A stretch of DNA of 64,000 nt from Taibaiella koreensis. GTDB lineage: Bacteria > Bacteroidota > Bacteroidia > Chitinophagales > Chitinophagaceae. The stretch is from NCBI RefSeq assembly GCF_003545715.1, contig NZ_QVNU01000006.1, positions 62,001-126,000 on the forward strand. Direction: 5' to 3'. Shown one piece after another: positions 1 to 64,000 of this stretch (within the stretch, counting starts at the first letter, position 1; each line of letters begins with the position of its first letter). A program made the translations under genes and the position numbers. Below the pieces are notes generated by a model. That model was not told where the DNA came from. It ran no database searches and worked only from the letters and a program-made list of their open reading frames with translations.

Positions 1-402
1 CTCATCAGAGTGGTTCTCCCACTGTTTTTACTGCTGTTTAGCGGATACTATAGTCTGTATGCACAAGGGCATCAGGATGAGTTACACCTTTGCCCGCAGT
101 TGATCACGACAGCTGATTTTTTTCTGCCTCCGATCGGGGTACAGCAAGCAGATGCTCAACTTACCATCTGGCAAACCTTTGCCGAAAGAGGGAAAGAAAA
201 ACTCGAAACCACAGACAATGAAGATGAGGAAGAAGAAGTAACGGCAGTAAAGAAATGCCTGTATAATGGCAATTACTTCGCTGCTTACTTTGCCAGGGCG
301 CCAGGTGCCTATACCGCTACCGATATACAGCCCGTTTCTCACCATCTTTTTTCCTATTCTTCCCTTCAGAGATATATCCTGCTTCGTGTGATCAGGATAT
401 AA
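1..402 (+). CDS. Hypothetical exported protein (5' end outside window)
   Basis: The reading frame is open to the left edge, so the true start may lie outside; a GTG at position 10 is the only start visible inside. The first residues form a hydrophobic segment ending in Tyr-Ala-Gln, which looks like the end of a signal peptide with cleavage after Ala. The mature part has an acidic run (about residues 70-80, rich in Asp and Glu) and ends in a Leu/Ile/Arg tail. No family is recognised. It lies 168 bp before the RND efflux operon and is followed by a hairpin, so it is probably a separate unit. Confidence 0.5.
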   Translation, partial: LIRVVLPLFLLLFSGYYSLYAQGHQDELHLCPQLITTADFFLPPIGVQQADAQLTIWQTFAERGKEKLETTDNEDEEEEVTAVKKCLYNGNYFAAYFARAPGAYTATDIQPVSHHLFSYSSLQRYILLRVIRI

Positions 403-411
403 TTCCTTGCT

Positions 412-437
412 GCCGGCGCATTACGCCCGGCTTTTCG
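412..437 (+). terminator. Possible terminator after the first gene
   Basis: GCCGGCG at 412-418 pairs imperfectly with CGCCCGGC at 424-431, and a T-rich run follows. It lies just after the stop at 402. Confidence 0.4.
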
Positions 438-570
438 CTTTTCCTATATTCCTGCCTGATCAACCCTTGCAAGTACGCCGAAAAAGGGTTGCTGGGAATA
501 TTTTGCCTGTATCCAACCGTCCATAAATAAACATTCAGAAAATCCAAGATTGCTTCAAAGCTGAAATCTT

Positions 571-1650
571 ATGAAGAGAACACTCATGCTGATGAGCTTG
601 TGCGCCTTATTGTGCCACACAAGCTGTCGTTCGAAAAAGGAAGAGAAGGAGCCTGAAACCAAGCTCCTGGTAACGAGTCCGATCACGCTGGACACGACTA
701 TCGTTAACGAATATGTGTGCCAGATCCGTTCGATACGGCATATCGAGCTCAGGGCCCAGGAACGAGGGTATATAGAGAAGATATTCGTCGATGAAGGACA
801 ATTTGTAAAAAAAGGGCAGCTCCTGTTTCAGATCATGCCCAGGCTCTATGAGGCAGAGCTTTCAAAAGCGCAGGCCGAAGTACGCTTTGCCGAGATCGAA
901 TACCAGAACACCAAACGGCTTGCCGACAGCAGCGTAGTGGCGCCCAACGAACTGGCCATGACCAAAGCCAAGCTGGACAAGGCCAAGGCCGAGTCGGCCC
1001 TGAGCCAGGTCCATCTTCAATTCACCGAGATCAGAGCGCCTTTCGACGGCATGATCGACCGCTTTATGGTGCGGCCGGGTAGCCTGGTGAGCGAAGGCGA
1101 CTTGCTGACTACACTTTCCGACAACAGCAAGATGTGGGTTTACTTCAACGTGCCCGAAGCGGAATACCTGGATTTCAAGAGTAAGATAAGCGCCGAACAT
1201 CCTTCGGTAAGTCTCGAGATGGCCAACCATAAAGAGTTTGGTCATCCCGGAACAGTGGAGACCATCGAAGCCGACTTCGATAACGAAACGGGCAATATCC
1301 CTTTCAGGGCCACCTTCCCTAATCCCGAAGGCTTGCTGCGCCATGGCGAAACCGGCAATATCCATATGCTGGCGCCGATTAAGAATGCCACCATCATACC
1401 ACAGAAAGCCACTTTCGAGATCCTTGATAAAAAATATGTTTATGTCGTAGGCTCCGACAATCGTGTAAAAGCACGTGAGATCACAGTAGGCGCCGAGATG
1501 GAAGACCTGTATGCCGTTACTGCCGGCCTGAAGGATAATGAGAAGATATTGCTGGAAGGTCTTCGGAAGGTGAAAGAAAATGATAAGATCACTTATGAAT
1601 ACGAAGCGCCACGCTCGGTGATCGCCCAGCTAAAGCTGCATGCAGAATAA
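571..1650 (+). CDS. RND efflux periplasmic adaptor (membrane fusion) lipoprotein
   Basis: This 359-residue protein is the adaptor of a tripartite RND efflux pump, joining the inner-membrane pump to the outer-membrane channel in the periplasm. It begins with a lipoprotein signal ending in His-Thr-Ser-Cys, so Cys19 is the likely lipidated residue. A lipoyl/barrel-sandwich half around residues 65-95 (GYIEKIFVDEGQFVKKGQ) is followed by an alpha-hairpin rich in Ala and Lys, the second lipoyl half (EIRAPFDGMIDR) and a beta-barrel with a membrane-proximal domain. It is first in an operon: the pump gene starts 24 bp downstream and the channel follows. This is the AcrA/MexA family; substrate cannot be told from sequence. 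Confidence 0.93.
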   Translation: MKRTLMLMSLCALLCHTSCRSKKEEKEPETKLLVTSPITLDTTIVNEYVCQIRSIRHIELRAQERGYIEKIFVDEGQFVKKGQLLFQIMPRLYEAELSKAQAEVRFAEIEYQNTKRLADSSVVAPNELAMTKAKLDKAKAESALSQVHLQFTEIRAPFDGMIDRFMVRPGSLVSEGDLLTTLSDNSKMWVYFNVPEAEYLDFKSKISAEHPSVSLEMANHKEFGHPGTVETIEADFDNETGNIPFRATFPNPEGLLRHGETGNIHMLAPIKNATIIPQKATFEILDKKYVYVVGSDNRVKAREITVGAEMEDLYAVTAGLKDNEKILLEGLRKVKENDKITYEYEAPRSVIAQLKLHAE

Positions 1651-1674
1651 TTAAGCAACCTAAAAAGCAAGACG

Positions 1675-4600
1675 ATGTTCAATAAATTCATAAAAAGGCC
1701 GGTCCTTGCGATCATCTTATCGGTGGTGATCATCTTCATGGGGGTGCTGGCCATCAATACGCTTCCGGTATCGCAGTTCCCTTCCATCGCGCCACCTATG
1801 GTTGTGGTAAACGTGGCGTACCCGGGCGCGAGCGCCGATGTATTGGTCAACTCGGTGCTTATTCCTATGGAAAAAGCCATCAACGGTGCACCCGGCATGA
1901 AGTACATGACCTCTGATGCCACCAGCGCCGGTGAAGCAACCATCCAGGTAGTATTTGACCTGGGCACCGATCCCAACCAGGCGGTAGTGAACGTGAAGAA
2001 CCGTATCGAGCAGGTGACCAACCGCCTGCCCGAGTTGGTACAGCGCGAGGGCCTGGTGGTGAGCTATACCTCGCCCAACATGCTCATGTATGTGAACCTG
2101 TATAGTAAGGATCCCAAAGCGGACGAGAACTTCCTATATAACTTTGCCGGCGTAAACCTTATCCCGGAACTGAGCCGCCTCAACGGCGTGGGCAGTGCCA
2201 AGATCCTCGGTAGCCGGCAATATGCCATGCGTGTATGGCTGAAGCCGGACAGGATGCGTGCTTACAACGTAGCGACCGATGAAGTGATGGAAGCGCTGGC
2301 ACAGCAAAGTATCATCGGATCGCCGGGCCGTATAGGCCAGGCAACAGGTAAACGCTCCCAATCGCTGGAATACGTACTCACCTACCAGGGTCGTTACAAT
2401 ACACCGGAACAATATCAGGATGTGATCATCCGCGCCAATGCCAACGGCGAGATCCTGCACCTGAAAGACATTGCCGATGTGGAGCTGGGTAGCGAGTTCT
2501 ACGATATCTATTCCAATATGGATGGGCATCCTTCTGCGGCCATTACCCTGAAGCAAACCTATGGTAGTAATGCAAGCGATGTAATCAAGGAAGTAAAAGA
2601 AAAGCTGGAAGAGATCAAAGCCAGTTCCTTCCCCCCAGGTATGGACTACCAGATCAGCTACGACGTTTCCAGCTTCCTCGATGCTTCTATCGAAAAGGTG
2701 GTACATACGCTGGCAGAAGCCTTCATCCTGGTAGCGATCGTAGTATTCCTTTTCCTCGGCGACTGGCGCTCTACACTTATCCCCACGCTCGCTGTACCTG
2801 TATCGCTTATCGGTACCTTCATCTTCATGCAGTTGTTCGGGTTGACCATCAACCTGATCACCCTGTTTGCGCTGGTGCTGGCCATCGGTATTGTGGTGGA
2901 TAATGCGATTGTAGTGGTTGAAGCTGTGCATACCAAGATGGCGGAAGAGCACCTGACGCCGTACAAGGCCGTCAAGAAAGTGCTGCAGGAGATTAGCGGC
3001 GCTATCATCGCGATCACCCTGTTGATGACAGCCGTGTTTATCCCGGTGGCTTTCATGAGCGGCCCCGTGGGCATCTTCTACCGCCAGTTCTCCATTACCA
3101 TGGCTACTTCTATCGTGATCTCGGGCTTTGTAGCACTGACGCTGACTCCGGTACTGTGCGCCATGATCCTGAAAAATACACACGGAAAGCCCAAAAGCAA
3201 GAACCCTGTCAACTGGCTGCTCGATCGTTTCAACAACTGGTTCGAACGTCTTACCGGCCGCTATGCGAGCCTGCTGAAGCTCATCGTGAACCGGCGCGTG
3301 ATTACCTTTGGCCTGCTGCTGGCCTTCTGCGGCGGCATCTGGCTTACCTCGGAAACATTGCCTACCGGCTTTATCCCCAACGAGGACCAGGGTATGATCT
3401 ATGCGATCATCCAGACCCCTCCGGGCTCTACACTGGAAAGGACGAATGATATATCCCGCAAGCTGCAGAAGGTTGCCGAGCATGTCGAAGGCGTGCAATC
3501 GGTTTCGGCGCTGGCCGGCTACGAGGTACTTACCGAAGGTCGCGGCTCCAATGCCGGTACCTGTCTCATCAACCTTAAAGGTTGGTCGGAGCGAAAGCAT
3601 ACTGCCGTGGAGATCATTGAAGAGCTTGAAGAAAAGGCGAAAGTAATTCCTGGCGCTACCATCGAATTCTTTCAGCCCCCGGCCGTACCGGGCTATGGCG
3701 CCGCTGGTGGTTTCTCGCTACGACTCCTGGATAAGACCAACTCCGGCGATTATAAATCCTTCGGAAAGGTCAACGATGAATTCATGGCCGAGCTGCGCAA
3801 GCGCAAAGAGCTTTCGGGGCTGTTCACCTTCTTCGCCGCCAACTATCCGCAGTATGAGCTACAGATCGACAACAAAGCGGCAATGCAGAAGGGCGTCTCT
3901 ATTGCTAAAGCGATGGACAACCTTTCCATCCTCATCGGTAGTACCTACGAGCAAGGCTTTATCCGTTTCGGTAACTTCTTTAAAGTGTATGTGCAGGCTT
4001 CTCCTGAATACCGCGCGCTGCCCGACGACCTGCTCAAGCTTTACGTAAAGAATAACCGTGACGAAATGGTGCCTTATTCCGCATTCATGAAGGTGGTGAA
4101 AACACAGGGCCTGAACGAGATCACCCGTTTCAATATGTACACGGCGTCGGCGATCAACGGTGCACCTGCTCCTGGATACAGTAGCGGCGAGGCGATCAAA
4201 GCCATCCAGGAAGTAGCAGCCAAGCTGCCCCGTGGTTATGGCATCGACTGGCTGGGGCTGTCCAAGGATGAGGTAGGGCGCGGCAACGAAGCGTTGTATA
4301 TCTTCCTTATCGTGCTGGCCTTCGTATACATGGTGCTGGCCGCACAGTACGAAAGCTTCATCATTCCGCTGGCCGTTATCCTTTCCTTACCGGTCGGGGT
4401 CTTCGGCGCCTTTGCGCTGCTTAAAGTCATGGGCCTTTCCAACGATATCTATGCTCAGGTGGGCCTGGTCATGCTGGCCGGTCTGCTCGGTAAGAACGCG
4501 GTGCTGATCGTGGAATTTGCCGTACAGAAGCATCAGCAGGGAGCAACGATCGCCGAGGCCGCCATCGAGGGCGCCCGGGTACGTTTCCGGCCGATCCTGA

Positions 4601-4896
4601 TGACTTCGTTTGCCTTCATCGCCGGTCTCATTCCGCTGTTGTTTGCTACCGGCCCGGGTGCACTGGGCAACCGTACGATCGGCGCATCTTCTGCCGGCGG
4701 TATGCTGCTGGGTACCATTTTTGGCGTGATCATTATCCCGGGATTGTATTATGTGTTTGGTAAAATGGCTGCCGGCCGCAAGCTCATCCGCGATGAGGAT
4801 GAAGTGCCGTTGACCGAAGACCTCACACAATCCAAACGCAAGAAGAAGAAAAGAAAGCTGAAGATCTTCGGTTTCCGGTCCAATGTAGAAAACTAA
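1675..4896 (+). CDS. RND efflux pump permease, HAE1 (AcrB-like) family
   Basis: This 1073-residue inner-membrane protein is the proton-driven pump subunit, of the usual AcrB/MexB length. It starts FNKFIKRPVLAII, as the family does, and shows two repeated halves each with six membrane segments, including motif IGIVVDNAIVVVEAV and the late LLGKNAVLIVEFAV with the conserved Lys. At residues 409-410 it carries Asp-Asn where AcrB has Asp-Asp in the proton relay. The C-terminus is very basic (about residues 1050-1060). It sits between adaptor and channel genes with 24 and 23 bp gaps, so it is part of a complete three-gene efflux operon. Confidence 0.96.
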   Translation: MFNKFIKRPVLAIILSVVIIFMGVLAINTLPVSQFPSIAPPMVVVNVAYPGASADVLVNSVLIPMEKAINGAPGMKYMTSDATSAGEATIQVVFDLGTDPNQAVVNVKNRIEQVTNRLPELVQREGLVVSYTSPNMLMYVNLYSKDPKADENFLYNFAGVNLIPELSRLNGVGSAKILGSRQYAMRVWLKPDRMRAYNVATDEVMEALAQQSIIGSPGRIGQATGKRSQSLEYVLTYQGRYNTPEQYQDVIIRANANGEILHLKDIADVELGSEFYDIYSNMDGHPSAAITLKQTYGSNASDVIKEVKEKLEEIKASSFPPGMDYQISYDVSSFLDASIEKVVHTLAEAFILVAIVVFLFLGDWRSTLIPTLAVPVSLIGTFIFMQLFGLTINLITLFALVLAIGIVVDNAIVVVEAVHTKMAEEHLTPYKAVKKVLQEISGAIIAITLLMTAVFIPVAFMSGPVGIFYRQFSITMATSIVISGFVALTLTPVLCAMILKNTHGKPKSKNPVNWLLDRFNNWFERLTGRYASLLKLIVNRRVITFGLLLAFCGGIWLTSETLPTGFIPNEDQGMIYAIIQTPPGSTLERTNDISRKLQKVAEHVEGVQSVSALAGYEVLTEGRGSNAGTCLINLKGWSERKHTAVEIIEELEEKAKVIPGATIEFFQPPAVPGYGAAGGFSLRLLDKTNSGDYKSFGKVNDEFMAELRKRKELSGLFTFFAANYPQYELQIDNKAAMQKGVSIAKAMDNLSILIGSTYEQGFIRFGNFFKVYVQASPEYRALPDDLLKLYVKNNRDEMVPYSAFMKVVKTQGLNEITRFNMYTASAINGAPAPGYSSGEAIKAIQEVAAKLPRGYGIDWLGLSKDEVGRGNEALYIFLIVLAFVYMVLAAQYESFIIPLAVILSLPVGVFGAFALLKVMGLSNDIYAQVGLVMLAGLLGKNAVLIVEFAVQKHQQGATIAEAAIEGARVRFRPILMTSFAFIAGLIPLLFATGPGALGNRTIGASSAGGMLLGTIFGVIIIPGLYYVFGKMAAGRKLIRDEDEVPLTEDLTQSKRKKKKRKLKIFGFRSNVEN

Positions 4897-4919
4897 TTCA
4901 TTGAAAAAACATCGGCATA

Positions 4920-6353
4920 ATGATGCAAAAGAAATATAAGCTACTGGGGATCGCTTGCCTGTCGCTGGCCTATACGGCCTGCAAGCTGCCTTCCCTGGCA
5001 GGAAAAAAAGAAAGCCAGGCCATCCCGGAGCACTACGCCAACGGCGCCCAGGATTCTGTCAATACCGCCCGGCTCAGGTGGCGCGAATACTTTACCGATC
5101 CCAACCTCGCTGCACTTATTGATACGGCCCTGGCCAATAACCAGGAGCTGAACATTACACTGCAGGAGATCGAAATATCTAGGAACGAGGTAAGGGCCCG
5201 GAAAGGCGAATACCTTCCCTTCGTTGGGATACAGGCAGGCGGTGGCGTAGATAAGGTAGCACGCTATACCAATATCGGCGCTATGGAAGCTAATACTGAG
5301 ATCAAGCCCGGAAAGGAGATGCCCGATCCGTTGCCTGATTACCAGATCAGGGCCGTTGCCACCTGGGAGATCGATATATGGCAAAAGCTGCATAATGCCA
5401 AGAAGGCAGCCGTGTCGCGCTATCTCTCGACCATGGAGGGCCGTAATTTCGTGATCACTAACCTGGTGGCTGAGATCGCCAATTCCTATTACGAACTGCT
5501 GGCGCTCGACAACCAGTTGGCCATCCTGCAGCAAAACATCGAGCTGCAGAACAGCGCCTTGCGGATTGTCAGGCTGCAGAAAGAAGCGACCAGGGTAACA
5601 GAGCTTCCCGTACGCAAGTTTGAAGCGGAAGTGCTGAAAACGCAGAGCCTGCAATACGATATCCAGCAACGGATAACCGAAACGGAAAACAAGATCAACT
5701 TCCTGCTGGGCCGCTATCCGCGGCACATCGCAAGAAGTCAGCAAGACCTGACCACCATCATCCCTGCTGTGGTCCATACGGGCTTACCGCCGCAGCTCCT
5801 GGCCAATCGCCCCGACATCAGGCAAGCTGAGCTGCAGCTTACTGCCGCCAAGCTGGATGTCAAAGTAGCCAAGGCTCAGTTCTATCCATCGCTGGGTATT
5901 TCCGCGTCTATCGGCTACCAGGCTTTCAATCCTTCTTACCTGCTTAAGACGCCCGAGTCGCTGCTGTACTCACTGGCAGGCGACCTGGTGGCGCCCCTGG
6001 TGAACCGTAATGGCATTAAGGCTACTTACTACAGCGCCAATGCCAAACAAATACAGGCATTATACCAGTATGAGCGCACGATCCTGAATGCTTATATAGA
6101 AGTGGCCAATCAACAGGCTAAAATCGGCAACCTGGAACAGAGTTACGACCTCAAGACCAAGCAGGTCGATGCACTTAGCCGTTCGGTCAATATCTCCAAT
6201 GGCCTGTTCCAATCGGCCAGGGCCGACTATATGGAAGTGTTGCTGACACAGCGGGATATGCTGGAAGCACGGTTTGAACTGATCGAGACCCGTAAAGCGC
6301 AGATGAGCGCGGTGGTCAATATCTACCAGGCTTTGGGCGGCGGCTGGAATTAA
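4920..6353 (+). CDS. RND efflux outer-membrane channel lipoprotein, NodT/TolC family
   Basis: This 477-residue outer-membrane factor completes the tripartite pump. A lipoprotein signal ends in Ala-Tyr-Thr-Ala-Cys near residue 21. Two OEP repeats with long helices are visible, such as ALANNQELNITLQEIEISRN and LLANRPDIRQAELQLTAAK, the latter being the typical NodT-family second-repeat motif. Two ATG codons lie side by side (4920 and 4923); either may start translation. It is the last gene of the operon and is followed at 6386 by a strong terminator. Confidence 0.94.
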   Translation: MMQKKYKLLGIACLSLAYTACKLPSLAGKKESQAIPEHYANGAQDSVNTARLRWREYFTDPNLAALIDTALANNQELNITLQEIEISRNEVRARKGEYLPFVGIQAGGGVDKVARYTNIGAMEANTEIKPGKEMPDPLPDYQIRAVATWEIDIWQKLHNAKKAAVSRYLSTMEGRNFVITNLVAEIANSYYELLALDNQLAILQQNIELQNSALRIVRLQKEATRVTELPVRKFEAEVLKTQSLQYDIQQRITETENKINFLLGRYPRHIARSQQDLTTIIPAVVHTGLPPQLLANRPDIRQAELQLTAAKLDVKVAKAQFYPSLGISASIGYQAFNPSYLLKTPESLLYSLAGDLVAPLVNRNGIKATYYSANAKQIQALYQYERTILNAYIEVANQQAKIGNLEQSYDLKTKQVDALSRSVNISNGLFQSARADYMEVLLTQRDMLEARFELIETRKAQMSAVVNIYQALGGGWN

Positions 6354-6385
6354 AACTTCTGAATACTACAAAAAAGAATGAATAC

Positions 6386-6416
6386 AAAAGGGGACCTTCG
6401 CAGTCCCCTTTTGCTT
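6386..6416 (+). terminator. Terminator of the efflux operon
   Basis: A perfect 10-bp stem (AAAAGGGGAC at 6386-6395 with GTCCCCTTTT at 6403-6412) with a 7-base loop sits 32 bp after the channel gene. With A and T runs on both sides it could also act on the convergent gene ending at 6433. Confidence 0.85.
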
Positions 6417-6432
6417 TATCTTACCGGCAGTG

Positions 6433-7521
6433 TTATTGTGTTTTTCCCCAATCTCCGATGGCATCCGTGATGGCCCGGATGTCGCTTTCAGTATTATGCA
6501 TATGAATGCTGATCCGGATCAGTCCGTGACGGCAAGTGGTGATGATGTTACGTAGGGCCAGGAAATCGTGTAAGCCCGGCGCCGCATCGATGCAAACAAT
6601 CGAGGCGCGGCTCAGCGTATCCCGATCGCCGGTCAGGCGTACGGGAAGCGCGATGAGCTGGTCCAGCAGCACCTGAGTAAGCTGCATATTGCGTTCCTCA
6701 ATCTGCAGCAATCCCCGGGCCAGCTTCTCTTCGATCGCATGGCTCATAATGGTAAGGCTGAACATATCGGGGCTGCCCGGCTCATAGTCCGTCACGGAAG
6801 GTATGCTTTCCAGCGTATTGTTGTCCCAGTGGAAGCGGGTACCGGCATTGCCGCCGACCATTGGCGGGTACCGGTCCAGAAAGGCCGGATGCATATACAT
6901 AAGGCCGGTACCGAAGCCCGCGTTCATCCATTTATAATTGCTGGCCATCAACACATCGACAGGCAACGTAGACAAGTCTATATCGATAGCGCCCAGGCTT
7001 TGTGTCGCATCGACGATCAACAAAGCATTGTTATCGTGGCATACCGCTCCCAACTGCGCCAGGTCGATCTTAAAACCGCTCTGCCATTGTACATGACTCA
7101 GAACGACCACATCGATCTTTTGCGCCTTAATGATCGCAGCAATTTTTTCGATATCGATCCGGAAGCCCTCTTCGCTGTCGATCCAGGTAATATCAAATTT
7201 GTTAGGGACAAAGGGAAGGTATAAAGAGGGAAAATCGTTCCGGTACAGCAATACCTTTTCGTTGCCCTTCAGGCTATGCACCAGGGCATTGATCCCGAAG
7301 GAAAAATTGGGCAGGAAGGCTACATTTCCGGCTTCCGTACGCATCAACCGGGCTGCATTGCGTTTAATTTCGGGATAACGGAGTGCCCGCCATTCCTCGC
7401 TCGCCGCAGAACTATCCTGCTCAAATCGTTCGTAGAAGGCTATACCGGCTTGTCGCAGGGATTCAGAAATAAGACCGCAGCCGGCGGTGTTGAGATAGAC
7501 TTGACGAAAGGAGTCAGGCAT
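6433..7521 (-). CDS. PLP-dependent aminotransferase class V-fold enzyme
   Basis: This 362-residue protein belongs to the class V aminotransferase/cysteine desulfurase-like fold. The N-terminus (VYLNTAGCGLIS) and the block VDATQSLGAIDIDLSTLPVDV match the cofactor pocket of the family, and Lys in SNYKWMNAGFGTG is the expected PLP Schiff-base residue. Isopenicillin N epimerase-like and selenocysteine lyase-like proteins look the same at this level, so the substrate is unknown. I chose the ATG at 7521 because family homology begins just after it; an upstream GTG at 7578 would add 19 unconserved residues. It is a single gene convergent with the efflux operon. Confidence 0.85.
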   Translation of the reverse strand: MPDSFRQVYLNTAGCGLISESLRQAGIAFYERFEQDSSAASEEWRALRYPEIKRNAARLMRTEAGNVAFLPNFSFGINALVHSLKGNEKVLLYRNDFPSLYLPFVPNKFDITWIDSEEGFRIDIEKIAAIIKAQKIDVVVLSHVQWQSGFKIDLAQLGAVCHDNNALLIVDATQSLGAIDIDLSTLPVDVLMASNYKWMNAGFGTGLMYMHPAFLDRYPPMVGGNAGTRFHWDNNTLESIPSVTDYEPGSPDMFSLTIMSHAIEEKLARGLLQIEERNMQLTQVLLDQLIALPVRLTGDRDTLSRASIVCIDAAPGLHDFLALRNIITTCRHGLIRISIHMHNTESDIRAITDAIGDWGKTQ

Positions 7522-7648
7522 AAGATCAGGTTTAGCGTTATGCAAATGTAACGGATCAAGCTCATAACAGACGACCACTATCGTTTAAGCACCAGAGCAT
7601 CCACAGCGGGTAGTAAGTGCTCTTGACCTAGTCGTTATGAACCGCTTT

Positions 7649-8068
7649 TCACAATGCTGAGGTCAACTGTTCCAGCTCAACATTGCCCACCCACCCTTCG
7701 CACTCCTTCATAGCAATCAGCAAGTACTTTCCGGCCTCCTCCAGCGAACCCGCCTCTCCCCGGACATAGGCATTATGCCAGGGCCGCTTATCTTCAGGAA
7801 GTAGGTATTCGATATAAAAAGTATTTCCTGCGTTACCAATGATGATATACCATTCGCTTGCAAAATCATCTTTGTTCCGGAGCACCAACCTTGCAAGAGA
7901 AGTAAGCCCCCATATTTTTGTCTCCGTAAACATTCTGTTGATCATATTAATCAAGAGCAACATACCCCTACCTACGTCCTCATAGCCGGGCGGACTACTA
8001 GTAGACAGATCAGCATAGAAATCCTCCAGGGTCATGCTCTTTTGTTCTGAGCTACGGACTATAGGCAT
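7649..8068 (-). CDS. Hypothetical protein
   Basis: This predicted 139-residue soluble protein is not recognised. It has no signal peptide or membrane segment. It is moderately acidic with aromatic patches (EWYIIIGNAGNTFYIEYLLPED) and a helical acidic tail (LEEAGKYLLIAMKECEGW). The ATG at 8068 is preferred to one at 8125, because the added upstream residues overlap the inverted repeat region. It stands alone between a PLP enzyme and a T9SS protein, which gives no clue to function. Confidence 0.55.
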   Translation of the reverse strand: MPIVRSSEQKSMTLEDFYADLSTSSPPGYEDVGRGMLLLINMINRMFTETKIWGLTSLARLVLRNKDDFASEWYIIIGNAGNTFYIEYLLPEDKRPWHNAYVRGEAGSLEEAGKYLLIAMKECEGWVGNVELEQLTSAL

Positions 8069-8120
8069 AAAGTATATTTGATCAGCAAAGATACATATAC
8101 GAACAAGAGGCCGTTTACCG

Positions 8121-8167
8121 CTCAAGCCTGTTTACATTTCGACTGCGCTCAATATGACAGGCTTGAG
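8121..8167. repeat. Intergenic inverted repeat
   Basis: An exact 11-bp inverted repeat (CTCAAGCCTGT at 8121-8131 and ACAGGCTTGAG at 8157-8167) flanks a 25-base centre. It looks like a small dispersed palindromic element of the kind scattered between Bacteroidota genes. Confidence 0.55.
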
Positions 8168-8209
8168 CCCCTTTGGCAGGGCCAATCCATTGTATTAGCA
8201 CCTGGTTTA

Positions 8210-10183
8210 TTAGTCCGCCTTCACCAGCTTCTCTACTTTGAGCAAGCGGCCTTCTTTATCGCTCAGCCGAAGGAAGTAAATGCCGTTGTCCATACCTCTC
8301 AGGGATATGTCTTTTGCATCATCCTCTTTACTGATGATGCGACCATCTATGCCGGCAATCATCACCTTTATGGCAAAGGGTGCACGGATATGTACGATGT
8401 TTTTTGCAGGGTTGGGGAAAATGCTGACTAGCCGGGCTTTTGCGTTAAGGTCCTCGATACCGCTCCACGCTGCATCGAAGATGCCGGAAGTATCGTTGCA
8501 ACGACCTTTGGCCACGGCTACCTGGTACTGTCCGCCTTGTGTAATGGTATAGGTGCTGTTGGTCGCTCCGGGTACTTCATTGGCATTACGATACCATTGG
8601 TAGGTATCGAAGGGCTGTGTGGTGCTCAGGGTATTGTCGGTCCGCATAATAACGGCTTCCGGGTTACCAATAACGACTGCGAAAGTATCGACGCGATAGT
8701 GACAATAGTTGCCGTTGCGCACATAATATGTCCCCGAAGCGCTTACGGTACGCTGATCGCCCGTGCTACCATCGTCCCAGAGGAAATGATATGCTCCAGC
8801 AGGCCCTTGCAGCACAAAGGCATCCCCGGCAGGCTTACATACCATCGTATCATGACGGGCATAAACAGTATCTGTTATGGCAGGCTTGACAAAAATACCT
8901 CCCATGGTCTCGGTGCCACTGGAATAAGCAGGAAGTGCCACCGCCTTGCGATTGAAGCTACAACCCGCACCGGCGATATTGGGATGCTGAATACAGCCCA
9001 GGTAAGCCTGGAACGGTGCACCGAAATAGCTGCCCGGGCCGCTTGCCGGTGGATAAAAGTAGCCATCAACACCGGAGGTATCACCACCATACGAAGCGGG
9101 CAGGTAGATTTTACCATCGGGTCCCAGGCGCATCACATTGTTGTACGAGGAAATGGAATCGGAAAGCAATACACGTGAGTTTTTAATGGCCATTCCGCTT
9201 CCGAGCGCCGTATTGTACTGGAACAAGGAAGATTCTACATGCTGGTTATTAGGATTGGCCGGGCTCATACCGCCGGGATTGAGCAGCGAGAGATACAGCT
9301 TCTGGTTATCGGGCGAAAAGCAAAGGCTCATGCCAAAGGCAAAGCTCAACGTATCGATAACGACGGGATTGGTGATGGCAGCTGTGCTCCGGTTAAAATC
9401 GAAAAGCTCTACGATCGGTACCAATTCTCCGCCATTTTGACCAAAAGCCAGCTTTGTGCCACTATGCGATATAGCCATATTCCCGCCAAAGCTAAGGGGC
9501 CCCATAAAGCCAACGGCGCCATTGCCAACAGTTGAAGAAACCGGAGTTGTGTTGACACCGGCATTATTGATCTCAAACACTTTAAATTCGGTATTGTAGA
9601 GGTCATGGGTGATCAGCCAAACGTTGCAATCTGTACCTGGCACGGCCTTCATCGCCCCCGAAAGATTATCTTCCAGGAGCAGGTTCTTTTGACCGGCAAC
9701 CACATCGCCCAGACCATTGTTGAGGCTCATGTCCACAAGCGTGTACCGTAGCTCATAGGCATTGGTGGTTGCTCCGAGGAAGTCGATGCTGCCGCACATG
9801 TAGAAAATATAATATTGTTGCGGATTGGCGATCACAGGAACGATCAATGCAGCATCCATTGCATTGCCACCAGAAAGGCCGGTACCCGCCGGCATCAGGT
9901 GGTGTTCCTTATCCCATACGTTGTAGGCATCGGTATAGAACAGCAGGTTGCCGTCGGCATCAGCTACCGAAGCCGCGTTGATCGTCGACACGGGAGTCGC
10001 TCCGGAAGTGTACTGAAAACGCATAGCGGAAGTATCCGGCTCCGGATTGTTATTGTCGAAATGCAGACCGCCATACTGGTAAAATTTCCAGTGGCTGTTT
10101 TCTTTAAGCGTCCAGGCGGGTTGCTGGCCGCGGCTCTTTGTTACCAGGCAAAGCAATAGCAAGGCACATAGACATCTTTTCAT
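8210..10183 (-). CDS. Secreted T9SS type A sorting-domain protein with propeller-like N-terminal region
   Basis: This 657-residue exported protein starts with a clear signal peptide (MKRCLCALLLLCLVTKSRG). Residues 20-420 resemble a beta-propeller of WD40/PQQ-like blades, with phrases such as YYIFYMCG and KLYLSLLNPGG. A later part has an Ig-like segment with VCKPAGDAFVLQGPAGAY. The C-terminus carries a T9SS type A sorting domain: SIFPNPAKNIVHI, then GIYFLRL and a basic end. It should cross the outer membrane by T9SS. Another in-frame ATG at 10192 exists. The next gene is a related protein of the same design but with a type B sorting domain. Confidence 0.85.
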   Translation of the reverse strand: MKRCLCALLLLCLVTKSRGQQPAWTLKENSHWKFYQYGGLHFDNNNPEPDTSAMRFQYTSGATPVSTINAASVADADGNLLFYTDAYNVWDKEHHLMPAGTGLSGGNAMDAALIVPVIANPQQYYIFYMCGSIDFLGATTNAYELRYTLVDMSLNNGLGDVVAGQKNLLLEDNLSGAMKAVPGTDCNVWLITHDLYNTEFKVFEINNAGVNTTPVSSTVGNGAVGFMGPLSFGGNMAISHSGTKLAFGQNGGELVPIVELFDFNRSTAAITNPVVIDTLSFAFGMSLCFSPDNQKLYLSLLNPGGMSPANPNNQHVESSLFQYNTALGSGMAIKNSRVLLSDSISSYNNVMRLGPDGKIYLPASYGGDTSGVDGYFYPPASGPGSYFGAPFQAYLGCIQHPNIAGAGCSFNRKAVALPAYSSGTETMGGIFVKPAITDTVYARHDTMVCKPAGDAFVLQGPAGAYHFLWDDGSTGDQRTVSASGTYYVRNGNYCHYRVDTFAVVIGNPEAVIMRTDNTLSTTQPFDTYQWYRNANEVPGATNSTYTITQGGQYQVAVAKGRCNDTSGIFDAAWSGIEDLNAKARLVSIFPNPAKNIVHIRAPFAIKVMIAGIDGRIISKEDDAKDISLRGMDNGIYFLRLSDKEGRLLKVEKLVKAD

Positions 10184-10234
10184 CAATTGCATGTTAAACG
10201 GTTTTGGATATATAGAAAGCAGTTAAAAATCGGG

Positions 10235-12847
10235 TTAGCGGATCAGGGTTACATTACCTTCATAGACTTCCCGGTGCTCCTGATCGATCCAGGCAGTAAT
10301 GCGGTAGAGGTATACGCCCCCGGGTTGCGCTTTACCATTGAAACGCCCGTCCCATCCCCGCCCATCCGTACGCGTGGTCTCAAACACCACCTGCCCCCAG
10401 CGATTGAGCACCTGCATGAAGAATCCGCTGAGCTTACGGGAAAGGATCTGCCGCGGGAAGAAATAATCGTTGCTACCATCTCCGTTGGGCGTAAAGGCAT
10501 TGGGTATATCGATATAGCAATCTTTACCTACCACAATCGACTCCGATGCCGTACAACTATGTGTGTTGGTGATACTAAGACTGTACCTCCCTTCATGACG
10601 GACAACGATAGTGGCAATGGTTTCACCGGTGCTCCACCGGTAAACAACGCCGTCTGCGGGAGCAGTCCGCGCGGATAAGGACAAGGGTTGGCCATGCAGG
10701 CATAATATACTGTCTGGCCCCAGGTCGACCATGGGCAAAGGATATACGATTATCGTATCGTAAAATATACGTTGAGGGCATACGCGGAATACGGCTGCCA
10801 TCGATAGGGGCATCGTACCGGGTATATCGTACGCATGCTGCAGCGGCTCCATTCCCGTAGCAAGCCCGTAGCCATCGCCCAATTGCCAATGCAACCGGGT
10901 TACCGTGCTGTCGTACCCCGGCTCCAGCATTAAGAATTCTCCGGTACAAAGGCTATCCCTGTCCCTGGTAAAACCAAGTCCTGCTGCCGGCGCATCTACG
11001 GTAATGCGACGGGCGATAGTATCCCGGCATAACGCCCCGCTACCACTAAGCCTGACCATAAAGCTTCCCGGTTGTGTATACAGGTGCACAGGTTCTCTTA
11101 GTATACTCGTATTGCCTTCGCCAAACTGCCAACGGAAGTCGGTATAGTAAGCATCCGATGTATTTTGAAAGACAATATCCGTTCCCAGGCAAACCAGGGT
11201 ATCCGACACAAAGGAAACATGATGCTCTTCATCGGGTATATACACATGTAACAGTGTATCGCAATGGGGTGTGTGCACCTGAAGGGTATAATTCCCGGCC
11301 GGCACATGCGATAAGGTATCTGTACGCGATAAGGTATCACCGGATGCATTGCGCCAGGTATAATCGTACTGTACGGTATCACCGTTATACGTCAGTGCCA
11401 GGGCGCTGCCCGCCGCCATTCCCTTGCAGCTGTTGTTGACGATTAGCTGTGGGCGGGCTCCATAAGGAAAGCTAAGACGGAACGTGTCGGTATGGAACAC
11501 GCAGGGCGGTGTATGATACCGCACCCAATATAAACCCGGTGCGGTTACTGTAAGTTTCCGGTCAGCGCTGCCGGTATTCCATTCATAGCTCCAGCCAGAG
11601 GTGTCCATGGCACTAAGTGTGTAGTCTGCCGCAAAGCAGCCCGCAGCAGCGCCGGCGGCTGTGTATAGGGTATCCCTCGTAAAAACGGGTGTCATATTAT
11701 GCAGACCGAAGCTCATCGAGGTACCCTGTAGCAACGTCAGTCCATCTACAATTACCTCACAAGCCGCTCCGGACAGATCAGGTTGCCTGATAAAAGACAC
11801 TTTATCGCCCGCCGTAGCCGAATGCTGAAAATAGATACGCCCATCCGGACCACATTGAAGGCTGGTATTCCGCCCGTTGCTGCTAACTTGTACCCTGGTA
11901 GTAGCCGGCGCCGGTGCTGTGATGTCAAACTGGTAGATATCCTGAAAGGAGCTGCCGTACAGCTTTTTGCTATCCGGTGAAAAACAAGCGCCGTAATAGC
12001 CCAGCTGCGGTTCGAGTTGAATGGCATCGTAAACCATGCCGGTAGCGGCATTGAACCGCGCCAGCTCCAATCCATTGTTGCCTCCGAAAAGTGCCTGCTC
12101 CGAAGCGGCGATATGTTTGCGGTCAGGCGAAACGGCAAGATAGCCGAAGGAAAGATTCTTAGCGGTAGCTGCATTGGAAATAACCGGCGTGGTGTTGAGT
12201 CCGGCCGACGTCAGCTCAAAAGCTTTATAACGCGCCATACCTTTTACACAAGTCAGTATCCAAATATTGCAGCGGTCGCCCACAATACCGATCATCTTTT
12301 CTGTAAGCCCCGAATCAACAAAGATGCTTTTGCTTCCGGCCACTACATCACCCATACCGCCATTCAATGTCATATCAACAATACTATAAAAGAGCTTTCC
12401 CCTTATGGCAACCGCCTGATCAACTGCTGTAAGCGAAAAAATATAGTATTTGTGACTACTGTCGGGCATAGGAACGATCAATGCACCTTGACTTGTGCTA
12501 TTGGTGCTTCCCGGCCCCAGGCCCGTAAGATCCGCGCCATTACTCATTAGTACGCCGGTACGGTCCCACACCTGCGAGCCATCGGTGTACAGTTGCAGGA
12601 TACCGGTGCTGCTGCACACCGAAGCGCTGGCTTCCAGGGTACCGGAGGGGTCTACCGCATCGATGCCTGTACGCATGGCCACCGGTACACCGGAACTGAA
12701 GTTCAAACCGGCATTATGCCCAAAGCACCAGATCCGGTTTGCTGCAGCATTGTATTGCGCATGAGTGGTCACGACGGCAAATAATGACAGCAGTGTAATC
12801 ATTACAAAGCAAGCCAGGCTTTGCATACGGAAAGAGAAAGAGATCAT
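10235..12847 (-). CDS. Secreted T9SS type B (gliding-motility C-terminal) protein with PKD domain
   Basis: This 870-residue exported protein has a signal peptide ending in THAQ. Its first 400 residues match the neighbour at 8210 in layout (IWCFGHNAGLNF, SHKYYIFSLT, DMTLNGGMGDVVAGSK), so the two are tandem relatives. A PKD-like domain follows (DFRWQFGEGNTSILREPVH) with Ig-like stretches. The end is a gliding-motility-associated C-terminal domain (IPNAFTPNGDGSNDYF, then NRWGQVVFET and GVYLYRI), the type B T9SS signal. The ATG at 12847 is chosen since the signal peptide begins close after it; a start at 12919 would add about 24 basic residues. It is separated from the next gene by 51 bp. Confidence 0.85.
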   Translation of the reverse strand: MISFSFRMQSLACFVMITLLSLFAVVTTHAQYNAAANRIWCFGHNAGLNFSSGVPVAMRTGIDAVDPSGTLEASASVCSSTGILQLYTDGSQVWDRTGVLMSNGADLTGLGPGSTNSTSQGALIVPMPDSSHKYYIFSLTAVDQAVAIRGKLFYSIVDMTLNGGMGDVVAGSKSIFVDSGLTEKMIGIVGDRCNIWILTCVKGMARYKAFELTSAGLNTTPVISNAATAKNLSFGYLAVSPDRKHIAASEQALFGGNNGLELARFNAATGMVYDAIQLEPQLGYYGACFSPDSKKLYGSSFQDIYQFDITAPAPATTRVQVSSNGRNTSLQCGPDGRIYFQHSATAGDKVSFIRQPDLSGAACEVIVDGLTLLQGTSMSFGLHNMTPVFTRDTLYTAAGAAAGCFAADYTLSAMDTSGWSYEWNTGSADRKLTVTAPGLYWVRYHTPPCVFHTDTFRLSFPYGARPQLIVNNSCKGMAAGSALALTYNGDTVQYDYTWRNASGDTLSRTDTLSHVPAGNYTLQVHTPHCDTLLHVYIPDEEHHVSFVSDTLVCLGTDIVFQNTSDAYYTDFRWQFGEGNTSILREPVHLYTQPGSFMVRLSGSGALCRDTIARRITVDAPAAGLGFTRDRDSLCTGEFLMLEPGYDSTVTRLHWQLGDGYGLATGMEPLQHAYDIPGTMPLSMAAVFRVCPQRIFYDTIIVYPLPMVDLGPDSILCLHGQPLSLSARTAPADGVVYRWSTGETIATIVVRHEGRYSLSITNTHSCTASESIVVGKDCYIDIPNAFTPNGDGSNDYFFPRQILSRKLSGFFMQVLNRWGQVVFETTRTDGRGWDGRFNGKAQPGGVYLYRITAWIDQEHREVYEGNVTLIR

Positions 12848-13015
12848 GGTTCGTTTATGTTTACCGTACTGTGACGGGCGCCTCGCCACAGACAAGCGAT
12901 ATTGCGGGTATTGGTCCAACCTTTTTCCAGGCTGCTTTCAAAATTAGAAGGGTCGCTTCCGGCAAAAAAGAGTAAAAACACTCATTTGACGGAAAGCCGT
13001 TTTAAAAAGAAAAAT

Positions 13016-13023
13016 TACTTTTG
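13016..13023 (+). promoter_or_regulatory. Candidate -7 box of the sensor kinase operon
   Basis: TACTTTTG fits the Bacteroidota -7 consensus TAnnTTTG and lies 30 bp before the ATG at 13054. A TTTG at 12985-12988 is too far (27 bp) for the usual -33 spacing, so only the -7 half is supported. Confidence 0.35.
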
Positions 13024-13053
13024 ATCCAACTGCCTGACCAGAAAAGACCAACC

Positions 13054-14991
13054 ATGTTCCTAAAAAGAAGATACCTGCTTTGCTTTGCACTGTTATGCGC
13101 ACTACAGCTCCGATTGCCGCTTGCAGCCCAGGAGCAAGCCGCCGGATTGAGCACAGTAGCGGATACGCTTCGTGCCAGAAAATTGATGCAGGCAGCAGGA
13201 AAGGCAAGGGCTTTGCAGCCGGATAGCGCCATATCCTTGCTGCAGGAATCTTTGCAGATCAGCCGTATGCTTGGTCATGAGGACGGCATAGCCAGCGCGC
13301 TGTTGAGCATGGCTTTCTGCTACCAGGACAAAGGTGACTATGATAAAACGCAAAAGCTGTTGCAACTTGCGTATCCGCACTGCCTACGCATATCGGAGCA
13401 CAATAAGCGGATACTCCCCGCCCTGTATAATGGTTGGGGCGGTACCTACAACCTGATGGGCAATAACGACAGCGCTATCCACTTCTTTTATAAAGCCCTC
13501 ACCGAAATCACGCAAAACGGAAGCAAGGATAGCATAATCCTGGCACAGGTATATGACAACCTGGGTGTCGCCTGGATGCAGAAAGGTGCTCTGAGCAAGA
13601 GCATTGGCTATATGCAGCAGGCCGAAAACATTGCTGTACGCATACACGACGCTACGGTGCTGCCTGACATCTATATCAACAAAGGCCTTGCCTGGGCGGC
13701 ATCGAAGGATAGTGCCAGGGCAATGCAATACCTGGGCAAGGCACGTTTGGTATTGCTGAAACAACCTCAAAACCGGAGCATTAAATTTGTATACTATGCT
13801 ATGGGCAATGTGCAAAGCGATCTTAACAAAGCCATCCCTTATTACCGTTATGCGTTGGCTTACGACAGCACTTCAGGTTTTGCCGCAGGCATGTACCAGG
13901 CGATAGGAAGCGTGTATTACCGGCTGGGCGATCTACGCGCCGCAGCTCCCTACTATCTGAAGGCACAGCAGGTGTGCACCACTAAGGGGCTGGTCATGCA
14001 TCGTATAGCCAATTATTCGGCACTTTCTGCTATATACGGACAATTGGGGCAGTACGAACAGGCCTATCGCTACCAAGTGGCCTATGCCGACCTTAACGAC
14101 AGCCTGCAGGATGTGGCTAAAGCCAGGGAGATAGCCGGGTTGGAGCTTAAATACAGGACTGCGGAGAAAGATAAGGAGCTGGCGCAAAACAAAGCCCTGC
14201 TCTACCGGCTGCAACGGGGTATCATACTGGGCACCGCGACCGGATTGTTGCTGTTGGGTGTGGCAGCCGGCTTCTGGCGCAGCATACGGCTAAAGCAAAA
14301 GCTACAGGCCGCACAGATCCGTGATCTGCAGCAGCAGCAAAAAATAGAACAATTGCACGCCAAAATGCAGGGCGAGGAAGAAGAACGTAGTCGCATCGCC
14401 AGGGAGCTGCACGATGGCGTTAATGTCTTGCTCTCTGCCACTAAAATGAACTATGCTGCGCTAGGCAAAGAGCACAAAGGCCTGCCCGACACAAAAACCT
14501 ATGGTGAGATCATGTCGCTGCTGAACCATATGGGCCTGGAACTGCGCACGATCACCTACAAGCTGGTACCGGAGCTGCTGATCCAGCAAAGCCTGCCCGA
14601 TGCCATTGAGACTTTCTGCGAACTGATTCAGAAGAGCAATCGCTTACATATTGAGCTGCAAACTTTCGGCTCTTTTACCGCATTGAAGCCGGAATTTTGC
14701 TTTGCCGTATATCGCGTTGTACAAGAGCTGGTGCACAATATTGTCAAACATTCGGGGGCCACACAAGTGCTCATCGCCCTACTCTACCAGGACGATCTGC
14801 TGCAGCTTACGGTAGAGGATAATGGTAACGGCTTCGATACAAGTAAAACAATGAAGGGCCTTGGGCTCGAAAGTATCCGCAGCAGGGTAAAAGACCTTGG
14901 TGGCCACATTAGCTTCAATTCCCGCTCTGGTGAAGGAACCAGTGTAGAATTGGAAGTATCCACGCTTTCCTGTGCGCAGCCTGCCCGCTAA
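13054..14991 (+). CDS. TPR-containing sensor histidine kinase (NarX/HisKA_3 type)
   Basis: This 645-residue kinase has a signal/anchor helix, then a tetratricopeptide-repeat sensor region (about residues 40-370, with repeated A/Y/G spacing such as LYNGWGGTYNLMGNNDSAI). One membrane segment follows near residue 390, then a coiled coil. The HisKA_3 phosphoacceptor helix is EEERSRIARELHDG with His453. The ATPase domain has QELVHNIVKHSGA (N box) and VEDNGNGFD (G1 box). The ATG at 13054 is better than the upstream TTG at 13021, which overlaps the promoter. The response regulator gene starts 10 bp after the stop, so they form a two-component pair. Confidence 0.93.
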   Translation: MFLKRRYLLCFALLCALQLRLPLAAQEQAAGLSTVADTLRARKLMQAAGKARALQPDSAISLLQESLQISRMLGHEDGIASALLSMAFCYQDKGDYDKTQKLLQLAYPHCLRISEHNKRILPALYNGWGGTYNLMGNNDSAIHFFYKALTEITQNGSKDSIILAQVYDNLGVAWMQKGALSKSIGYMQQAENIAVRIHDATVLPDIYINKGLAWAASKDSARAMQYLGKARLVLLKQPQNRSIKFVYYAMGNVQSDLNKAIPYYRYALAYDSTSGFAAGMYQAIGSVYYRLGDLRAAAPYYLKAQQVCTTKGLVMHRIANYSALSAIYGQLGQYEQAYRYQVAYADLNDSLQDVAKAREIAGLELKYRTAEKDKELAQNKALLYRLQRGIILGTATGLLLLGVAAGFWRSIRLKQKLQAAQIRDLQQQQKIEQLHAKMQGEEEERSRIARELHDGVNVLLSATKMNYAALGKEHKGLPDTKTYGEIMSLLNHMGLELRTITYKLVPELLIQQSLPDAIETFCELIQKSNRLHIELQTFGSFTALKPEFCFAVYRVVQELVHNIVKHSGATQVLIALLYQDDLLQLTVEDNGNGFDTSKTMKGLGLESIRSRVKDLGGHISFNSRSGEGTSVELEVSTLSCAQPAR

Positions 14992-15001
14992 ACCAAGCGA
15001 T

Positions 15002-15625
15002 ATGAGTATCAAGATCACTATAATAGACGACCATCCCCTGCTGATCAAAGGACTGCAAAGCATGCTTGGCCATCACCCCGACATCGAGATTATCGGCGCA
15101 TACCAGGAGGCGAACAGCCTGCTGAAAGCATTGCAGTCGAAGCAACCCGATGTGTTGCTCCTGGATATACAAATGCAAGGGCAGATGGGCGATGAGCTGG
15201 CGCCGGTGCTGCACCGGCTATACCCCGAGGTGATGGTACTGGTGCTCACCAACCTCGAACACCGCTATTACATTAAATCGATGCTGCAGCACGGAATCAA
15301 GGGTTATGTGCTTAAGAGCAGCGATGAGCAGGTATTGCTGGAAGCCATACGTACCGTGGCCCGTGGTACAGAATACTTTGATCCTGCTATCCGCCGGCAG
15401 GTATTGCAGGAACGGCAAAGCCGCACTTTATCACCATCGCTAACCCGCCGGGAAAAAGAGATCCTGAAAATGCTGACGCACAATTGTAGCAGCCAGGAGA
15501 TCGCAGATCATCTCTGCCTCAGCAAACGTACGGTAGAGAACCATCGGACCCACCTGCTGCAAAAGCTGGATGTCAAGAACTCGGCCAGCCTGATCCGAAA
15601 AGCGATGGAGCTGGGCCTGATCTGA
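15002..15625 (+). CDS. NarL/FixJ-type response regulator
   Basis: This 207-residue regulator has a receiver domain (IIDDHPLLIKGL at the start, phospho-acceptor Asp55 in LLLDIQMQG, conserved Lys in KGYVLKSSD) and a LuxR-type DNA-binding helix-turn-helix (SLTRREKEILKMLTHN, then CLSKRTVENHRTHL). It is the partner of the TPR kinase gene 10 bp upstream. The ATG at 15002 begins the canonical fold; an earlier in-frame ATG at 14972 lies inside the kinase gene and would add unlikely residues. Targets are unknown; the T9SS beta-helix gene follows 119 bp downstream. Confidence 0.93.
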   Translation: MSIKITIIDDHPLLIKGLQSMLGHHPDIEIIGAYQEANSLLKALQSKQPDVLLLDIQMQGQMGDELAPVLHRLYPEVMVLVLTNLEHRYYIKSMLQHGIKGYVLKSSDEQVLLEAIRTVARGTEYFDPAIRRQVLQERQSRTLSPSLTRREKEILKMLTHNCSSQEIADHLCLSKRTVENHRTHLLQKLDVKNSASLIRKAMELGLI

Positions 15626-15691
15626 TATTGTTCAGCTGGTTCCCGGTGAAATAGTAAAATATATGGATAAGATACGCATTACATTTGTTCA

Positions 15692-15721
15692 TTGGATTGC
15701 ATGTAATAAAATCTATCTTCG
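15692..15721 (+). promoter_or_regulatory. Candidate promoter of the beta-helix gene
   Basis: TTG at 15692-15694 and TATCTTCG at 15714-15721 are 19 bp apart, near the Bacteroidota spacing (-33 TTG, -7 TAnnTTTG with one mismatch). The start codon is 23 bp further. Confidence 0.3.
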
Positions 15722-15744
15722 TATAACTATCCCCGGACCAACCC

Positions 15745-18700
15745 ATGAAAAGAATCCATCACCTGGCGCTCATCTTCTTGTGCCTTTGCCCTTCCCTAAG
15801 CCGGGCGGCGATCATTTATGTCGACAGCGCACATGCCGGCGGTACTCAGACAGGCGCCTCCTGGGCTACAGCCTTTCAGCACTTTCAAAGCGGTATCGAT
15901 GCCGCGCAAAGCGGCGATAGCGTATGGGTGGCCCAGGGAACTTATCAGCCTCCCCCCGGGGCATCCTTTCAGATGAAAGAAGGTGTAAAGATCCTCGGAG
16001 GCTTTTTAAACACCGATACAGCTGCGACGCAACGCGACTTCCAGGGCAACCTTACTGTACTTAAGGGGAACGGGAACAGCGTTATCCGGAACGATGCGAC
16101 AGGATTAACTGCCGCCGCATTACTGGATGGCTTTACCATCTCAGGAGGCAATGCCGGCCAAGGCGGCGGGATCTATAACAATTATGCGTCGCCACGTATC
16201 AGCAACTGTGTTATTAAAGACAATGCCGCTCTTAGCGGCGCCGGGTTATACAACCGGGGAAAACTGGATATCCGGCACACAACCATTATCGGAAATATCG
16301 CTATAAATAGTACCGGCTACAGCACCCAGGGCGGTGGCATTTACAATATCGGCAGCGCCGGCGACACCCTCCTGCACTGCATCATCAGGAACAATATCGC
16401 CAGCACCGGATGTGGTATCTATAACGACAGTAGCAGCTTATACATGGACTATTGCCTTGTCGACTCTAATCAAAGCAGTGACGCTAATTTGTATGCCAGT
16501 GGCTATGGCGGCGGAATATGCAACCAATTTGCAGTATCGTTGCTGATCAGGCATTCGCGTATTATCGCCAACCATATAGCCGCATACAACAACATTTATG
16601 CCTATGGCGGTGGCCTACTGCACTGGGGGCAGACACTCACGATCGACAGCTGTATCATCGGCGGCAATAAGGCTACCGCAAGCCAGCCCTACGGCGGCGG
16701 GATCGCCATAACCGGGTACGGCCCAGTCAACATTACCCATTCTACCTTTAGCGGTAATATGGCTGAGGGCGCCAATGCCTTCGGTGGCGGGATATATAAC
16801 TGGAGCGCCGCTACTATCACCATTAGCGACTGTGATATTACGGACAACATGGGCTATACCGACGCTGTTTACCGTTGCTATGGCGGCGGCTTTTACAATG
16901 CCGGAATTGCTCCGGTCAGCCTCAACCGGTGCAGGATTGCCCGGAACACCGCATATTCCAGCTACCAGACGGAGTGTAAAGGCGGCGGCATATATAATGC
17001 CGGAGAAGCCTTGTTTGGGATCAACGATTGCAGCATTACCGATAATAAGATCAGCACCTATCACTTTAACAGTTACGGTGGCGGCATCTACAACGATGCT
17101 ACCGCGCCGATGCAGATCAGCCATTCCCTTATCAGCCGTAATATCGCCGAATGCACCCCACTCATATTCTACCGTGCTCTTGGCGGCGGCATCTATCATT
17201 CCGGCGATAGCCTGGAGCTCGCCTATTGTACCATACGGGACAATAAAGCATTGAACGCCGGTGGTGGCATATACATTGAAGGAAGTACAACCGTTTCAAC
17301 CATCAGCAACAGCATTTTTACCGCCGACTCTGCGAAGAATGGCGCGGCTATTTATTGCCAGGGTGCTGCTCCTATAATAGCCGGTGCACTCCTGTACCGC
17401 AATGTCGCCGACTCTTTTGGCGCCGCTTGCTACAATAGTTCCTCCTCGCCCAGGATCAGCAATAGCACTATAGTCTGCAACAGAGCCCCCGGGAGCGCCA
17501 TCTATAATACAGCCAATTCAGCGCCCATGCTCGTCAACACGATCGTATGGGCCAATAGCGGCGGCATGCTGAGTAGCGGCGCTTCTACACCCCAGGTTAC
17601 CTATAGCCTGGTACAAGGCATTAACGGGAGCATCCCCGAACACAATATAGACGGCAATACAGACCCTTTGTTTGCCGATACAACCGCTGCCGATTTCAGC
17701 CTGCGCTTCAATAGCCCTTGTATCGACAATGGGCATAACATAAATGTCCCGGTGACACTCACCAATGATCTGGCAGGAAACAACAGGATAGAAAACAGCA
17801 TCGTCGACAGGGGAGCATACGAATACCGGTTTGCCATCAATCTCGGCAATGATACTACGATTTGCCCGGGCGACAGCTTCATGTTGGATGCCCGTAATCC
17901 CGGCGCCGCCTGCCTATGGAATACAGGCGATACAACACGATCGATCCGCATCAGCGATACCGGCTATTACAGCGTATCGGTAAGCAATAGCTTCGGCACG
18001 ATCACGGACACCATACACATTGGCTTTAAGAACCCTCCCACTCCTGATCTGGGGAACGATACCATACGTTGCACCGGTGTGCTGCTCGATGCCGGGTATC
18101 CCGGATCGTCGTATCTGTGGAGCACCGGCGACACGACACAGCACATATCCGCTCTTACACCCGGTATCTATTCCGTAAAGGTCACCGGCATTAATTATTG
18201 CGTGGGTTACGATACCATCAATATCGGCTTATATCCTTTACCTCTTATCGACCTGGGCCCCGATACCGCTATTTGCAGGACAGATACATTGCTGCTGGAG
18301 GTACCTTATCCCGGCGCTACTTACCTGTGGAGCGATGGCTCCGTACAGCCCATGCTGAGGGTATACGCAAGCGGCATATACAGCGTGGCAGTTACCGATG
18401 GTAACCAATGTACCAGCTACGATACGCTTTCTGTAAGGGTAAAGGCCAGGCCGGTGGTTGATCTCGGCGACGACATTACCCTGGCTCAGGGCGCTAGCGC
18501 CGTCCTTAATGCCGGTAATCCAGGTTCAGGCTATTTATGGAATACGGCGGAGACAACCCAAACAATTACAGTAACGCAGGCGGGCACATACACGGTATGG
18601 GTTACCAATAGTGAAAACTGCCAGACTATGGATTCCGTTCATATCCTTTGGACCAACGCCATCAACAACAGGCAAGCGGGCGCAACGGCATGGCAGGTCT

Positions 18701-18912
18701 ACCCTAACCCGGCGCTGGAAAGTGTTGTTATCAGTAACGCGAAAGGCGTACCGGTCCCATGCAGGATAAGGATCATGGATATGCCTGGTCACTTGCTCCT
18801 GGAAACATCAATCACCCGCAACGGGCAACGTATTTCGCTGGCCAACCTAAGGCCCGGCGCTTACCTGCTGCAGCTGCCCGACGGCACTGTGTTTAAGCTT
18901 GAGAAACGGTAA
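15745..18912 (+). CDS. Large secreted T9SS beta-helix and Ig-like repeat protein
   Basis: This 1055-residue exported protein starts with a signal peptide (to Ser-Arg-Ala-Ala near residue 22) and the block IIYVDSAHAGG...GASWATAF seen in choice-of-anchor Q proteins. Residues about 120-620 form a right-handed parallel beta-helix with many GGGIYN-type turns. Residues about 700-970 hold four Ig-like repeats, each starting LG(N/P/D)D, with Tyr/Leu-Trp later. The C-terminus (VYPNPALESVVIS, GAYLLQL) is a T9SS type A sorting domain. It is likely surface-exposed or released and may bind polysaccharide. The gene stands alone, 119 bp after the two-component pair. Confidence 0.88.
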   Translation: MKRIHHLALIFLCLCPSLSRAAIIYVDSAHAGGTQTGASWATAFQHFQSGIDAAQSGDSVWVAQGTYQPPPGASFQMKEGVKILGGFLNTDTAATQRDFQGNLTVLKGNGNSVIRNDATGLTAAALLDGFTISGGNAGQGGGIYNNYASPRISNCVIKDNAALSGAGLYNRGKLDIRHTTIIGNIAINSTGYSTQGGGIYNIGSAGDTLLHCIIRNNIASTGCGIYNDSSSLYMDYCLVDSNQSSDANLYASGYGGGICNQFAVSLLIRHSRIIANHIAAYNNIYAYGGGLLHWGQTLTIDSCIIGGNKATASQPYGGGIAITGYGPVNITHSTFSGNMAEGANAFGGGIYNWSAATITISDCDITDNMGYTDAVYRCYGGGFYNAGIAPVSLNRCRIARNTAYSSYQTECKGGGIYNAGEALFGINDCSITDNKISTYHFNSYGGGIYNDATAPMQISHSLISRNIAECTPLIFYRALGGGIYHSGDSLELAYCTIRDNKALNAGGGIYIEGSTTVSTISNSIFTADSAKNGAAIYCQGAAPIIAGALLYRNVADSFGAACYNSSSSPRISNSTIVCNRAPGSAIYNTANSAPMLVNTIVWANSGGMLSSGASTPQVTYSLVQGINGSIPEHNIDGNTDPLFADTTAADFSLRFNSPCIDNGHNINVPVTLTNDLAGNNRIENSIVDRGAYEYRFAINLGNDTTICPGDSFMLDARNPGAACLWNTGDTTRSIRISDTGYYSVSVSNSFGTITDTIHIGFKNPPTPDLGNDTIRCTGVLLDAGYPGSSYLWSTGDTTQHISALTPGIYSVKVTGINYCVGYDTINIGLYPLPLIDLGPDTAICRTDTLLLEVPYPGATYLWSDGSVQPMLRVYASGIYSVAVTDGNQCTSYDTLSVRVKARPVVDLGDDITLAQGASAVLNAGNPGSGYLWNTAETTQTITVTQAGTYTVWVTNSENCQTMDSVHILWTNAINNRQAGATAWQVYPNPALESVVISNAKGVPVPCRIRIMDMPGHLLLETSITRNGQRISLANLRPGAYLLQLPDGTVFKLEKR

Positions 18913-18920
18913 AGCAAACA

Positions 18921-19415
18921 TTAAGCCTGTTCTGCCTTACGACGGAAAGGACCTTGCGGTGAAATGATCTCGAGATTCACGCCATCGGGATCGCGAAAAT
19001 AAGCTACCGCCGTACCGAAACCGGATCGCAACCCGTCTTCTTCCCCGAAAACGATGGGCTCCCCTTCGGGCTGCACACCGATCTCTTTGAGGCGGGCCAT
19101 GGCCGCGTCTATATCGTCGACCTCAAAGCAAAGATGCATGGCGCTGATCTGGTTGTTGCGGTAAGAAGTCTTTTCGGCCTGCGGCACGACGTATTCGAGA
19201 ATATCGATATTCAGGTTATCGAGTTGCAGGTTGGCGTATTTGATCTGCGTATCTTCCAGACCCTGCACTCTGGCCATCCTGGCGCCGCCTATCTGGTCTA
19301 CATTCGACACCTTTGTGCCGGTAAGTGCTTCATAGAAAGCAATGGAGGCTTCCAGGCTGCTCACTGTAATGCCGACATGATTGGCACGGGAAAATCCTTT
19401 ATAGGTTTGGCTCAT
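18921..19415 (-). CDS. VOC family (glyoxalase-fold) protein
   Basis: This 164-residue protein is a vicinal oxygen chelate fold member. A first half begins ANHVGITVSSLEASIAFYEALTG with a likely metal His, and the second half has SAMHLCFEVDDIDAAMARL with another His. The late AYFRDPDGVNLEIISP holds the conserved Glu ligand. These metal-type residues are consistent with glyoxalase I- or dioxygenase-like activity, but the substrate cannot be assigned. The ATG at 19415 is chosen over one at 19433, which adds six residues without conservation. It is convergent with the beta-helix gene, 8 bp apart. Confidence 0.85.
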   Translation of the reverse strand: MSQTYKGFSRANHVGITVSSLEASIAFYEALTGTKVSNVDQIGGARMARVQGLEDTQIKYANLQLDNLNIDILEYVVPQAEKTSYRNNQISAMHLCFEVDDIDAAMARLKEIGVQPEGEPIVFGEEDGLRSGFGTAVAYFRDPDGVNLEIISPQGPFRRKAEQA

Positions 19416-19473
19416 GTTCAGGTTTTTTACCAAATTTACATAATCTCAGGAGGGAAAAGATACCAACGAAACG

Positions 19474-19583
19474 TTAAGTACCCGGGACGGTCAATATAGA
19501 ATAACCGGTGAAGAAGTCAACCAGCGCTTCGGTATTGGAAGGCCCCCGCGTTTCGGGATCCCCAGGAGAATAATGGCCTTCAT
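19474..19583 (-). pseudogene. Frameshifted remnant of a flavodoxin-like gene
   Basis: Read on the minus strand, the ATG at 19583 opens MKAIILLG, a typical start of flavodoxin/NADPH-dependent FMN reductase proteins. A one-base frame change is then needed to continue as PSNTEALVDFFTGYSILTV, where SNTEAL matches the usual loop. A stop follows at 19474-19476. Only about 35 codons remain, so the rest of the gene is gone. Family identity rests on this short stretch and is an inference. Confidence 0.4.
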
Positions 19584-19702
19584 AAAATCGACTTATTGGT
19601 TATCATTTCAGATGAAACAATAACGACCCGGGCGCCGGTTGGTTGATAATCTTGCCAAAGGCGAAGGAGGCTTTTTTTCACATGGAGAAAAAAACAGGCT
19701 AC

Positions 19703-20332
19703 TCAATTCCTATTTCTGGTTTCTAAAACATGGCGTTTTACCTTTTCAAAAATGGCCCTGTTTTGATCATTGATCTTGCAATTATCGATCAGGGTTACTT
19801 CATCAAAACAAGGCCCGTTCCAGTCCATAGTGCAAACATAGGTTGCTTCAACAATACCAAATTCCCTGGTATAGTAGAAGAACCAGTTGCCAAAATCCTC
19901 ATTCCATTCAGATTCAAAATTTGAGGAGAAGGCGTATATAACAATGGGATTACTCATTATAGTAAGAGTATCCATTGCATATAATGCATATCCGATACTA
20001 TCCGAAGAAATGATCTGGAATTGAGAAGTTAACTCGTGCTCCAGATATCGTATTTCCAAAAGAACATCAGAATCTCCGGGCAACTGTTTAAGCGAATCTA
20101 ACTCCCTTGGTATTGTAGTGCCTTCTATTCTCTTCTCAGCTATATGTCCATCAACCTTTTGAATAAAGGCATCAATTGTCTCCGATTGGCTTATCGGGTT
20201 TGGCTCCAGACGGCCATTTGCCCGCATAACGGTATCAACGGCTTCGCCCGAATGCCTGATCCAGGTATGCTTACACTGCCCGAAAGCGATATGAACGGTC
20301 AATAAAGCAACAACTGAAAACAGTATTTTCAT
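19703..20332 (-). CDS. Hypothetical exported protein
   Basis: This 209-residue protein starts with a signal peptide (hydrophobic core then AFGQC). It is acidic and has Cys residues that may pair (residue 20, and CTMDWNGPCFDE and DNCKINDQN late). No known domain is seen. It is single, with the remnant of a flavodoxin gene after it and an unrelated gene before it, so its context is uninformative. Confidence 0.6.
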   Translation of the reverse strand: MKILFSVVALLTVHIAFGQCKHTWIRHSGEAVDTVMRANGRLEPNPISQSETIDAFIQKVDGHIAEKRIEGTTIPRELDSLKQLPGDSDVLLEIRYLEHELTSQFQIISSDSIGYALYAMDTLTIMSNPIVIYAFSSNFESEWNEDFGNWFFYYTREFGIVEATYVCTMDWNGPCFDEVTLIDNCKINDQNRAIFEKVKRHVLETRNRN

Positions 20333-20379
20333 GTGGCACTGATTGAAATGGATGTGCAGCCAGACATAAGGTCCCCTAC

Positions 20380-20940
20380 CTAAATACTATAATATTGTTT
20401 AAACCAGACTTCAAAGGGTTGCTGGTACTTATCTTGCGCCGCTTTGATCGTTTGGTTAGGTTCCTGTACCGGATCAAGATTGCAATTCTCTTTCAGCCAT
20501 TCGCGAAAGGCCGGCTGGTCATCGCTGGGTTCATGGTCCTCTTCATGCTTGTAAAAATAAGCGGTCTCAAAGTCGACGGAAATTTCGGTATCATAAGTGA
20601 GCAGCTGCAGCAACTGCCGAAAATCTTCGGCCACGATGTGAACACCACCCTCGTCTCCAAAAACAAGGATGGGCATCGCTTCCAATGGCTTTCCTGTTCC
20701 GTTATCCCAAAAGGTATAAAACGAACCGGAGCCATTTGCCTGGGCGAAAGGTATGAGGCGCTCCAAAAAGGCCTCGTTTTCACTCCAGGACCTAAGCCCC
20801 GATTTATTATCGACGAAGAGGCCAAAACCCTGCGCATAATATTCGAAACCGGAAATGTTATTTTGAAAATGGATGAGCTGTTCCATTGCGTCCGGGATGT
20901 CGTTCCGCCCCAGGTTTTCCTTAAATACTTTACTGTCCAT
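20380..20940 (-). CDS. SMI1/KNR4-like (SUKH) small protein, tentative
   Basis: This 186-residue soluble protein has a GFEYYAQGFGLFVDN start, a GSGSFYTFWDNG block and PILVFGDEGGVHIVAEDF, then a helical acidic C-terminus. The order of short aromatic and Gly-rich motifs recalls SMI1/KNR4 (SUKH) proteins, which often act as immunity proteins for polymorphic toxins. No toxin gene is adjacent, so this role is only suggested. It has no signal peptide. The ATG at 20940 is the sole reasonable start. Confidence in the family is moderate at best. Confidence 0.5.
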   Translation of the reverse strand: MDSKVFKENLGRNDIPDAMEQLIHFQNNISGFEYYAQGFGLFVDNKSGLRSWSENEAFLERLIPFAQANGSGSFYTFWDNGTGKPLEAMPILVFGDEGGVHIVAEDFRQLLQLLTYDTEISVDFETAYFYKHEEDHEPSDDQPAFREWLKENCNLDPVQEPNQTIKAAQDKYQQPFEVWFKQYYSI

Positions 20941-21303
20941 ATCTATACGATTTATTCGGGCCTTTTAAAAATGATTTTATTCTTCACGCGCCTGGTTGAA
21001 TTATATGGCCGCCCTTTTCTTATCTGCTCTTCGCCGGTCCGATTGGTCTGCCAGGGTATACCTGCTTTTATTTCCCCGGAAATGCATGTTGTCTTCTGTG
21101 AGCCAGGGATTGCCAATATAATAAATTCTGAGTATCCGGATATAGGAAACAAAGCCGGTCCTTGAGCTTGTCGAAAGGACAAAGATGGTGCTTCGACAAG
21201 CTCAGCAATCGTTAGCCGGAAGCAAATTGTATCATGTTCCCTATATCCGGATAGTCACTTAATAAATAATGTCATCCCCCATACCCAATAGCAACCGCTT
21301 ATG
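20941..21303. other. Intergenic stretch with compound inverted repeat, no gene
   Basis: No supported coding gene. It contains the nested palindrome at 21133-21253, and otherwise A+T-rich sequence in which I see no promoter or RNA. Confidence 0.5.
21133..21253. repeat. Nested inverted repeat element
   Basis: The outer arms TATCCGGATATAGGAAAC (21133-21150) and GTTCCCTATATCCGGATA (around 21236-21253) pair with one mismatch, while the inner arms TGAGCTTGTCGAA and TTCGACAAGCTCA pair exactly. The inner part is the well-known dispersed Bacteroidota palindrome core. Confidence 0.6.
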
Positions 21304-21759
21304 TTATAGGTTCCACTCATAGCTCAGCCAGTCCTTATTCTCCCGGGCGCCCAGTCGTTGGTAAAATTTCAGACCGGCCTCGTTCCAGGGCGCTACCGTC
21401 CATTTAATTTGCGCACAGTTGTTTTGCTCTGCTTCCTTCCTTAAAGCATGCATCAATTGCCCGCCGATCTTCTGTCCCCGGTACGGTTCTGCAATATAAA
21501 GCTCCTTGAGGTAAATAGCGGGCCTGTTCTGCGCCGTATAAGGCAGAAAATAATACACCAGCATTCCGGCAAGGGTATCGTGGTCATCGGCTACGATACA
21601 ATAAAAGTCGGGTGGGTTTTTACGAAAACCGCTTTCGCGCACAATTTCTGGCGTAATGGCAAACGAATCGATATACTGTTCAAATATGGCCAGCTCCCTC
21701 ATTAAAATCCAGAGCTGTTCGTAATCTTTCTCAATGGCTTTCCGTATCGTAACAGGCAT
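21304..21759 (-). CDS. GNAT family N-acetyltransferase
   Basis: This 151-residue protein has the GNAT fold. The acetyl-CoA pyrophosphate loop is in ELYIAEPYRGQKIGGQLM (motif A, R-G-x-x-x-G), and the end has NEAGLKFYQRLGA typical of motif B. It should transfer an acetyl group from acetyl-CoA to an unknown amine. There is no signal peptide. It is a single gene, 89 bp after the start-distal end of the HxlR regulator. Confidence 0.88.
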   Translation of the reverse strand: MPVTIRKAIEKDYEQLWILMRELAIFEQYIDSFAITPEIVRESGFRKNPPDFYCIVADDHDTLAGMLVYYFLPYTAQNRPAIYLKELYIAEPYRGQKIGGQLMHALRKEAEQNNCAQIKWTVAPWNEAGLKFYQRLGARENKDWLSYEWNL

Positions 21760-21848
21760 ACTTTATTTAAATTTTGCAATAAACGCTTCTTGTCAAAGCA
21801 ATGTTGTACTTCGTTTCCAAAAGGATGACACATGTGATCCCTGTTCTC

Positions 21849-22205
21849 TTACCACCCCTTCCTGATCTTGTCACGATGTATCTGGCCCCAGTCCGACAAG
21901 GCATGTAGCACGTCCTTCAGTGTATCTGCGTAAGTGGTTACCTGGTATTCTACCACTACCGGCGATTGTGTGTGTACAACGCGCCTGACAAAGCCATTCA
22001 ATTCAAGTTCCTTCAGCTCATTGGACAATACCCGGGCCGAGATGCCTTCGACAGCCCGCTGGATCTCGTTGAAGCGTGTGTTGCCTTCCCGCAGCGCAAT
22101 GATGACGCGTAGCTTCCATTTGCCACCGATTACATACAAGGCGTCGCCTACATAAGAAAGTGATCTTACGCATTCCTGTGTCCCAAGCACAATTTCATCA
22201 TTCAT
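21849..22205 (-). CDS. HxlR family transcriptional regulator
   Basis: This 118-residue winged-helix regulator has the HxlR core: VGDALYVIGGKWKLRVIIAL, then TRFNEIQRAVEGISARVLSNELKELELNGFV. It is likely redox- or quinone-responsive, as many HxlR proteins are. The ATG at 22205 gives the standard length; an open frame extends upstream to 22541 but runs antisense through the oxidoreductase gene. It is divergent from an FMN-dependent oxidoreductase gene, and a 28-bp palindrome lies between them as operator. Confidence 0.88.
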   Translation of the reverse strand: MNDEIVLGTQECVRSLSYVGDALYVIGGKWKLRVIIALREGNTRFNEIQRAVEGISARVLSNELKELELNGFVRRVVHTQSPVVVEYQVTTYADTLKDVLHALSDWGQIHRDKIRKGW

Positions 22206-22228
22206 AAATATTTGATTTTCAAAAGCTA

Positions 22229-22256
22229 TACAAAAGATTAGTACTAACCTTTTGTA
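22229..22256. promoter_or_regulatory. HxlR operator palindrome
   Basis: A near-perfect 28-bp palindrome (26 of 28 positions) from TACAAAAG to CTTTTGTA lies between the divergent HxlR and oxidoreductase genes. Part of it (CTAACCTTTT at 22244) repeats at 22262. This is the expected site for the regulator. Confidence 0.7.
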
Positions 22257-22313
22257 TATTGCTAACCTTTTACAAGCGAATGTAAATAGTTTTGCGCTCA
22301 TAAAAATCAATTG

Positions 22314-22913
22314 ATGAAAAAAATATTGCACATCATATCGAGCCCTAAACAGGAAGGGTCTATGAGCAGGAAGCTGGGTAACGCTATTATTGAAAAATTG
22401 CAGGCGGCCTATCCCGGCAGCACGGTTACCGAAAACAACCTGGTAGCCGACTATTGGCCGCACATCGAGAGCGCACAGGCGAACGCCTTTCATACGCCGG
22501 CAGAACAAAGGACCCCGGAGCATCTGGAAGCTTTGAAGCATTCCGACAAGGCCATACAGGAGCTAATGGAAGCCGACATTATTGTTATTGGTGCGCCGGT
22601 GTATAACTTCTCCATTCATTCATCGCTGAAAGCCTGGATCGATCATATCGTGCGCGGCGGCGATACCTTTAAATATAGCGAAAGCGGCCCCGAGGGTATG
22701 GTTAAAGGCAAAAAGGTATACCTGGCTATCAGCTCCGGCGGCGTTTACAGCGAGGGCCCGATGAAGCCAATGGACCATGGCGAACCCTATTTGCGGTTTA
22801 TGCTGGGCTTCCTGGGCATGACCGACATTACTGTATTCCGGATTGAAGGACTTTCTATGCCCGGTGTGAAAGATACTGCGGTGGAAAAAGGGTTGGCGGG
22901 CATCAGCATCTGA
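22314..22913 (+). CDS. azoR: FMN-dependent NADH-azoreductase / flavodoxin-fold NAD(P)H oxidoreductase
   Basis: This 199-residue flavodoxin-fold enzyme should reduce quinones or azo compounds with NADH and FMN in the cytoplasm. It starts KKILHIISSPKQEGSMSRKL (FMN phosphate loop) and has APVYNFSIHSSLKAWIDHI and ISSGGVYSEGP, matching the AzoR family. The ATG at 22314 is used, not the TTG at 22311. It is divergent from the HxlR gene and shares its palindromic operator, so quinone- or electrophile-triggered induction is likely (inference). A terminator follows at 22935. Confidence 0.9.
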   Translation: MKKILHIISSPKQEGSMSRKLGNAIIEKLQAAYPGSTVTENNLVADYWPHIESAQANAFHTPAEQRTPEHLEALKHSDKAIQELMEADIIVIGAPVYNFSIHSSLKAWIDHIVRGGDTFKYSESGPEGMVKGKKVYLAISSGGVYSEGPMKPMDHGEPYLRFMLGFLGMTDITVFRIEGLSMPGVKDTAVEKGLAGISI

Positions 22914-22934
22914 TCCGCCGACAGGCTGAAAATA

Positions 22935-22984
22935 AGAGGCTGTCTCCTTCGCCTGCCTGCGCAAACATAGAAGACAGCCTCTTT
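22935..22984. terminator. Bidirectional terminator
   Basis: An 11-bp perfect stem (AGAGGCTGTCT at 22935-22945 and AGACAGCCTCT at 22972-22982) lies between the convergent oxidoreductase and phosphoesterase genes. Confidence 0.8.
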
Positions 22985-22993
22985 GATCGCTAC

Positions 22994-24481
22994 TTATATC
23001 GTCAGCTTAATTTTCTCTTCGTATACATTGCCAAAACGGTCTTTGGCCCTTACCATAATTTCTTTGACGCCGGCCGCAGGCACCGCGCTGAACAAGTGGT
23101 CGGTAAGGATAGGCTCTACCCACTTGCGGGATGCCGGTAAGGCATCGCCTTTGTAGAGCGCTACTGCCGCGGGATCGTAGCCTGTATATTGTGCCATAGT
23201 GCCTCTCGGCTTGCCGTCTTCAAACCATGTTACAGTCCATTGCTTGTCGTGGTTCCATATATTGGCGATCACCGCTGAAGCCCGCTCCATGTCGGAGCCG
23301 GGCTTATACAGCCTCAGCTGGTGCTGCTTTTCATAGCCCGTCGATTTATAATACCACGAAATATCGTCGCCATCAACATCGAATACGCCAAAGCCGTTGG
23401 GGGTTCCATCGCCGCATACAGGCCCCGACCACCAGGCGCCACATACAGTACCCAGGTTATGTTCGGTAAGATTGTCTTCCTCCCAAACCTCGTTCCAGTG
23501 CGTATGCCCCGAAACAATCTTTACCTTATAAGGCTTCAAAAGGTCGTACAAGGCCTTACGGTTGATGACCACGCCGCCCGTTTCATCCTCTTTTTTCTTA
23601 TAGCGCCGTTTATCACCGGTATTGGAAGGAATATGCAGCGCTACGACTACAGTGCTGCCCTCTGGCACATAGTTGAGGTCCTTTTCCAGCCATTTCAGCT
23701 GCGTTTCGGTAAGGTAACCGATATACCGTTGTCCTGCCCCGATGAAAAATACATCGTCCAATACCACATAGTGTATCCTGCCTTTATTGAAGGAATAATA
23801 AGAAGGCCCGAACTGCTCTCCGAAACTTCGTTGGGAGCCATCATCGGTGCGGGCTTCACAATCCATGTCGTGGTTACCGATCACCTGCCAGAACGGAACG
23901 CCGGCCATATGTACCGCTTTACGGTAATCTTTGAACAGGTTGAAATTGTCCCATACGAGATCGCCACAGCCGATACCGAAAACAGGCCGGTCTTTCAGGG
24001 TATGGATATGTGCCGATGCGTCGGGCGCCGAAATCGTCAGCAGCTTTTCCGCATCAACTTCATCCTTGATCTGGGTATCGGCCCAAACAACGAAGGTATG
24101 CCTGGTATCGTCCTGGGCAGAAAGGGTTAACGCGAAGTCTGCCTTTTGCTGCTTTACACCTTTTTGCAGCGGCGCATAAAACTTTGCGATTCCCTGATCA
24201 TGGGGGATCTCGTAGCCCGCCGGCAGGGATAGAAAAACAAAACGGGCATCGTAATGCGCTTCCAATACATAATTTCCTTTGGTATCGGTACGGGTTACGG
24301 AAAAGCCGTCGCTTACCGTTACATTGGCGATGCCCTTCCCATCGGCGCTGATCCTCCCGCTTATTTTACGGAAGATATAGTCTTCCTGCTCTTCCCTTTC
24401 CCCCGCAAATACAGCCGGTGCAGAAAAACCGAGACCAGCAGAAAGCAGCCCTATATTTCTGATAAAACTTCTCCTTTTCAT
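22994..24481 (-). CDS. Exported calcineurin-like phosphoesterase (Tat-type signal)
   Basis: This 495-residue protein starts with MKRRSFIRNIGLL, a twin-arginine-like signal followed by an Ala-rich core. A carboxypeptidase-regulatory-like beta domain (GKGIANVTVSDGF) leads to the phosphoesterase core: ADTQ, GCGDLVWDN, VIGNHDMD, ALHIPS and SGHTHWNE supply the metal-binding Asp, Asn and His residues of a binuclear metallophosphoesterase. An Ig-like C-terminal domain follows. The substrate is not known. It stands alone, convergent with the oxidoreductase gene. Confidence 0.9.
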   Translation of the reverse strand: MKRRSFIRNIGLLSAGLGFSAPAVFAGEREEQEDYIFRKISGRISADGKGIANVTVSDGFSVTRTDTKGNYVLEAHYDARFVFLSLPAGYEIPHDQGIAKFYAPLQKGVKQQKADFALTLSAQDDTRHTFVVWADTQIKDEVDAEKLLTISAPDASAHIHTLKDRPVFGIGCGDLVWDNFNLFKDYRKAVHMAGVPFWQVIGNHDMDCEARTDDGSQRSFGEQFGPSYYSFNKGRIHYVVLDDVFFIGAGQRYIGYLTETQLKWLEKDLNYVPEGSTVVVALHIPSNTGDKRRYKKKEDETGGVVINRKALYDLLKPYKVKIVSGHTHWNEVWEEDNLTEHNLGTVCGAWWSGPVCGDGTPNGFGVFDVDGDDISWYYKSTGYEKQHQLRLYKPGSDMERASAVIANIWNHDKQWTVTWFEDGKPRGTMAQYTGYDPAAVALYKGDALPASRKWVEPILTDHLFSAVPAAGVKEIMVRAKDRFGNVYEEKIKLTI

Positions 24482-24498
24482 AATCAGGCATTGACTAT

Positions 24499-24798
24499 TT
24501 AAGATGCTTTGCTTATTGTTTTACTCATGACCTTCATATCTCTGGCGGCTTGCTGCTTGAGTGCCGAAAGACGCTTGCGCAGCAGGATACGGGCTTCTTT
24601 GCGTGCCGCCTCGTACCGGATCACCAGCGACTGAAGGGCCCGCAGGTGTTGCACATACTCCCCATACAGCTGCTCCATATGCTGCAGCCGCTCTTCTATC
24701 TTCCGGTCTGTAAGGGTATTGAGGCCGCCCGGCTTGGAAAGCAGCTCCTTTACACCTTTGTGAAAAGCCTGGTGCTTGGCATTGCTGATCGAAGTCAT
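24499..24798 (-). CDS. Small basic coiled-coil protein, unknown
   Basis: This 99-residue basic protein consists of helical, coiled-coil-prone sequence (DRKIEERLQHMEQLYGEYV, then Lys/Arg-rich). It has no signal peptide or known domain. It ends 17 bp before the phosphoesterase start and could be cotranscribed with it. It might bind nucleic acid given its charge, but this is a guess. Confidence 0.5.
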   Translation of the reverse strand: MTSISNAKHQAFHKGVKELLSKPGGLNTLTDRKIEERLQHMEQLYGEYVQHLRALQSLVIRYEAARKEARILLRKRLSALKQQAARDMKVMSKTISKAS

Positions 24799-25522
24799 AG
24801 CGTCTGGTGTTTGTTGTTGTTTAATGCTTTGCTTAAGGAAATTTGCTTGCAGTATGCGGCGAGATGCCCGGCAGGCGGCTTTCCGCTAAATACCAAAGTT
24901 CCCGGGAAAGCCCTCTACCCTAAGGGTGTTCCGGCCTAAAAGATGCTCCCGGTATAATTGGCGCCACAAGAAAAGGTCGCTTTACGCAGGGGCGGTGTAC
25001 AGCTCCGGCCATCTGTTTTCATATCGATACTGTTTCGTCGGTTTGCAGCGACACTTCCTGACGGCCCTGGGCGTGATAATAATTCAGGATATTATAGCGT
25101 AGGGCTTGCAGGAGGCAAATTCGGTCACCTTGTTGGTGGTATCGTTTTTTACTTTTCCTAAACATTAAGAAAAACGTCCCATACCATATCATGCCTTTTA
25201 TTCCAGCCGGTCGTCCGTACACAAGCTATACCATATAGCTTATGCCGCCAGGCGCCACTCAACACGTTATGCATTGATGTCTTGCCCCGCAGCCCCATGG
25301 TCAATTCAAAACCTGCTTATGGTAAACGCTGCAAAGAAAGCATTTACGTTTTACGTAAATGTTAAGAAATGAAATGGCGAGCCAATAACGGCTTATATGA
25401 TGGCCCTGTGGGGATTGGTTTATTCACAGCGCAGTAACAATCCTGCTTGCGCACAAAGCTGGAATGACACCGGTTTTTCGATAATGTGCATCATCCGGGT
25501 CGGGATCCGGCAATGATAATAG
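24799..25522. other. Long intergenic stretch, no clear gene
   Basis: No convincing coding gene is seen in these 724 bases. A possible minus-strand short frame (ATG at 25162, 48 residues, basic and Gln/Tyr-rich) and a plus-strand one (24958-25161) overlap each other, so at most one is real. A perfect 9-bp inverted repeat (CATTTACGT at 25341 with ACGTAAATG) could be a regulator site. Confidence 0.4.
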
Positions 25523-26248
25523 CTATTCGAATGGTATACGCTGTTCGATATTGCCATAGATATGGATCATACTTCCTTTAGCGGCCTGTGCGCTCATTGT
25601 TCCATTGCGCTCCGCAACAAATGTAAACGACAGCGTGCTGATCTGCTTTTGAGTATTGCCGAAAGTCGATCGGGCAACCGTGTATTTTCCGTTTGAAGTG
25701 ACTTTTACGGTATCTGGTGCTTCTTCTTCGGAATAAGTGATATTGGGCTCATCTTTCTTTTTAAAGTTAACACTCCTGCTTATGAAGAGATAAGCGATTC
25801 CGGGAAGATCTTTCCAGGTTACCACAACATCTTTATTCAGATCGCCGGTTTCAGGATAACTGATGTTTTGCGGATCCACCAGGTCCAATGCGGTAACCTT
25901 TGCCAGAAAGGCTTTTGGAGCGCCGGGCAAAGCTATTTCAAAAAGGAACTGGTTGCCTTGCGGTCTCGCATTCGCCTTTAGATAATAAGTCGTCTCGGTA
26001 TAATACAATTCCTTCTTTATGGTAAAGGGCACTTCTGATCCGTTCACATAAATGCTGATTGAATCGCTTTTGATGGCTCTTCCCTCTTTATCCGTTAAAT
26101 CGATATGGATCTCATTGTCTTCTTTGCGCTGCAGGCTTTGTACGATGCCGATCTCTGCCCGGATATCCGAAAGAAGATGCGGCTGCTTCCGTTCGCCACA
26201 GGAACAGATAACAAGCAGCAGCAATATCAGGCTTGGTTGGCTTTTCAA
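25523..26248 (-). CDS. Hypothetical lipoprotein
   Basis: This 241-residue protein begins with a lipoprotein signal (LLLLVICSCGE, lipidated Cys near residue 17). It then has beta-rich sequence of no recognised family. The start is a TTG at 26248: an in-frame stop (TAA) lies two codons earlier, and no ATG occurs before the lipobox, so TTG is forced. It is a single gene of the same orientation as the beta-helix gene upstream. Confidence 0.65.
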   Translation of the reverse strand: MKSQPSLILLLLVICSCGERKQPHLLSDIRAEIGIVQSLQRKEDNEIHIDLTDKEGRAIKSDSISIYVNGSEVPFTIKKELYYTETTYYLKANARPQGNQFLFEIALPGAPKAFLAKVTALDLVDPQNISYPETGDLNKDVVVTWKDLPGIAYLFISRSVNFKKKDEPNITYSEEEAPDTVKVTSNGKYTVARSTFGNTQKQISTLSFTFVAERNGTMSAQAAKGSMIHIYGNIEQRIPFE

Positions 26249-26505
26249 ATATTAAGGTTTAAATGACACCGGGCAAATGTACCGGAAGAATAACCTTCAA
26301 TCGGTTATCACACAAATACCGCTCATGTCAATACAAAACACTTCTGCTTTTGTTGCTTGAGCTACCCAATCGCTTTAGCGCACACCGTGGCTCGTGTCAA
26401 TGCCCCCCTGTACAAACTTCAAATTTTATGCCGGGTTCGTCCCTCATCATTTCCTTTTTTATAATCTGTACTTACCTGCTTATATGCTTCATACCATGGC
26501 GGTTC

Positions 26506-28743
26506 CTATTCTACCACTATGGATATTGTTCCTTTCTCACCATTGGGTAACGTCAAGGTTACAAAATATATACCTGCAGAATACATTACCAGGGTTTCTT
26601 CAGGCTGTACGGAAGCGTGGGGCGCCTGCACCTGTCCGGTCACATCTGTCACCACCAGGTGTGCGCCGGCAAGTGCAGCCGGGCCGTAGTCGCAGCGCAG
26701 CGTTAATGCCTGTCCTCTACGAACCGGGTTAGGATAAGCCATCAAATGGCGCGCAACCGTATTTACCGGAGCGATCGCAGCGGGAGGATTGTCCTTATTT
26801 TTCTGTGATTCAAAAGCCCCCATATCTATAGCGTTTCCATACAGGCGTGGATTGCCGGCAAGGTCTGTATCAGCAGCCATATTACCCGCCGGGCTATAAG
26901 CGGCATTGCTGCCCGTATTTACTGCCGGGCTGTTCGTCTGCAATGTAAAGTCTTCGTTGGCCGCGTTGGTAAACATGGGGTCTGCATTACTGTTGCCCAC
27001 GCCGGGGTAGCCCGTGCCACCTTGTACAATGCTGTAGGTTATGGTAGTACCGGTATCCGTTATATTGCCCTTATTGCCATACAGAATACAGTTGTGCAGG
27101 AATGTAGCGCAATTGTCGTTATTGGTTATGATGTTTGCGTTGGCAGTGGTCGTAGCATTGCCATACAAAGAACAGTTTATTAATAAAGGTTTGGATGCCT
27201 GGCTATATCCCACATTGCAGATAGCGCCACCTTCAGCAGCGGAATTACCTGTTATCAATGTATTTTTGATCAGAGGTGATAATGCAAAACAATGGATAGC
27301 GCCACCATATTGGTCTGCTGTGTTATTGCGGATAACGGAATTATTGATTTTGGGTACAACAGGGGTTACCAATAGCAATGGCGTATTATATGCTATACCG
27401 CCGCCCGACGGATTAAAATTACCTGCCGCCGAATTATCCTCAATAATACAATTATTGACAACACTGTTACAGCCGGTTACGATGCCGCCACCGGTACCGG
27501 GTATCAAAGAGCCATCATTCATAATGCCGGCGCCGGAACACCAGCCCAAAGAGTTGTTGAAAGGATTGACGGTGGCAGCTATATGATTGCCGCTGATGAT
27601 GCTGTTATTGATCACAAGCGGACTGCCGTTCAAAATGCCGCCGCCGCCTGCATGATTATAGTTGATACCCGTTGCTGTAGCATTTGCGGTCGATACCGTA
27701 GCGCTATTGTTGCTAATCGTGCAGTTGTCGATTGTGGTAGCGGCTGTAACCAGGTAGATGCCACCTCCGGTAGCATTACCACCTTCGTTGCTGCTACCGG
27801 TAACAACAGCGCTGACCGTATTGTTGCTGATGGTGGTATTGCCAATGGTAGCCGTACAAGTATATCCTGTGATGCAGAGGCCGCCACCCCAAACCCCGAT
27901 CCTGGTGGCACTTACCGTATTATTGCTGATGTCACAGTTTTTGATGGACACGGAAATACCATTTCTTACATAAATACCACCGCCAAAAGCCGACGCGTTG
28001 CCGTTTGTGACATTGCCGGATCCGCCAGTAGCGTGATTGTTACTTATTGTTGTATTGTCAACGGTCAGCGAGCTGTTATTGGCATAAATACCGCCACCCC
28101 ATTCTGTATTGTTACCTGTAATGGTGCAGTTACGGATCACAGGACCACTGCTTTCGCTGTACAGCCCTCCGCCTCTGGCAGCATAAGTTATCATCGCGTT
28201 TACCGTGAGGTTTTGGGCCACTACTCCTGTGGCATTACTGATCGTAAAACCGTTGATCTCCGCCGTGCCTACACTACCTACACTCATCACTACATGATTG
28301 CAGCCCGCACCATTTAGGAGTGTATTGTTATTTATCGTGTCCCGTTGGCCAATATTGGTTTCAGTGGCGTTCTGGAAACCCCCATAAAGCTTCACATTAT
28401 TTACCAGCAGGAAAGAATTAAAGGATCCGCCGGGAACGCCAAACTGAAGATATGGATTCATGCCATCGGAGCCGGCGCTATACAGTGGCGTGTAAGCACC
28501 CCTGGCCACCCATATCTGACGGATGGCTGTATTGTTGCGTGCCGCTGTCAACGCATCTGCCAGTTGGGGTACGGCATTAACCCAACTATTACCGCTGCTA
28601 TTGCCGCCGTTCACATTAATGTTTACAAATAGTACGCCGCTGGCATTGGGCGTAATTTGTGCAAAGCCTGCCTGTGTAAAAAACAGCAGCAAAGCCATTG
28701 CTGCAAACGACTTTCGAAAACGGGGTAAAGGTCCTTTTTTCAT
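26506..28743 (-). CDS. Secreted T9SS beta-helix (choice-of-anchor Q) protein
   Basis: This 745-residue exported protein starts with a basic signal peptide ending in AGFAQ. It has the conserved VLFVNINVNGG...GNSWVNAVPQLADAL start of choice-of-anchor Q proteins, then a Thr/Asn/Gly-rich right-handed beta-helix (residues about 130-600, GGGIY and NNTA repeats). The end (MAYPNPVRRGQALTL, AGIYFVTLTLPNG) is a T9SS type A sorting domain. It resembles the protein at 15745 without its Ig-like repeats. Function is unknown, perhaps surface polysaccharide binding. Confidence 0.85.
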   Translation of the reverse strand: MKKGPLPRFRKSFAAMALLLFFTQAGFAQITPNASGVLFVNINVNGGNSSGNSWVNAVPQLADALTAARNNTAIRQIWVARGAYTPLYSAGSDGMNPYLQFGVPGGSFNSFLLVNNVKLYGGFQNATETNIGQRDTINNNTLLNGAGCNHVVMSVGSVGTAEINGFTISNATGVVAQNLTVNAMITYAARGGGLYSESSGPVIRNCTITGNNTEWGGGIYANNSSLTVDNTTISNNHATGGSGNVTNGNASAFGGGIYVRNGISVSIKNCDISNNTVSATRIGVWGGGLCITGYTCTATIGNTTISNNTVSAVVTGSSNEGGNATGGGIYLVTAATTIDNCTISNNSATVSTANATATGINYNHAGGGGILNGSPLVINNSIISGNHIAATVNPFNNSLGWCSGAGIMNDGSLIPGTGGGIVTGCNSVVNNCIIEDNSAAGNFNPSGGGIAYNTPLLLVTPVVPKINNSVIRNNTADQYGGAIHCFALSPLIKNTLITGNSAAEGGAICNVGYSQASKPLLINCSLYGNATTTANANIITNNDNCATFLHNCILYGNKGNITDTGTTITYSIVQGGTGYPGVGNSNADPMFTNAANEDFTLQTNSPAVNTGSNAAYSPAGNMAADTDLAGNPRLYGNAIDMGAFESQKNKDNPPAAIAPVNTVARHLMAYPNPVRRGQALTLRCDYGPAALAGAHLVVTDVTGQVQAPHASVQPEETLVMYSAGIYFVTLTLPNGEKGTISIVVE

Positions 28744-28897
28744 GGAGGGGTGTTTCAGTTGTTTGGTCCGGGACGATAATCCATTAGTATATTACTAATA
28801 TTTCATCAGTTTTCCATTTTTAATTCCAAAATATTAAAGACGCCGCTTCTGCCATGGTAGTTGGGAGGGCACAAAAAGTCTGATGAACGCTGAGTAA

Positions 28898-28940
28898 CGA
28901 TCCCGATACAGGAAATCATTTGTTTCCTGTATCGGGATCG
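28898..28940. terminator. Strong intergenic hairpin
   Basis: A perfect 18-bp stem (CGATCCCGATACAGGAAA at 28898-28915 with its complement at 28923-28940) and 7-base loop. It sits 45 bp after the end of the gene at 28986. It has no clear T-run, so it may be a terminator or a stand-alone palindrome. Confidence 0.6.
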
Positions 28941-28985
28941 TCAAATTATACTTTTAGTTCCTGATAAGCTGCCAGGTACAACCCG

Positions 28986-29372
28986 TCAACCAATACTCCG
29001 AAGAATAGCGGCTACGGTTGTTTCGGGCCCGGTATTAAAACAAATCCTGGAAGCGGGGGCCTTCTGATGGATAAGATTAATGATCTCCTCAAACAGTATC
29101 GTGTGCTGCGGCAATGCCCTTACCGCTCCGCCTATCATAATACTGTCAAACTTATCGTTCTCCAGAACCTCTTTTACTTGCGCAACTGCAGTTGCCCCGA
29201 GGTCTACAATACAATGATGTACCTCAAAGCCCAGCGCATCGAGCTCTTCCTGAATTTTATCTCTTGCTGCATTAATACTTTCCGGAGTCCGGCCTGAAGT
29301 TGAATTGCCGAAATCAATTAGTGAGGGATCGATACCGATCAATAAAATTTTCCTGGATGCTATTGTTGCCAT
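28986..29372 (-). CDS. Hypothetical small Rossmann-like protein
   Basis: This 128-residue cytoplasmic protein has alternating strands and helices: KILLIGIDPSLIDFGN, then GFEVHHCIVDLG and DSIMIGGAVRALPQHTILFEEIINLIH. It resembles a flavodoxin- or response-regulator-like Rossmann fold, but no catalytic motif is seen. The ATG at 29372 is preferred to an earlier one at 29414, whose extra residues are A+T-driven. It lies 115 bp after the HxlR gene and in the same direction. Confidence 0.55.
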   Translation of the reverse strand: MATIASRKILLIGIDPSLIDFGNSTSGRTPESINAARDKIQEELDALGFEVHHCIVDLGATAVAQVKEVLENDKFDSIMIGGAVRALPQHTILFEEIINLIHQKAPASRICFNTGPETTVAAILRSIG

Positions 29373-29487
29373 TTTAATAGACCTGAAATTTTTTAAGACA
29401 AAAGTGTAATACAAATGATTGTTACTTCCCCGGGTGAAAAAGACTGCGAAAGACCAGATAATAGGCCCGGAATAATTGGACTGCTGC

Positions 29488-29889
29488 TTACACTGACACC
29501 GGGAAATCCTTCAAATCCTTGCTTATCCTTTTCGCGGTGATCTTGCTGTCTTCAACTACCCATTCGGCCAGGGCATATAACACGGGCCGCAAAGCCTTGC
29601 CGGAAGCGGTCAGGCTATAGGTTACATGCGGTGGCACAATGGGTTTAGCCTCCCGGATAATAAGCTGGTCATTCTCCAGTTGTTTAAGATGTTGTATCAG
29701 CATTTTCTCGGTTATTGTGGGAATGCATTTTCTGATCTCACTATAGCGCTTGCTACCGCCCAGCAAATGATACAGGATGATCGGTTTCCAATAGCCTCCT
29801 ATACGGTCCATCGCATAAGCTATGGGGCATTCGTCAAAAACAAATCGCTTATTCTCCTGGATGGTCGAGCTTTCCTTTATTGCCGTCAT
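29488..29889 (-). CDS. HxlR family transcriptional regulator
   Basis: This 133-residue winged-helix protein has CPIAYAMDRIGGYWKPIILY, then GSKRYSEIRKCIPTITEKMLIQHLKQLENDQLI, diagnostic for HxlR. Cys in the N-terminal CPIA is the usual redox-sensing residue of this family. It is divergent from the NmrA-like gene at 30104, and palindromic sequence lies between them, so it probably controls that gene and itself. It is the second HxlR-oxidoreductase pair in this window. Confidence 0.9.
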   Translation of the reverse strand: MTAIKESSTIQENKRFVFDECPIAYAMDRIGGYWKPIILYHLLGGSKRYSEIRKCIPTITEKMLIQHLKQLENDQLIIREAKPIVPPHVTYSLTASGKALRPVLYALAEWVVEDSKITAKRISKDLKDFPVSV

Positions 29890-29957
29890 ATTTATATTCC
29901 TTAATGTCAGTACTAATACAAAAGTAAGTATCCTTTGGCTCTGATAAGCTCAGCACA

Positions 29958-29979
29958 GTACTTACTCTAGGGTTAGTAC
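29958..29979. promoter_or_regulatory. Putative HxlR operator
   Basis: A 22-bp imperfect palindrome, GTACTTACTC with GGGTTAGTAC arms (18 of 22 positions), lies in the divergent intergenic region between the HxlR gene and the NmrA-like gene. It shares the TTAGTAC core of the 22229 operator. Confidence 0.55.
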
Positions 29980-30103
29980 AATTAAAAAACGAGTCTCAGG
30001 CAGCACAAACAGGAACGCAGATCATTGCCATTATACCCACCATGGCGTGCGTACTTGTGCGCCAATAACAGCACATGTAGTTTTGGGCCATAAAAAAAAG
30101 CGC

Positions 30104-31000
30104 ATGAATATCACACTTACGGGTTCTTTGGGCAATATCAATAAAGAACTCATTGGAAAATTAACATCGGCTGGCCACCAGGTAAAAGTGATCAGTCATA
30201 GCCCTGAGCGGGCTACGGCCATAGAAGCCTTGCAAGCCACGCCGCTTATCGGGTCGGTAACGGACGCTGCATTTGTATCCGCCGCGTTTGCAGGTGCAGA
30301 CGCCGTGTACCTGATGACACCCCCGAATGTTTCAACGGCCGACGTGAAAGGCTATATCAAAGCAACCGGACAAATCTATGCCGATGCTATCGATGCCAAC
30401 GGCGTCGGCAGGGTAATCAACTTAAGCAGCATCGGTGCGCATAAAGCGGATGGCCTGGGACCAACCGGCGCCAACTATGCGGTTGAGCACCTATTGAACA
30501 ATCTGGAAGGCGTCGATGTGCTGCATCTTCGCCCTGGATTATTCTACAGTAATTTTTATGGCAGTATACCGGTGATCAAATACCAGGGGATAATGGGCAA
30601 CAATTTTGACGCCGACGTTACTGTGGCCTTAACCGATCCGGCAGATATAGCGGCTGCTATCGCCAATACATTAAACGCCCCGGCATTTTCAGGAAAAAAG
30701 GTGGAGTATGTAGTAAGTGATCTAAAAACCGGCGGCGCAATAGCGGCAATATTGGGCGAGGCCATTGGCATCCCGCACCTGCCCTGGATCGCGTTTCCGG
30801 ATGAGGTCTTGCTTCCCGAATTATTGAAAAGCGGTATGTCGGCAGAAATGGCCAATGTTTACATCATTGAAATCGGTATTGCCCTGCGCAACAACTCCCT
30901 CCTTGAAGACTATTACCGGCACCGGGAGGAAGCAGCAGGCGGAACAAAATTCGAGGAATTTGCCAAAACATTTGCTTACGCATACGCTACCACTAGCTGA
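30104..31000 (+). CDS. NmrA-like NAD(P)-binding oxidoreductase
   Basis: This 298-residue protein has a Rossmann fold with an N-terminal dinucleotide motif (ITLTGSLGNINKELIGKL, the family's variant Gly loop). VYLMTPPN and NLSSIGAH follow in the usual places. NmrA-like proteins act as redox sensors or quinone reductases. It is divergent from the HxlR regulator at 29488. The ATG at 30104 fits the fold, although the frame opens at 30047. A strong terminator follows at 31018. Residues about 83-134 are duplicated as a broken copy at 32594. Confidence 0.88.
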   Translation: MNITLTGSLGNINKELIGKLTSAGHQVKVISHSPERATAIEALQATPLIGSVTDAAFVSAAFAGADAVYLMTPPNVSTADVKGYIKATGQIYADAIDANGVGRVINLSSIGAHKADGLGPTGANYAVEHLLNNLEGVDVLHLRPGLFYSNFYGSIPVIKYQGIMGNNFDADVTVALTDPADIAAAIANTLNAPAFSGKKVEYVVSDLKTGGAIAAILGEAIGIPHLPWIAFPDEVLLPELLKSGMSAEMANVYIIEIGIALRNNSLLEDYYRHREEAAGGTKFEEFAKTFAYAYATTS

Positions 31001-31017
31001 CAAATGCATATATTGGT

Positions 31018-31052
31018 AACAGGGCGCCTGTATATGCTGCAGGCGCCCTGTT
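31018..31052 (+). terminator. Terminator of the NmrA-like gene
   Basis: A perfect 13-bp stem, AACAGGGCGCCTG (31018-31030) pairing with CAGGCGCCCTGTT (31040-31052), with a 9-base loop just after the stop at 31000. Confidence 0.75.
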
Positions 31053-31184
31053 GATCTGGTAAACTTGGATTTAATTAGTAAGAACCAGGCCCATATCGAA
31101 GTAAAGTTTTCTGACAATTTTTCCGCGGGAAGCATTGGCAGTCTTTTCGACCTTACGTTTAAGAAAGGAAAGATCTCTTTGTAA
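31053..31184 (+). pseudogene. Possible C-terminal remnant of an NTF2-like gene
   Basis: One frame reads DLVNLDLISKNQAHIEVKF and later GSLFDLTFKKGKISL before a stop at 31182. This is the pattern of the C-terminal strands of NTF2/SnoaL-like proteins. No start or N-terminal half is present, so it looks like a truncated relic. Identification is tentative. Confidence 0.35.
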
Positions 31185-31210
31185 AGGCTGACCTCATACA
31201 CTAAAACAAT

Positions 31211-31534
31211 ATGAAAAACGATTCATTTGAAACAATTATCGCCCGTTCCCTGGAATTAAGGGAAAAGTATCATTCGCTTGAGGTTACAAATCACGGTAGC
31301 GAATGGAGTGTAGAAGAAGATGCACTCGCATTTTTAACTGATGCTGCACTGGTAGGCAGAAATGTCATGTCGCAGCAAAATAGATGGCCAAAAAACAATT
31401 CTCAAAAGGAATTGGAACATAAACTTGGTGAAAATGTCTGGTGGTTGATTGTTATTGCGGAACGCTCAGGGATAGATATCAAGCAAGCAGTTGACAATTT
31501 TCTGGATAAAACAGAAGCAATAATGCCCGGGTAA
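31211..31534 (+). CDS. MazG-like pyrophosphohydrolase-family protein
   Basis: This 107-residue helical protein resembles MazG-like nucleotide pyrophosphohydrolases: WSVEEDALAFLTDAALVGR, then ELEHKLGENVWWLIVIAE match the all-alpha NTP-PPase-like fold. The acidic metal-binding pattern (EED and ELEHKL) is partly kept. It should hydrolyse noncanonical NTPs, but this short form may differ. It stands alone in an A+T-rich area. Confidence 0.7.
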   Translation: MKNDSFETIIARSLELREKYHSLEVTNHGSEWSVEEDALAFLTDAALVGRNVMSQQNRWPKNNSQKELEHKLGENVWWLIVIAERSGIDIKQAVDNFLDKTEAIMPG

Positions 31535-31918
31535 AAACATTAAATTTGAGAATGCAGAAGATTAAACTGAGCATTTACTTTATTTAATGGCCCATACTCC
31601 CTTCATTTAACCAGATGCTTCGATAGTTGAAATAAGAGGTATTTGATTTTATCCAAAAAGATTGATCAGCAAATGCAAACGAAGATTTGAACAGTGGCTG
31701 CAAGGAGCTTTTAAAGAATAGACCAGTTATCCAAATTAAAAAGTTGTGTAATGGATAATTTTTGACGTAATCACCCCTAAAATTGTCGCTTTTGCACATC
31801 ACCTGACGCTATATTAGTTCCGATCTTTGTATATAGATCAACTTCGTTAAGTGAATCCCAGAATAAAAAAAACAATAAAGGAGAATAACCATAAACATAA
31901 CTACCAACTTATCTTCCT
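31535..31918. other. A+T-rich intergenic region, no clear gene
   Basis: One open frame of 72 codons exists on the minus strand (31584-31802), but its composition (aromatic, Asn, Ser) and lack of neighbours make it unconvincing. The promoter of the gene at 31919 should lie here, but no good -7 box is seen. Confidence 0.4.
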
Positions 31919-32371
31919 ATGAAAAACAATATCAATCCGGAATTACAAGAGTTAGAGCAATTTATTGGCACATGGGAAATGGAAATATCAAATGCATCTT
32001 TCCTACCGGATGCCAAAGCAACAATTAAGGCAGGAGCATCCTTTGAATGGTTTGAAGAAGGTGAATTTTTAATTTTGCGGCAGGGCACAAAAAATAATGG
32101 AACGCCTTGGGCGATATGGTTTATTGGTCATGATAAAGATACACAAAACTACACCGTACTTTACATTGATGATCAACAATCTTCTCGGGTATATGAAATG
32201 AGTTTTGAAAACAGAATATGGAAGATGTGGCGCAATGGACCACAATTTATACAACGCTTTACAGCCGAGACTAACCAAGATAAAAACATCATCTCTGGAC
32301 ATTGGGAGAAGTCTGTAGATGGTGAAAACTGGGAGCATGACTTTAATCTCACTTATACAAAAATCTTATAG
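31919..32371 (+). CDS. DUF1579-like small protein
   Basis: This 150-residue soluble protein shows the DUF1579-type pattern: LEQFIGTWEMEIS, then ASFEWFEEGEFLILRQG, VYEMSFENRIWKMWR and SGHWEKSVDGENWEHDF. A beta-barrel like fatty-acid-binding or heme-binding proteins is likely, with unknown ligand. It has no signal peptide. It is flanked by A+T-rich remnant-bearing DNA. Confidence 0.7.
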   Translation: MKNNINPELQELEQFIGTWEMEISNASFLPDAKATIKAGASFEWFEEGEFLILRQGTKNNGTPWAIWFIGHDKDTQNYTVLYIDDQQSSRVYEMSFENRIWKMWRNGPQFIQRFTAETNQDKNIISGHWEKSVDGENWEHDFNLTYTKIL

Positions 32372-32402
32372 AATCAAAAAAATCCATTCTTACTCTAAAT
32401 GC

Positions 32403-32580
32403 CTACAGTATGTTTGCTCTTAAATAACTTTTGAATCTGTTCAATATTCCGTACACAAGCGCCCTATCTTCCTTAAAAAGGGCGACACATTCATCCATAG
32501 AGCAGCAGTCACCAAGTCAGAAATAGAATAGCACGCCTCACGTGTAAGTTGCGAATGCGCTTCTGCTAATTCTAACTTTA
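32403..32580 (-). pseudogene. Frameshifted relic of a small unknown gene
   Basis: On the minus strand, one frame reads KLELAEAHSQLTREAC, then ISDLVTAAL. After a one-base shift the next frame reads SMDECVALFKEDRAL and ends LRANIL with a stop at 32403. The two halves join as one sensible protein, so this is probably a broken gene. Its family is not known. Confidence 0.35.
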
Positions 32581-32593
32581 TAGGGGGGGAATA

Positions 32594-32749
32594 GGCTATA
32601 TCAAAACAACCGGACAAATCTATGCCGGTTCTATTAAAGCCAACGGAGTCGGCAAGGTAATTAACTTAAGCAGCATTGGTGCGCACAAAGCGGATGGCCT
32701 GGGACCAACCGGCGCCAATTATGCGGTAGAGCACTTGTTGAACAATCTG
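32594..32749 (+). pseudogene. Partial duplicate of the NmrA-like gene
   Basis: These 156 bases match 30350-30505 without gaps. Translated, about 47 of 52 residues are the same as in the intact protein (GYIKxTGQIYA, NLSSIGAHKADGLGPTGANY). After 32749 the frame runs on into unrelated sequence and stops at 32798. There is no start codon or N- or C-terminal part. Confidence 0.8.
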
Positions 32750-33104
32750 AGCTATGATAAAGTGCCTGGGCCCTTCTCGCCGCATCTAAGCAAGCTTTGA
32801 TCAGGACGGCAGCACTCCATGCTGCCGGATGTGCTTTTCTTTACCTGCAATGCCCTGTGTTCGCCTGGTAACCGTCATAGGTGTGCCTATGATCCCCGTT
32901 CATATGTATAGTATGGCATAGAGAAGATGTGAAAGGATGCCGGGACATCCATCTTGACAACAGCGCTGGTTTGTAGCGTTCTTTATTTGCAGTTTTTACC
33001 TGGTAAGGTGTACCTGGAAACCATTGGAAGAAAAATGGATGCTTACATCTATTTCTGATCCTTTCGTTGCTGAATACCTTCGTAAAAACAAAACATCAAT
33101 TCTT

Positions 33105-33389
33105 ATGAAAAGGAAAAAGGTCTCTTTACAGAAATTATCCCTTGGGAAAGAAACTATTTCAGCCTTGGATCGCAATCAACAAACCGGGATTATAGGAGCG
33201 GGAAGCGATACCGATTTTGCCAGCGTTTGCCATTATTCCTGCCAATCCGAATGTCTATGTCCTGAATCACAGGGTGGCTGTGCGCCACGATCACAATTCT
33301 GCTATTCTGCTTTCTGTGGTCCTTTTACAGGAGGTCCGGGTCCAGGAACTTTCAAGCTTCCTTGTACCGTTCCCTTGAACCCGCAATAA
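33105..33389 (+). CDS. Class I lanthipeptide-like precursor, Cys-rich (L1a-type leader)
   Basis: This 94-residue peptide begins MKRKKVSLQKLSLGKETISAL, the KxLxLxKETIxxL leader shared by Bacteroidota class I lanthipeptide precursors. A Gly-containing region (GIIGAG) marks a plausible leader end. The core has eight Cys (CHYSCQSECLCP, then GGCAP, FCYSAFCG and a late LPCTVP) with Ser and Thr between. Serines and threonines would be dehydrated and joined to Cys. The ATG at 33105 is preceded by the same ATCAATT sequence as the next precursor gene, supporting it over the frame's earlier start at 33024. Confidence 0.7.
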   Translation: MKRKKVSLQKLSLGKETISALDRNQQTGIIGAGSDTDFASVCHYSCQSECLCPESQGGCAPRSQFCYSAFCGPFTGGPGPGTFKLPCTVPLNPQ

Positions 33390-33482
33390 TTTTTGAATTT
33401 TCATTTGTAAAAAATAGATATTTTCTACTATTTTCTGCCGTATATGTCGACTGTAACTTTGTTGTAACTAAACATCAATTTT

Positions 33483-33662
33483 ATGAAATCGAAAAAGATC
33501 AGCTTATCTAAAAAGCTAATTTTAGAGAAAAGAGATATTTTCCCACTAAATGTATGGGAACAAGGTCAATACATAGGTGGCGCCACTGTTACTTACTGTA
33601 GGTGTCAAACGGTTAACTATTCTGCCTGTGTGACCTATTGTCCCCCACAGACCTGCGCCTGA
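33483..33662 (+). CDS. Short class I lanthipeptide-like precursor
   Basis: This 59-residue gene was found by reading the sequence directly. The leader MKSKKISLSKKLILEKRDI resembles that of the gene before it. A Gly-Gly (YIGG, residues 30-33) ends the leader. The core of about 26 residues (ATVTYCRCQTVNYSACV and on) has five Cys and several Thr/Ser, as expected for (methyl)lanthionine rings. It starts 94 bp after the first precursor, with ACATCAATTTT just before the ATG. A hairpin follows at 33774. No dehydratase lies beside it; the nearest is lanB 20 kb away. Confidence 0.65.
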   Translation: MKSKKISLSKKLILEKRDIFPLNVWEQGQYIGGATVTYCRCQTVNYSACVTYCPPQTCA

Positions 33663-33773
33663 AAATTCAATAAAAGCATTAACTTGTAAATTACATTACA
33701 GGATGCATAGTCGCTTCTCTTCAAGGAATCAAGTTTAAAGTTCGCCATTCGATTTGTAAGTTTTCGATGCAAT

Positions 33774-33822
33774 TAACCGATGTGGATTAGACGATACATC
33801 ATTATTTAGTCCACATCGGTTA
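33774..33822 (+). terminator. Hairpin after the precursor pair
   Basis: A perfect 13-bp inverted repeat, TAACCGATGTGGA (33774-33786) and TCCACATCGGTTA (33810-33822), follows the second precursor. It has no T-run directly after it, so termination is likely but not certain. Confidence 0.5.
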
Positions 33823-33923
33823 TCAATAAAAGGGACATTGTTGGAGCGAAGATTAATGTCCTCTAAAATACAGCACCAATAAATAGTATTGCGCCTCCCT
33901 TTGCGACAGATTTCCCCGGCAGG

Positions 33924-34181
33924 CTAAGCATTGTTAAGAATGTGAACGCAATTTCCCAATAGACCGGTCACTGGATTAATCGTACACGAATAAATACAAT
34001 TTTTGTCATCGTTTGGTCTTACCAAAAATTTGAGGGTAACGGTCGCCTCGTCTACGCCATCATCTCCCACTTGTTCTGCCACACCGTCCAAAATAAGTTC
34101 AAAGATTGATTGCTCAAACTGACTTGATTCAATCATTGAATTGCGATGCGCGGCAACGTATTCTTTGGTTAGCTTTCCCAT
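33924..34181 (-). CDS. Hypothetical small protein with Cys-rich end
   Basis: This 85-residue protein has a helical N-terminal half (KEYVAAHRNSMIESSQFEQ) and a strand-rich end with three Cys (NCIYSCTINPV, GLLGNCVHIL). No signal peptide or family is recognised. It lies next to the lanthipeptide precursor pair but points the other way. It could be a RiPP-type precursor or a regulator; I cannot tell. Confidence 0.5.
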   Translation of the reverse strand: MGKLTKEYVAAHRNSMIESSQFEQSIFELILDGVAEQVGDDGVDEATVTLKFLVRPNDDKNCIYSCTINPVTGLLGNCVHILNNA

Positions 34182-34636
34182 AATAATGAAGTTTGGTTAA
34201 CGTGAATTTAAGAAGATTTATTGAGTCAAACCAAGGCCTAAAAAAAACCAAACAAGTCAATAAATAATATAGGACACCAATAATTCCCCCGCTTTCTTTA
34301 TTTTTGATACCGATTTAGTAAGCCTTTTGCTGTATAGACAGGATCGGTCCCTGTTTGCTGAAGTAGCTTTATTTCCCGATACAAAACTTTATTATCTCTA
34401 TAAACCAATAAGTTATAAAATTCAGGGGACAAACAGGGGACAAATAAAATCAAAAAATCGACAAACAAATCAAAACATCTGTATAAACATAAAAATTAAC
34501 AAAACTGACAGGATACTTGGGGAAACGGATTAAAATTAAAAATTCGCGAAAAGGTTATTAGATTAAGTGGACTTCAATTCAGCGGAGCATACTTGGCTTT
34601 GGTTCGTACTTTTGCAACTCCGAATTAAACCCATAG
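34182..34636. other. A+T-rich intergenic stretch
   Basis: No supported gene; the frame at 34327-34533 is low-complexity Lys/Asn/Ile sequence. The direct repeat GGGGACAAA occurs twice near 34424. A -7-type box lies at 34607. This is the left border zone of the conjugation module, but no attachment site is recognised. Confidence 0.4.
34607..34614 (+). promoter_or_regulatory. Candidate -7 box (TACTTTTG)
   Basis: TACTTTTG matches the Bacteroidota -7 consensus exactly and lies 22 bp before the ATG at 34637. No -33 element is clear. Confidence 0.35.
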
Positions 34637-34879
34637 ATGGAACATTTTTTTGATTTACTAATTAGCTACAAACAGCAGGAATTGCTTTTGAAAGCACGAT
34701 TAGTAACCTTTGCATACACCTACAAGTTTTTTGTCATAGTAGATGGTATTGAATTAGTTTTCGAACGCGATGATGAGCATAGCTTTAGAGTGTTGTCACC
34801 ACAGGTAACCAGAAATGAAATGGCCGACAAGGAATTAGCAGAGAAAATTATTGACGCGCTAGAACTTGTTCAGTTTTAA
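34637..34879 (+). CDS. Hypothetical small protein
   Basis: This 80-residue soluble protein has a helix (DLLISYKQQELLLKARLV), two strands (YKFFVIVDGIELVFERDD) and an acidic helical tail. Such proteins are frequent next to Bacteroidota mobile elements, but no function is known. A -7 box precedes it and a strong hairpin follows at 34903. Confidence 0.6.
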   Translation: MEHFFDLLISYKQQELLLKARLVTFAYTYKFFVIVDGIELVFERDDEHSFRVLSPQVTRNEMADKELAEKIIDALELVQF

Positions 34880-34902
34880 AGTCCAATTAAAAGGCAACAA
34901 AT

Positions 34903-34930
34903 AACACGGGGAGCTTTTGCTCCCCGTGTT
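34903..34930. terminator. Bidirectional terminator
   Basis: A perfect 12-bp stem, AACACGGGGAGC with GCTCCCCGTGTT, and TTTT loop separate the small gene at 34637 from the HTH gene; the stop codon of the latter lies at its end. Confidence 0.8.
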
Positions 34931-35280
34931 CAATACTGACTACGTCTTCCCCTGCTCCCTAAATATTGACTATTTGCTTCTCCAATCCGTTCCTCTACAG
35001 TCTTCCTTCTACCTTCCAGAACCCATTTCTGCAGCTCTTCTTTTTCAAAATATAAACGTTTACCTTTTTTATTAACCGGTATTTCAGACCGACAAACCTT
35101 TCCATAAATAGTCGATTCTGCTAAATTCAAAAAACTAGCCGCTTCAGTGATATTCATAAAACCTTCTTCAAGATGCTCCTGAATTTCTTTTCCCGTCAAC
35201 ATACCTTCAATTCGATCCAATCTATTCTTTATTTCCCCAAGAATCAGGGGGATCTGTTCAAATGTTATCTCACTCATCAT
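34930..35280 (-). CDS. Helix-turn-helix DNA-binding protein (excisionase-like)
   Basis: This 116-residue protein has a coiled N-terminal helix (EIKNRLDRIEGMLTG), then a MerR/excisionase-type HTH: MNITEAASFLNLAESTIYGKVCRSEIPVNKKGKR. It ends basic. Such proteins control excision or regulation in Bacteroidota conjugative transposons (Xis2d-like). The ATG at 35280 is chosen since an in-frame run upstream to 35364 adds non-family residues. It lies leftmost in the module and is transcribed leftward, in the same direction as the tra genes. Confidence 0.8.
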   Translation of the reverse strand: MMSEITFEQIPLILGEIKNRLDRIEGMLTGKEIQEHLEEGFMNITEAASFLNLAESTIYGKVCRSEIPVNKKGKRLYFEKEELQKWVLEGRRKTVEERIGEANSQYLGSRGRRSQY

Positions 35281-35385
35281 TTGTTTCTCTTTCACATTGA
35301 CAAAAATAAATACCTCTATTATAGAGGCTTTTCTTACTCCCACGCCGTATCCAATAGGTTTCACCCGGATCAGTCTTAAACTAAA

Positions 35386-35679
35386 TTATCCTGTGTTCAT
35401 ATAAATCTTACTCTTTCGCTTCCGACAGAAGGATGGCTCATATCTCAGATAGTGGTATTCATGCAACTCTTTCAAAATGCAGTAATATGTTTTTGCCGTG
35501 TGGAATTTTGCGTATCGCATAACCTCTACAACATTTATATCCAAACCTTCGGGACAGGCATACAATCGCCATAGCCGATGCAAAGCAGCAAACAAGGCAA
35601 CGTGTGCCGGCCCCATTCGGCAATCTCCTGATGCCTTTATTAAAAAAGCATCCCAAACTTCTTCTCCTTTGTCCATCAT
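35386..35679 (-). CDS. Hypothetical mobile-element protein
   Basis: This 97-residue basic protein has MGPAHVALFAALHRLWRLYA and a winged-helix-like AKFHTAKTYYCILKELHEYHYLRYEP. It may bind DNA, as similar short proteins sit next to excisionase-like genes in Bacteroidota mobile elements. Its start overlaps the stop of the next upstream gene (35676), so both belong to one leftward transcript. Confidence 0.55.
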   Translation of the reverse strand: MMDKGEEVWDAFLIKASGDCRMGPAHVALFAALHRLWRLYACPEGLDINVVEVMRYAKFHTAKTYYCILKELHEYHYLRYEPSFCRKRKSKIYMNTG

Positions 35680-36680
35680 TTTGATTTTCTTAAAGTCCTT
35701 TGTCGCTGCTGGGGCTGCATTTTCGGCTGCATGGCAACAACATTGTTTTTTATAGAATTAGCTTTCTTTTCTTCCTTTAATGCGCCATCATTTATGATCC
35801 GGACAATACCTCTCGAAGGCGAGGCTTCGAGTACTACCGGGATTTCCTTTTTACCGATTACATATATCGCATCGACCTGCTCGCCTTGTTTCAGCCTTTC
35901 CGCTATCTTTAACCGCTGCTCATCGGTAATCTTCAGAGGTATATCCTGTAATGCTTTTAGGACATCCAGGCCAAACTGTTCCGGGAACTGCCTGATCTTG
36001 TTATTGCCCATTGCGTCCTTGTCGTTGGGGTCCAGCTGGCACCATCCCCGGCTTTCACTAAACACCGCTCTTCCCTTCAGCAGGTTATAAGCCTGCGTCT
36101 GGTTTATATCGCCATATTCCCTAAAATCAGCCGAACGTACCTTTCCTTCGGCAGTTTTAATGCTCGCCTGGTAACCGTCATAGGCGTACCCAAGTTCCCT
36201 GTTTTTAAAATGCACCTGGAGATCCATAACTTCCTTGTCAGCTGTCGATAAGGCAACAGGCATGGAAAAATCGCTAACAGCTTGCCGCATCTTTTGCGCA
36301 GCCGACATATAATGTCTTTCCAGCCCTGCTTTTTTCATGTCGGTATAATTGCTCCGAAGATTGGTATCATCGGACCGCGAGTAACGATTGGCGCGGGCTT
36401 TAATATCCGATTCAACTATCATCCTGCGCAACAAACGGACGATCAGGTTCGGGTACAGCTTACGTTCCAACTTCCTTTGTTCCCCCTTTAAAGCCTTAAG
36501 GGCTATCCTGTCAAATCCATCAATTGTGTTGTAGTGTTTTGCGCGCAACACTTCATAATGTGCCAGCGTTTGCCGCATATGCTCTTTGCTGCCGATATGG
36601 CCGGGGACCAGCTTTTGCAATCGCTGTTCCCACTGTTGCCATTCGGCCATCGCCTTTTCCAATTTACTTTCAGCTTCCAT
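35676..36680 (-). CDS. Conjugation-module hypothetical protein
   Basis: This 334-residue basic protein has a long charged helical N-terminal part (about residues 1-190) and a C-terminal mixed part that ends in Lys/Gln-rich sequence. The latter has a DIPLKITDEQRLKIAERLKQG block and VDAIYVIGKKEIPVVLEASP, resembling DUF3945-like modules of Bacteroidota mobile elements. Function is unknown. It starts 7 bp after the gene at 36688 ends, so they are cotranscribed. Confidence 0.55.
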   Translation of the reverse strand: MEAESKLEKAMAEWQQWEQRLQKLVPGHIGSKEHMRQTLAHYEVLRAKHYNTIDGFDRIALKALKGEQRKLERKLYPNLIVRLLRRMIVESDIKARANRYSRSDDTNLRSNYTDMKKAGLERHYMSAAQKMRQAVSDFSMPVALSTADKEVMDLQVHFKNRELGYAYDGYQASIKTAEGKVRSADFREYGDINQTQAYNLLKGRAVFSESRGWCQLDPNDKDAMGNNKIRQFPEQFGLDVLKALQDIPLKITDEQRLKIAERLKQGEQVDAIYVIGKKEIPVVLEASPSRGIVRIINDGALKEEKKANSIKNNVVAMQPKMQPQQRQRTLRKSK

Positions 36681-36687
36681 AACCTGA

Positions 36688-37593
36688 TTATGCGGCTAAC
36701 TTTTTTGTCGATTTTCTCTTTTTGGCTGTCGTGCCTTCATCGCCGGATGCATCTTCCCCATCATTTTCTCGCTTTACAAATTGTTTCTGACGGTTGTTTT
36801 TGCTCTGTTCCTGCGATTGTTTTTCTGCCACCTGTTCCTTTTCAACTGGGATCGCTTTAGAAGGGCTGAGCTTAATATCCCCATCATAGATGTTCACCGT
36901 CTTATGAGTAGCGTTAACTTCAAAGGAACGTTTGTATTCATTGTTACCGGGTGTGATGATAGTTCCAATCTGCCTGTTTCCCTTTTGCAGCGATTCGACG
37001 AATTGCCGGCGCGATTCCGGCGTTTCCATCTCTTTAATCCTTACCGGCAGGGATTGCAATTTTTCTTCCAGCGGAAAATCCGGTCGCTTAACCAATGGAT
37101 AGTTACCGTTTTCCTTTTGGGTCATATCCAGGCTCACATAAGCGCTGTACACATCCCCTTGTTTAGTGACATAGTTTTTGAGGACGGATCTTTGGCGTTC
37201 ATCCTGCGGCGTCAACAAGTTAACCGCTTCTTTTAAAGTAATAGTGCTATTGATCGTCTTATCTACAACCTGTCCCTGGGCATCGATTGCCTTTCCTGTT
37301 TCCGGACCGCGAACGTAAAAACGCTGTGTCAAAGCTTCACCATGCTCTGGTTTAACCTCCAGGTCATAACTATTGAAGAAATAATTACCCTTGTCGCTTT
37401 TGCGAAAGTTTAGCGCAACCTCAGCCGGATGACGGCCCATTCCCGTTTTAAAATTTATGCTGAAGTCTGTATCTCCTTTAAGCATTTTTTCCCTGAGCTC
37501 AAACTGAAGCGTTTCAGGCATACCAGTAAACTTCAGTTGCTTTACCAGGTGTTCAAAATTCTTTTCAAACTGCTCATTTCTGTTCTCTTCCAT
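36688..37593 (-). CDS. Conjugation-module hypothetical protein, basic C-terminus
   Basis: This 301-residue protein starts MEENRNEQFEKNFEHLV and has DUF4099/DUF3945-like repeats: ETLQFELREKMLKG, FYVRG..TGK, then DFPLEEKLQSLPVRIKEME. The tail is highly charged, with Lys/Arg and Asp/Glu tracts. It likely acts in DNA handling or replication-associated steps of the element, but this is a guess. The ATG at 37593 starts the family-like part; the frame upstream to 37785 runs into the traN end. Confidence 0.55.
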   Translation of the reverse strand: MEENRNEQFEKNFEHLVKQLKFTGMPETLQFELREKMLKGDTDFSINFKTGMGRHPAEVALNFRKSDKGNYFFNSYDLEVKPEHGEALTQRFYVRGPETGKAIDAQGQVVDKTINSTITLKEAVNLLTPQDERQRSVLKNYVTKQGDVYSAYVSLDMTQKENGNYPLVKRPDFPLEEKLQSLPVRIKEMETPESRRQFVESLQKGNRQIGTIITPGNNEYKRSFEVNATHKTVNIYDGDIKLSPSKAIPVEKEQVAEKQSQEQSKNNRQKQFVKRENDGEDASGDEGTTAKKRKSTKKLAA

Positions 37594-37630
37594 CTTAATT
37601 TTGATTTGAGGTAAATAATTATTGTTGTTA

Positions 37631-38464
37631 TTAAATTGACCTGGCTTTGACCAGGATATTGTTTTTGATATCCATAGAAAGATTACGGCCGCCGTTCTGC
37701 TCCATGAGCTGAATACCAAGGTGTTTTTTATCCGGTATCGTGAATTTGGGAAGGACGACAACGATCGTCTGCGCGGTATTGCCACGGATTAGGCGGGTAT
37801 TACCCGCATATTGCACCGGTTGCAACTGCTGCTCCTGCACGGCAGTCCGTTTAGCCTGGTTATTATCCCGGATAAAGAATCTGAGCTGGCTGATGTCGTA
37901 ATTGATCTGTGAATTATTTTCCAGCTGCAGCTGGAAGTAAAGCATATCTCCATGAATATAAATGCCGGTCAGCCCCAGCGACATGCCGCTGTTCTTATCC
38001 TTTTTGTTGAGAATGCCTTTTTTAACGGCGACCTGTTCGGCAAGATCTTGTATACGGGCATCGTTATCCGTCGAGACAGCAAACAGGGCATCCGGCTTTA
38101 GCGTACGGGCATGGTTGTCCAGGCGAATATTAAGGTCAGGATTGCTTAACGTGTAGCTTAAAAGGAAGCTATATAACTTACCGTCGGCCGTAACCACGGT
38201 CAGGTTTGTTTCTGTAAAACCCTGTTTCGCTGCCTTGACCTGAAGGATATTTTCGACGCCGCCGGCGATCTGCGCCAATACGTCTTTACTTCCCTTGTCA
38301 ACGCTCTTTACTGCATAAGGGAAGATCAGGTTGGTCGTCTTCTCAAATGTGATGTTCAGGCGCATCGGTTTAATTTCAGGCTGGGATGCCTGGGCTTTTA
38401 CCTGAAGGGTAAAGATTACAGATAGTAACCACAAAATCCCCGCTACACTTTTCTTTCTCATCAT
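37631..38464 (-). CDS. traN: Conjugative transposon protein TraN
   Basis: This 277-residue exported protein starts with a signal peptide ending in VKAQA and has the TraN pattern: MRLNITFEKTTNLIFPYAVKSVDKGSKDVLAQ, and later YDISQLRFFIRDNNQAKR. TraN (DUF4138) is the periplasmic/outer-membrane partner of TraM, like VirB9 in the transfer channel. It lies just 31 bp downstream of traM in the leftward tra operon. Confidence 0.9.
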   Translation of the reverse strand: MMRKKSVAGILWLLSVIFTLQVKAQASQPEIKPMRLNITFEKTTNLIFPYAVKSVDKGSKDVLAQIAGGVENILQVKAAKQGFTETNLTVVTADGKLYSFLLSYTLSNPDLNIRLDNHARTLKPDALFAVSTDNDARIQDLAEQVAVKKGILNKKDKNSGMSLGLTGIYIHGDMLYFQLQLENNSQINYDISQLRFFIRDNNQAKRTAVQEQQLQPVQYAGNTRLIRGNTAQTIVVVLPKFTIPDKKHLGIQLMEQNGGRNLSMDIKNNILVKARSI

Positions 38465-38495
38465 TATGGTGTTTTATGTTAATAGATAATTGTTG

Positions 38496-39752
38496 TTATT
38501 GATCCTGTTGGCGTTCATCATGAAGCAGTACTTGGTAGCCCGCCTTCACATAAACTTTGATCAGCTTTATCTTGCGGCTAAGCAGTTGCTTAGCTGCCTC
38601 AATGCCCGCGCTCGCTGCCTGCGCACCAAGTGAAGGGTCAAAGGAATTCAAGCCGATGCTTTGTATAGATTGATCAGCCGATTGCTTGGCAACATCACGA
38701 GTGATAGCGCCAGGGATATAGATACCATCAAGGCCATCGATATCGTAAACAGAAAGCTGCACCGGAAAAACAGATTTTTTATAGGCGATACTGGTGATCT
38801 TGATCGTAAGCCTTTCGCCAGCCAGCTGCGCCAATCCGAATACATAATTATCCTTCGGAATAGTTACGCCGTTGACCATGACTGGAGAGGTAAGCCTTAA
38901 CTTGACGGTGGCGCCGTCAACGATGACCTGGCTTTGATGCACCACTGCCGAAATAGCGTTCTGCTCTTCCTTTGGCTTATCAATTTGATCCAATCCGTAA
39001 AAACCAGAGGTCACGCCGGCCCTGCCCGAATCTTTGGGTGCTTCCAATGTTGTTACACGGTTGGGTTTCTTAGGCTCGTCTATCGGATATACACCTCCCT
39101 TTCTTTTCTGCTCATTTGCCGCGATTTTATCCGTTACCCGTTCTGGGTGCTGGATCTCCAATATCTTTTCCAGCATACCATTCAGCTGTGCCGTCTCCGG
39201 GTCTGCTTCGGTATTACCCGCCTGCATGGCCTTCATCATTTTTTCTAACCGATCCACATCCGCGGGGTTAACGGTGCCCGGCGTTGGGCCTGAAACAGCA
39301 GGGGGATTGCTATATCTGCTTGGAGCCGATGGCTGGTTCATTGCTCTTTGTAATGCGGCCAACCGCTCGACAACTTTATCCCCGTTAGGATCATGATAGC
39401 CAATACCGATGTTCCCGCTGATACCGCCAGGGACCGGGATGTTACTATCGGTCGCTAGGTCGGAGCGCCCAGTGCCCTGAGCAGTACCTTTATAGTAAGG
39501 GTCCAGGTTTCCCTGTTCCTTACGTTTTATAGAATCGGCAGCAGCCTGTTCGTAGTAGCTTAATTTATCCATCGGCCGGTCGCCGTTATGAGCGCCCGGC
39601 AATTTTTTGTTTAAGCCGCTATCGGACACCATGCCATTCTGAGCCGTTCCTTTGCCCCCTCCCATTGCCCAAAAGCCAAACGTTGTAAAGGGCAGAATGA
39701 GTAATGGCAATATGAGCAGGAACCTGCGTTTTTGCTTTACTTGTGTTTTCAT
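38496..39752 (-). CDS. traM: Conjugative transposon protein TraM
   Basis: This 418-residue protein has one N-terminal membrane helix (RRFLLILPLLILPFTTFGF), a Pro/Gly/Asn-rich linker and a C-terminal VirB10-like domain (ISAVVHQSQVIVDGATVKLRLT, then NYVFGLAQLAGERL). TraM bridges inner and outer membranes of the conjugation channel. It precedes traN directly in the operon, and follows the DNA methyltransferase by 6 bp. Confidence 0.9.
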   Translation of the reverse strand: MKTQVKQKRRFLLILPLLILPFTTFGFWAMGGGKGTAQNGMVSDSGLNKKLPGAHNGDRPMDKLSYYEQAAADSIKRKEQGNLDPYYKGTAQGTGRSDLATDSNIPVPGGISGNIGIGYHDPNGDKVVERLAALQRAMNQPSAPSRYSNPPAVSGPTPGTVNPADVDRLEKMMKAMQAGNTEADPETAQLNGMLEKILEIQHPERVTDKIAANEQKRKGGVYPIDEPKKPNRVTTLEAPKDSGRAGVTSGFYGLDQIDKPKEEQNAISAVVHQSQVIVDGATVKLRLTSPVMVNGVTIPKDNYVFGLAQLAGERLTIKITSIAYKKSVFPVQLSVYDIDGLDGIYIPGAITRDVAKQSADQSIQSIGLNSFDPSLGAQAASAGIEAAKQLLSRKIKLIKVYVKAGYQVLLHDERQQDQ

Positions 39753-39758
39753 ACTATC

Positions 39759-40583
39759 TTATTTGAAGTTTATTTGTCTATTTCTATATTCAATGGCACG
39801 CGCTATCCTTTCCCGACTGATTGCTACGAAATCTACCGGTTCACCCATGTGGAAAGCATTCTTATTTTTATCAATTCCGATGAAGTTCCTGCCCTCCAAA
39901 ATAGCAGCAACCAAGAAGCTACCGCTGCCGCAGGCATTGTCCAGAACTATATCGCCCGGACGGCTGTAAGTCCTGACTAGCCAGCGCCCTAAAGCGACAG
40001 GCTTTTGGGTAGAATGAAATGAGCCCTCCCGTTCAGCTGTAGGGAAATAAATCCAGTCCGTTTCCATATCCTCGATAAAGAGCACATCAGATGGAAACCT
40101 TTGCCCATTCTTGTTGATAATCGGCATAGCCCCGAAGTAACCATAATTGCTAGACCGACTGTCCTTCCTTACACCTTTGTTATAAGGCAGGCCATCGATT
40201 TTCTGCGGATCATAATAACCTTGTCCTTCGCAGAAAACGCATATATCCTCATGCTTTCGGAGTGGTTGTTTATTGGCGTTCAAAAAGTTGGTGGCCTTAG
40301 ATTTTATCCAAATGATCTTATACTTGAACCACTCCGGGTTGCTTAAGATCAGGCAGCCTGTAAACAAGCCCTGGCCGGTCAATACAATAATTCCCTTTGG
40401 CTTTATCACGCGCCGGTACTGCTTCCAGAGTAAAACAAGATCTATCCGGCAATCCCATTTATTTTGGGTAGTTCCATATGGAAGATCACAAAGAACCATA
40501 TCTATACAGCCGTCTGGTAATAATGGCAGCAATTCAAGGCAATCTGCCTCCCAGACCTTACCCTTAAAATCTTCGTAATTCAT
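39759..40583 (-). CDS. Site-specific DNA methyltransferase (beta class)
   Basis: This 274-residue enzyme should transfer a methyl group from S-adenosylmethionine to adenine N6 or cytosine N4. Motif IV is CDLPYG (residues 32-37) and comes first; motif I is DNACGSGSFLVAAI near the end, so the order is that of the beta class. The start ATGA overlaps the traL stop by 4 bp, and traM follows 6 bp after, showing it is translated with the tra genes. No restriction enzyme is adjacent. It may protect the transferred DNA. Confidence 0.88.
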   Translation of the reverse strand: MNYEDFKGKVWEADCLELLPLLPDGCIDMVLCDLPYGTTQNKWDCRIDLVLLWKQYRRVIKPKGIIVLTGQGLFTGCLILSNPEWFKYKIIWIKSKATNFLNANKQPLRKHEDICVFCEGQGYYDPQKIDGLPYNKGVRKDSRSSNYGYFGAMPIINKNGQRFPSDVLFIEDMETDWIYFPTAEREGSFHSTQKPVALGRWLVRTYSRPGDIVLDNACGSGSFLVAAILEGRNFIGIDKNKNAFHMGEPVDFVAISRERIARAIEYRNRQINFK

Positions 40584-41038
40584 CTTTCGCAGTATATTTT
40601 CTCTATCTGGTTAATACTATCTAAAAGTCCGGGATGCCCCCGGAGCAAACTGTCCCGCATCTTTTCTCCCGAATCTGTCCCGCTCAGGCTATCCAGGTAC
40701 TTATGGTACCGGATCACCCGCAGCACGACCCTTGGCAATTGTGCCGGCATATTCGCGGCCCGGCCCCGGTCAAGATTTACAGGCATCCTGATATCAACCG
40801 GCCGGTTAAAGTTTTGCCCGTTCCTGCCGAATGTCCGTGCCACAACAAAAATGTTGTACCCGACCATCAGTATAAGTATTAAGGTCATTACAATAGCTCT
40901 TTTCCGAAGCGTAAGCCTGTTAATGAGCCGGTCCATACCTCTGGCCCATTTGGTCTGAATCCACCGGAATTTTCCGGCGATCCAGCCGGCTGCCTTTCCT
41001 GTGGAAGCAACCCGCGTGATTTGTTTGTTCTTTTTCAT
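40580..41038 (-). CDS. traL: Conjugative transposon protein TraL (DUF3989)
   Basis: This 152-residue membrane protein has a basic N-terminus, one membrane helix (RAIVMTLILILMVGYNIFVV) and a charged C-terminal part, matching TraL of the Bacteroides Tra set. Its role in the channel is unknown. It begins 1 bp after traK ends and overlaps the methyltransferase start. Confidence 0.75.
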   Translation of the reverse strand: MKKNKQITRVASTGKAAGWIAGKFRWIQTKWARGMDRLINRLTLRKRAIVMTLILILMVGYNIFVVARTFGRNGQNFNRPVDIRMPVNLDRGRAANMPAQLPRVVLRVIRYHKYLDSLSGTDSGEKMRDSLLRGHPGLLDSINQIEKIYCER

Positions 41039-41039
41039 A

Positions 41040-41657
41040 CTACCTGTTTTTTATGTCGAGGTCTTTGTTTTCAAGGATCTTCCAGCGCTCTATGAGGAAT
41101 CCGTGGGGGTTATTGTCGCTTTGGTCTACCTGGCGCAGATAGCCTTCCGTGACAAGGCTGCGGCTAACGATGCTGGTGGAACGGGTGATCAGCTGCTTGC
41201 CGTAGTACCGAAAGTAAAAGGGCAGATGTTCCATGTTAACTACGATACTGTCGGTTTTTACCGTCTGGCTCACGTTGCCGGATACGACATTGGTGTAATA
41301 GCCGCTTTCCTTCAGGTCATCATAAACCCGTTTGGCAGAGCCGTCAGCCAAGTACAGTGCCTGGTTAATACCTGCCTGTATCTGTTTATCGTCCGGGGTC
41401 AGCGTAAAGAAGTTTTGATGGAAAGTTTTGATATGATCACGCGCCATTACGGGAAGTTTTTCTCCCCGTTCTGCGGCAATTGCCACCAGGGCTTTGCCGT
41501 CGTTGAGCACGTAGATCTTATTTTGTGCCTGACTTGCGATCTTAAACGCTGAATAGATTCCGTAACCTGCCAACACCACGACACAGGCCAGGGCTATAAT
41601 AAAAAAGCTGCGGGTCTGGCGAAATGCCGTATCAATATTTTTTGCTTTGGTAAACAT
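41040..41657 (-). CDS. traK: Conjugative transposon protein TraK
   Basis: This 205-residue protein has one N-terminal membrane helix (SFFIIALACVVVLAGYGIYS) and a VirB8-like periplasmic domain with ALYLADGSAKRVYDDLKESGYY and IVSRSLVTEGYL, matching TraK. It should be an inner-membrane assembly factor of the transfer channel. It lies between traJ and traL with short gaps. Confidence 0.9.
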   Translation of the reverse strand: MFTKAKNIDTAFRQTRSFFIIALACVVVLAGYGIYSAFKIASQAQNKIYVLNDGKALVAIAAERGEKLPVMARDHIKTFHQNFFTLTPDDKQIQAGINQALYLADGSAKRVYDDLKESGYYTNVVSGNVSQTVKTDSIVVNMEHLPFYFRYYGKQLITRSTSIVSRSLVTEGYLRQVDQSDNNPHGFLIERWKILENKDLDIKNR

Positions 41658-41663
41658 GGTTGC

Positions 41664-42884
41664 TTATTTAGGATTAGAAGAATTACCGGATAGCTTATCT
41701 TTTAAATAAGCTGCATTAGAACCGATGCTGGAGCCAATAGAACCGGCGATCCCGCTGCCACCGTCATTCCCGCTACGACCTTGGTTATAGTACTTTCCAA
41801 AATTGCCGATCGCATCCGCCGTTTTCCCTGCTCGGTTACTGACGTTACCTACGCTAAAGCTGGTTACCTTTTGGAGCATGGAGCCGACACCACCCGCCTG
41901 AACGATAGAGTTAGCCACCGAAGGCACGGTAAAATAGCCGACAATGCCAATGAGCATGAAAATGAGGTAACCCGTATCGGCTGTACTAAAGAAGGTATCC
42001 CCGGTCTGATTGACCTGGTTGATATCGATCCTAAGCATTTGCTGCTGGATGTTGCCGATAACGGCGCCAAAGATGTTAGCCACCGGCAGCCATAAGAAGA
42101 CATTGATATAGCGAGCGATCCAGGCGGTGAGCGTGTGCTGAAACCCATCAAAGACGGCAATTCCGAAGACCAGTGGCCCGAGTATCGCCAGGATGATGAG
42201 CTGAAAAGTGCGCAGGGTATTGATGCATAATGCCGCTGCCTCAAAAAGTACTTGCAACACTTCCGACATCCACCGCTTTACCGAATTCTGGAAATTGTAG
42301 GCAAACTTATCAGCAGCAAACTTTACATCGTTACCGATACTGGTAAAAATATTTTCCTCGTCAGAGCTGGTTCCGTCATGGGTGTATTTATACCAGCGTT
42401 CCCTGTCACCCTCCTTGTCTTCGCCAACATACATCTTCCAGTTTTCGGTATTCTTTAGCGCTTCTTCCTTTTGGTGCAGCAATGTGGTTATGGCTTTGTC
42501 GGAATTGTCAACCATAGCCGCCGTCCCGGAGACAGTAGGTTTCATCACACCGTTTATGATTCCGATCGTCATACTAAAATTGATGACACAGAACCCTAAA
42601 ACAAAGGGTCGGAATAATGGATAAAAGTCTATTGGCTCGGCATTAGCAAGATGCCTCCATACACGGGATGCGATATACCATATGGCGGCAAATCCAGCGA
42701 TACAACTACCAACGCCGATCAGTTGTGAACACATCGGAAGCATTTGGTCGTACAATGTTTCCAGTACGCCTTGCAAACCTTTGATATCACCTGCCAGGCC
42801 GCCACCGTTGCTCTGCGCGTGGCTGAGTAAGGGGACAAAGAGCCCCAGGGCCGCGATAAACACGGCTTTAAAAATTCTGTTCAT
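41664..42884 (-). CDS. traJ: Conjugative transposon protein TraJ
   Basis: This 406-residue integral membrane protein has a signal peptide (LFVPLLSHAQ) and several transmembrane segments (CIAGFAAIWYIAS, FQLIILAILGPLVFGIAVF, GYLIFMLIGIVGYFTVPSV), with a Gly/Ser/Asn-rich tail. This matches TraJ, a VirB6-like channel protein. It lies 6 bp before traK and 13 bp after the first TraI-like gene. Confidence 0.9.
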   Translation of the reverse strand: MNRIFKAVFIAALGLFVPLLSHAQSNGGGLAGDIKGLQGVLETLYDQMLPMCSQLIGVGSCIAGFAAIWYIASRVWRHLANAEPIDFYPLFRPFVLGFCVINFSMTIGIINGVMKPTVSGTAAMVDNSDKAITTLLHQKEEALKNTENWKMYVGEDKEGDRERWYKYTHDGTSSDEENIFTSIGNDVKFAADKFAYNFQNSVKRWMSEVLQVLFEAAALCINTLRTFQLIILAILGPLVFGIAVFDGFQHTLTAWIARYINVFLWLPVANIFGAVIGNIQQQMLRIDINQVNQTGDTFFSTADTGYLIFMLIGIVGYFTVPSVANSIVQAGGVGSMLQKVTSFSVGNVSNRAGKTADAIGNFGKYYNQGRSGNDGGSGIAGSIGSSIGSNAAYLKDKLSGNSSNPK

Positions 42885-42897
42885 ATAATCTGTTTAC

Positions 42898-43530
42898 TTA
42901 GTTTATCCCGTATATTTTTTCGACCGTCTGATTTTCCAGTAAAGCTTTCTTCCGCTGCATGGCCATAATGGAAGTCGAATTATTAAATGAGCGCAGGAAC
43001 TGCAGCTTGTCCTGCATATCGGTGTAGATCCGGTCGATGCTCGCTATCCTTTCGTCGTCGGACATACGTAACTTGTTTGCCGTAATGACATTGATAAGGT
43101 CATCGAGATTATCGAGTGACGAACTGACCAGCCTGCTATAAACATTACCGATATAACTGATCTCCTTCGGTTGAAAAATATTAGCAGACCGGAACCGGTC
43201 ATAAGCCCGTCTGTATTCGCTGACCAAAAACACCTGGTCATTGATGATGTCTGTTACCCTGCCATATTTGCGCACCGAAGGATTTACCGCGTAAAGACCA
43301 TCTAAAAAAAGTTCGTGCATACTGAAGTTGCCCTGAGAGATATTCTTAATGGTGCCATAGCCTTTATCCAAAATATCATAACCGGCTTTCATATCGCTGA
43401 GTATTTGTTTAAACTGGCTCAGCTTTTCTACATTCAACAACAGTTGCACGACTTCTGTAGCCTGTGCTGCAGCTCGGTTAGTGAAAGGCAAGCAAATGAC
43501 AAGCAGCGCGAATACGATTTTCTTTTTCAT
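42898..43530 (-). CDS. TraI-like exported conjugation protein, copy 3
   Basis: This 210-residue protein has a signal peptide ending in AAAQ and a helical mature part with GYGTIKNISQGNFSMHELFLDGLYAVNPSV, then DERIASIDRIYTDMQ. It is homologous to the two genes upstream, sharing G-x-x-T-I-x-x-I-x-x-G-x-F-S-x-H. It belongs to the TraI-type (DUF4141-like) set of periplasmic proteins. It is the last and smallest of three tandem copies, with traJ 13 bp after. Confidence 0.78.
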   Translation of the reverse strand: MKKKIVFALLVICLPFTNRAAAQATEVVQLLLNVEKLSQFKQILSDMKAGYDILDKGYGTIKNISQGNFSMHELFLDGLYAVNPSVRKYGRVTDIINDQVFLVSEYRRAYDRFRSANIFQPKEISYIGNVYSRLVSSSLDNLDDLINVITANKLRMSDDERIASIDRIYTDMQDKLQFLRSFNNSTSIMAMQRKKALLENQTVEKIYGIN

Positions 43531-43537
43531 AATGAGT

Positions 43538-44179
43538 TTATTTGATACCGTAATAATTGTTGAGTTGACTAAGGCTCCTTAAGCCGGAGCGTTTCTGCAT
43601 GGTCATTCCGCTTAACGATGCCGAGTAGCTCTTGATGAAACCGTATTGGCTCTGGCTATCGGCAAAAAGCTTATCGATGCGCCTGATCCGCTCGTCATCC
43701 TTCATTTCCAGTTTGCCAGGTGTCGTTACCATTTCCAGGTCGGTAATGGTTTGATCACAGTCTTTTTGTAAACGCTCGTACACGCCTTTGATATAATCCT
43801 GCTCAAACGGAGTGTAAACCCCGGCATCGGCAACCGCATCCCTGCTTCTGTTCACTTCCCTGGAAATGGCCGATTGGAGGTCGATGATATCGCCGACGCG
43901 GGGATACTGTCTTACTGCCGGGTTAACTGCCTTAAGCGAATTGAAATACAGGCTATGAAGGCTAAAGTCACCGTTTTTAATGTCACTAATGGTGCTTAGT
44001 CCCTTGTCGGCGATCTTATAGCCTTTTTCGAGGTACCCTATATATACCTGCAAGGCCGCGATCTGGGCAAGAAGATATTTTTTCTGGGTCTTTTTTTGAA
44101 AGAACCATTCGGAGAATGTCTGCGCCTGGCTGGCGAAGGCCATCACCGATAAAAGAAGCAGCAATACTATTTTTTTCAT
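43538..44179 (-). CDS. TraI-like exported conjugation protein, copy 2
   Basis: This 213-residue exported protein has a signal peptide (LLLLLSVMAFASQAQ) and shares with its downstream neighbour the segment LSTISDIKNGDFSLHSLYFNSLKAVNPAVRQYPRV, then DERIRRIDKLFADSQ. It is one of three consecutive relatives, each close to its neighbour. A role like VirB5-type pilus or channel components is plausible but not shown. Confidence 0.78.
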   Translation of the reverse strand: MKKIVLLLLLSVMAFASQAQTFSEWFFQKKTQKKYLLAQIAALQVYIGYLEKGYKIADKGLSTISDIKNGDFSLHSLYFNSLKAVNPAVRQYPRVGDIIDLQSAISREVNRSRDAVADAGVYTPFEQDYIKGVYERLQKDCDQTITDLEMVTTPGKLEMKDDERIRRIDKLFADSQSQYGFIKSYSASLSGMTMQKRSGLRSLSQLNNYYGIK

Positions 44180-44196
44180 TGTCTCTGATTTTTTGG

Positions 44197-44874
44197 TTAC
44201 TGAATACCATACATCCGCTTGATCAGATCATATTCGGCGTCTGAGGAGGAACGGTGCAGGCTGAGCACAGCATTTTCGGTATTGAACCGCTGCAGGTCGG
44301 CAAAATTCCGGTCTACATGGTCCCCGGCCTTGTTGATGATCTCCAGCCGCTTTTCATCCGTCATTTGCGTTTTGAAAGAATTAATCACCAGGATCATTTC
44401 ATCAATATTCTTTGTCGTTTCTGAAAGGATGCCCTGGTAGACTTTAGCCATATATTCTATTTCCTTTGGCGTAAAGTGTTTGTCACCGGATAGCAATCCC
44501 CAGGCCCGGTTGTACTCACGGACAAGCTGTACCTGCTTATCCGTGATATTATGGATGCGCTTATAGTAGCTGATGATAGCCTTGACCTGCTGCAACTCAT
44601 CAAAATATTTCTGATACAGGTCTTTTTGCTTTTGTGTCCAGTTGGAAATTTCATCCAACTTTAGCTTCGACAAAGTATTCTCCAGCGTCTTCTGTGCGTT
44701 CTGTAGCCAGATGATCTTGTTTTGCTGGCGCTGGATAGCCAGGTCAACGGCTTTGATCACTTTTGTAATGGCGGCTTTTATAACCTGCGCGATCACGAGT
44801 TGGGCATTTGCCTTTTGTAACGGCACCAGTAGTAACGCCGGGACAAGCAGGAAGATCAATATTGTTTTTTTCAT
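44197..44874 (-). CDS. TraI-like exported conjugation protein, copy 1
   Basis: This 225-residue protein is the first of three tandem relatives. A signal peptide (LLVPLQKANAQ) is followed by a long helix (RQQNKIIWLQNAQKTLENTLSKL), then TDEKRLEIINKAGDHVDRNFADLQ and the tail SDAEYDLIKRMYGIQ, matching TraI (DUF4141-like). The three share the end motif of Tyr-Gly-Ile. Their number suggests specialised channel subunits. It follows traG by 2 bp. Confidence 0.8.
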   Translation of the reverse strand: MKKTILIFLLVPALLLVPLQKANAQLVIAQVIKAAITKVIKAVDLAIQRQQNKIIWLQNAQKTLENTLSKLKLDEISNWTQKQKDLYQKYFDELQQVKAIISYYKRIHNITDKQVQLVREYNRAWGLLSGDKHFTPKEIEYMAKVYQGILSETTKNIDEMILVINSFKTQMTDEKRLEIINKAGDHVDRNFADLQRFNTENAVLSLHRSSSDAEYDLIKRMYGIQ

Positions 44875-44876
44875 AA

Positions 44877-47348
44877 CTATGCGGCTTGTTTTAAATCCTG
44901 AAGCAATGCGGCAATGCCTTTGCGGATATCGCCACCAAATCGCTCGGCATATTCGGCCACCAAAACTTTTTCTTTTTGCTCGGTGGTGTAAGCATAATAT
45001 TCTTCCGGCGATACTTCTGTACGATACACTTTGCTTTGCATACCCCCCAGGGATATAAATACCTCTTTGTACTTGCGGGCGGAGTCATTTGCCTTGTTGA
45101 CGGAAAGGACAAGCGCCTTTTCCTTATCGGTAAGCCCGAGGAGCTCCTGGATTTGGTCGAATTTATTCTGGTACTTGCTCTGATCGAGCAGTATCTTGCA
45201 ATCGCTGTTATTGATAATGGCCTGCTTGACCACGGGCGAGGAAATGATATCCTCTACTTCCTGGGTAACCACGATGGCCTCACCAAAGAACTTGCGGACG
45301 GTCTTAAACAAGTACTTGATATACTCAGCAAACCCTTCTTTCATCAGTGCCTTCCAGGCTTCTTCGATGAGGATCATCTTGCGCACACCTTTGAGCTTTC
45401 GCATTTTATTGATGAATACTTCCATAATGATGATCGTTACCACCGGAAAGAGGATCGGATGGTCCTTAATATTATCAAGCTCAAATACAATAAGCCTTTG
45501 ATGAAGCAGGTCAAGATTTTCATGGGCATTTAATAGGTAATCAAATTCGCCGCCTTTATAGTATGGGCGGAGGACATAAAGGAAATTGTTTACATCAAAA
45601 TCCCGGTCCTTTACGTTATCGGTTTTTAGTACTGCTGTGAATTCATCACGTAGAAATTCATAGAAGGTATTAAAGCAGGGAAACAGCTCCGGGTCTTTAT
45701 CCAGCTTTTCAAAATAGAGCTGGATCGCGTTGGACATTGCCACGTATTCGCTCCGGCGGAACTCTTCGTCATCCTTTTTCCAGAGCGCCAGCAGCAGTGT
45801 CTTGATACTTTCCTTCTTTTCGGTATCGAGGCTATCCCCATCGCTGATAAAGAAAGGATTGAACCTGATCGGGTTCTTTTCTTCATAGGTGAAATAATAG
45901 CCTTTCACCATTTTACAAAGACCGTGGTAGCTGTGACCGACGTCCACCAGTACGACATGTGTGTTCTGCTCATAATAGCTCCTCACCATGTGGTTTGTAT
46001 AAAAAGACTTGCCGCTACCTGAAGGGCCAAGGATAAATTTGTTGCGATTGGTACAGATACCGCGTTCCATAGGCTCGTCGCTGATATCGACATGAACAGG
46101 CTTTCCGGTTTGCCGGTCACTCAACCGGATGCCTATAGGACTGATGGAAGTACGGTACCCCGTTTCCTGGTTGAAAAAACAAACCGCCTGTTCCGTAAAC
46201 GTGTCGAAAGCGTCGTTGACTGGAAAGTCTGCGGCATTGCCCGGGATTCCAGCCCAAAATATCTGCGGCGCGCCTGCCGTTTCCAATTTGGCAACCGCGT
46301 CCATCTGCGCCATCGCTGAGCTTACCTGGTTTTTCAGGTCTTTTAACTGCTCAGGGTCATCAGTCCAGACCAGCACATTGAAGTGCGCCTTTATTGGCTG
46401 GCGCTGCTCTGAGATCGCCTCATTTAAAAAATCATTTGTGGCATCCCGTGCTATAGTGTTCTCCCGGCTATAGGCTGATAAAGACTGCAGGCGAAGTCGC
46501 TTACTTTCCAGTTTCTGTATCGTCTTCTGCGCATCCTCGATCAGGATATACTGGTTATAGATATGATTGCAGGGCAATAACTGGCCGAGTGTCGCGGCAA
46601 AAGCGATGCTGAACTTTGTTTTGTCAGTGCTGTATTTGTCGTAATTGATCCGGCTGCCGCAAAGGGATGGCAAATCGGCGGCATCACCGAGGGTATAGAG
46701 CTGGCAGTGTTGGCCGCCTACCTGCATTTTCTCTCCGCTGAATTGAATATCTTTTACGATAAAATTATCTTCGGTTTCTGCCAGGAAACAATACCGTTCT
46801 ACCACACCCATTTTTCTTTGGCTGCTGTATAGCTCGTTTTCACGCAGGCGGTGCAGCTTGACAAAACCGCTGTCCTGCATGATCTGGCGGAACTGCCCGC
46901 AGCTGTCCAAAAAATCCTGGAGCATATTAGCGCTAAGCGATTGCTGGGGCGCGATGGTCCTTTTGAGCAGGCTCGAAAACATCGAACTGACCGGTTTCCT
47001 GCTTGCAGGTTTTTTGGTCAGGAACAGGTAGCAGCTATGATCCAGGAAGGGGCGTTCATTGAAAAAACGTTCACTTGCCCGGGACAGGAAACTATCTCCG
47101 GCCCTGTCGTAGTCCGGCTTGTACTTGCTATCCACAAACCAGTCCTGCTTATGCAGGATACTGTGTTTGGGTAGCACCTTGATCGCCTTTACCCAGGATT
47201 GATGCAACGCTTCATAGTCATTGTCCGACAGGGTAAAAATCTCAGGCAGCTCCATTTTAAAGGCTACCGTTATATCGCCTTGTTTACTGAGCAGGCAATC
47301 GTGCTCCACTCCCCATAAGGGGAGCATATCATCCATCCACTTTTCCAT
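44877..47348 (-). CDS. traG: Conjugation ATPase TraG (VirB4-like)
   Basis: This 823-residue cytoplasmic ATPase powers the Bacteroides-type transfer channel. The Walker A motif is FILGPSGSGKSFYTNHMVR (near residue 440), and Walker B is RKMILIEEAWKAL (near 660). The N-terminal half (about residues 1-400) matches TraG/VirB4 proteins. Length fits the family (about 830). It precedes the three TraI-like genes and follows a gene of unknown role. Confidence 0.95.
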   Translation of the reverse strand: MEKWMDDMLPLWGVEHDCLLSKQGDITVAFKMELPEIFTLSDNDYEALHQSWVKAIKVLPKHSILHKQDWFVDSKYKPDYDRAGDSFLSRASERFFNERPFLDHSCYLFLTKKPASRKPVSSMFSSLLKRTIAPQQSLSANMLQDFLDSCGQFRQIMQDSGFVKLHRLRENELYSSQRKMGVVERYCFLAETEDNFIVKDIQFSGEKMQVGGQHCQLYTLGDAADLPSLCGSRINYDKYSTDKTKFSIAFAATLGQLLPCNHIYNQYILIEDAQKTIQKLESKRLRLQSLSAYSRENTIARDATNDFLNEAISEQRQPIKAHFNVLVWTDDPEQLKDLKNQVSSAMAQMDAVAKLETAGAPQIFWAGIPGNAADFPVNDAFDTFTEQAVCFFNQETGYRTSISPIGIRLSDRQTGKPVHVDISDEPMERGICTNRNKFILGPSGSGKSFYTNHMVRSYYEQNTHVVLVDVGHSYHGLCKMVKGYYFTYEEKNPIRFNPFFISDGDSLDTEKKESIKTLLLALWKKDDEEFRRSEYVAMSNAIQLYFEKLDKDPELFPCFNTFYEFLRDEFTAVLKTDNVKDRDFDVNNFLYVLRPYYKGGEFDYLLNAHENLDLLHQRLIVFELDNIKDHPILFPVVTIIIMEVFINKMRKLKGVRKMILIEEAWKALMKEGFAEYIKYLFKTVRKFFGEAIVVTQEVEDIISSPVVKQAIINNSDCKILLDQSKYQNKFDQIQELLGLTDKEKALVLSVNKANDSARKYKEVFISLGGMQSKVYRTEVSPEEYYAYTTEQKEKVLVAEYAERFGGDIRKGIAALLQDLKQAA

Positions 47349-47374
47349 ACTTCACAAATCTTTTTAGATGATCT

Positions 47375-48190
47375 TTATTTTATCCGCCGTCCGCGTTTGC
47401 GCAGCTTAGGGCTCTCTGTCTCTTGTGATTGTTTTTGCAATCGCTTTAAATTTTCGGCTATAACTTCTTTGATCGGCGTGTCAGACCATGGAATGATCTT
47501 TGCAGTATACAGTTCCTGTGGCGGGTGTTCCCGCGCAATTTGCTTATAGTCAAATCCATGGATGTCAGCCCACCTAATAGGATCAAGTGCATGCGGTGCA
47601 GGTATTTCCACGACGATCTCATCTTTAGGTATCTCCGTTAGATTATCCCAATCCAACATTACGATTTCAAAAGTTTTTGGATTATAAGCTATCCGGTAAG
47701 CATTGTCCTGGTTTACTGATTCACCAACACTATCAAGGACCTTTAGGGACATGCCGGGTCTTGAGAAATCATTTTCCGGCCGCAAATAACCCATACGTAA
47801 GTCTACAAATAAAAGTCTTCCTGCGATATCGATTTTAGGAAGCAACCCATTCATGCGCCGGGCGATCACTCGCTGATCAATGACGATCTCAAAATCAGAA
47901 AGATGCTCCAGGTCCCGGTACGTACAGCCATAGGCGATTTTCATACCTTCCGGATCAAGGTCTTTGAGCCTGGGGACGATAACGGTCGTAACGGATTCAT
48001 CGTTAAAACTAGAAGGGAGATTTTTATCCTTGCGGCTATACTGCAGCGTGTAATGTGTTTCCAAATCACGCATTTCCAAAAAGGAGATTTCGTTTTCAGG
48101 ATTTTCTTTCTCTGTCAGCACTTGCCTTGCCACGTCCACTTTGAACACAGTCCCTTCGATTTCATATTCCGGTCTTTTTTCCATTTTCAT
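47375..48190 (-). CDS. Conjugation-module protein of unknown function (paralogue of 48959)
   Basis: This 271-residue soluble protein has a block PKIDIAGRLLFVDLRMGYLRP, then AYRIAYNPKTFEIVMLD and PKDEIVVEIPAPHALDPIRWAD, ending in a basic tail. The gene at 48959 has the same blocks (PQVDIDGTLFFADIQRHEF, DHVRIIIVPPLRHIDPDGLA), so the two are paralogues. They flank traF and another small gene. No Bacteroides Tra name fits. The start overlaps the traF stop by 29 bp. Confidence 0.65.
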   Translation of the reverse strand: MKMEKRPEYEIEGTVFKVDVARQVLTEKENPENEISFLEMRDLETHYTLQYSRKDKNLPSSFNDESVTTVIVPRLKDLDPEGMKIAYGCTYRDLEHLSDFEIVIDQRVIARRMNGLLPKIDIAGRLLFVDLRMGYLRPENDFSRPGMSLKVLDSVGESVNQDNAYRIAYNPKTFEIVMLDWDNLTEIPKDEIVVEIPAPHALDPIRWADIHGFDYKQIAREHPPQELYTAKIIPWSDTPIKEVIAENLKRLQKQSQETESPKLRKRGRRIK

Positions 48191-48515
48191 CCTCCTTTTC
48201 CTTTAATTGTATAAATATTTTCCTGCTGTTACACTTGATTACCTTCGGTACCCGTTTGCGGGCCATCATCTTCATCATGCCATGCTCGCCGTATTTATGG
48301 CTCATGCCATAAACCTTCCAGACCAGGCCGGAACCGGCAAGTAGTATGATACCGATACACAGAAACTGGTTGAGGCCGGCGATATACATTGCCGCGAATA
48401 GAACAAGCAATACGAGCACACCGCCGCCGAGATACCAGATGTACTGCGCCTTAAGGCCCTTAAACTCTATGCTTTTGTTGATGCCTTTGTTAATGGCATA
48501 AATGCTATTGGACAT
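48162..48515 (-). CDS. traF: Conjugative transposon protein TraF (DUF4133)
   Basis: This 117-residue membrane protein has INKGINKSIEFKGLKAQYIWYLGG then two hydrophobic segments (VLVLLVLFAAMYIAG, LCIGIILLAGSGLVW) and a basic cytoplasmic end, the TraF/DUF4133 pattern (VirB3-like). The ATG at 48515 starts the conserved motif. It lies between the two paralogous unknown genes in the tra operon. Confidence 0.85.
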   Translation of the reverse strand: MSNSIYAINKGINKSIEFKGLKAQYIWYLGGGVLVLLVLFAAMYIAGLNQFLCIGIILLAGSGLVWKVYGMSHKYGEHGMMKMMARKRVPKVIKCNSRKIFIQLKEKEDENGKKTGI

Positions 48516-48525
48516 ATGCGTTGTC

Positions 48526-48957
48526 TTATTGAATGAAGTAATCACGGATGCGGATACGGATGAGGGCTTCCAGGCACGCGTTTTCCTTGTTCTTTTCGCT
48601 AAAGCCCTGTTGATCGAATACATCTCCCGAGTGCGTCAGGATTTCCAGCGTCACGTAGGATAACATACCAATCTCAGACAACCGCTGATAGTGTGTTTCA
48701 AAACGCCCCTTTAATATTTCCAGGATATAGTTATACCGGGACGGCCGGAGATCGGCGGTCATTTGCTGCATGACTAATTCCTCTATCACATATCCCGGCT
48801 TATCTTCTGCCAGCAAATCGAGTATCAGCCGTATGCCAGCGCTAACCTTACGTTCCAGGTAACCGTTCAGGTCATTATCATTTTGCAGCTTGACCAACAG
48901 ATCTGGGTTGTTGACCGTGATATAGGCTTTTAGTTTTTCTTTCAAATAATTGAGCAT
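48526..48957 (-). CDS. Conjugation-module hypothetical protein
   Basis: This 143-residue helical, soluble protein has LNYLKEKLKAYITVNNP and RYNYILEILKGRFETHYQRLSEIG. No family is recognised. It lies between traF and the paralogue gene at 48959, with 10 and 1 bp gaps, so it is part of the transfer operon. Confidence 0.6.
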   Translation of the reverse strand: MLNYLKEKLKAYITVNNPDLLVKLQNDNDLNGYLERKVSAGIRLILDLLAEDKPGYVIEELVMQQMTADLRPSRYNYILEILKGRFETHYQRLSEIGMLSYVTLEILTHSGDVFDQQGFSEKNKENACLEALIRIRIRDYFIQ

Positions 48958-48958
48958 C

Positions 48959-49384
48959 TTAATATCGCTTTGGTTTATGCGTTTTCTTTCTGTTGCTCGC
49001 CAAAGCTGTTAACTGCACTGGCGGCCGCTCGATCTGCTTTGCTGCTTTATACCCCTGGCGCTGGGCCAGGCCATCAGGATCGATATGCCTGAGCGGCGGT
49101 ACGATAATGATGCGTACATGATCCGGTATCGCGCTTGTCTTCTCAATATTGCCGAGGTATAAATTCTTTGTTTGGGTATCGTAGAGGAAATGGGAAAAGC
49201 CCATCTCCTCCTTGATACTGCCCATCGTCATGCGGTTGCCGGCATTGTCCACCTGGCGAAATTCATGACGCTGAATGTCCGCGAAAAACAATGTGCCGTC
49301 AATGTCCACCTGTGGCAGCGCCCGCGGCGCCTCCTGTTCCACATGCTGTAGCTGCGGAAAGCCTAAGTAATCGTCCATGCCCAT
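48959..49384 (-). CDS. Conjugation-module protein of unknown function (paralogue of 47375)
   Basis: This 141-residue protein corresponds to the middle and C-terminal part of the paralogue at 47375: PQVDIDGTLFFADIQRHEFRQ, then HFLYDTQTKNLYLG and PDHVRIIIVPPLRHIDPDGLA. It ends basic. It starts 3 bp after the traE stop. A shorter and a longer version of one family within one operon may form a complex, but this is unknown. Confidence 0.6.
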   Translation of the reverse strand: MGMDDYLGFPQLQHVEQEAPRALPQVDIDGTLFFADIQRHEFRQVDNAGNRMTMGSIKEEMGFSHFLYDTQTKNLYLGNIEKTSAIPDHVRIIIVPPLRHIDPDGLAQRQGYKAAKQIERPPVQLTALASNRKKTHKPKRY

Positions 49385-49386
49385 CG

Positions 49387-49722
49387 TTATATCCCGAAAA
49401 AGCTTTTGATTACCGTCGCCACCACCACCAGGAAGATGCAACTGCCAAACCAGGCCGCCGCGACTTTTGAGGTATCCGGGTCCCCGGCATTCCATTTCTG
49501 ATAAACCTTTACGGCGCCGATCAGGCCAAGGACGGCCCCTACTGCATACATCAGGTCGGTACCGTCATCGAAATAACCGCGGACCTTTGTGTTGGCCTCC
49601 CGTATGCCCGCGGAACCGTCCTGAGCATAGGTATAGATTGATAAACCAAGCATTACGGCCACGGCCAGGGCATGCTTCGCCCTACGGAGCAGTCTTTCAG
49701 CTCCCCACTTCACGTTTCCCAT
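49387..49722 (-). CDS. traE: Conjugative transposon protein TraE (DUF4134)
   Basis: This 111-residue protein has a signal-type helix (ALAVAVMLGLSIYTYAQ), then GIREANTKVRGYFDDGTDLMYAVGAVLGLIGAVKVYQKWNAGDPD and a final membrane segment, the TraE/DUF4134 (VirB2-like pilin) pattern. The start is the ATG at 49722. It is first in the recognised tra gene set. Confidence 0.9.
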   Translation of the reverse strand: MGNVKWGAERLLRRAKHALAVAVMLGLSIYTYAQDGSAGIREANTKVRGYFDDGTDLMYAVGAVLGLIGAVKVYQKWNAGDPDTSKVAAAWFGSCIFLVVVATVIKSFFGI

Positions 49723-49839
49723 CTTCAAATAATTATTGTAATAAAAGAGCTTAAAAAAATACCGGGGAGCGCCAACCAACCACCACTATTCACCCACTTC
49801 CGGCGCTCCCGGCATTTATATTTTTCTTTCCGGCATCCC

Positions 49840-49970
49840 CGCCTGTCAGGGCGGGGAGCGGGAAAGTGGTCGCGGCGCTACTTCACCAACCAAACCGATC
49901 ACCGGCCGCAACCGAAAGAACCAGGCAAGCCTTCCCAATCACCCCTGCCTAACGCACATCAGGCTTGCCC
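49840..49970. other. G+C-rich hairpin cluster (possible oriT or promoter)
   Basis: Between traE and the lipoprotein gene lies a more G+C-rich stretch with two inverted repeats: CCCCGCC/GGCGGGG near 49845-49858, and GGCAAGCCT (49922) with AGGCTTGCC (49962). This is the sort of structure found at transfer origins, but no relaxase gene is beside it. Confidence 0.3.
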
Positions 49971-49990
49971 GGTCACTAATTAAAATTTCT

Positions 49991-51106
49991 TTATTGTCTT
50001 ACCTCACGATCAACCACCTGGCCACGATAGGTAACCTTAAAGTGGAAGTTGAAGTGCTGCAGAATGATCTCGTTAAAAAATCCATTGGCGGTCCATTTCA
50101 TCGTTTTCTCAAATTTGTTCTCCGCATAGCTATTGAAGGACGGCCACCCGGGACTGGTCTGATTGCTCCAACTGATCAATGGTATACCGGGGATCATAAC
50201 CTTTCCTTTTGCGCAAGCCTCCATGACAATTTCATCCGCATAGGTATTGCTGAGCCAGCCAGCGAAACGGGTGTCTTTGAGCATCTGAACCCTTGCCCCG
50301 GTCGAGGCATAAAAGATATAGCCGACACGCCAGCGATGATAGTTCAGCTTGACCTCTCTCCCGTTATGCTCAGGGAAAGGGTTACCGTTGTCGTCCCGGT
50401 ACATATCACCGCCTACTTTGCCCCACCATTGCGGCATAAGGCCTGACGGATACTCACAGATCGGTTTACCGCTTGGCCTGTCCGGGCCGTCACCGCTAAC
50501 CCATTCAGGAACTGGTAATGGCAGACCGAAAGAGGTGTCATGAGGCAAGGCGCCTGGCAAGAATTTTGGGCTCTTACCGCCTGCAATAGCGGGCGACTGG
50601 GTAGCCGGTACAGAATACGACTCACCATTTTTGGTGCCGCCCCTGAAGCAATACACCGTATCGCCGATCTGTATGTTGCCGTCCTTACTAAGCATGGTAG
50701 CGAACCAGCTATCGGGGCAATCCAAGATCTTTCCTGATCTCATAAGAGAGTCCGTGGTTAGGTTCCTCCTGTTATCGGATGTATCCCTGTCGTTGTCCTC
50801 ATAAAACTTCCGCAGGGAAGAGAAACCGGCCGCGTCGTACGGAGCTTCCCATTGGCTAAGCTTTGATGCGTCCTGGTATTTTTGCTGGAGCATCTCCATC
50901 TCTTTTTGAAAATGTTCGAGTGACTGAAATTGCAGCCAGCCATAGTTCAGCTTGATACTGCCCGGAACACTTCTGGCGAAATTGCTTGTTGCGCCTTTGC
51001 CGCTCACCCCAGACTGGGGCATACTTACTTCCTCCCGCTTACAGCTGTATATAAAGCCGGCAAGCAATAATCCCAGGCCGAGGCCGATTGCATAGTTTTT
51101 TTTCAT
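49991..51106 (-). CDS. Conjugation-module lipoprotein, unknown
   Basis: This 371-residue protein has a lipoprotein signal (LLLAGFIYSCKRE, lipid Cys near 22). The mature part is Pro/Gly/Trp-rich with no known domain (YGWLQFQSLEHFQKEMEML at the start, and WWGKVGGDMYRDDNGNPFPEH later). It lies upstream of traE in the same direction, with a 268-bp gap, so it may belong to the module. Confidence 0.65.
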   Translation of the reverse strand: MKKNYAIGLGLGLLLAGFIYSCKREEVSMPQSGVSGKGATSNFARSVPGSIKLNYGWLQFQSLEHFQKEMEMLQQKYQDASKLSQWEAPYDAAGFSSLRKFYEDNDRDTSDNRRNLTTDSLMRSGKILDCPDSWFATMLSKDGNIQIGDTVYCFRGGTKNGESYSVPATQSPAIAGGKSPKFLPGALPHDTSFGLPLPVPEWVSGDGPDRPSGKPICEYPSGLMPQWWGKVGGDMYRDDNGNPFPEHNGREVKLNYHRWRVGYIFYASTGARVQMLKDTRFAGWLSNTYADEIVMEACAKGKVMIPGIPLISWSNQTSPGWPSFNSYAENKFEKTMKWTANGFFNEIILQHFNFHFKVTYRGQVVDREVRQ

Positions 51107-51185
51107 GTGATTTGATTTTAAATAGATGAATTGTTTGGTGTACTCTTTTTGTTGCGGCAGGTTCGGATCATCTCCTGCCTTTGTG

Positions 51186-51635
51186 TTAGCCGGGTAACTC
51201 GTCCCAGGCGGTATTCAGTTCCGCCTCACTGAACGTGAGCCCGCAAATCTCTTCGCCATTTTTAATAATGAAATTGTTGATAGCAAGCCGGAAGGCAGGC
51301 AAATGTAACCCATCATAGTAGGCCAGGCGGGACTGAAGCTGCCGGAGCAACTTATCCTTGTTGGCGCTTTTGCCTGCAACTTCCAGTATGCTGTGGCGTA
51401 TGTCTGTAACGATGTTTTCAAGTTCGGTGAAGGCCGCTTCGGGATCTTCTTCAAACTGATCTTCAGGGGATATTTCTTCTGCAGCTGCAGCTTTACGGCC
51501 AGGCAGCTTTGGGCCGTTTTTAATAAAGGCCTTGGCCTCTTTGCGGTAGTAAATAAATCCTACCACCAGGTACCAGATCGCGGTCAGGATAAGGACCGCC
51601 TCCAGGTACTGTTTCCATGAGATTGATTGTAGCAT
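51186..51635 (-). CDS. Membrane protein of unknown function, conjugation module
   Basis: This 149-residue protein has one membrane helix (YLEAVLILTAIWYLVVGFIYY) and an acidic helical cytoplasmic part (EEISPEDQFEEDPEAAFTEL). The ATG at 51635 is chosen because the segment up to it starts right before the membrane helix. It precedes the lipoprotein gene. The repeat-containing region at 51717 upstream may be its promoter. Confidence 0.6.
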   Translation of the reverse strand: MLQSISWKQYLEAVLILTAIWYLVVGFIYYRKEAKAFIKNGPKLPGRKAAAAEEISPEDQFEEDPEAAFTELENIVTDIRHSILEVAGKSANKDKLLRQLQSRLAYYDGLHLPAFRLAINNFIIKNGEEICGLTFSEAELNTAWDELPG

Positions 51636-52078
51636 TGTCTTCAGTTTTGTTCGGGACCATTCCCTGATTGTCTGAAGCAAAAGTGCGGTGGAAAATGAGC
51701 GTGCTCTTACAACCCGTCTGAAGGTTCAGAAAATTTATTTCTGAAAGAAAAAAGAGATAAAAGGAGTAGAACCCGACAAAGCCTCCGTTTAAAGCTTATT
51801 TCAGGGGGAGATTTTTAAGTAGAACTGGAAGTAATCTGAAGGTTCAGATTTTTTATTTCTGTCAAAAAAATCTTAAAATAGGTTGATTGTTGGATCGTCG
51901 GTGAATTATTGGCACAAAAAAGGCTGCTTTGGTTGCGGTCTATACAAACAACCGTGAAGCAGTAAAGGCTTATGTACTCATGCTAAATACAAATGCGTAG
52001 AAATACGTGATTAGATCTCATCTCTGCGGAATTTTATTATTCTAACTTATCTTCGTTAAAACCCAAAACGCCATTGTT
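51636..52078. other. Upstream regulatory region of the tra genes
   Basis: No gene is seen. Two copies of TCTGAAGGTTCAGA (51717-51730 and 51835-51848), each followed closely by a T-rich TTTATTTCTG, are 118 bp apart. TATCTTCG at 52048 resembles a -7 box for the plus-strand gene at 52079. Confidence 0.5.
51717..51861 (-). promoter_or_regulatory. Paired palindromic sites TCTGAAGGTTCAGA
   Basis: The 14-bp sequence TCTGAAGGTTCAGA occurs twice, at 51717-51730 and 51835-51848, with TCTGAA/TTCAGA arms. Both are followed by TTTATTTCTG. They lie upstream of the leftward tra-associated genes and could be operators. Confidence 0.5.
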
Positions 52079-52375
52079 ATGAAAACTAAAATTCTTTTAT
52101 CCGCTGTTTTTTTTACTGCAACGTTATGCATAGGACACTCACGGGCTATGGCACAGGGAGGATCGACCGGAGGTGACGGTAGATCTAAACATGCAAAGCA
52201 AGCACCCAAAACCCAGAACAAATCAAACAATGCAAAAGGTGAAAAGAGCATTGCAAAATCTGTTGAAAGCAAAAGTGCAACAACTCCGAAAATGGGAAAG
52301 AGTGATAAGAACATTGCAGGCAATAAAGCTGAGGGCGGTCATACCGGTAATGGCAAGAAGAAATCCTCACAGTAA
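52079..52375 (+). CDS. Small exported basic protein
   Basis: This 98-residue protein has a signal peptide (LLSAVFFTATLCIGHSRAMAQ) and a very polar mature part rich in Lys, Gly, Ser, Asn (such as SKHAKQAPKTQNKSNNAKGEK), with no fold predicted. Function is unknown. It is the only rightward gene inside the tra block. Confidence 0.6.
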   Translation: MKTKILLSAVFFTATLCIGHSRAMAQGGSTGGDGRSKHAKQAPKTQNKSNNAKGEKSIAKSVESKSATTPKMGKSDKNIAGNKAEGGHTGNGKKKSSQ

Positions 52376-52420
52376 ATGATAAGTAGCTTCAAGACTTTTT
52401 AAGAGAACTATCGAGGAATA

Positions 52421-52450
52421 AAAAAAGCCGCCAGTTAAATGGCGGCTTCA
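52421..52450 (-). terminator. Terminator of the RteC-like gene
   Basis: A 9-bp stem (AAGCCGCCA at 52425-52433 with TGGCGGCTT at 52440-52448) with a 6-base loop. On the minus strand, a run of six T follows it, so it ends the leftward gene at 52471. Confidence 0.8.
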
Positions 52451-52470
52451 TTCATTACATTGCTCTTCGA

Positions 52471-53319
52471 TCATTCATTTTTTTGCTGTATTTTTCTTTC
52501 GACGGCAACCCTCATCCCGTTGATATATGGGGTGGTGTCTTTTTTACGGATGGCCATACCCAAAACCGCCCGGTAGATGTTGTCGAGTTTGATATTAAAC
52601 ATGCGCTCGAAATCCCCGGCCAATTCCTTAATGCCGCCATCACCATGATTTACCCAGCCCATTTCAGCAATACCGATAACCATTTCTTCGGCCGCAGCCT
52701 TTGGCCCGGTCCACGTACGGCGTCTTTTAGCGGCCGCGGGTTCCTGCCCCGCACCTGGCTCGACTTCCTGCTTTCTCCGGAGCAGGTTGTTAATATAATT
52801 CTTTAACTGATCGTAAGCTTGTAGCTTAGCCAGGTTATAACTATGAGGCGTGGAGAAATTGTGGTCCATTTCTGCTGTCGCCATTAGTAGCGGCGGTGAT
52901 CCGGGATTCTCCTCATTCCTTACGAAGTAATGTGCATCGCTTTTGCTGGTCCCTAAAAGATGATACAAGCGAAGCGGCCGGTATTGCAGGAAGAATCCGT
53001 CGATTTTTTTTAATTCCTGCTTATAATACTTCCGCATCTCTGCTTCAGCCCCAACCGGTCTGTTCGCTTCAAAGTAATATAGTTTCTGAAAATAAATGAG
53101 CTCACTTTGAAACTGCGGTTTGATCTTTTTGAAAAAAAGGATTTCCTCTGCTTCATCCTTAAAGTCGTAATCTAATATATATTCCTTTAATCTTTTAATA
53201 AGCGAGGATATAAAGAAAAATGAACGTTCGGCTTGTTGGAGTTGATTTTCTGCGCCGAGTGAAATTTTTTGAAGCCCTTCTGTCATTTCACCAAGAAGGG
53301 TGTCCGTGAATTGTTTCAT
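52471..53319 (-). CDS. rteC: RteC-like regulator of conjugative transfer
   Basis: This 282-residue protein has the RteC pattern: a helical N-terminal region, FFKKIKPQFQSELIYFQKLYYFEANRPVG, YYKQELKKIDGFFLQYRPLRLYH and the C-terminal INNLLRRKQ, IAEMGWVNHGDGGIKELA. RteC controls excision and transfer of CTnDOT-type elements. The ATG at 53319 is used; another ATG at 53328 gives three extra residues. It is the right-most gene of the module and has its own terminator. Confidence 0.85.
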   Translation of the reverse strand: MKQFTDTLLGEMTEGLQKISLGAENQLQQAERSFFFISSLIKRLKEYILDYDFKDEAEEILFFKKIKPQFQSELIYFQKLYYFEANRPVGAEAEMRKYYKQELKKIDGFFLQYRPLRLYHLLGTSKSDAHYFVRNEENPGSPPLLMATAEMDHNFSTPHSYNLAKLQAYDQLKNYINNLLRRKQEVEPGAGQEPAAAKRRRTWTGPKAAAEEMVIGIAEMGWVNHGDGGIKELAGDFERMFNIKLDNIYRAVLGMAIRKKDTTPYINGMRVAVERKIQQKNE

Positions 53320-53701
53320 AATTCGCATTGGGTGTTTGGTTATAAAAAACGCTTACTCTTTACATGCATGTTTCAAAGCGACAAGACGAAAGTAACGGGC
53401 AGCAATACAATATCATGTTCGTTTTTGGGTGTAATTGAATCAAGCAGGTAAATTAAAATACTGAAGTACTTCATTTCACAACGAAGCGCTCTAAGCAATT
53501 TACATTATCATATTTATACGAATGTTTAACTATACCTATAAAAATGTTTAAATTTTTATCCGCTTAACAAATTTTTGATTTATGCTGAAGTGACTGAATA
53601 GATGCTAATGAAATTTACAATTGATTGTCGCTCACAGGATAATCATTGTTGTTGACGATTATTTTTTCAATACTTCCTTAAGCCTTTTACCTTAAGGCGT
53701 T
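53320..53701. promoter_or_regulatory. Upstream region of lanB with repeat operator
   Basis: This A+T-rich region holds the direct-repeat site at 53624-53656 and a hairpin (CCTTAAG at 53676 with CTTAAGG at 53691) five bases before the lanB start. A mini frame of 15 codons at 53608 runs through the site and is not credited. Confidence 0.5.
53624..53656 (+). promoter_or_regulatory. LytTR-type direct repeat operator upstream of lanB
   Basis: ATTGTCGCTCAC (53624-53635) and ATTGTTGTTGAC (53645-53656) start 21 bp apart, two helical turns, the layout bound by LytTR regulators as a dimer. The same motif occurs in the kinase/precursor gap at 58189. Confidence 0.65.
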
Positions 53702-56470
53702 ATGAAAGTCCGTATTTATCCAAGGGTACTTTTTCGCGTACCAGCTTTTTCCCTTGAGGAAACCCTGTCCGATAAGTGGGAAGACCTTAAAGCGGCCATT
53801 GCCAAGTCCTCCGGCGATTTCTACGAGCTCATTGCGGATACAACACAAGATCAAATAAACACTTTACCGGAACCCGTTCAGCAGACGCTGTGGAAATACT
53901 TCAACCGTGCAAAGTACCGGGCAACTCCTTATGGTGCATTTGCCGGCGTCGGGATTTGCCCGATCGACCCGGCCCCGTTGCAGATATTCGCTTCACAGAG
54001 CCTATACGTGATGACTGGTTGGTCTGAGCCTATTGAAGACAGGCAATGCCAGGCTCAAACCATTTTCCGGGCCAATACAGCCTTGTACACTGTAAAAAAT
54101 CGCATTCGTTACCTGCGTAACCGTAACGGTCAGTTTGAATTGACGGAACTTGAAGTTGACGATCAGATAAAAAAGATCCTTCGGGCAGCGGAGGATGGTA
54201 TTTCGTTCGAGGACTTATCGCTAATAGTAAAGGCCGATTTTACCAAGAGGACGCTACAAGGATTGCTGGCTAATCTTCAGGAACGTCAGCTGATATATTC
54301 CAATAAGATGCCAAACCTGATCGGTGAAGATTTCTTTACCCGGCATTCAATACCTCCTGGAGCGCAGCCTCCCTATATCATTGCTACACGGGCATGGCAA
54401 GCCGGCGGCCTTGATCCGGTTACCATTCGCCATCTTCCGGAATTGATCGAAAAACTAAGACGAACAATACCGGTAAAAAAACAAACAGACCTCGAAGCCT
54501 TCAAAGTCGCTTTCAAAAAGAAATTTGACTTCCGGGAAGTGCCGCTCATGAGAGCGCTCGATCCCGAGCTAGGCATAAGCTATGGTAGCCTGGATTTAAA
54601 TACACAAGAACCGGAACTGGTTTCGGAACTGGCGAACCGGCGCAGCCCATCCGGAGAGCGGGAAGATCAGAAGCTTTTAGACCACCTTGCAAAATTTTCC
54701 GGGTGGTCCGATGAGAATATGGCGTTTTCCTTAGAAAAGTTTCCAGATTTTACGGATAATCCGCAATTGTTGCCAAATACCTTTAATGTGATAGCCTCGC
54801 CCTTTGGTGAAGGGCTTTGTATTGAGACTGCCGGAGGGGCAACGGCAACAGCGCTGCTCGGCAGGTTCAGTCACGCGGGGCAGGATTTTCATGAACTGGC
54901 CCGGGAACTGGCCCAGGTCGAACAGGACGCCAACCCGGAGGTTCTATTTTTTGATATCGCCTATAGCGCCGAACCGCAGATCGACAATGTAAACCGGCGA
55001 AGGAATATCTACAATCACCAGGTCAATATCCTCAATTATGGCGAAGGCGCCGGGTGTATTCCCATCAGCGATATAAGGATAGCGATGGTTAAGGGTGAGC
55101 TGCAATTACGGTCATGTAGCATGAACAAACGGTTGATACCGCGCATGGCATCTGCATATAATTTCAGCCGGTCGCAACTTTCTTTGTTCCGTCTTTTGGC
55201 AGATCTACAATATCAGGGCTTACATAACCGCCTAACATTCGACCTGCAGGAGTATTTTCCGGGAAAGCAGTTTTACCCACGCGTAACCTTTAAAAATCTT
55301 ATCGTTTCGCGGGCTAAATGGATATTAGAGAAGCAAAGCTTTGATGTAGATTCACTTAAACAGTACTTACTGACGCTGGGAGTGCCGGCTAATTTCCGAA
55401 CAGTCAACGGCGACCAGCGCCTTCAGTTTGATGTTCACAATGATACTGATCTAAAAATCCTGGCGGGAATGCTGAAAAAATTATCACTGGTTATCGAAGA
55501 ATCACCGCTTTCAGCAGAAACGCCCCGGGTAATAGATGTTCACAATAAGCCTTATGCGGTGGAGTTCGTTATTCCCTTGTATCATAACGAAAGTATATTC
55601 CGGCCGTTTATTCCTGATCTACCACAGCGGGAAAGCGATCAAAGCGATTTCATGCCTGGACAGGGCTGGCTTTACTATGAGATCTTCTGTCACCCCTGCC
55701 GTGCGAACGACCTGCTTCAAAACAAACTAGCCCGGTTTGTAAAGCGTCACCATAAAATGATCCGTAAATGGTTTTTCATCCGCTACTTTGAAGCTGGGCA
55801 TCACATCCGGTTTAGAATGCTACTAAAGGAACAGTCGCATCAGGGTATCATTACCCTGGGGTTGAATGAACTGCTTCAAGAGGACTTACAGACAGGTATC
55901 ATCTCTGATGTTACCCTGCGGACCTATCACCGGGAGATGGAGCGTTACGGTCATGATATAGACGGAACAGAAAGTCATTTCTGTGTTGACAGCCGTTTTG
56001 TCCTGGCAATGCTTCGTGATTCTTCTGATCCGTTCCGGTACATTTGCCTTTGCCATCGGCTCATGAACGACATCAGGCAATCCAGGGTGCTGCCGGATGG
56101 TATGGTTGATGATCTGAATCACTTTTCATGCAATGTATTCGCTGAAGAGCATCGGCTAAGCGGCAAAGAGTTCAGCGAGCTCAATGACAATTACAAATCA
56201 TATCTGCAAATACATGGTGATGAACTTAATAGTTACCAGGAGAAGCTATATAGTCGCTTTTCACTTTCGTTCAAGAACGCTCTAACGACCTGCCCGCCGG
56301 AAAGACAAAAACAGCTCTATTTGAACCTGATACATATGCATTGTAACCGGCTCTTTACGGAACACCAGCGCACCTATGAACTGCTGGTTTATTACTTTTG
56401 GGAACGGGCAGCAAAGGCTGAGAAAAGTAAAGCAAAGCAGCCCGCTAACCAAATCCCAGCTTTCGCTTGA
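53702..56470 (+). CDS. lanB: LanB-type lantibiotic dehydratase, full length
   Basis: This 922-residue protein should glutamylate and then eliminate Ser/Thr in a precursor peptide to give dehydroamino acids. The N-terminal dehydratase domain starts YPRVLFRVPAFS and has YFNRAKYRATPYGAFAGVG (residues 66-84). The C-terminal thiopeptide-type/SpaB_C elimination domain (about residues 650-905) has GWLYYEIFCHPCRANDLL and WFFIRYFEAGHHIRFRM. Both parts are fused, unlike split LanBs. It lies next to the LytTR pair and two short precursors, with a repeat operator before it. It overlaps the convergent regulator gene by 26 bp. Confidence 0.93.
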   Translation: MKVRIYPRVLFRVPAFSLEETLSDKWEDLKAAIAKSSGDFYELIADTTQDQINTLPEPVQQTLWKYFNRAKYRATPYGAFAGVGICPIDPAPLQIFASQSLYVMTGWSEPIEDRQCQAQTIFRANTALYTVKNRIRYLRNRNGQFELTELEVDDQIKKILRAAEDGISFEDLSLIVKADFTKRTLQGLLANLQERQLIYSNKMPNLIGEDFFTRHSIPPGAQPPYIIATRAWQAGGLDPVTIRHLPELIEKLRRTIPVKKQTDLEAFKVAFKKKFDFREVPLMRALDPELGISYGSLDLNTQEPELVSELANRRSPSGEREDQKLLDHLAKFSGWSDENMAFSLEKFPDFTDNPQLLPNTFNVIASPFGEGLCIETAGGATATALLGRFSHAGQDFHELARELAQVEQDANPEVLFFDIAYSAEPQIDNVNRRRNIYNHQVNILNYGEGAGCIPISDIRIAMVKGELQLRSCSMNKRLIPRMASAYNFSRSQLSLFRLLADLQYQGLHNRLTFDLQEYFPGKQFYPRVTFKNLIVSRAKWILEKQSFDVDSLKQYLLTLGVPANFRTVNGDQRLQFDVHNDTDLKILAGMLKKLSLVIEESPLSAETPRVIDVHNKPYAVEFVIPLYHNESIFRPFIPDLPQRESDQSDFMPGQGWLYYEIFCHPCRANDLLQNKLARFVKRHHKMIRKWFFIRYFEAGHHIRFRMLLKEQSHQGIITLGLNELLQEDLQTGIISDVTLRTYHREMERYGHDIDGTESHFCVDSRFVLAMLRDSSDPFRYICLCHRLMNDIRQSRVLPDGMVDDLNHFSCNVFAEEHRLSGKEFSELNDNYKSYLQIHGDELNSYQEKLYSRFSLSFKNALTTCPPERQKQLYLNLIHMHCNRLFTEHQRTYELLVYYFWERAAKAEKSKAKQPANQIPAFA

Positions 56471-57146
56471 GCGCTTCCCTGTATTTGCGGCCGATGGGAA
56501 TTCGGTCGCCATTGATCAGTTTGATGAAAAAGAAACTATAGGAGTTTAGCTTTTTCAGGTTAACCATATAAGACCGGTGTACCCTTAAGAAATGATCACT
56601 TTGCTGTAACGCTTCCTCCAGGTAATTCATGCTGTGATGCGCCACATGTATTCCTGCAACAGTCTTGATCTGTGTATACGTATCTGCGCTTTCTAAATAC
56701 AATATGTCCTCCAGCTTTATCCTTACCTTATTTTTTCTTTGGTCGGCATAAACTACCAAGTATTGTTCTTCTGATTTCCGTTCCCGCAGCCTGGATAATA
56801 CTTTATCAATACACTTATTGAACCGTTCGGCAGAAACCGGCTTAACCAGGTAATCGACCACATCCAGGTCATAAGCCTGGGCTGCAAAATCAGGATAGGC
56901 CGTTACAAAGACGATAGTGGTAAACTGAGAAAGTGGTTTCTGAACTTCAATGCCCGAGGTTTTCGGCATCTCGATATCCAGAAAGGTAATATCCGCCTGA
57001 ATTTCTCCGTTGCGGAATCTATTCAAGGCACGCCCGGCTTGTGTATCAGAACCCAGGAAAGTCAGATCAGGATGGCCTTCGATCAATCGTTCCAGCGCGG
57101 TGATACTCCTTACTTCATCATCGATGACATAGCAAACGTACTTCAT
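56445..57146 (-). CDS. LytTR response regulator
   Basis: This 233-residue regulator has a receiver domain (CYVIDDEVRSITALERLI, Asp57 in ITFLDIEMPKTSG, Lys in DYLVKPVSAE) and a LytTR DNA-binding domain (KVRIKLEDILYLESADTYTQIKT, then HRSYMVNLKKL and GRKYREAL). LytTR proteins bind direct repeats about two helical turns apart, matching the sites near lanB and the precursors. The kinase gene overlaps its start by 4 bp, so they are a pair. It is convergent with lanB. Confidence 0.95.
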   Translation of the reverse strand: MKYVCYVIDDEVRSITALERLIEGHPDLTFLGSDTQAGRALNRFRNGEIQADITFLDIEMPKTSGIEVQKPLSQFTTIVFVTAYPDFAAQAYDLDVVDYLVKPVSAERFNKCIDKVLSRLRERKSEEQYLVVYADQRKNKVRIKLEDILYLESADTYTQIKTVAGIHVAHHSMNYLEEALQQSDHFLRVHRSYMVNLKKLNSYSFFFIKLINGDRIPIGRKYREALKRKLGFG

Positions 57147-58156
57147 AGTTCGATACTCAGGGCAACTTCAAAATGTATAGCGTCTTCTTTGATCAGCAGC
57201 TGGTGCTTCAACGGGTAGAATTGGTCAAGGCGAAGCCGCAGGTTGGCTAATCCTATGCCGTACCTACTCTTAAAGCCCCCGGCAGCCTTTTTGTGGTTAC
57301 GCGTAAATATCTTGAGCTGTTTTTCCGCTAATGTGATCCGTATATCGGCTATCTCTGACGGATCATCGGTAACACCGTATTTGAAGACATTCTCAACCAG
57401 CGTAATCAGGATGAGCGGAAGGATACGCAAGCGTTCCCCATCGGCAACGTCGATGAATACATTTAGCTGCAATTCTGATTCTTTACGGCTTTGCTGCAGG
57501 GCAAGGTAAGTGCGGAGGTATCGCACCTCGTCATCGAAGTTGACCTTCCCGTCGGGCTCCGGCTGCCGGTAAGCATAATGCATCAGCTCGGCAAGGTTGG
57601 TGATGGTCGTTGCTGCTCCTGGGTGCGTGGCGATAATGTCTTCCCTGAGGTTATTGAGTACGTTGAATATAAGATGGGGATTGGCCTGCGCCCTGTAGTA
57701 ATCCAGCTCTAATCTGGCTATCGTCAATTGCTGGTTTAGCAAGGTCGTTCTTTGGGCAAGCATCCGCCGTCCGAGCCAATAAGTAATGCTCAGTCCAAGC
57801 AGGTAAATACTCCGGTAAATATTCTTTAAGAGCGTAACGTGGTCCTGTAAAATAGCGGCCAGCAATTGGTTAAATTTTGTACCACCTTGCCACTCTCCAA
57901 TTACGGTAATGATAAGGAAGTACAGCAGTGTTTCCAGAACTACAAGAACAATAGTCAAAAGTTTGTAACCCTTTTCCCATAGTGGCATGACCAAGTACGC
58001 ATTAGCATAAAACCATATAATAGCCAGGGCGTAATATGGGATGTAAATCGAATAATCGATGTTGTGTCCCATAAAGAATATAAATGTTACCTCGTAGCCA
58101 ATAAACAGTATGATCGCTATAACATGGGCAAACCAACCAGGAAATACAGGGCGCAT
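57143..58156 (-). CDS. LytS/AlgZ-type sensor histidine kinase
   Basis: This membrane kinase has about four N-terminal membrane helices (HVIAIILFIGYEVTFIFFM, YALAIIWFYANAYLVM and others), then the His_kinase domain: ARLELDYYRAQANPHLIFNVLNN with the conserved His, and an ATPase domain (ILITLVENVFKYGV, RYGIGLANLRLRL). The frame opens at 58318 (TTG) with an ATG at 58297, but I prefer the ATG at 58156: it begins just before the first membrane helix and leaves the repeat array (58189-58264) as intergenic regulatory DNA. The start remains a hypothesis. Confidence 0.85.
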   Translation of the reverse strand: MRPVFPGWFAHVIAIILFIGYEVTFIFFMGHNIDYSIYIPYYALAIIWFYANAYLVMPLWEKGYKLLTIVLVVLETLLYFLIITVIGEWQGGTKFNQLLAAILQDHVTLLKNIYRSIYLLGLSITYWLGRRMLAQRTTLLNQQLTIARLELDYYRAQANPHLIFNVLNNLREDIIATHPGAATTITNLAELMHYAYRQPEPDGKVNFDDEVRYLRTYLALQQSRKESELQLNVFIDVADGERLRILPLILITLVENVFKYGVTDDPSEIADIRITLAEKQLKIFTRNHKKAAGGFKSRYGIGLANLRLRLDQFYPLKHQLLIKEDAIHFEVALSIEL

Positions 58157-58188
58157 AATATAAAGTTTTGCATTTAACAGACGTTTTG

Positions 58189-58264
58189 ATTGTCGCTCAC
58201 CTGAAAATAAATTGTCGTTTACTCCAAGAACCATGTCGTCTACCCGATAATGCATGTCGTTGGC
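58189..58264 (+). promoter_or_regulatory. Four-copy LytTR-type repeat array between kinase and precursors
   Basis: ATTGTCGCTCAC (58189), ATTGTCGTTTAC (58211), CATGTCGTCTAC (58232) and CATGTCGTTGGC (58253) start 22, 21 and 21 bp apart. The first copy equals one upstream of lanB. It lies between the divergent kinase and precursor genes if the kinase begins at 58156. Confidence 0.65.
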
Positions 58265-58349
58265 AATTATCCGGGAAATCGGATCAAAAACCGTCATAAT
58301 TTTACTGTAGGAAATCAATTAAATCTTTACTAACTAAGCATTAAAAGCA

Positions 58350-58499
58350 ATGAATTCAAAAAGAAAAACAACTGGCATTATTAAAGAGAAAAATCTGTTC
58401 ACATTTAAGAAACGTAGTGGCCAGGGCACCACGATGGGCCCTTCCGATCCAACCGGCAATACTATTTTCACCATTCCTACCTTGACCAAATTTTGCTAA
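58350..58499 (+). CDS. Lanthipeptide-like precursor 1, terminal Phe-Cys
   Basis: This 49-residue peptide was found by reading the sequence directly. A basic N-terminus (MNSKRKTTG) and IKEKNLFTFKKR form a leader whose F-T-F-K could act like the FNLD box of class I lanthipeptides. The predicted core ends SDPTGNTIFTIPTLTKFC, with many Thr and one Cys as last residue. It is divergent from the kinase and lies 28 bp before a paralogue; the fused LanB is 1.9 kb away. A lanthionine ring from the last Cys to an upstream dehydrated Thr is a reasonable guess. Confidence 0.75.
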   Translation: MNSKRKTTGIIKEKNLFTFKKRSGQGTTMGPSDPTGNTIFTIPTLTKFC

Positions 58500-58527
58500 A
58501 AAATCAGTACGTTTTAATCACAATTCT

Positions 58528-58674
58528 ATGAACACCAAAAGAAAAATTTCGAGAATCAAAGAGCAGAACTCGTTCACCTTCAAGGGACGTCAGGCCCAGA
58601 CAAATGCAAAAGACGCCTCTGACCCTACGGGTTCTACTGTTTTTACAATACCAACAATCACTCGTTTCTGCTAA
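58528..58674 (+). CDS. Lanthipeptide-like precursor 2, terminal Phe-Cys
   Basis: This 48-residue paralogue of the gene before it starts MNTKRKISRIKEQNSFTFKGR and ends SDPTGSTVFTIPTITRFC. Shared parts are KRK, IKE-N-FTFK, and the 18-residue end, with conservative exchanges (Ile/Val, Leu/Ile, Lys/Arg). The middle (RQAQTNAKDA) differs. Conservation at leader box and core end, with drift between, is the pattern expected of a RiPP precursor pair. It may give a two-peptide product or two variants. Confidence 0.75.
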   Translation: MNTKRKISRIKEQNSFTFKGRQAQTNAKDASDPTGSTVFTIPTITRFC

Positions 58675-58997
58675 GAAAATTTACAATTCCGATCATTGGT
58701 GTACCAATCCACGGTGCACCAATATCTCCCCTTCATAAATTTACCTTACATTCTGTTTTACAGGAAGTATCTAAAAGCATAATACTTGCAATCAGCCACT
58801 TATAAGCCTTTATCAATTGTTAGCTATTCATTAACATTCGCACCTATCACCTTGAAAGTATAACATGGCCATAGTTATACAATACCTCAGAACAGTACAC
58901 TGTTCATGATGATACCTGTTCTCACCGGTGCCGGGATGGCACATCACGGATTTACCTCAATCAAAATTTTCATTCCAAGCATTCTTAACTATTGAAA
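58675..58997. other. Intergenic stretch after the precursors
   Basis: No gene is supported. It has a short tandem-like segment (GGTGTACCAATCCACGGTGCACCAAT, 58699 on) and A+T-rich sequence before the small exported gene. I see no terminator or -7 box of good quality. Confidence 0.4.
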
Positions 58998-59330
58998 ATG
59001 AAAAAAGTAATCTTTTCCGCTGCCCTGATGATGGGCCTTTCCGCTGCTGTTTTTGCCGGCGCTCCTAAAGGAGACGCGAAAGACGCATCTTCCGCAAAAT
59101 CTGAAACAGAGGCCGGCGCCGTAGTGAAATGGTTTCACTTTACCGGTGACGCTACGGACGACGATCAATTAAGTGATCCATCAATGTACCAAGCCGAGGA
59201 TGCTCCGACTTGCCCGGATAACAATCCTCAGGACTACCGTTGTGACATTAAAATTTTGTCCAATTCAACGGGTAATCAACCTGACCTGTCCCAGAGCATC
59301 CAGCAGACAAGAACAAGGGTTACTCCTTAA
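58998..59330 (+). CDS. DUF6520-like small exported protein
   Basis: This 110-residue protein has a signal peptide (KKVIFSAALMMGLSAAVFAG) and the DUF6520-like pattern: VVKWFHFTGDATDDDQLSDPSMYQ, then PTCPDNNPQDYRCDIKI with two Cys. The ATG at 58998 is used, not the TTG at 58992. Proteins of this kind occur in Bacteroidota near SusC/SusD or peptide genes; the function is unknown. It is downstream of the precursors in the same direction and ends at a terminator. Confidence 0.75.
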   Translation: MKKVIFSAALMMGLSAAVFAGAPKGDAKDASSAKSETEAGAVVKWFHFTGDATDDDQLSDPSMYQAEDAPTCPDNNPQDYRCDIKILSNSTGNQPDLSQSIQQTRTRVTP

Positions 59331-59340
59331 ACGCTATAAT

Positions 59341-59364
59341 AAAAGAGGCTTAAAGCCTCTTTTA
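59341..59364 (+). terminator. Terminator between the exported gene and the redoxin gene
   Basis: AAAAGAGGCT (59341-59350) pairs with AGCCTCTTTT (59354-59363) and a T-rich run follows. It ends the rightward precursor-side unit and abuts the convergent gene. Confidence 0.85.
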
Positions 59365-60696
59365 TTATTTATCACGAATGACTAATTGTTTGATCATTAA
59401 TTCTTTTTCAGTAATTGCTAAGCCGTACCGCTTTAACTCTTCCCTGAGCATCTCGATATCTGAAAGCGAATGAATTTTTATTTGCAGATCTACCGGCCCT
59501 GTAACTCCCGATTGATCAATTACCGGATTGGCCAGCCGGTCGGATTGGTTAAGCTTTGATACAAATGGTAACAAGGAGGAATTTACAAGGGTAAAAGTTC
59601 CTTTTTGCATCAGTACTTTACTTTCCGAACTCAGGCTTGCACCTTTACGCTCTAAGCTATCTGCTGTCTTTATCAAGACATAGCATTTTGTCCGGCGAGA
59701 TTCAATTACGCCTTTATAGGGTAGTACGGCCTCCAGATCTGATCGCATCTTACGGTATAAGTGACCAGACGAGTCTGGTCTTACCTTCACCTCATAGCTC
59801 CAGAGGTTCTTTCGTTTCCAGTCGTCCAACTGCCTGGTGTTACGAGGCTCTGACAGAGCTATTCGATCATTCACTTCAATAATTAGCCGCTTATTGACTT
59901 TACTTCCAAAAATCGGGTAATCGTAGCCGTATACTTCAGTATTATAGGCTGATTGTAAAAGATTAAGCGGATTGGCATTTACCGCCTTAAAAGCTCGTGG
60001 AAACCCGCTTACGGAATCTTTCTCTACAATAATCGGGCTATCAAAGGTATATTCAAATAGCCCACGCATTAAAATGGAATATGAATCTACCAGATTACTA
60101 AACGTGCCAGCTTGCTCAATGAGAGGTGCATCTTTATAAATATTGTCTTTCTTGTGGCTCATCTTCATAGATTTCCGGTCTAAAAAATCCTGCACATTTT
60201 GCCGTGTCGCGTTGTATTCAAACGTTGCCAAACGGTATATCCCTTGCTGGTCTATCCAAACATGGTGAGGTTCTCCATAATGAGGGAACAATTTGTTCAA
60301 TAAAGTATCCTGCGTAATTACAGCCAAATTTGGAATACGTAGTTTGATCCGATCAAACAGCTTATTAACCTCTTTATCGGTATTTCTTGTTACAAGAATG
60401 ATCTGAATTTTATTGCCAAATTCTTTTTGGAGACTATCCATCCTTGGCATGGCCGCAATACAACTGGTACACCAGATGCTAAAAAAATCAAACAGCAATA
60501 CTTTTCCTTTGAGTTGCGCTGATTGCATTTTCTTTTCCGGCTGATTAAGAAAATGCCCGATACCGAAGTTTCCGATCGCTTCATCCTGCCGGATGGCCTT
60601 AACCTGAGCATGCACATCAGGAAGACCTGAAAGAAAAAATAATAAACATAAAGCCACAACATGTAGCCTGGAATAACTTAAATTAATATCCTTCAT
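59365..60696 (-). CDS. Thioredoxin-like (TlpA-type) exported protein
   Basis: This 443-residue protein has a signal peptide (ALCLLFFLSGLPDVHAQ) and a TlpA-type domain: GKVLLFDFFSIWCTSCIAAMPRMD with a C-T-S-C active site, then GEPHHVWIDQQG. The long C-terminal part (about residues 190-443) has no known domain. It should act in the periplasm as a thiol reductase or isomerase. Its start overlaps the susD stop by 14 bp, so it is cotranscribed with SusC/SusD. A redox role on a Cys-containing peptide cargo is possible (inference). Confidence 0.85.
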   Translation of the reverse strand: MKDINLSYSRLHVVALCLLFFLSGLPDVHAQVKAIRQDEAIGNFGIGHFLNQPEKKMQSAQLKGKVLLFDFFSIWCTSCIAAMPRMDSLQKEFGNKIQIILVTRNTDKEVNKLFDRIKLRIPNLAVITQDTLLNKLFPHYGEPHHVWIDQQGIYRLATFEYNATRQNVQDFLDRKSMKMSHKKDNIYKDAPLIEQAGTFSNLVDSYSILMRGLFEYTFDSPIIVEKDSVSGFPRAFKAVNANPLNLLQSAYNTEVYGYDYPIFGSKVNKRLIIEVNDRIALSEPRNTRQLDDWKRKNLWSYEVKVRPDSSGHLYRKMRSDLEAVLPYKGVIESRRTKCYVLIKTADSLERKGASLSSESKVLMQKGTFTLVNSSLLPFVSKLNQSDRLANPVIDQSGVTGPVDLQIKIHSLSDIEMLREELKRYGLAITEKELMIKQLVIRDK

Positions 60697-62071
60697 TTTG
60701 AATCAGTTTGGTATTGATTAAAATTTGCGCATAGGGAATCGGGTACCAGGCCGCATATGACTTCCAGGTAGGCTTTATTGCACCTATTACGTCATCGATT
60801 CGACCGGTTCGTTTTAAGTCCAGCCAGCGATGGCCCCATTCAAAACATAGTTCTATCCTGCGTTCATGCTCTATGGCTTTAGTAAGATCAGATTTTCCGA
60901 TAGAAAGGCTTAAAGGGTCTAGTCCAGCGCGTTTCCGAATTACATTTAAATCTCTAACGGCGCTTTCCAAGTTGTTATTCATTGTCCTTGCCTCAGACCT
61001 TATAAGGTAGAGTTCAGCCAAGCGAATGGCCATGTTATATTCCGTTACGGCCGTTACGCCTTTACCGACTTTATATTTAAACGGGTAATAAATAGTCGCT
61101 CCATTGTAGACCCGCGATTTGATCCAGTTTCCAAGTCGTTTGTCACCCGGTTCAAAATCCGAAACAAGATTTTGTAACACTATATAGGTGGGCGCAGCTG
61201 AAGTAGAAGCGGGTAGAAAAAAACTGGCATCCCAGGTATTATAATTTGGCGTAACCGGAGCCAGTTGCCATATTGCTTCCCCGCTATTAGCCAAAAAAAC
61301 GTTATTTAGATCCTCTACGATTTGATACTTTGAATTGTCGATAACCGATCCGGCCATCTGATCAGCAGCTGTATAGTCTTTTAAATAGAGATATACTCTG
61401 GCCAATAGTGCCTGTGCTGCAGCCTTGTTCGGCCTTACACGGCCTGCGGATGGATAATCATCTTTTAAAAGATTAATGGCACGCAATAAATCAGTCGTAA
61501 TCTGTTTGTATACCTCGTTTGGCATGGATTGTCCCAAATCTTTAGTAATCCTGTAATCTGTTGTGGTTACCAAAGGCACTTTCCCGAAAATGTTAGCCAG
61601 GTAAAAATTAATAAATGCACGGACGAATAAGGCTTCTCCTATTACCATGTCTTTTGTTGCAGCGGAAATGGACACGGATTTTTCTGCCCCTTCGATACAA
61701 CTGTTTGCCTGATAGGCAAGGGCATAAAAAGGGTTCCAGAAGTAACTTTCTATCGTGAGATTGTTGGCTCTTGTAATTTGATCTTGCATAAATTCATCCC
61801 GATTAGAGGTCGTGTAGTATGCAAGCTCGTCCGACGACATACCTGTGTAAAGTGTAATGGAACTCGCTGTGGGAAATGCGGAGCTACCCATCATTTTACT
61901 GTAGATGCCATTAAGCGTAGCAATGGCTGTAGCATCATCGGCAAATGCGGTCTGGCTCACAATCTGATCTTTAGGAGGTGGTATTTCTACAAATTTTTTA
62001 CAGCCGCCACCGAGCACAGTCCATACCAGAACTAATGCCATTATAGTGATTTTTGATAATTTTCTTTTCAT
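60683..62071 (-). CDS. SusD/RagB-family lipoprotein
   Basis: This 462-residue outer-membrane lipoprotein has a signal ending WTVLGGGCKKF (lipid Cys near residue 24). The SusD pattern is present: IATLNGIYSKMMG, RAFINFYLANIFGKVPLVT, NKAAAQALLARVYLYLKDYTAAD and RRIELCFEWGHRWLDLKRTG. It binds substrate for the SusC channel. The ATG at 62071 is preferred over TTG at 62077. It lies 10 bp after susC in the same direction. Which substrate is imported is unknown. Confidence 0.95.
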   Translation of the reverse strand: MKRKLSKITIMALVLVWTVLGGGCKKFVEIPPPKDQIVSQTAFADDATAIATLNGIYSKMMGSSAFPTASSITLYTGMSSDELAYYTTSNRDEFMQDQITRANNLTIESYFWNPFYALAYQANSCIEGAEKSVSISAATKDMVIGEALFVRAFINFYLANIFGKVPLVTTTDYRITKDLGQSMPNEVYKQITTDLLRAINLLKDDYPSAGRVRPNKAAAQALLARVYLYLKDYTAADQMAGSVIDNSKYQIVEDLNNVFLANSGEAIWQLAPVTPNYNTWDASFFLPASTSAAPTYIVLQNLVSDFEPGDKRLGNWIKSRVYNGATIYYPFKYKVGKGVTAVTEYNMAIRLAELYLIRSEARTMNNNLESAVRDLNVIRKRAGLDPLSLSIGKSDLTKAIEHERRIELCFEWGHRWLDLKRTGRIDDVIGAIKPTWKSYAAWYPIPYAQILINTKLIQNEGY

Positions 62072-62081
62072 GCTCAATTAA

Positions 62082-64000
62082 TTAAAGTCCTGCTTTGATA
62101 CCAACTGTGATAGTACGCAAAGGAGGCAAAATGTAAGTGGACTGGACTTCGGGATCAGGGCCCGGATATTTGGAAATGGTCAACAGGTTTTGTCCTTCCA
62201 GATAAACGTTCAGAGACTTGATCCTTGCCGGCTTTATCCAATGGCCGGGGAACTGATAGCTTAACGATGCCGTTTTAAGCCGGATATAAGAAGCATCAGT
62301 TAACTGCGCACTGGAATTAGATACTCTGTCATAGGAATCCGCCAATTCCGTCCCGTAGGCTTGCGTAAATTTCGCATACCTGGCCTGGTCTCCCGCTTTG
62401 GTCCAATGGTTGTCTACCACGTATTTGGGGATATTGCCAATCCCACCAAGCAAGGAACTAGTGCTAAATATTGGCTCACGTCCCATTTGTTTGGTGAATT
62501 GAAATAGGACACTTAACGCGAAGCCACGGAAAGTGAAGGTGTTTTGAAAACCACCATAAAATCGTGGGTCGGTATTGCCAATAATTACGTAGTCTTTATC
62601 ATTATAGACACCATCGTTATTCTGATCCTTGACTTTATAAACACCTGTTTGCAGGTCTACCCCAAGGTACTGATATCCGAATTGGACGCTTAACGGCTGG
62701 CCTATGGCAAAGCTGTTAGCGTAACTGGAATTTGCCAGGTCAGGGAAGCGTAAAAGCCTATTGCGGGGAACAGTAATATTAAAATTAGTTGTCCAGGAAA
62801 ATTTACCGGATTTGATATTATCCGATCTTAATTCGATCTCCCAGCCTTTATTTTCTACCCTGCCTGGAAAATTCAATAAAATGGAAGCAAAGCCGGTTTG
62901 CCCGGGAAGAGAGTAATCGATCAACTGGTTATCACTTCGGTTACGGTAATAGTTTCCCGATATATAAAACCTGTCATTAAAAAAGCCCAATTCAACGGCC
63001 GCCTCTAATTTTGTAAATTGTTCCCAGCTGTAATCTTTGTTAAAGAGCCGTGTTGGCAGCAGACTGAGTGCCTGTTGATAGGTTAACGTACTTGGGGCAT
63101 AACTATCCAAATAATTGTAATTTCCAATCTGGTCGTTGCCCGAGGTTCCAAAGCTCAACCGAAGCTTTCCAAAGCTTAAAAAGGTTTGCTTTTCCTTAAA
63201 GAAATCAAGCTGCGAGAAGATCCATCCCGCGCCTATCGAACCAAAATTGGCAAATTGGTTTCCGGGACCAAATCGCGAAGAACCATCCCTACGACCTGTA
63301 AAATTGAGTAGATAAGTATCCTCCCAGTTTAAGGTGAGTCTACCGAAAATGGCGTTGTAGTGATATAAATTATAAGCGTTTCGTGCCTTTATCGTAGCTG
63401 CGCCGCCAATCGTATTGATCAGCGCGTCGCTTACATAGCCAGAACCGGCCATATAGTCTTTGATGCTTTCGTTTTGTTGAAAGCTGGTACCAATAACAGC
63501 ATCAAACCGGCCTTTACTTTTAAAGGAACCTGAGTATTGCAGCTGCGGCTCGACGCTCCAGTTGCGGGTAAGCGTATGTCCGAAGCTTGCACTCCCTTTT
63601 ACGTTATTGACTGGATTTTGTGCAGCGATAGGATTATTTAGGTTCTCATTATAATCCAATAAGTTATATCCGCCGTTTGCCTTAAGAACCAGGCCAGGTA
63701 GTAGTCGGTAGCTAACCACCACACCGGTTGTAACCAAATCGGTAAAGCCATTGTAATGTTTTAAGGTGACATTTAAAGGATTGCCGTAATACTCCGCTGC
63801 CCCGGTCCATATCAATCTTCCACTGGGGTCCTTAAAGGTAAAGCCGTAAGGAGGTATGGGAAGCCTTTGTGTAAGATCATCTGGGATGAGTTTGCTTTGA
63901 TTATAGGCATAACTTGAGGATAGCTGTAAATTGAATTTTTTATCCGTAGAAGAATGACTAACCGCGAAATTGATCGATTTCCGGTTACTGCCAAAGTCAC
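62082..64000 (-). CDS. SusC/RagA-family TonB-dependent outer-membrane transporter (5' part outside)
   Basis: The C-terminal 638 residues of a SusC-type TonB-dependent barrel are present; the N-terminal signal, plug and carboxypeptidase-like domains lie outside the window. Typical barrel phrases are RLTLNWEDTYLLNFTGRRDGSSRFG, GNYYRNRSDNQLIDYSLPGQTG, NRLLRFPDLANSSYANSF and SYQFPGHWIKPARIKSLNVYLEGQNLLTISKY at the end. The frame is continuous to the window edge. It is followed by susD and the redoxin gene, so the three form an import operon next to the RiPP locus. Confidence 0.95.
   Translation of the reverse strand, partial: DFGSNRKSINFAVSHSSTDKKFNLQLSSSYAYNQSKLIPDDLTQRLPIPPYGFTFKDPSGRLIWTGAAEYYGNPLNVTLKHYNGFTDLVTTGVVVSYRLLPGLVLKANGGYNLLDYNENLNNPIAAQNPVNNVKGSASFGHTLTRNWSVEPQLQYSGSFKSKGRFDAVIGTSFQQNESIKDYMAGSGYVSDALINTIGGAATIKARNAYNLYHYNAIFGRLTLNWEDTYLLNFTGRRDGSSRFGPGNQFANFGSIGAGWIFSQLDFFKEKQTFLSFGKLRLSFGTSGNDQIGNYNYLDSYAPSTLTYQQALSLLPTRLFNKDYSWEQFTKLEAAVELGFFNDRFYISGNYYRNRSDNQLIDYSLPGQTGFASILLNFPGRVENKGWEIELRSDNIKSGKFSWTTNFNITVPRNRLLRFPDLANSSYANSFAIGQPLSVQFGYQYLGVDLQTGVYKVKDQNNDGVYNDKDYVIIGNTDPRFYGGFQNTFTFRGFALSVLFQFTKQMGREPIFSTSSLLGGIGNIPKYVVDNHWTKAGDQARYAKFTQAYGTELADSYDRVSNSSAQLTDASYIRLKTASLSYQFPGHWIKPARIKSLNVYLEGQNLLTISKYPGPDPEVQSTYILPPLRTITVGIKAGL

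Follow-up and report, generated by a model that had tools for sequence, protein, structure and literature searches.

A conserved cassette of LanB dehydratase, Thr/Ser-rich precursor peptides and LytTR two-component system in Taibaiella koreensis and other Bacteroidota, a possible agr-like peptide signalling system

Gene content of the locus

The window analyzed here is a stretch of 64,000 nt from Taibaiella koreensis (GCF_003545715.1, NZ_QVNU01000006.1, positions 62,001-126,000 of the forward strand). It has two tandem ORFs with ATG starts on the forward strand, encoding precursor peptide 1 (58350..58499, 49 aa) and precursor peptide 2 (58528..58674, 48 aa). The first-pass annotation took both for real genes built on a common plan, and this is borne out. 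The peptides share the blocks KRK, IKE-N-FTFK and an 18-residue end, SDPTG-T-FTIPT-T-FC, with one terminal Cys each; they align with 29 identities and one gap over 49 columns (BLASTP E 2e-19, as a single comparison), and their genes differ at 14, 11 and 30 nucleotides in codon positions 1, 2 and 3, respectively (dN = 0.30, dS not estimable), a concentration at third positions that makes the twin ORFs look coding.

The same strand carries lanB (53702..56470), a full-length class I dehydratase of 922 aa with the Lant_dehydr_N domain for glutamylation and the Lant_dehydr_C domain for elimination (PF04738, 4.3e-58; PF14028 (Lant_dehydr_C), 2.3e-45). Between lanB and the precursors, the reverse strand encodes a LytTR-type response regulator (56445..57146; Pfam LytTR 5.1e-19, Response_reg 9.8e-13) and a sensor histidine kinase (57143..58318; His_kinase PF06580, 7e-15), for which an ATG at 58156 is the more likely start than the TTG at 58318, given the lengths and starts of the kinases of the relatives. 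The AF2 model of the kinase (pLDDT 84, pTM 0.55) has helices at residues 7-28, 35-56, 65-90 and 106-158, interpreted here as roughly four membrane helices joined by short loops; by this one predicted model, a polytopic kinase without an extracytoplasmic domain adjoins the precursors together with its LytTR regulator. This pair, passed over in the first-pass annotation, is the most informative functional evidence at the locus.

Past the precursors there are genes for a small secreted-looking, DUF6520-like protein (58992..59330, forward strand) and, on the reverse strand, for a thioredoxin-like protein with WCxxC (59365..60696; Pfam AhpC-TSA 4.6e-07), a SusD/RagB-type protein (60683..62077; Pfam SusD_RagB 8.1e-26) and a SusC-type TonB-dependent receptor (62082..64000; Pfam TonB_dep_Rec 5e-10), whose complete frame of 1132 aa runs past the window end.

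The LanB dehydratase

A phmmer search against the PDB aligned the window LanB with NisB and MadB. In this alignment, R83/R87/T89 and R786/R826/H961 of NisB, which we take to be its catalytic residues, correspond to R69/R73/T75 and R705/R748/H878 of the window LanB; across 30 LanBs of the family, the window's included, there is no variation at the five R/H positions and hardly any at T75. The AF2 model (pLDDT 85) has MadB, NisB and MibB as its best PDB matches, and we read its residues 134-200, predicted as strand-strand-helix-helix-helix-strand, as the likely place of a leader-binding RRE. PEARL-type C-terminal addition of an amino acid is unlikely for an enzyme whose elimination domain is intact, residues included. 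This LanB very probably dehydrates the precursor peptides, and the initial assignment of the twin ORFs as RiPP precursors and LanB substrates is well supported by the conserved synteny and the leader motif described below. The genome also encodes a second LanB of 1066 aa (contig C16, L032 6879-13594, reverse strand), followed by what appear by eye to be a peptidase-type ABC transporter and an HlyD-like protein.

The precursor family and its gene order in relatives

A contig scan yielded 269 relatives, of which the best 80, mainly from Pedobacter, Mucilaginibacter and Chitinophagaceae, were kept, giving a set of 81 loci with the window (L031 and L108 being one locus). A precursor profile, built from 22 seed peptides and iterated, was searched against 7,802 ATG ORFs of 25-110 aa from 82 sources (1.8 Mb), and it matched 127 peptides (E < 0.001), including the 22 seeds, in 65 of the 81 loci. 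All 127 lie at most 1.3 kb from the kinase gene or, in L052, where there was no kinase match, from lanB. Eight kinase loci without a significant profile match (L076, L093, L102, L104, L106, L108, L110 and L111) have, as picked by eye, a short ORF in the equivalent place, Thr-rich in most. The copies per locus, as called, range from one to eight, the count of eight in L047 including broken copies with N or frame breaks, and 43 of the 65 loci have a single copy.

An alignment of 39 hand-chosen precursors, with those of L076, L093, L100 and L108 below the profile threshold, contains a leader with a Lys-rich start and a T-x-F-x-Y/F-K strand, followed by a core that frequently begins with D/N-P-T and ends in a Thr/Ser-rich tail; T and S make up 19% and 12% of the last 25 residues of the precursors. 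Neither the FxLD nor the LxLxKx5L motif of class I leaders is present in this alignment. Annotation with a known family was rejected, as none of the 39 peptides matches any NCBIfam model (E 0.05) and in Pfam two families match a single peptide each, at 0.043 and 0.048. Among tandem copies in one genome, the core is more alike than the leader in all 12 loci with at least three copies of 44-59 aa; the similarities are low in L064 (0.47 core, 0.20 leader) because its copies are unequal in length under a crude end-anchored comparison.

The search of related loci for the leader and terminal Cys pattern, a check named beforehand, had a divided outcome: the leader/core family is present, but the terminal FC is mostly absent. 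Cys is missing from every precursor in 52 of the 65 loci found among the window and the best 80 of 269 relatives, and a C-terminal Cys is thus not a trait of the precursor family. The loci with Cys are the window, L050, L101, L052, L057, L067, L068, L085, L087, L090, L095, L107 and L109, the Cys of L050 and L101 being mid-core. In L050 of Pedobacter rhodius (14087-14838), four of five tandem precursors have this mid-core Cys where relatives have Met (TILCTNSS versus TILMTNSS), and the fifth has Val.

The kinase was found in 72 and the regulator in 71 of the 81 loci (window and best 80 of 269 relatives), and in 63 of the 64 loci with both, the precursor and the kinase gene point away from each other; in the exception, L107, the precursor overlaps the called kinase ORF on the opposite strand. 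What is conserved across the loci is the set of a short precursor rich in Thr and Ser, a LanB of full length that keeps its catalytic residues, a histidine kinase and a LytTR regulator. A relative of the same genus (G001), with a LanB 38% identical, has the LytTR gene, the kinase gene and then one short ORF ending in SDPTSSLLTATTVSKTCLK, in the same order as in the window. The LanB tree has 63 rows, after removal of the short L109 frame and of Pedobacter rows that share 55% identity or more with L039 (eight of this group being kept), and includes six extra outside rows, the kinase scan covering the rows other than these six. A branch with SH-aLRT 100 places 42 of the 63 rows, including the window, on one side, 37 of them with precursor and kinase. 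The opposite side includes the second LanB of the genome, three rows with precursor and kinase (L097, L101 and L107) and six rows with the kinase only; as such rows occur on both sides of the branch, the association is wider than the 42-row clade.

Promoter repeats

Taking one locus per 55% LanB cluster (28 of the 65 loci), a 9-bp direct repeat with at most one mismatch and a spacing of exactly 21 bp was found in 10 of the 28 precursor promoters, compared with 0.98 +/- 0.90 in shuffles; the next best spacing, 22 bp, occurs in four, and 18 promoters have no 21-bp repeat at the threshold used. In the window, a putative regulator array of four TGTCGY half-sites (58191..58260, forward strand) has starts at 58191, 58213, 58234 and 58255, that is, with spacings of 22, 21 and 21 bp, and would lie inside the kinase ORF if TTG 58318 were the kinase start. 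Words resembling TAnnTTTG, the Bacteroidota promoter word, occur downstream of the array at 58297 and also at 53660.

Upstream of lanB there is a putative regulator site, ATTGTCGCT-N12-ATTGTTGTT (53624..53653, forward strand), with repeat starts 21 bp apart and with TGTCGC at 53626 and TGTTGT at 53647. The 15-mer TTGATTGTCGCTCAC at 53621 in the lanB promoter recurs at 58186 in the precursor promoter, and a common word of this length was present in 1 of 300 shuffle pairs. A comparison of the two promoters tolerating mismatches gave four mismatches for the window, equal to the best of 12 shuffles; of ten loci compared in this way, two (L085 and L067) exceeded every one of the 12 shuffles, and eight, with the window among them, did not. 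Generic 21-bp repeats upstream of lanB were rejected as weak (4 of 28, with 3 for the next best spacing). The exact array pattern has 12 matches in the genome, three of which are this array, with no second array among them. A wider regulon is not claimable, since the strict pattern has 12 matches against 41 for its reversed control and the loose pattern 60 against 40.

Covariation of the precursor core with the sensor

Distances were computed for the core, the leader, the sensor part, the kinase part, LanB and the regulator over 62 of the 65 precursor loci, 25 dereplicated loci and 29 Pedobacter loci (L060 being omitted for its truncated kinase). In the Pedobacter set, the partial correlation of core and sensor is 0.69, a value reached by 0 of 1999 permutations, with -0.05 for core and kinase, 0.08 for core and LanB, 0.14 for core and regulator (134/1999) and 0.13 for leader and sensor (107/1999). 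The core-sensor value is 0.67 after thinning to 23 Pedobacter loci, and 0.68 (0.66 thinned) with the fastest LanB columns as control, the core having a small correlation of 0.16 (42/1999) with these fast columns in the thinned set. Over the 62 loci, the correlations are 0.48 for core-sensor, 0.32 for leader-LanB, 0.19 for core-LanB and 0.37 for leader-regulator (each 0/999), and the leader-LanB and core-sensor pattern is broadly in line with recognition of the leader by LanB and of the core by the sensor. The core-sensor correlation is absent over the 25 strongly diverged loci (-0.04, 650/999), a negative result even though the cores are hard to align there; this set has core-regulator and leader-regulator correlations of 0.30 each (2/999 and 0/999, respectively) and a leader-LanB correlation of 0.27 (7/999).

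Otherwise about 90%-identical Pedobacter clusters have a divergent island over the sensor and the precursor, as in agr. When L066, L040 and L098 are compared with L039 in 150-bp bins, lanB is 81-98% identical (mostly about 90% or more), the kinase half 91-97% and the regulator 93-99%, with 52-67% in the sensor-coding bins and a divergent precursor region as well. The corresponding values for L066 and L039 are 86-98% for lanB, 92-97% for the kinase half, 95-99% for the regulator and 52-67% for the sensor bins, and their precursor regions align poorly in part because of different copy numbers. For L098 and L039, with one precursor copy each, the same sensor bins are 59-66% and the precursor bin 73% identical. 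This hypervariable region of signal and sensor is present in the 29-locus Pedobacter set, but was not seen across the 25 diverged loci.

Neighboring genes and release of the peptide

Other members of the Cys subgroup have a counterpart of the small protein at 58992..59330 downstream of their precursors: a profile of five such proteins, the window's included, matches it and seven other loci, three of which supplied seeds and four of which (L068, L085, L087 and L095) did not. Pfam gives DUF6520 at 0.0024, below the cut-off, for the L030 counterpart and has no match for the window protein itself. The thioredoxin-SusD-SusC block lies just past the precursor in 12 loci (the window, L052, L057, L067, L068, L071, L076, L085, L087, L090, L093 and L095), of which L071 has no precursor match and L076 and L093 have one below threshold; SusC and SusD occur elsewhere in the flanks of fifteen further loci. 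Beyond the window (L137 2083-7482, contig C20), the SusC has an STN-like N-terminus and is followed by FecR-like and sigma-like ORFs, as read by eye; Pfam detects FecR in the L030 counterpart only. It is possible that this SusC/FecR/sigma block forms a second, trans-envelope sensing route tied to the Cys-bearing peptides, the relation of the SusCD block to Cys precursors being one of association only.

No exporter or leader protease was identified among the conserved neighbors near the clusters, and the precursor peptides have, by eye, no obvious signal sequence or double-Gly site; release is the main gap in the signalling reading given below. PCAT-like ABC transporters match in 7 of the 81 loci (window and best 80 of 269 relatives), three of them weakly. 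The common neighbors in Pedobacter include HSP90, HsdR_N, OmpA/TPR, PorP/SprF, CHU_C, a receiver domain, DUF4241 and, at a distance of about 10 kb in 22 loci, an outer-membrane efflux protein; eight of ten representatives received Pfam names, and the recurring clusters also include one of 403 aa in 17 loci. These neighbors are judged to be mostly chromosomal synteny.

Proposed function and alternative explanations

The best reading of the locus, to which we assign a probability of about two in three, is that a peptide pheromone dehydrated by LanB acts in an autoinduction loop of the agr kind. Here it is proposed that LanB would bind the leader strand (FTFK in the window, FVYK elsewhere) and dehydrate Thr/Ser of the C-terminal core to Dhb/Dha. 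Once released from the cell, the core would be the ligand of the adjoining polytopic membrane kinase, without a ring in most relatives and perhaps with one C-terminal thioether ring in the window. On binding its ligand, the kinase would phosphorylate the LytTR regulator, which would bind the direct repeats spaced by 21 bp in front of the precursors, probably also those in front of lanB in this genome, and thereby raise signal production. The gene family, its synteny, the intact LanB residues, the core-sensor covariation in Pedobacter and the repeats with LytTR geometry are observed, and the dehydration, the exit of the peptide from the cell, its binding by the kinase and the direction of regulation are inferred. 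Weighing against this reading are the lack of a conserved exporter or leader protease among the identified neighbors, the negative result over the 25 diverged loci, the core-LanB correlation over the 62 loci, the adjacency of sensor and precursor genes, the 18 of 28 promoters without a 21-bp repeat and the weakness of the repeats upstream of lanB. A broader statement is only slightly favored, namely that these loci form a quorum-sensing family of Bacteroidota in which LanB dehydrates the pheromones and no cyclase is clustered; the pheromones would mostly be linear dehydropeptides without Cys and fall into agr-like pherotypes. The window would then represent a Cys branch linked to a block of SusCD, thioredoxin and FecR-sigma genes, which may serve to take up or sense the peptide.

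The peptides were initially placed with the class I lanthipeptides. As a definition of the family this is rejected on the LanC and Cys counts: LanC-like genes lie in the flanks (up to 10 kb) of 2 of the 81 loci (window and best 80 of 269 relatives), L113 and L116, neither of which has a kinase match, and the 52 of 65 loci without Cys mean that most products cannot be lanthipeptides. A ring is possible in the Cys subgroup of the window, where LanB and a LanC acting in trans could produce one C-terminal methyllanthionine ring (TKFC/TRFC), the Cys-less relatives being side branches. We regard this account as tentative and rather doubtful, and, as the chemistry of a subgroup, it is compatible with signalling. 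In its favor, among 14 Cys peptides Ser/Thr occupies position -3 from the last Cys in 11 and position -5 in 12, with 1 at -2, 2 at -4, and 6, 8, 2 and 9 at -1, -6, -7 and -8 (L093 and L076, below threshold, being counted, and L050 and L101 omitted for their mid-core Cys), a register compatible with a thioether ring of 4 residues. Elsewhere in the genome there are four LanC-like proteins bearing WCYG and CHG motifs (L035-L038, on contigs C18, C10, C19 and C2), and most Cys loci fall in an unresolved part of the tree together with the window and the large Pedobacter group. The four contigs carry neither of the two LanBs found in the genome.

The two-component system admits two other explanations. 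In one, which is unlikely, it is dedicated to switching on an antimicrobial RiPP (bacteriocin), with killing primary and sensing secondary. LanB enzymes and two-component regulation of production do occur together in lantibiotic clusters such as that of nisin, and some two-component systems sense the bacteriocin itself, which would give covariation too; the gene for the outer-membrane efflux protein, some 10 kb from the cluster in 22 Pedobacter loci, also fits. However, no immunity or transporter gene recurs near the clusters among the identified neighbors, the precursor copies in one genome are held to one core, and near-identical clusters diverge mainly in the sensor and the precursor. The other explanation, quite unlikely in our judgement, is that the system senses an unrelated cue, such as envelope stress or a nutrient, and controls a peptide of other purpose. 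As the sensor and precursor genes are adjacent, exchange of DNA blocks could yield covariation without binding, and the covariation would then be a by-product of recombination of neighboring DNA; its absence over the 25 diverged loci agrees with this, as does the best NCBIfam match of the regulator, far below the cut-off, to BtsR, a metabolite-linked regulator. Against it, the leader, which lies between sensor and core, has no clear covariation with the sensor (0.13, 107/1999; 0.09), and the correlation of core and sensor persists when LanB, kinase, regulator and leader are controlled for.

Comparison with known systems and significance

For the pheromone loop, nisin autoinduction and agr are functional precedents. 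In nisin-type class I lantibiotics, a LanB-modified peptide is combined with autoinduction through NisRK. The cassette described here likewise has a LanB-modified peptide and a two-component system; it differs in that LanC is absent locally and no transporter, protease or immunity gene was found to recur nearby, and in having a LytTR instead of a NisR-type regulator, a leader without FxLD and mostly no Cys. With agr (AgrBDCA) of staphylococci, as represented in excerpts of the literature on it, it has in common that a gene for a short precursor adjoins those of a sensor kinase and a LytTR regulator. According to the excerpted text of PMC10482373, AgrA has two 9-bp sites at agrP2 with 12 bp between them, and the hypervariable region of agr spans agrB, agrD and agrC. 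The 21-bp repeats seen in 10 of the 28 precursor promoters have this geometry (9 + 12 bp), and the hypervariability in signal and sensor genes of the Pedobacter set is similar to that of agr. Unlike agr, the system belongs to a Bacteroidota host, has a LanB dehydratase in the place of AgrB (no PF04647 match in the T. koreensis genome at E 0.001), and has precursors that are divergent from the kinase, often in tandem copies and mostly without Cys.

Within the same phylum and enzyme family, the class I lanthipeptides with LxLxKx5L leaders (PMC7268733) and the Chryseobacterium/Runella peptides (PMC9993889) differ, in the excerpts of these sources, in the presence of LanC and in their leader. By its excerpted text, the survey of Bacteroidota lanthipeptides restricted precursors to within seven genes of a LanC-domain protein, so that it would miss LanC-less clusters. 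Pearlins and pyritides, as excerpted from PMC11002830, resemble the present family in having a LanB homolog, no LanC and no Cys in the precursor; however, they use truncated LanBs, whereas the window LanB keeps the elimination domain (Lant_dehydr_C, 2.3e-45) and the catalytic residues. No description of a LanB/precursor/kinase/LytTR system was found in the open-licence PMC literature, a search that most subscription papers fall outside. The parts are of known kinds, and as far as searched, a full-length LanB lacking a clustered cyclase has not been described together with precursors mostly free of Cys and an agr-like sensor cassette in Bacteroidota.

If the pheromone reading is true, Bacteroidota would have a peptide language resembling that of agr, class I dehydratases would serve in something other than ring-forming lantibiotics, and LanC-less LanB genes, which can pass for incomplete lanthipeptide clusters, would be complete signalling systems. 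The reading makes it testable whether dehydroamino acids act as the recognition element of a pheromone, and the Pedobacter clusters provide natural core/sensor pairs in about 90%-identical backgrounds suited to specificity swaps.

Two further features of the window concern its surroundings. A separate class I lanthipeptide precursor with many Cys (33024-33389, forward strand; NCBIfam NF038153 lant_leader_L1a, 8.2e-09) is distant from both LanBs found in the genome, one being 20 kb away and the other on contig C16. Additionally, the reverse strand at about 41660-53330 carries genes of a Bacteroides-type conjugative transposon, with TraJ and TraG (NCBIfam) and RteC (Pfam); as some 370 bp separate these from lanB, the cassette may move together with an integrative element or alongside one.
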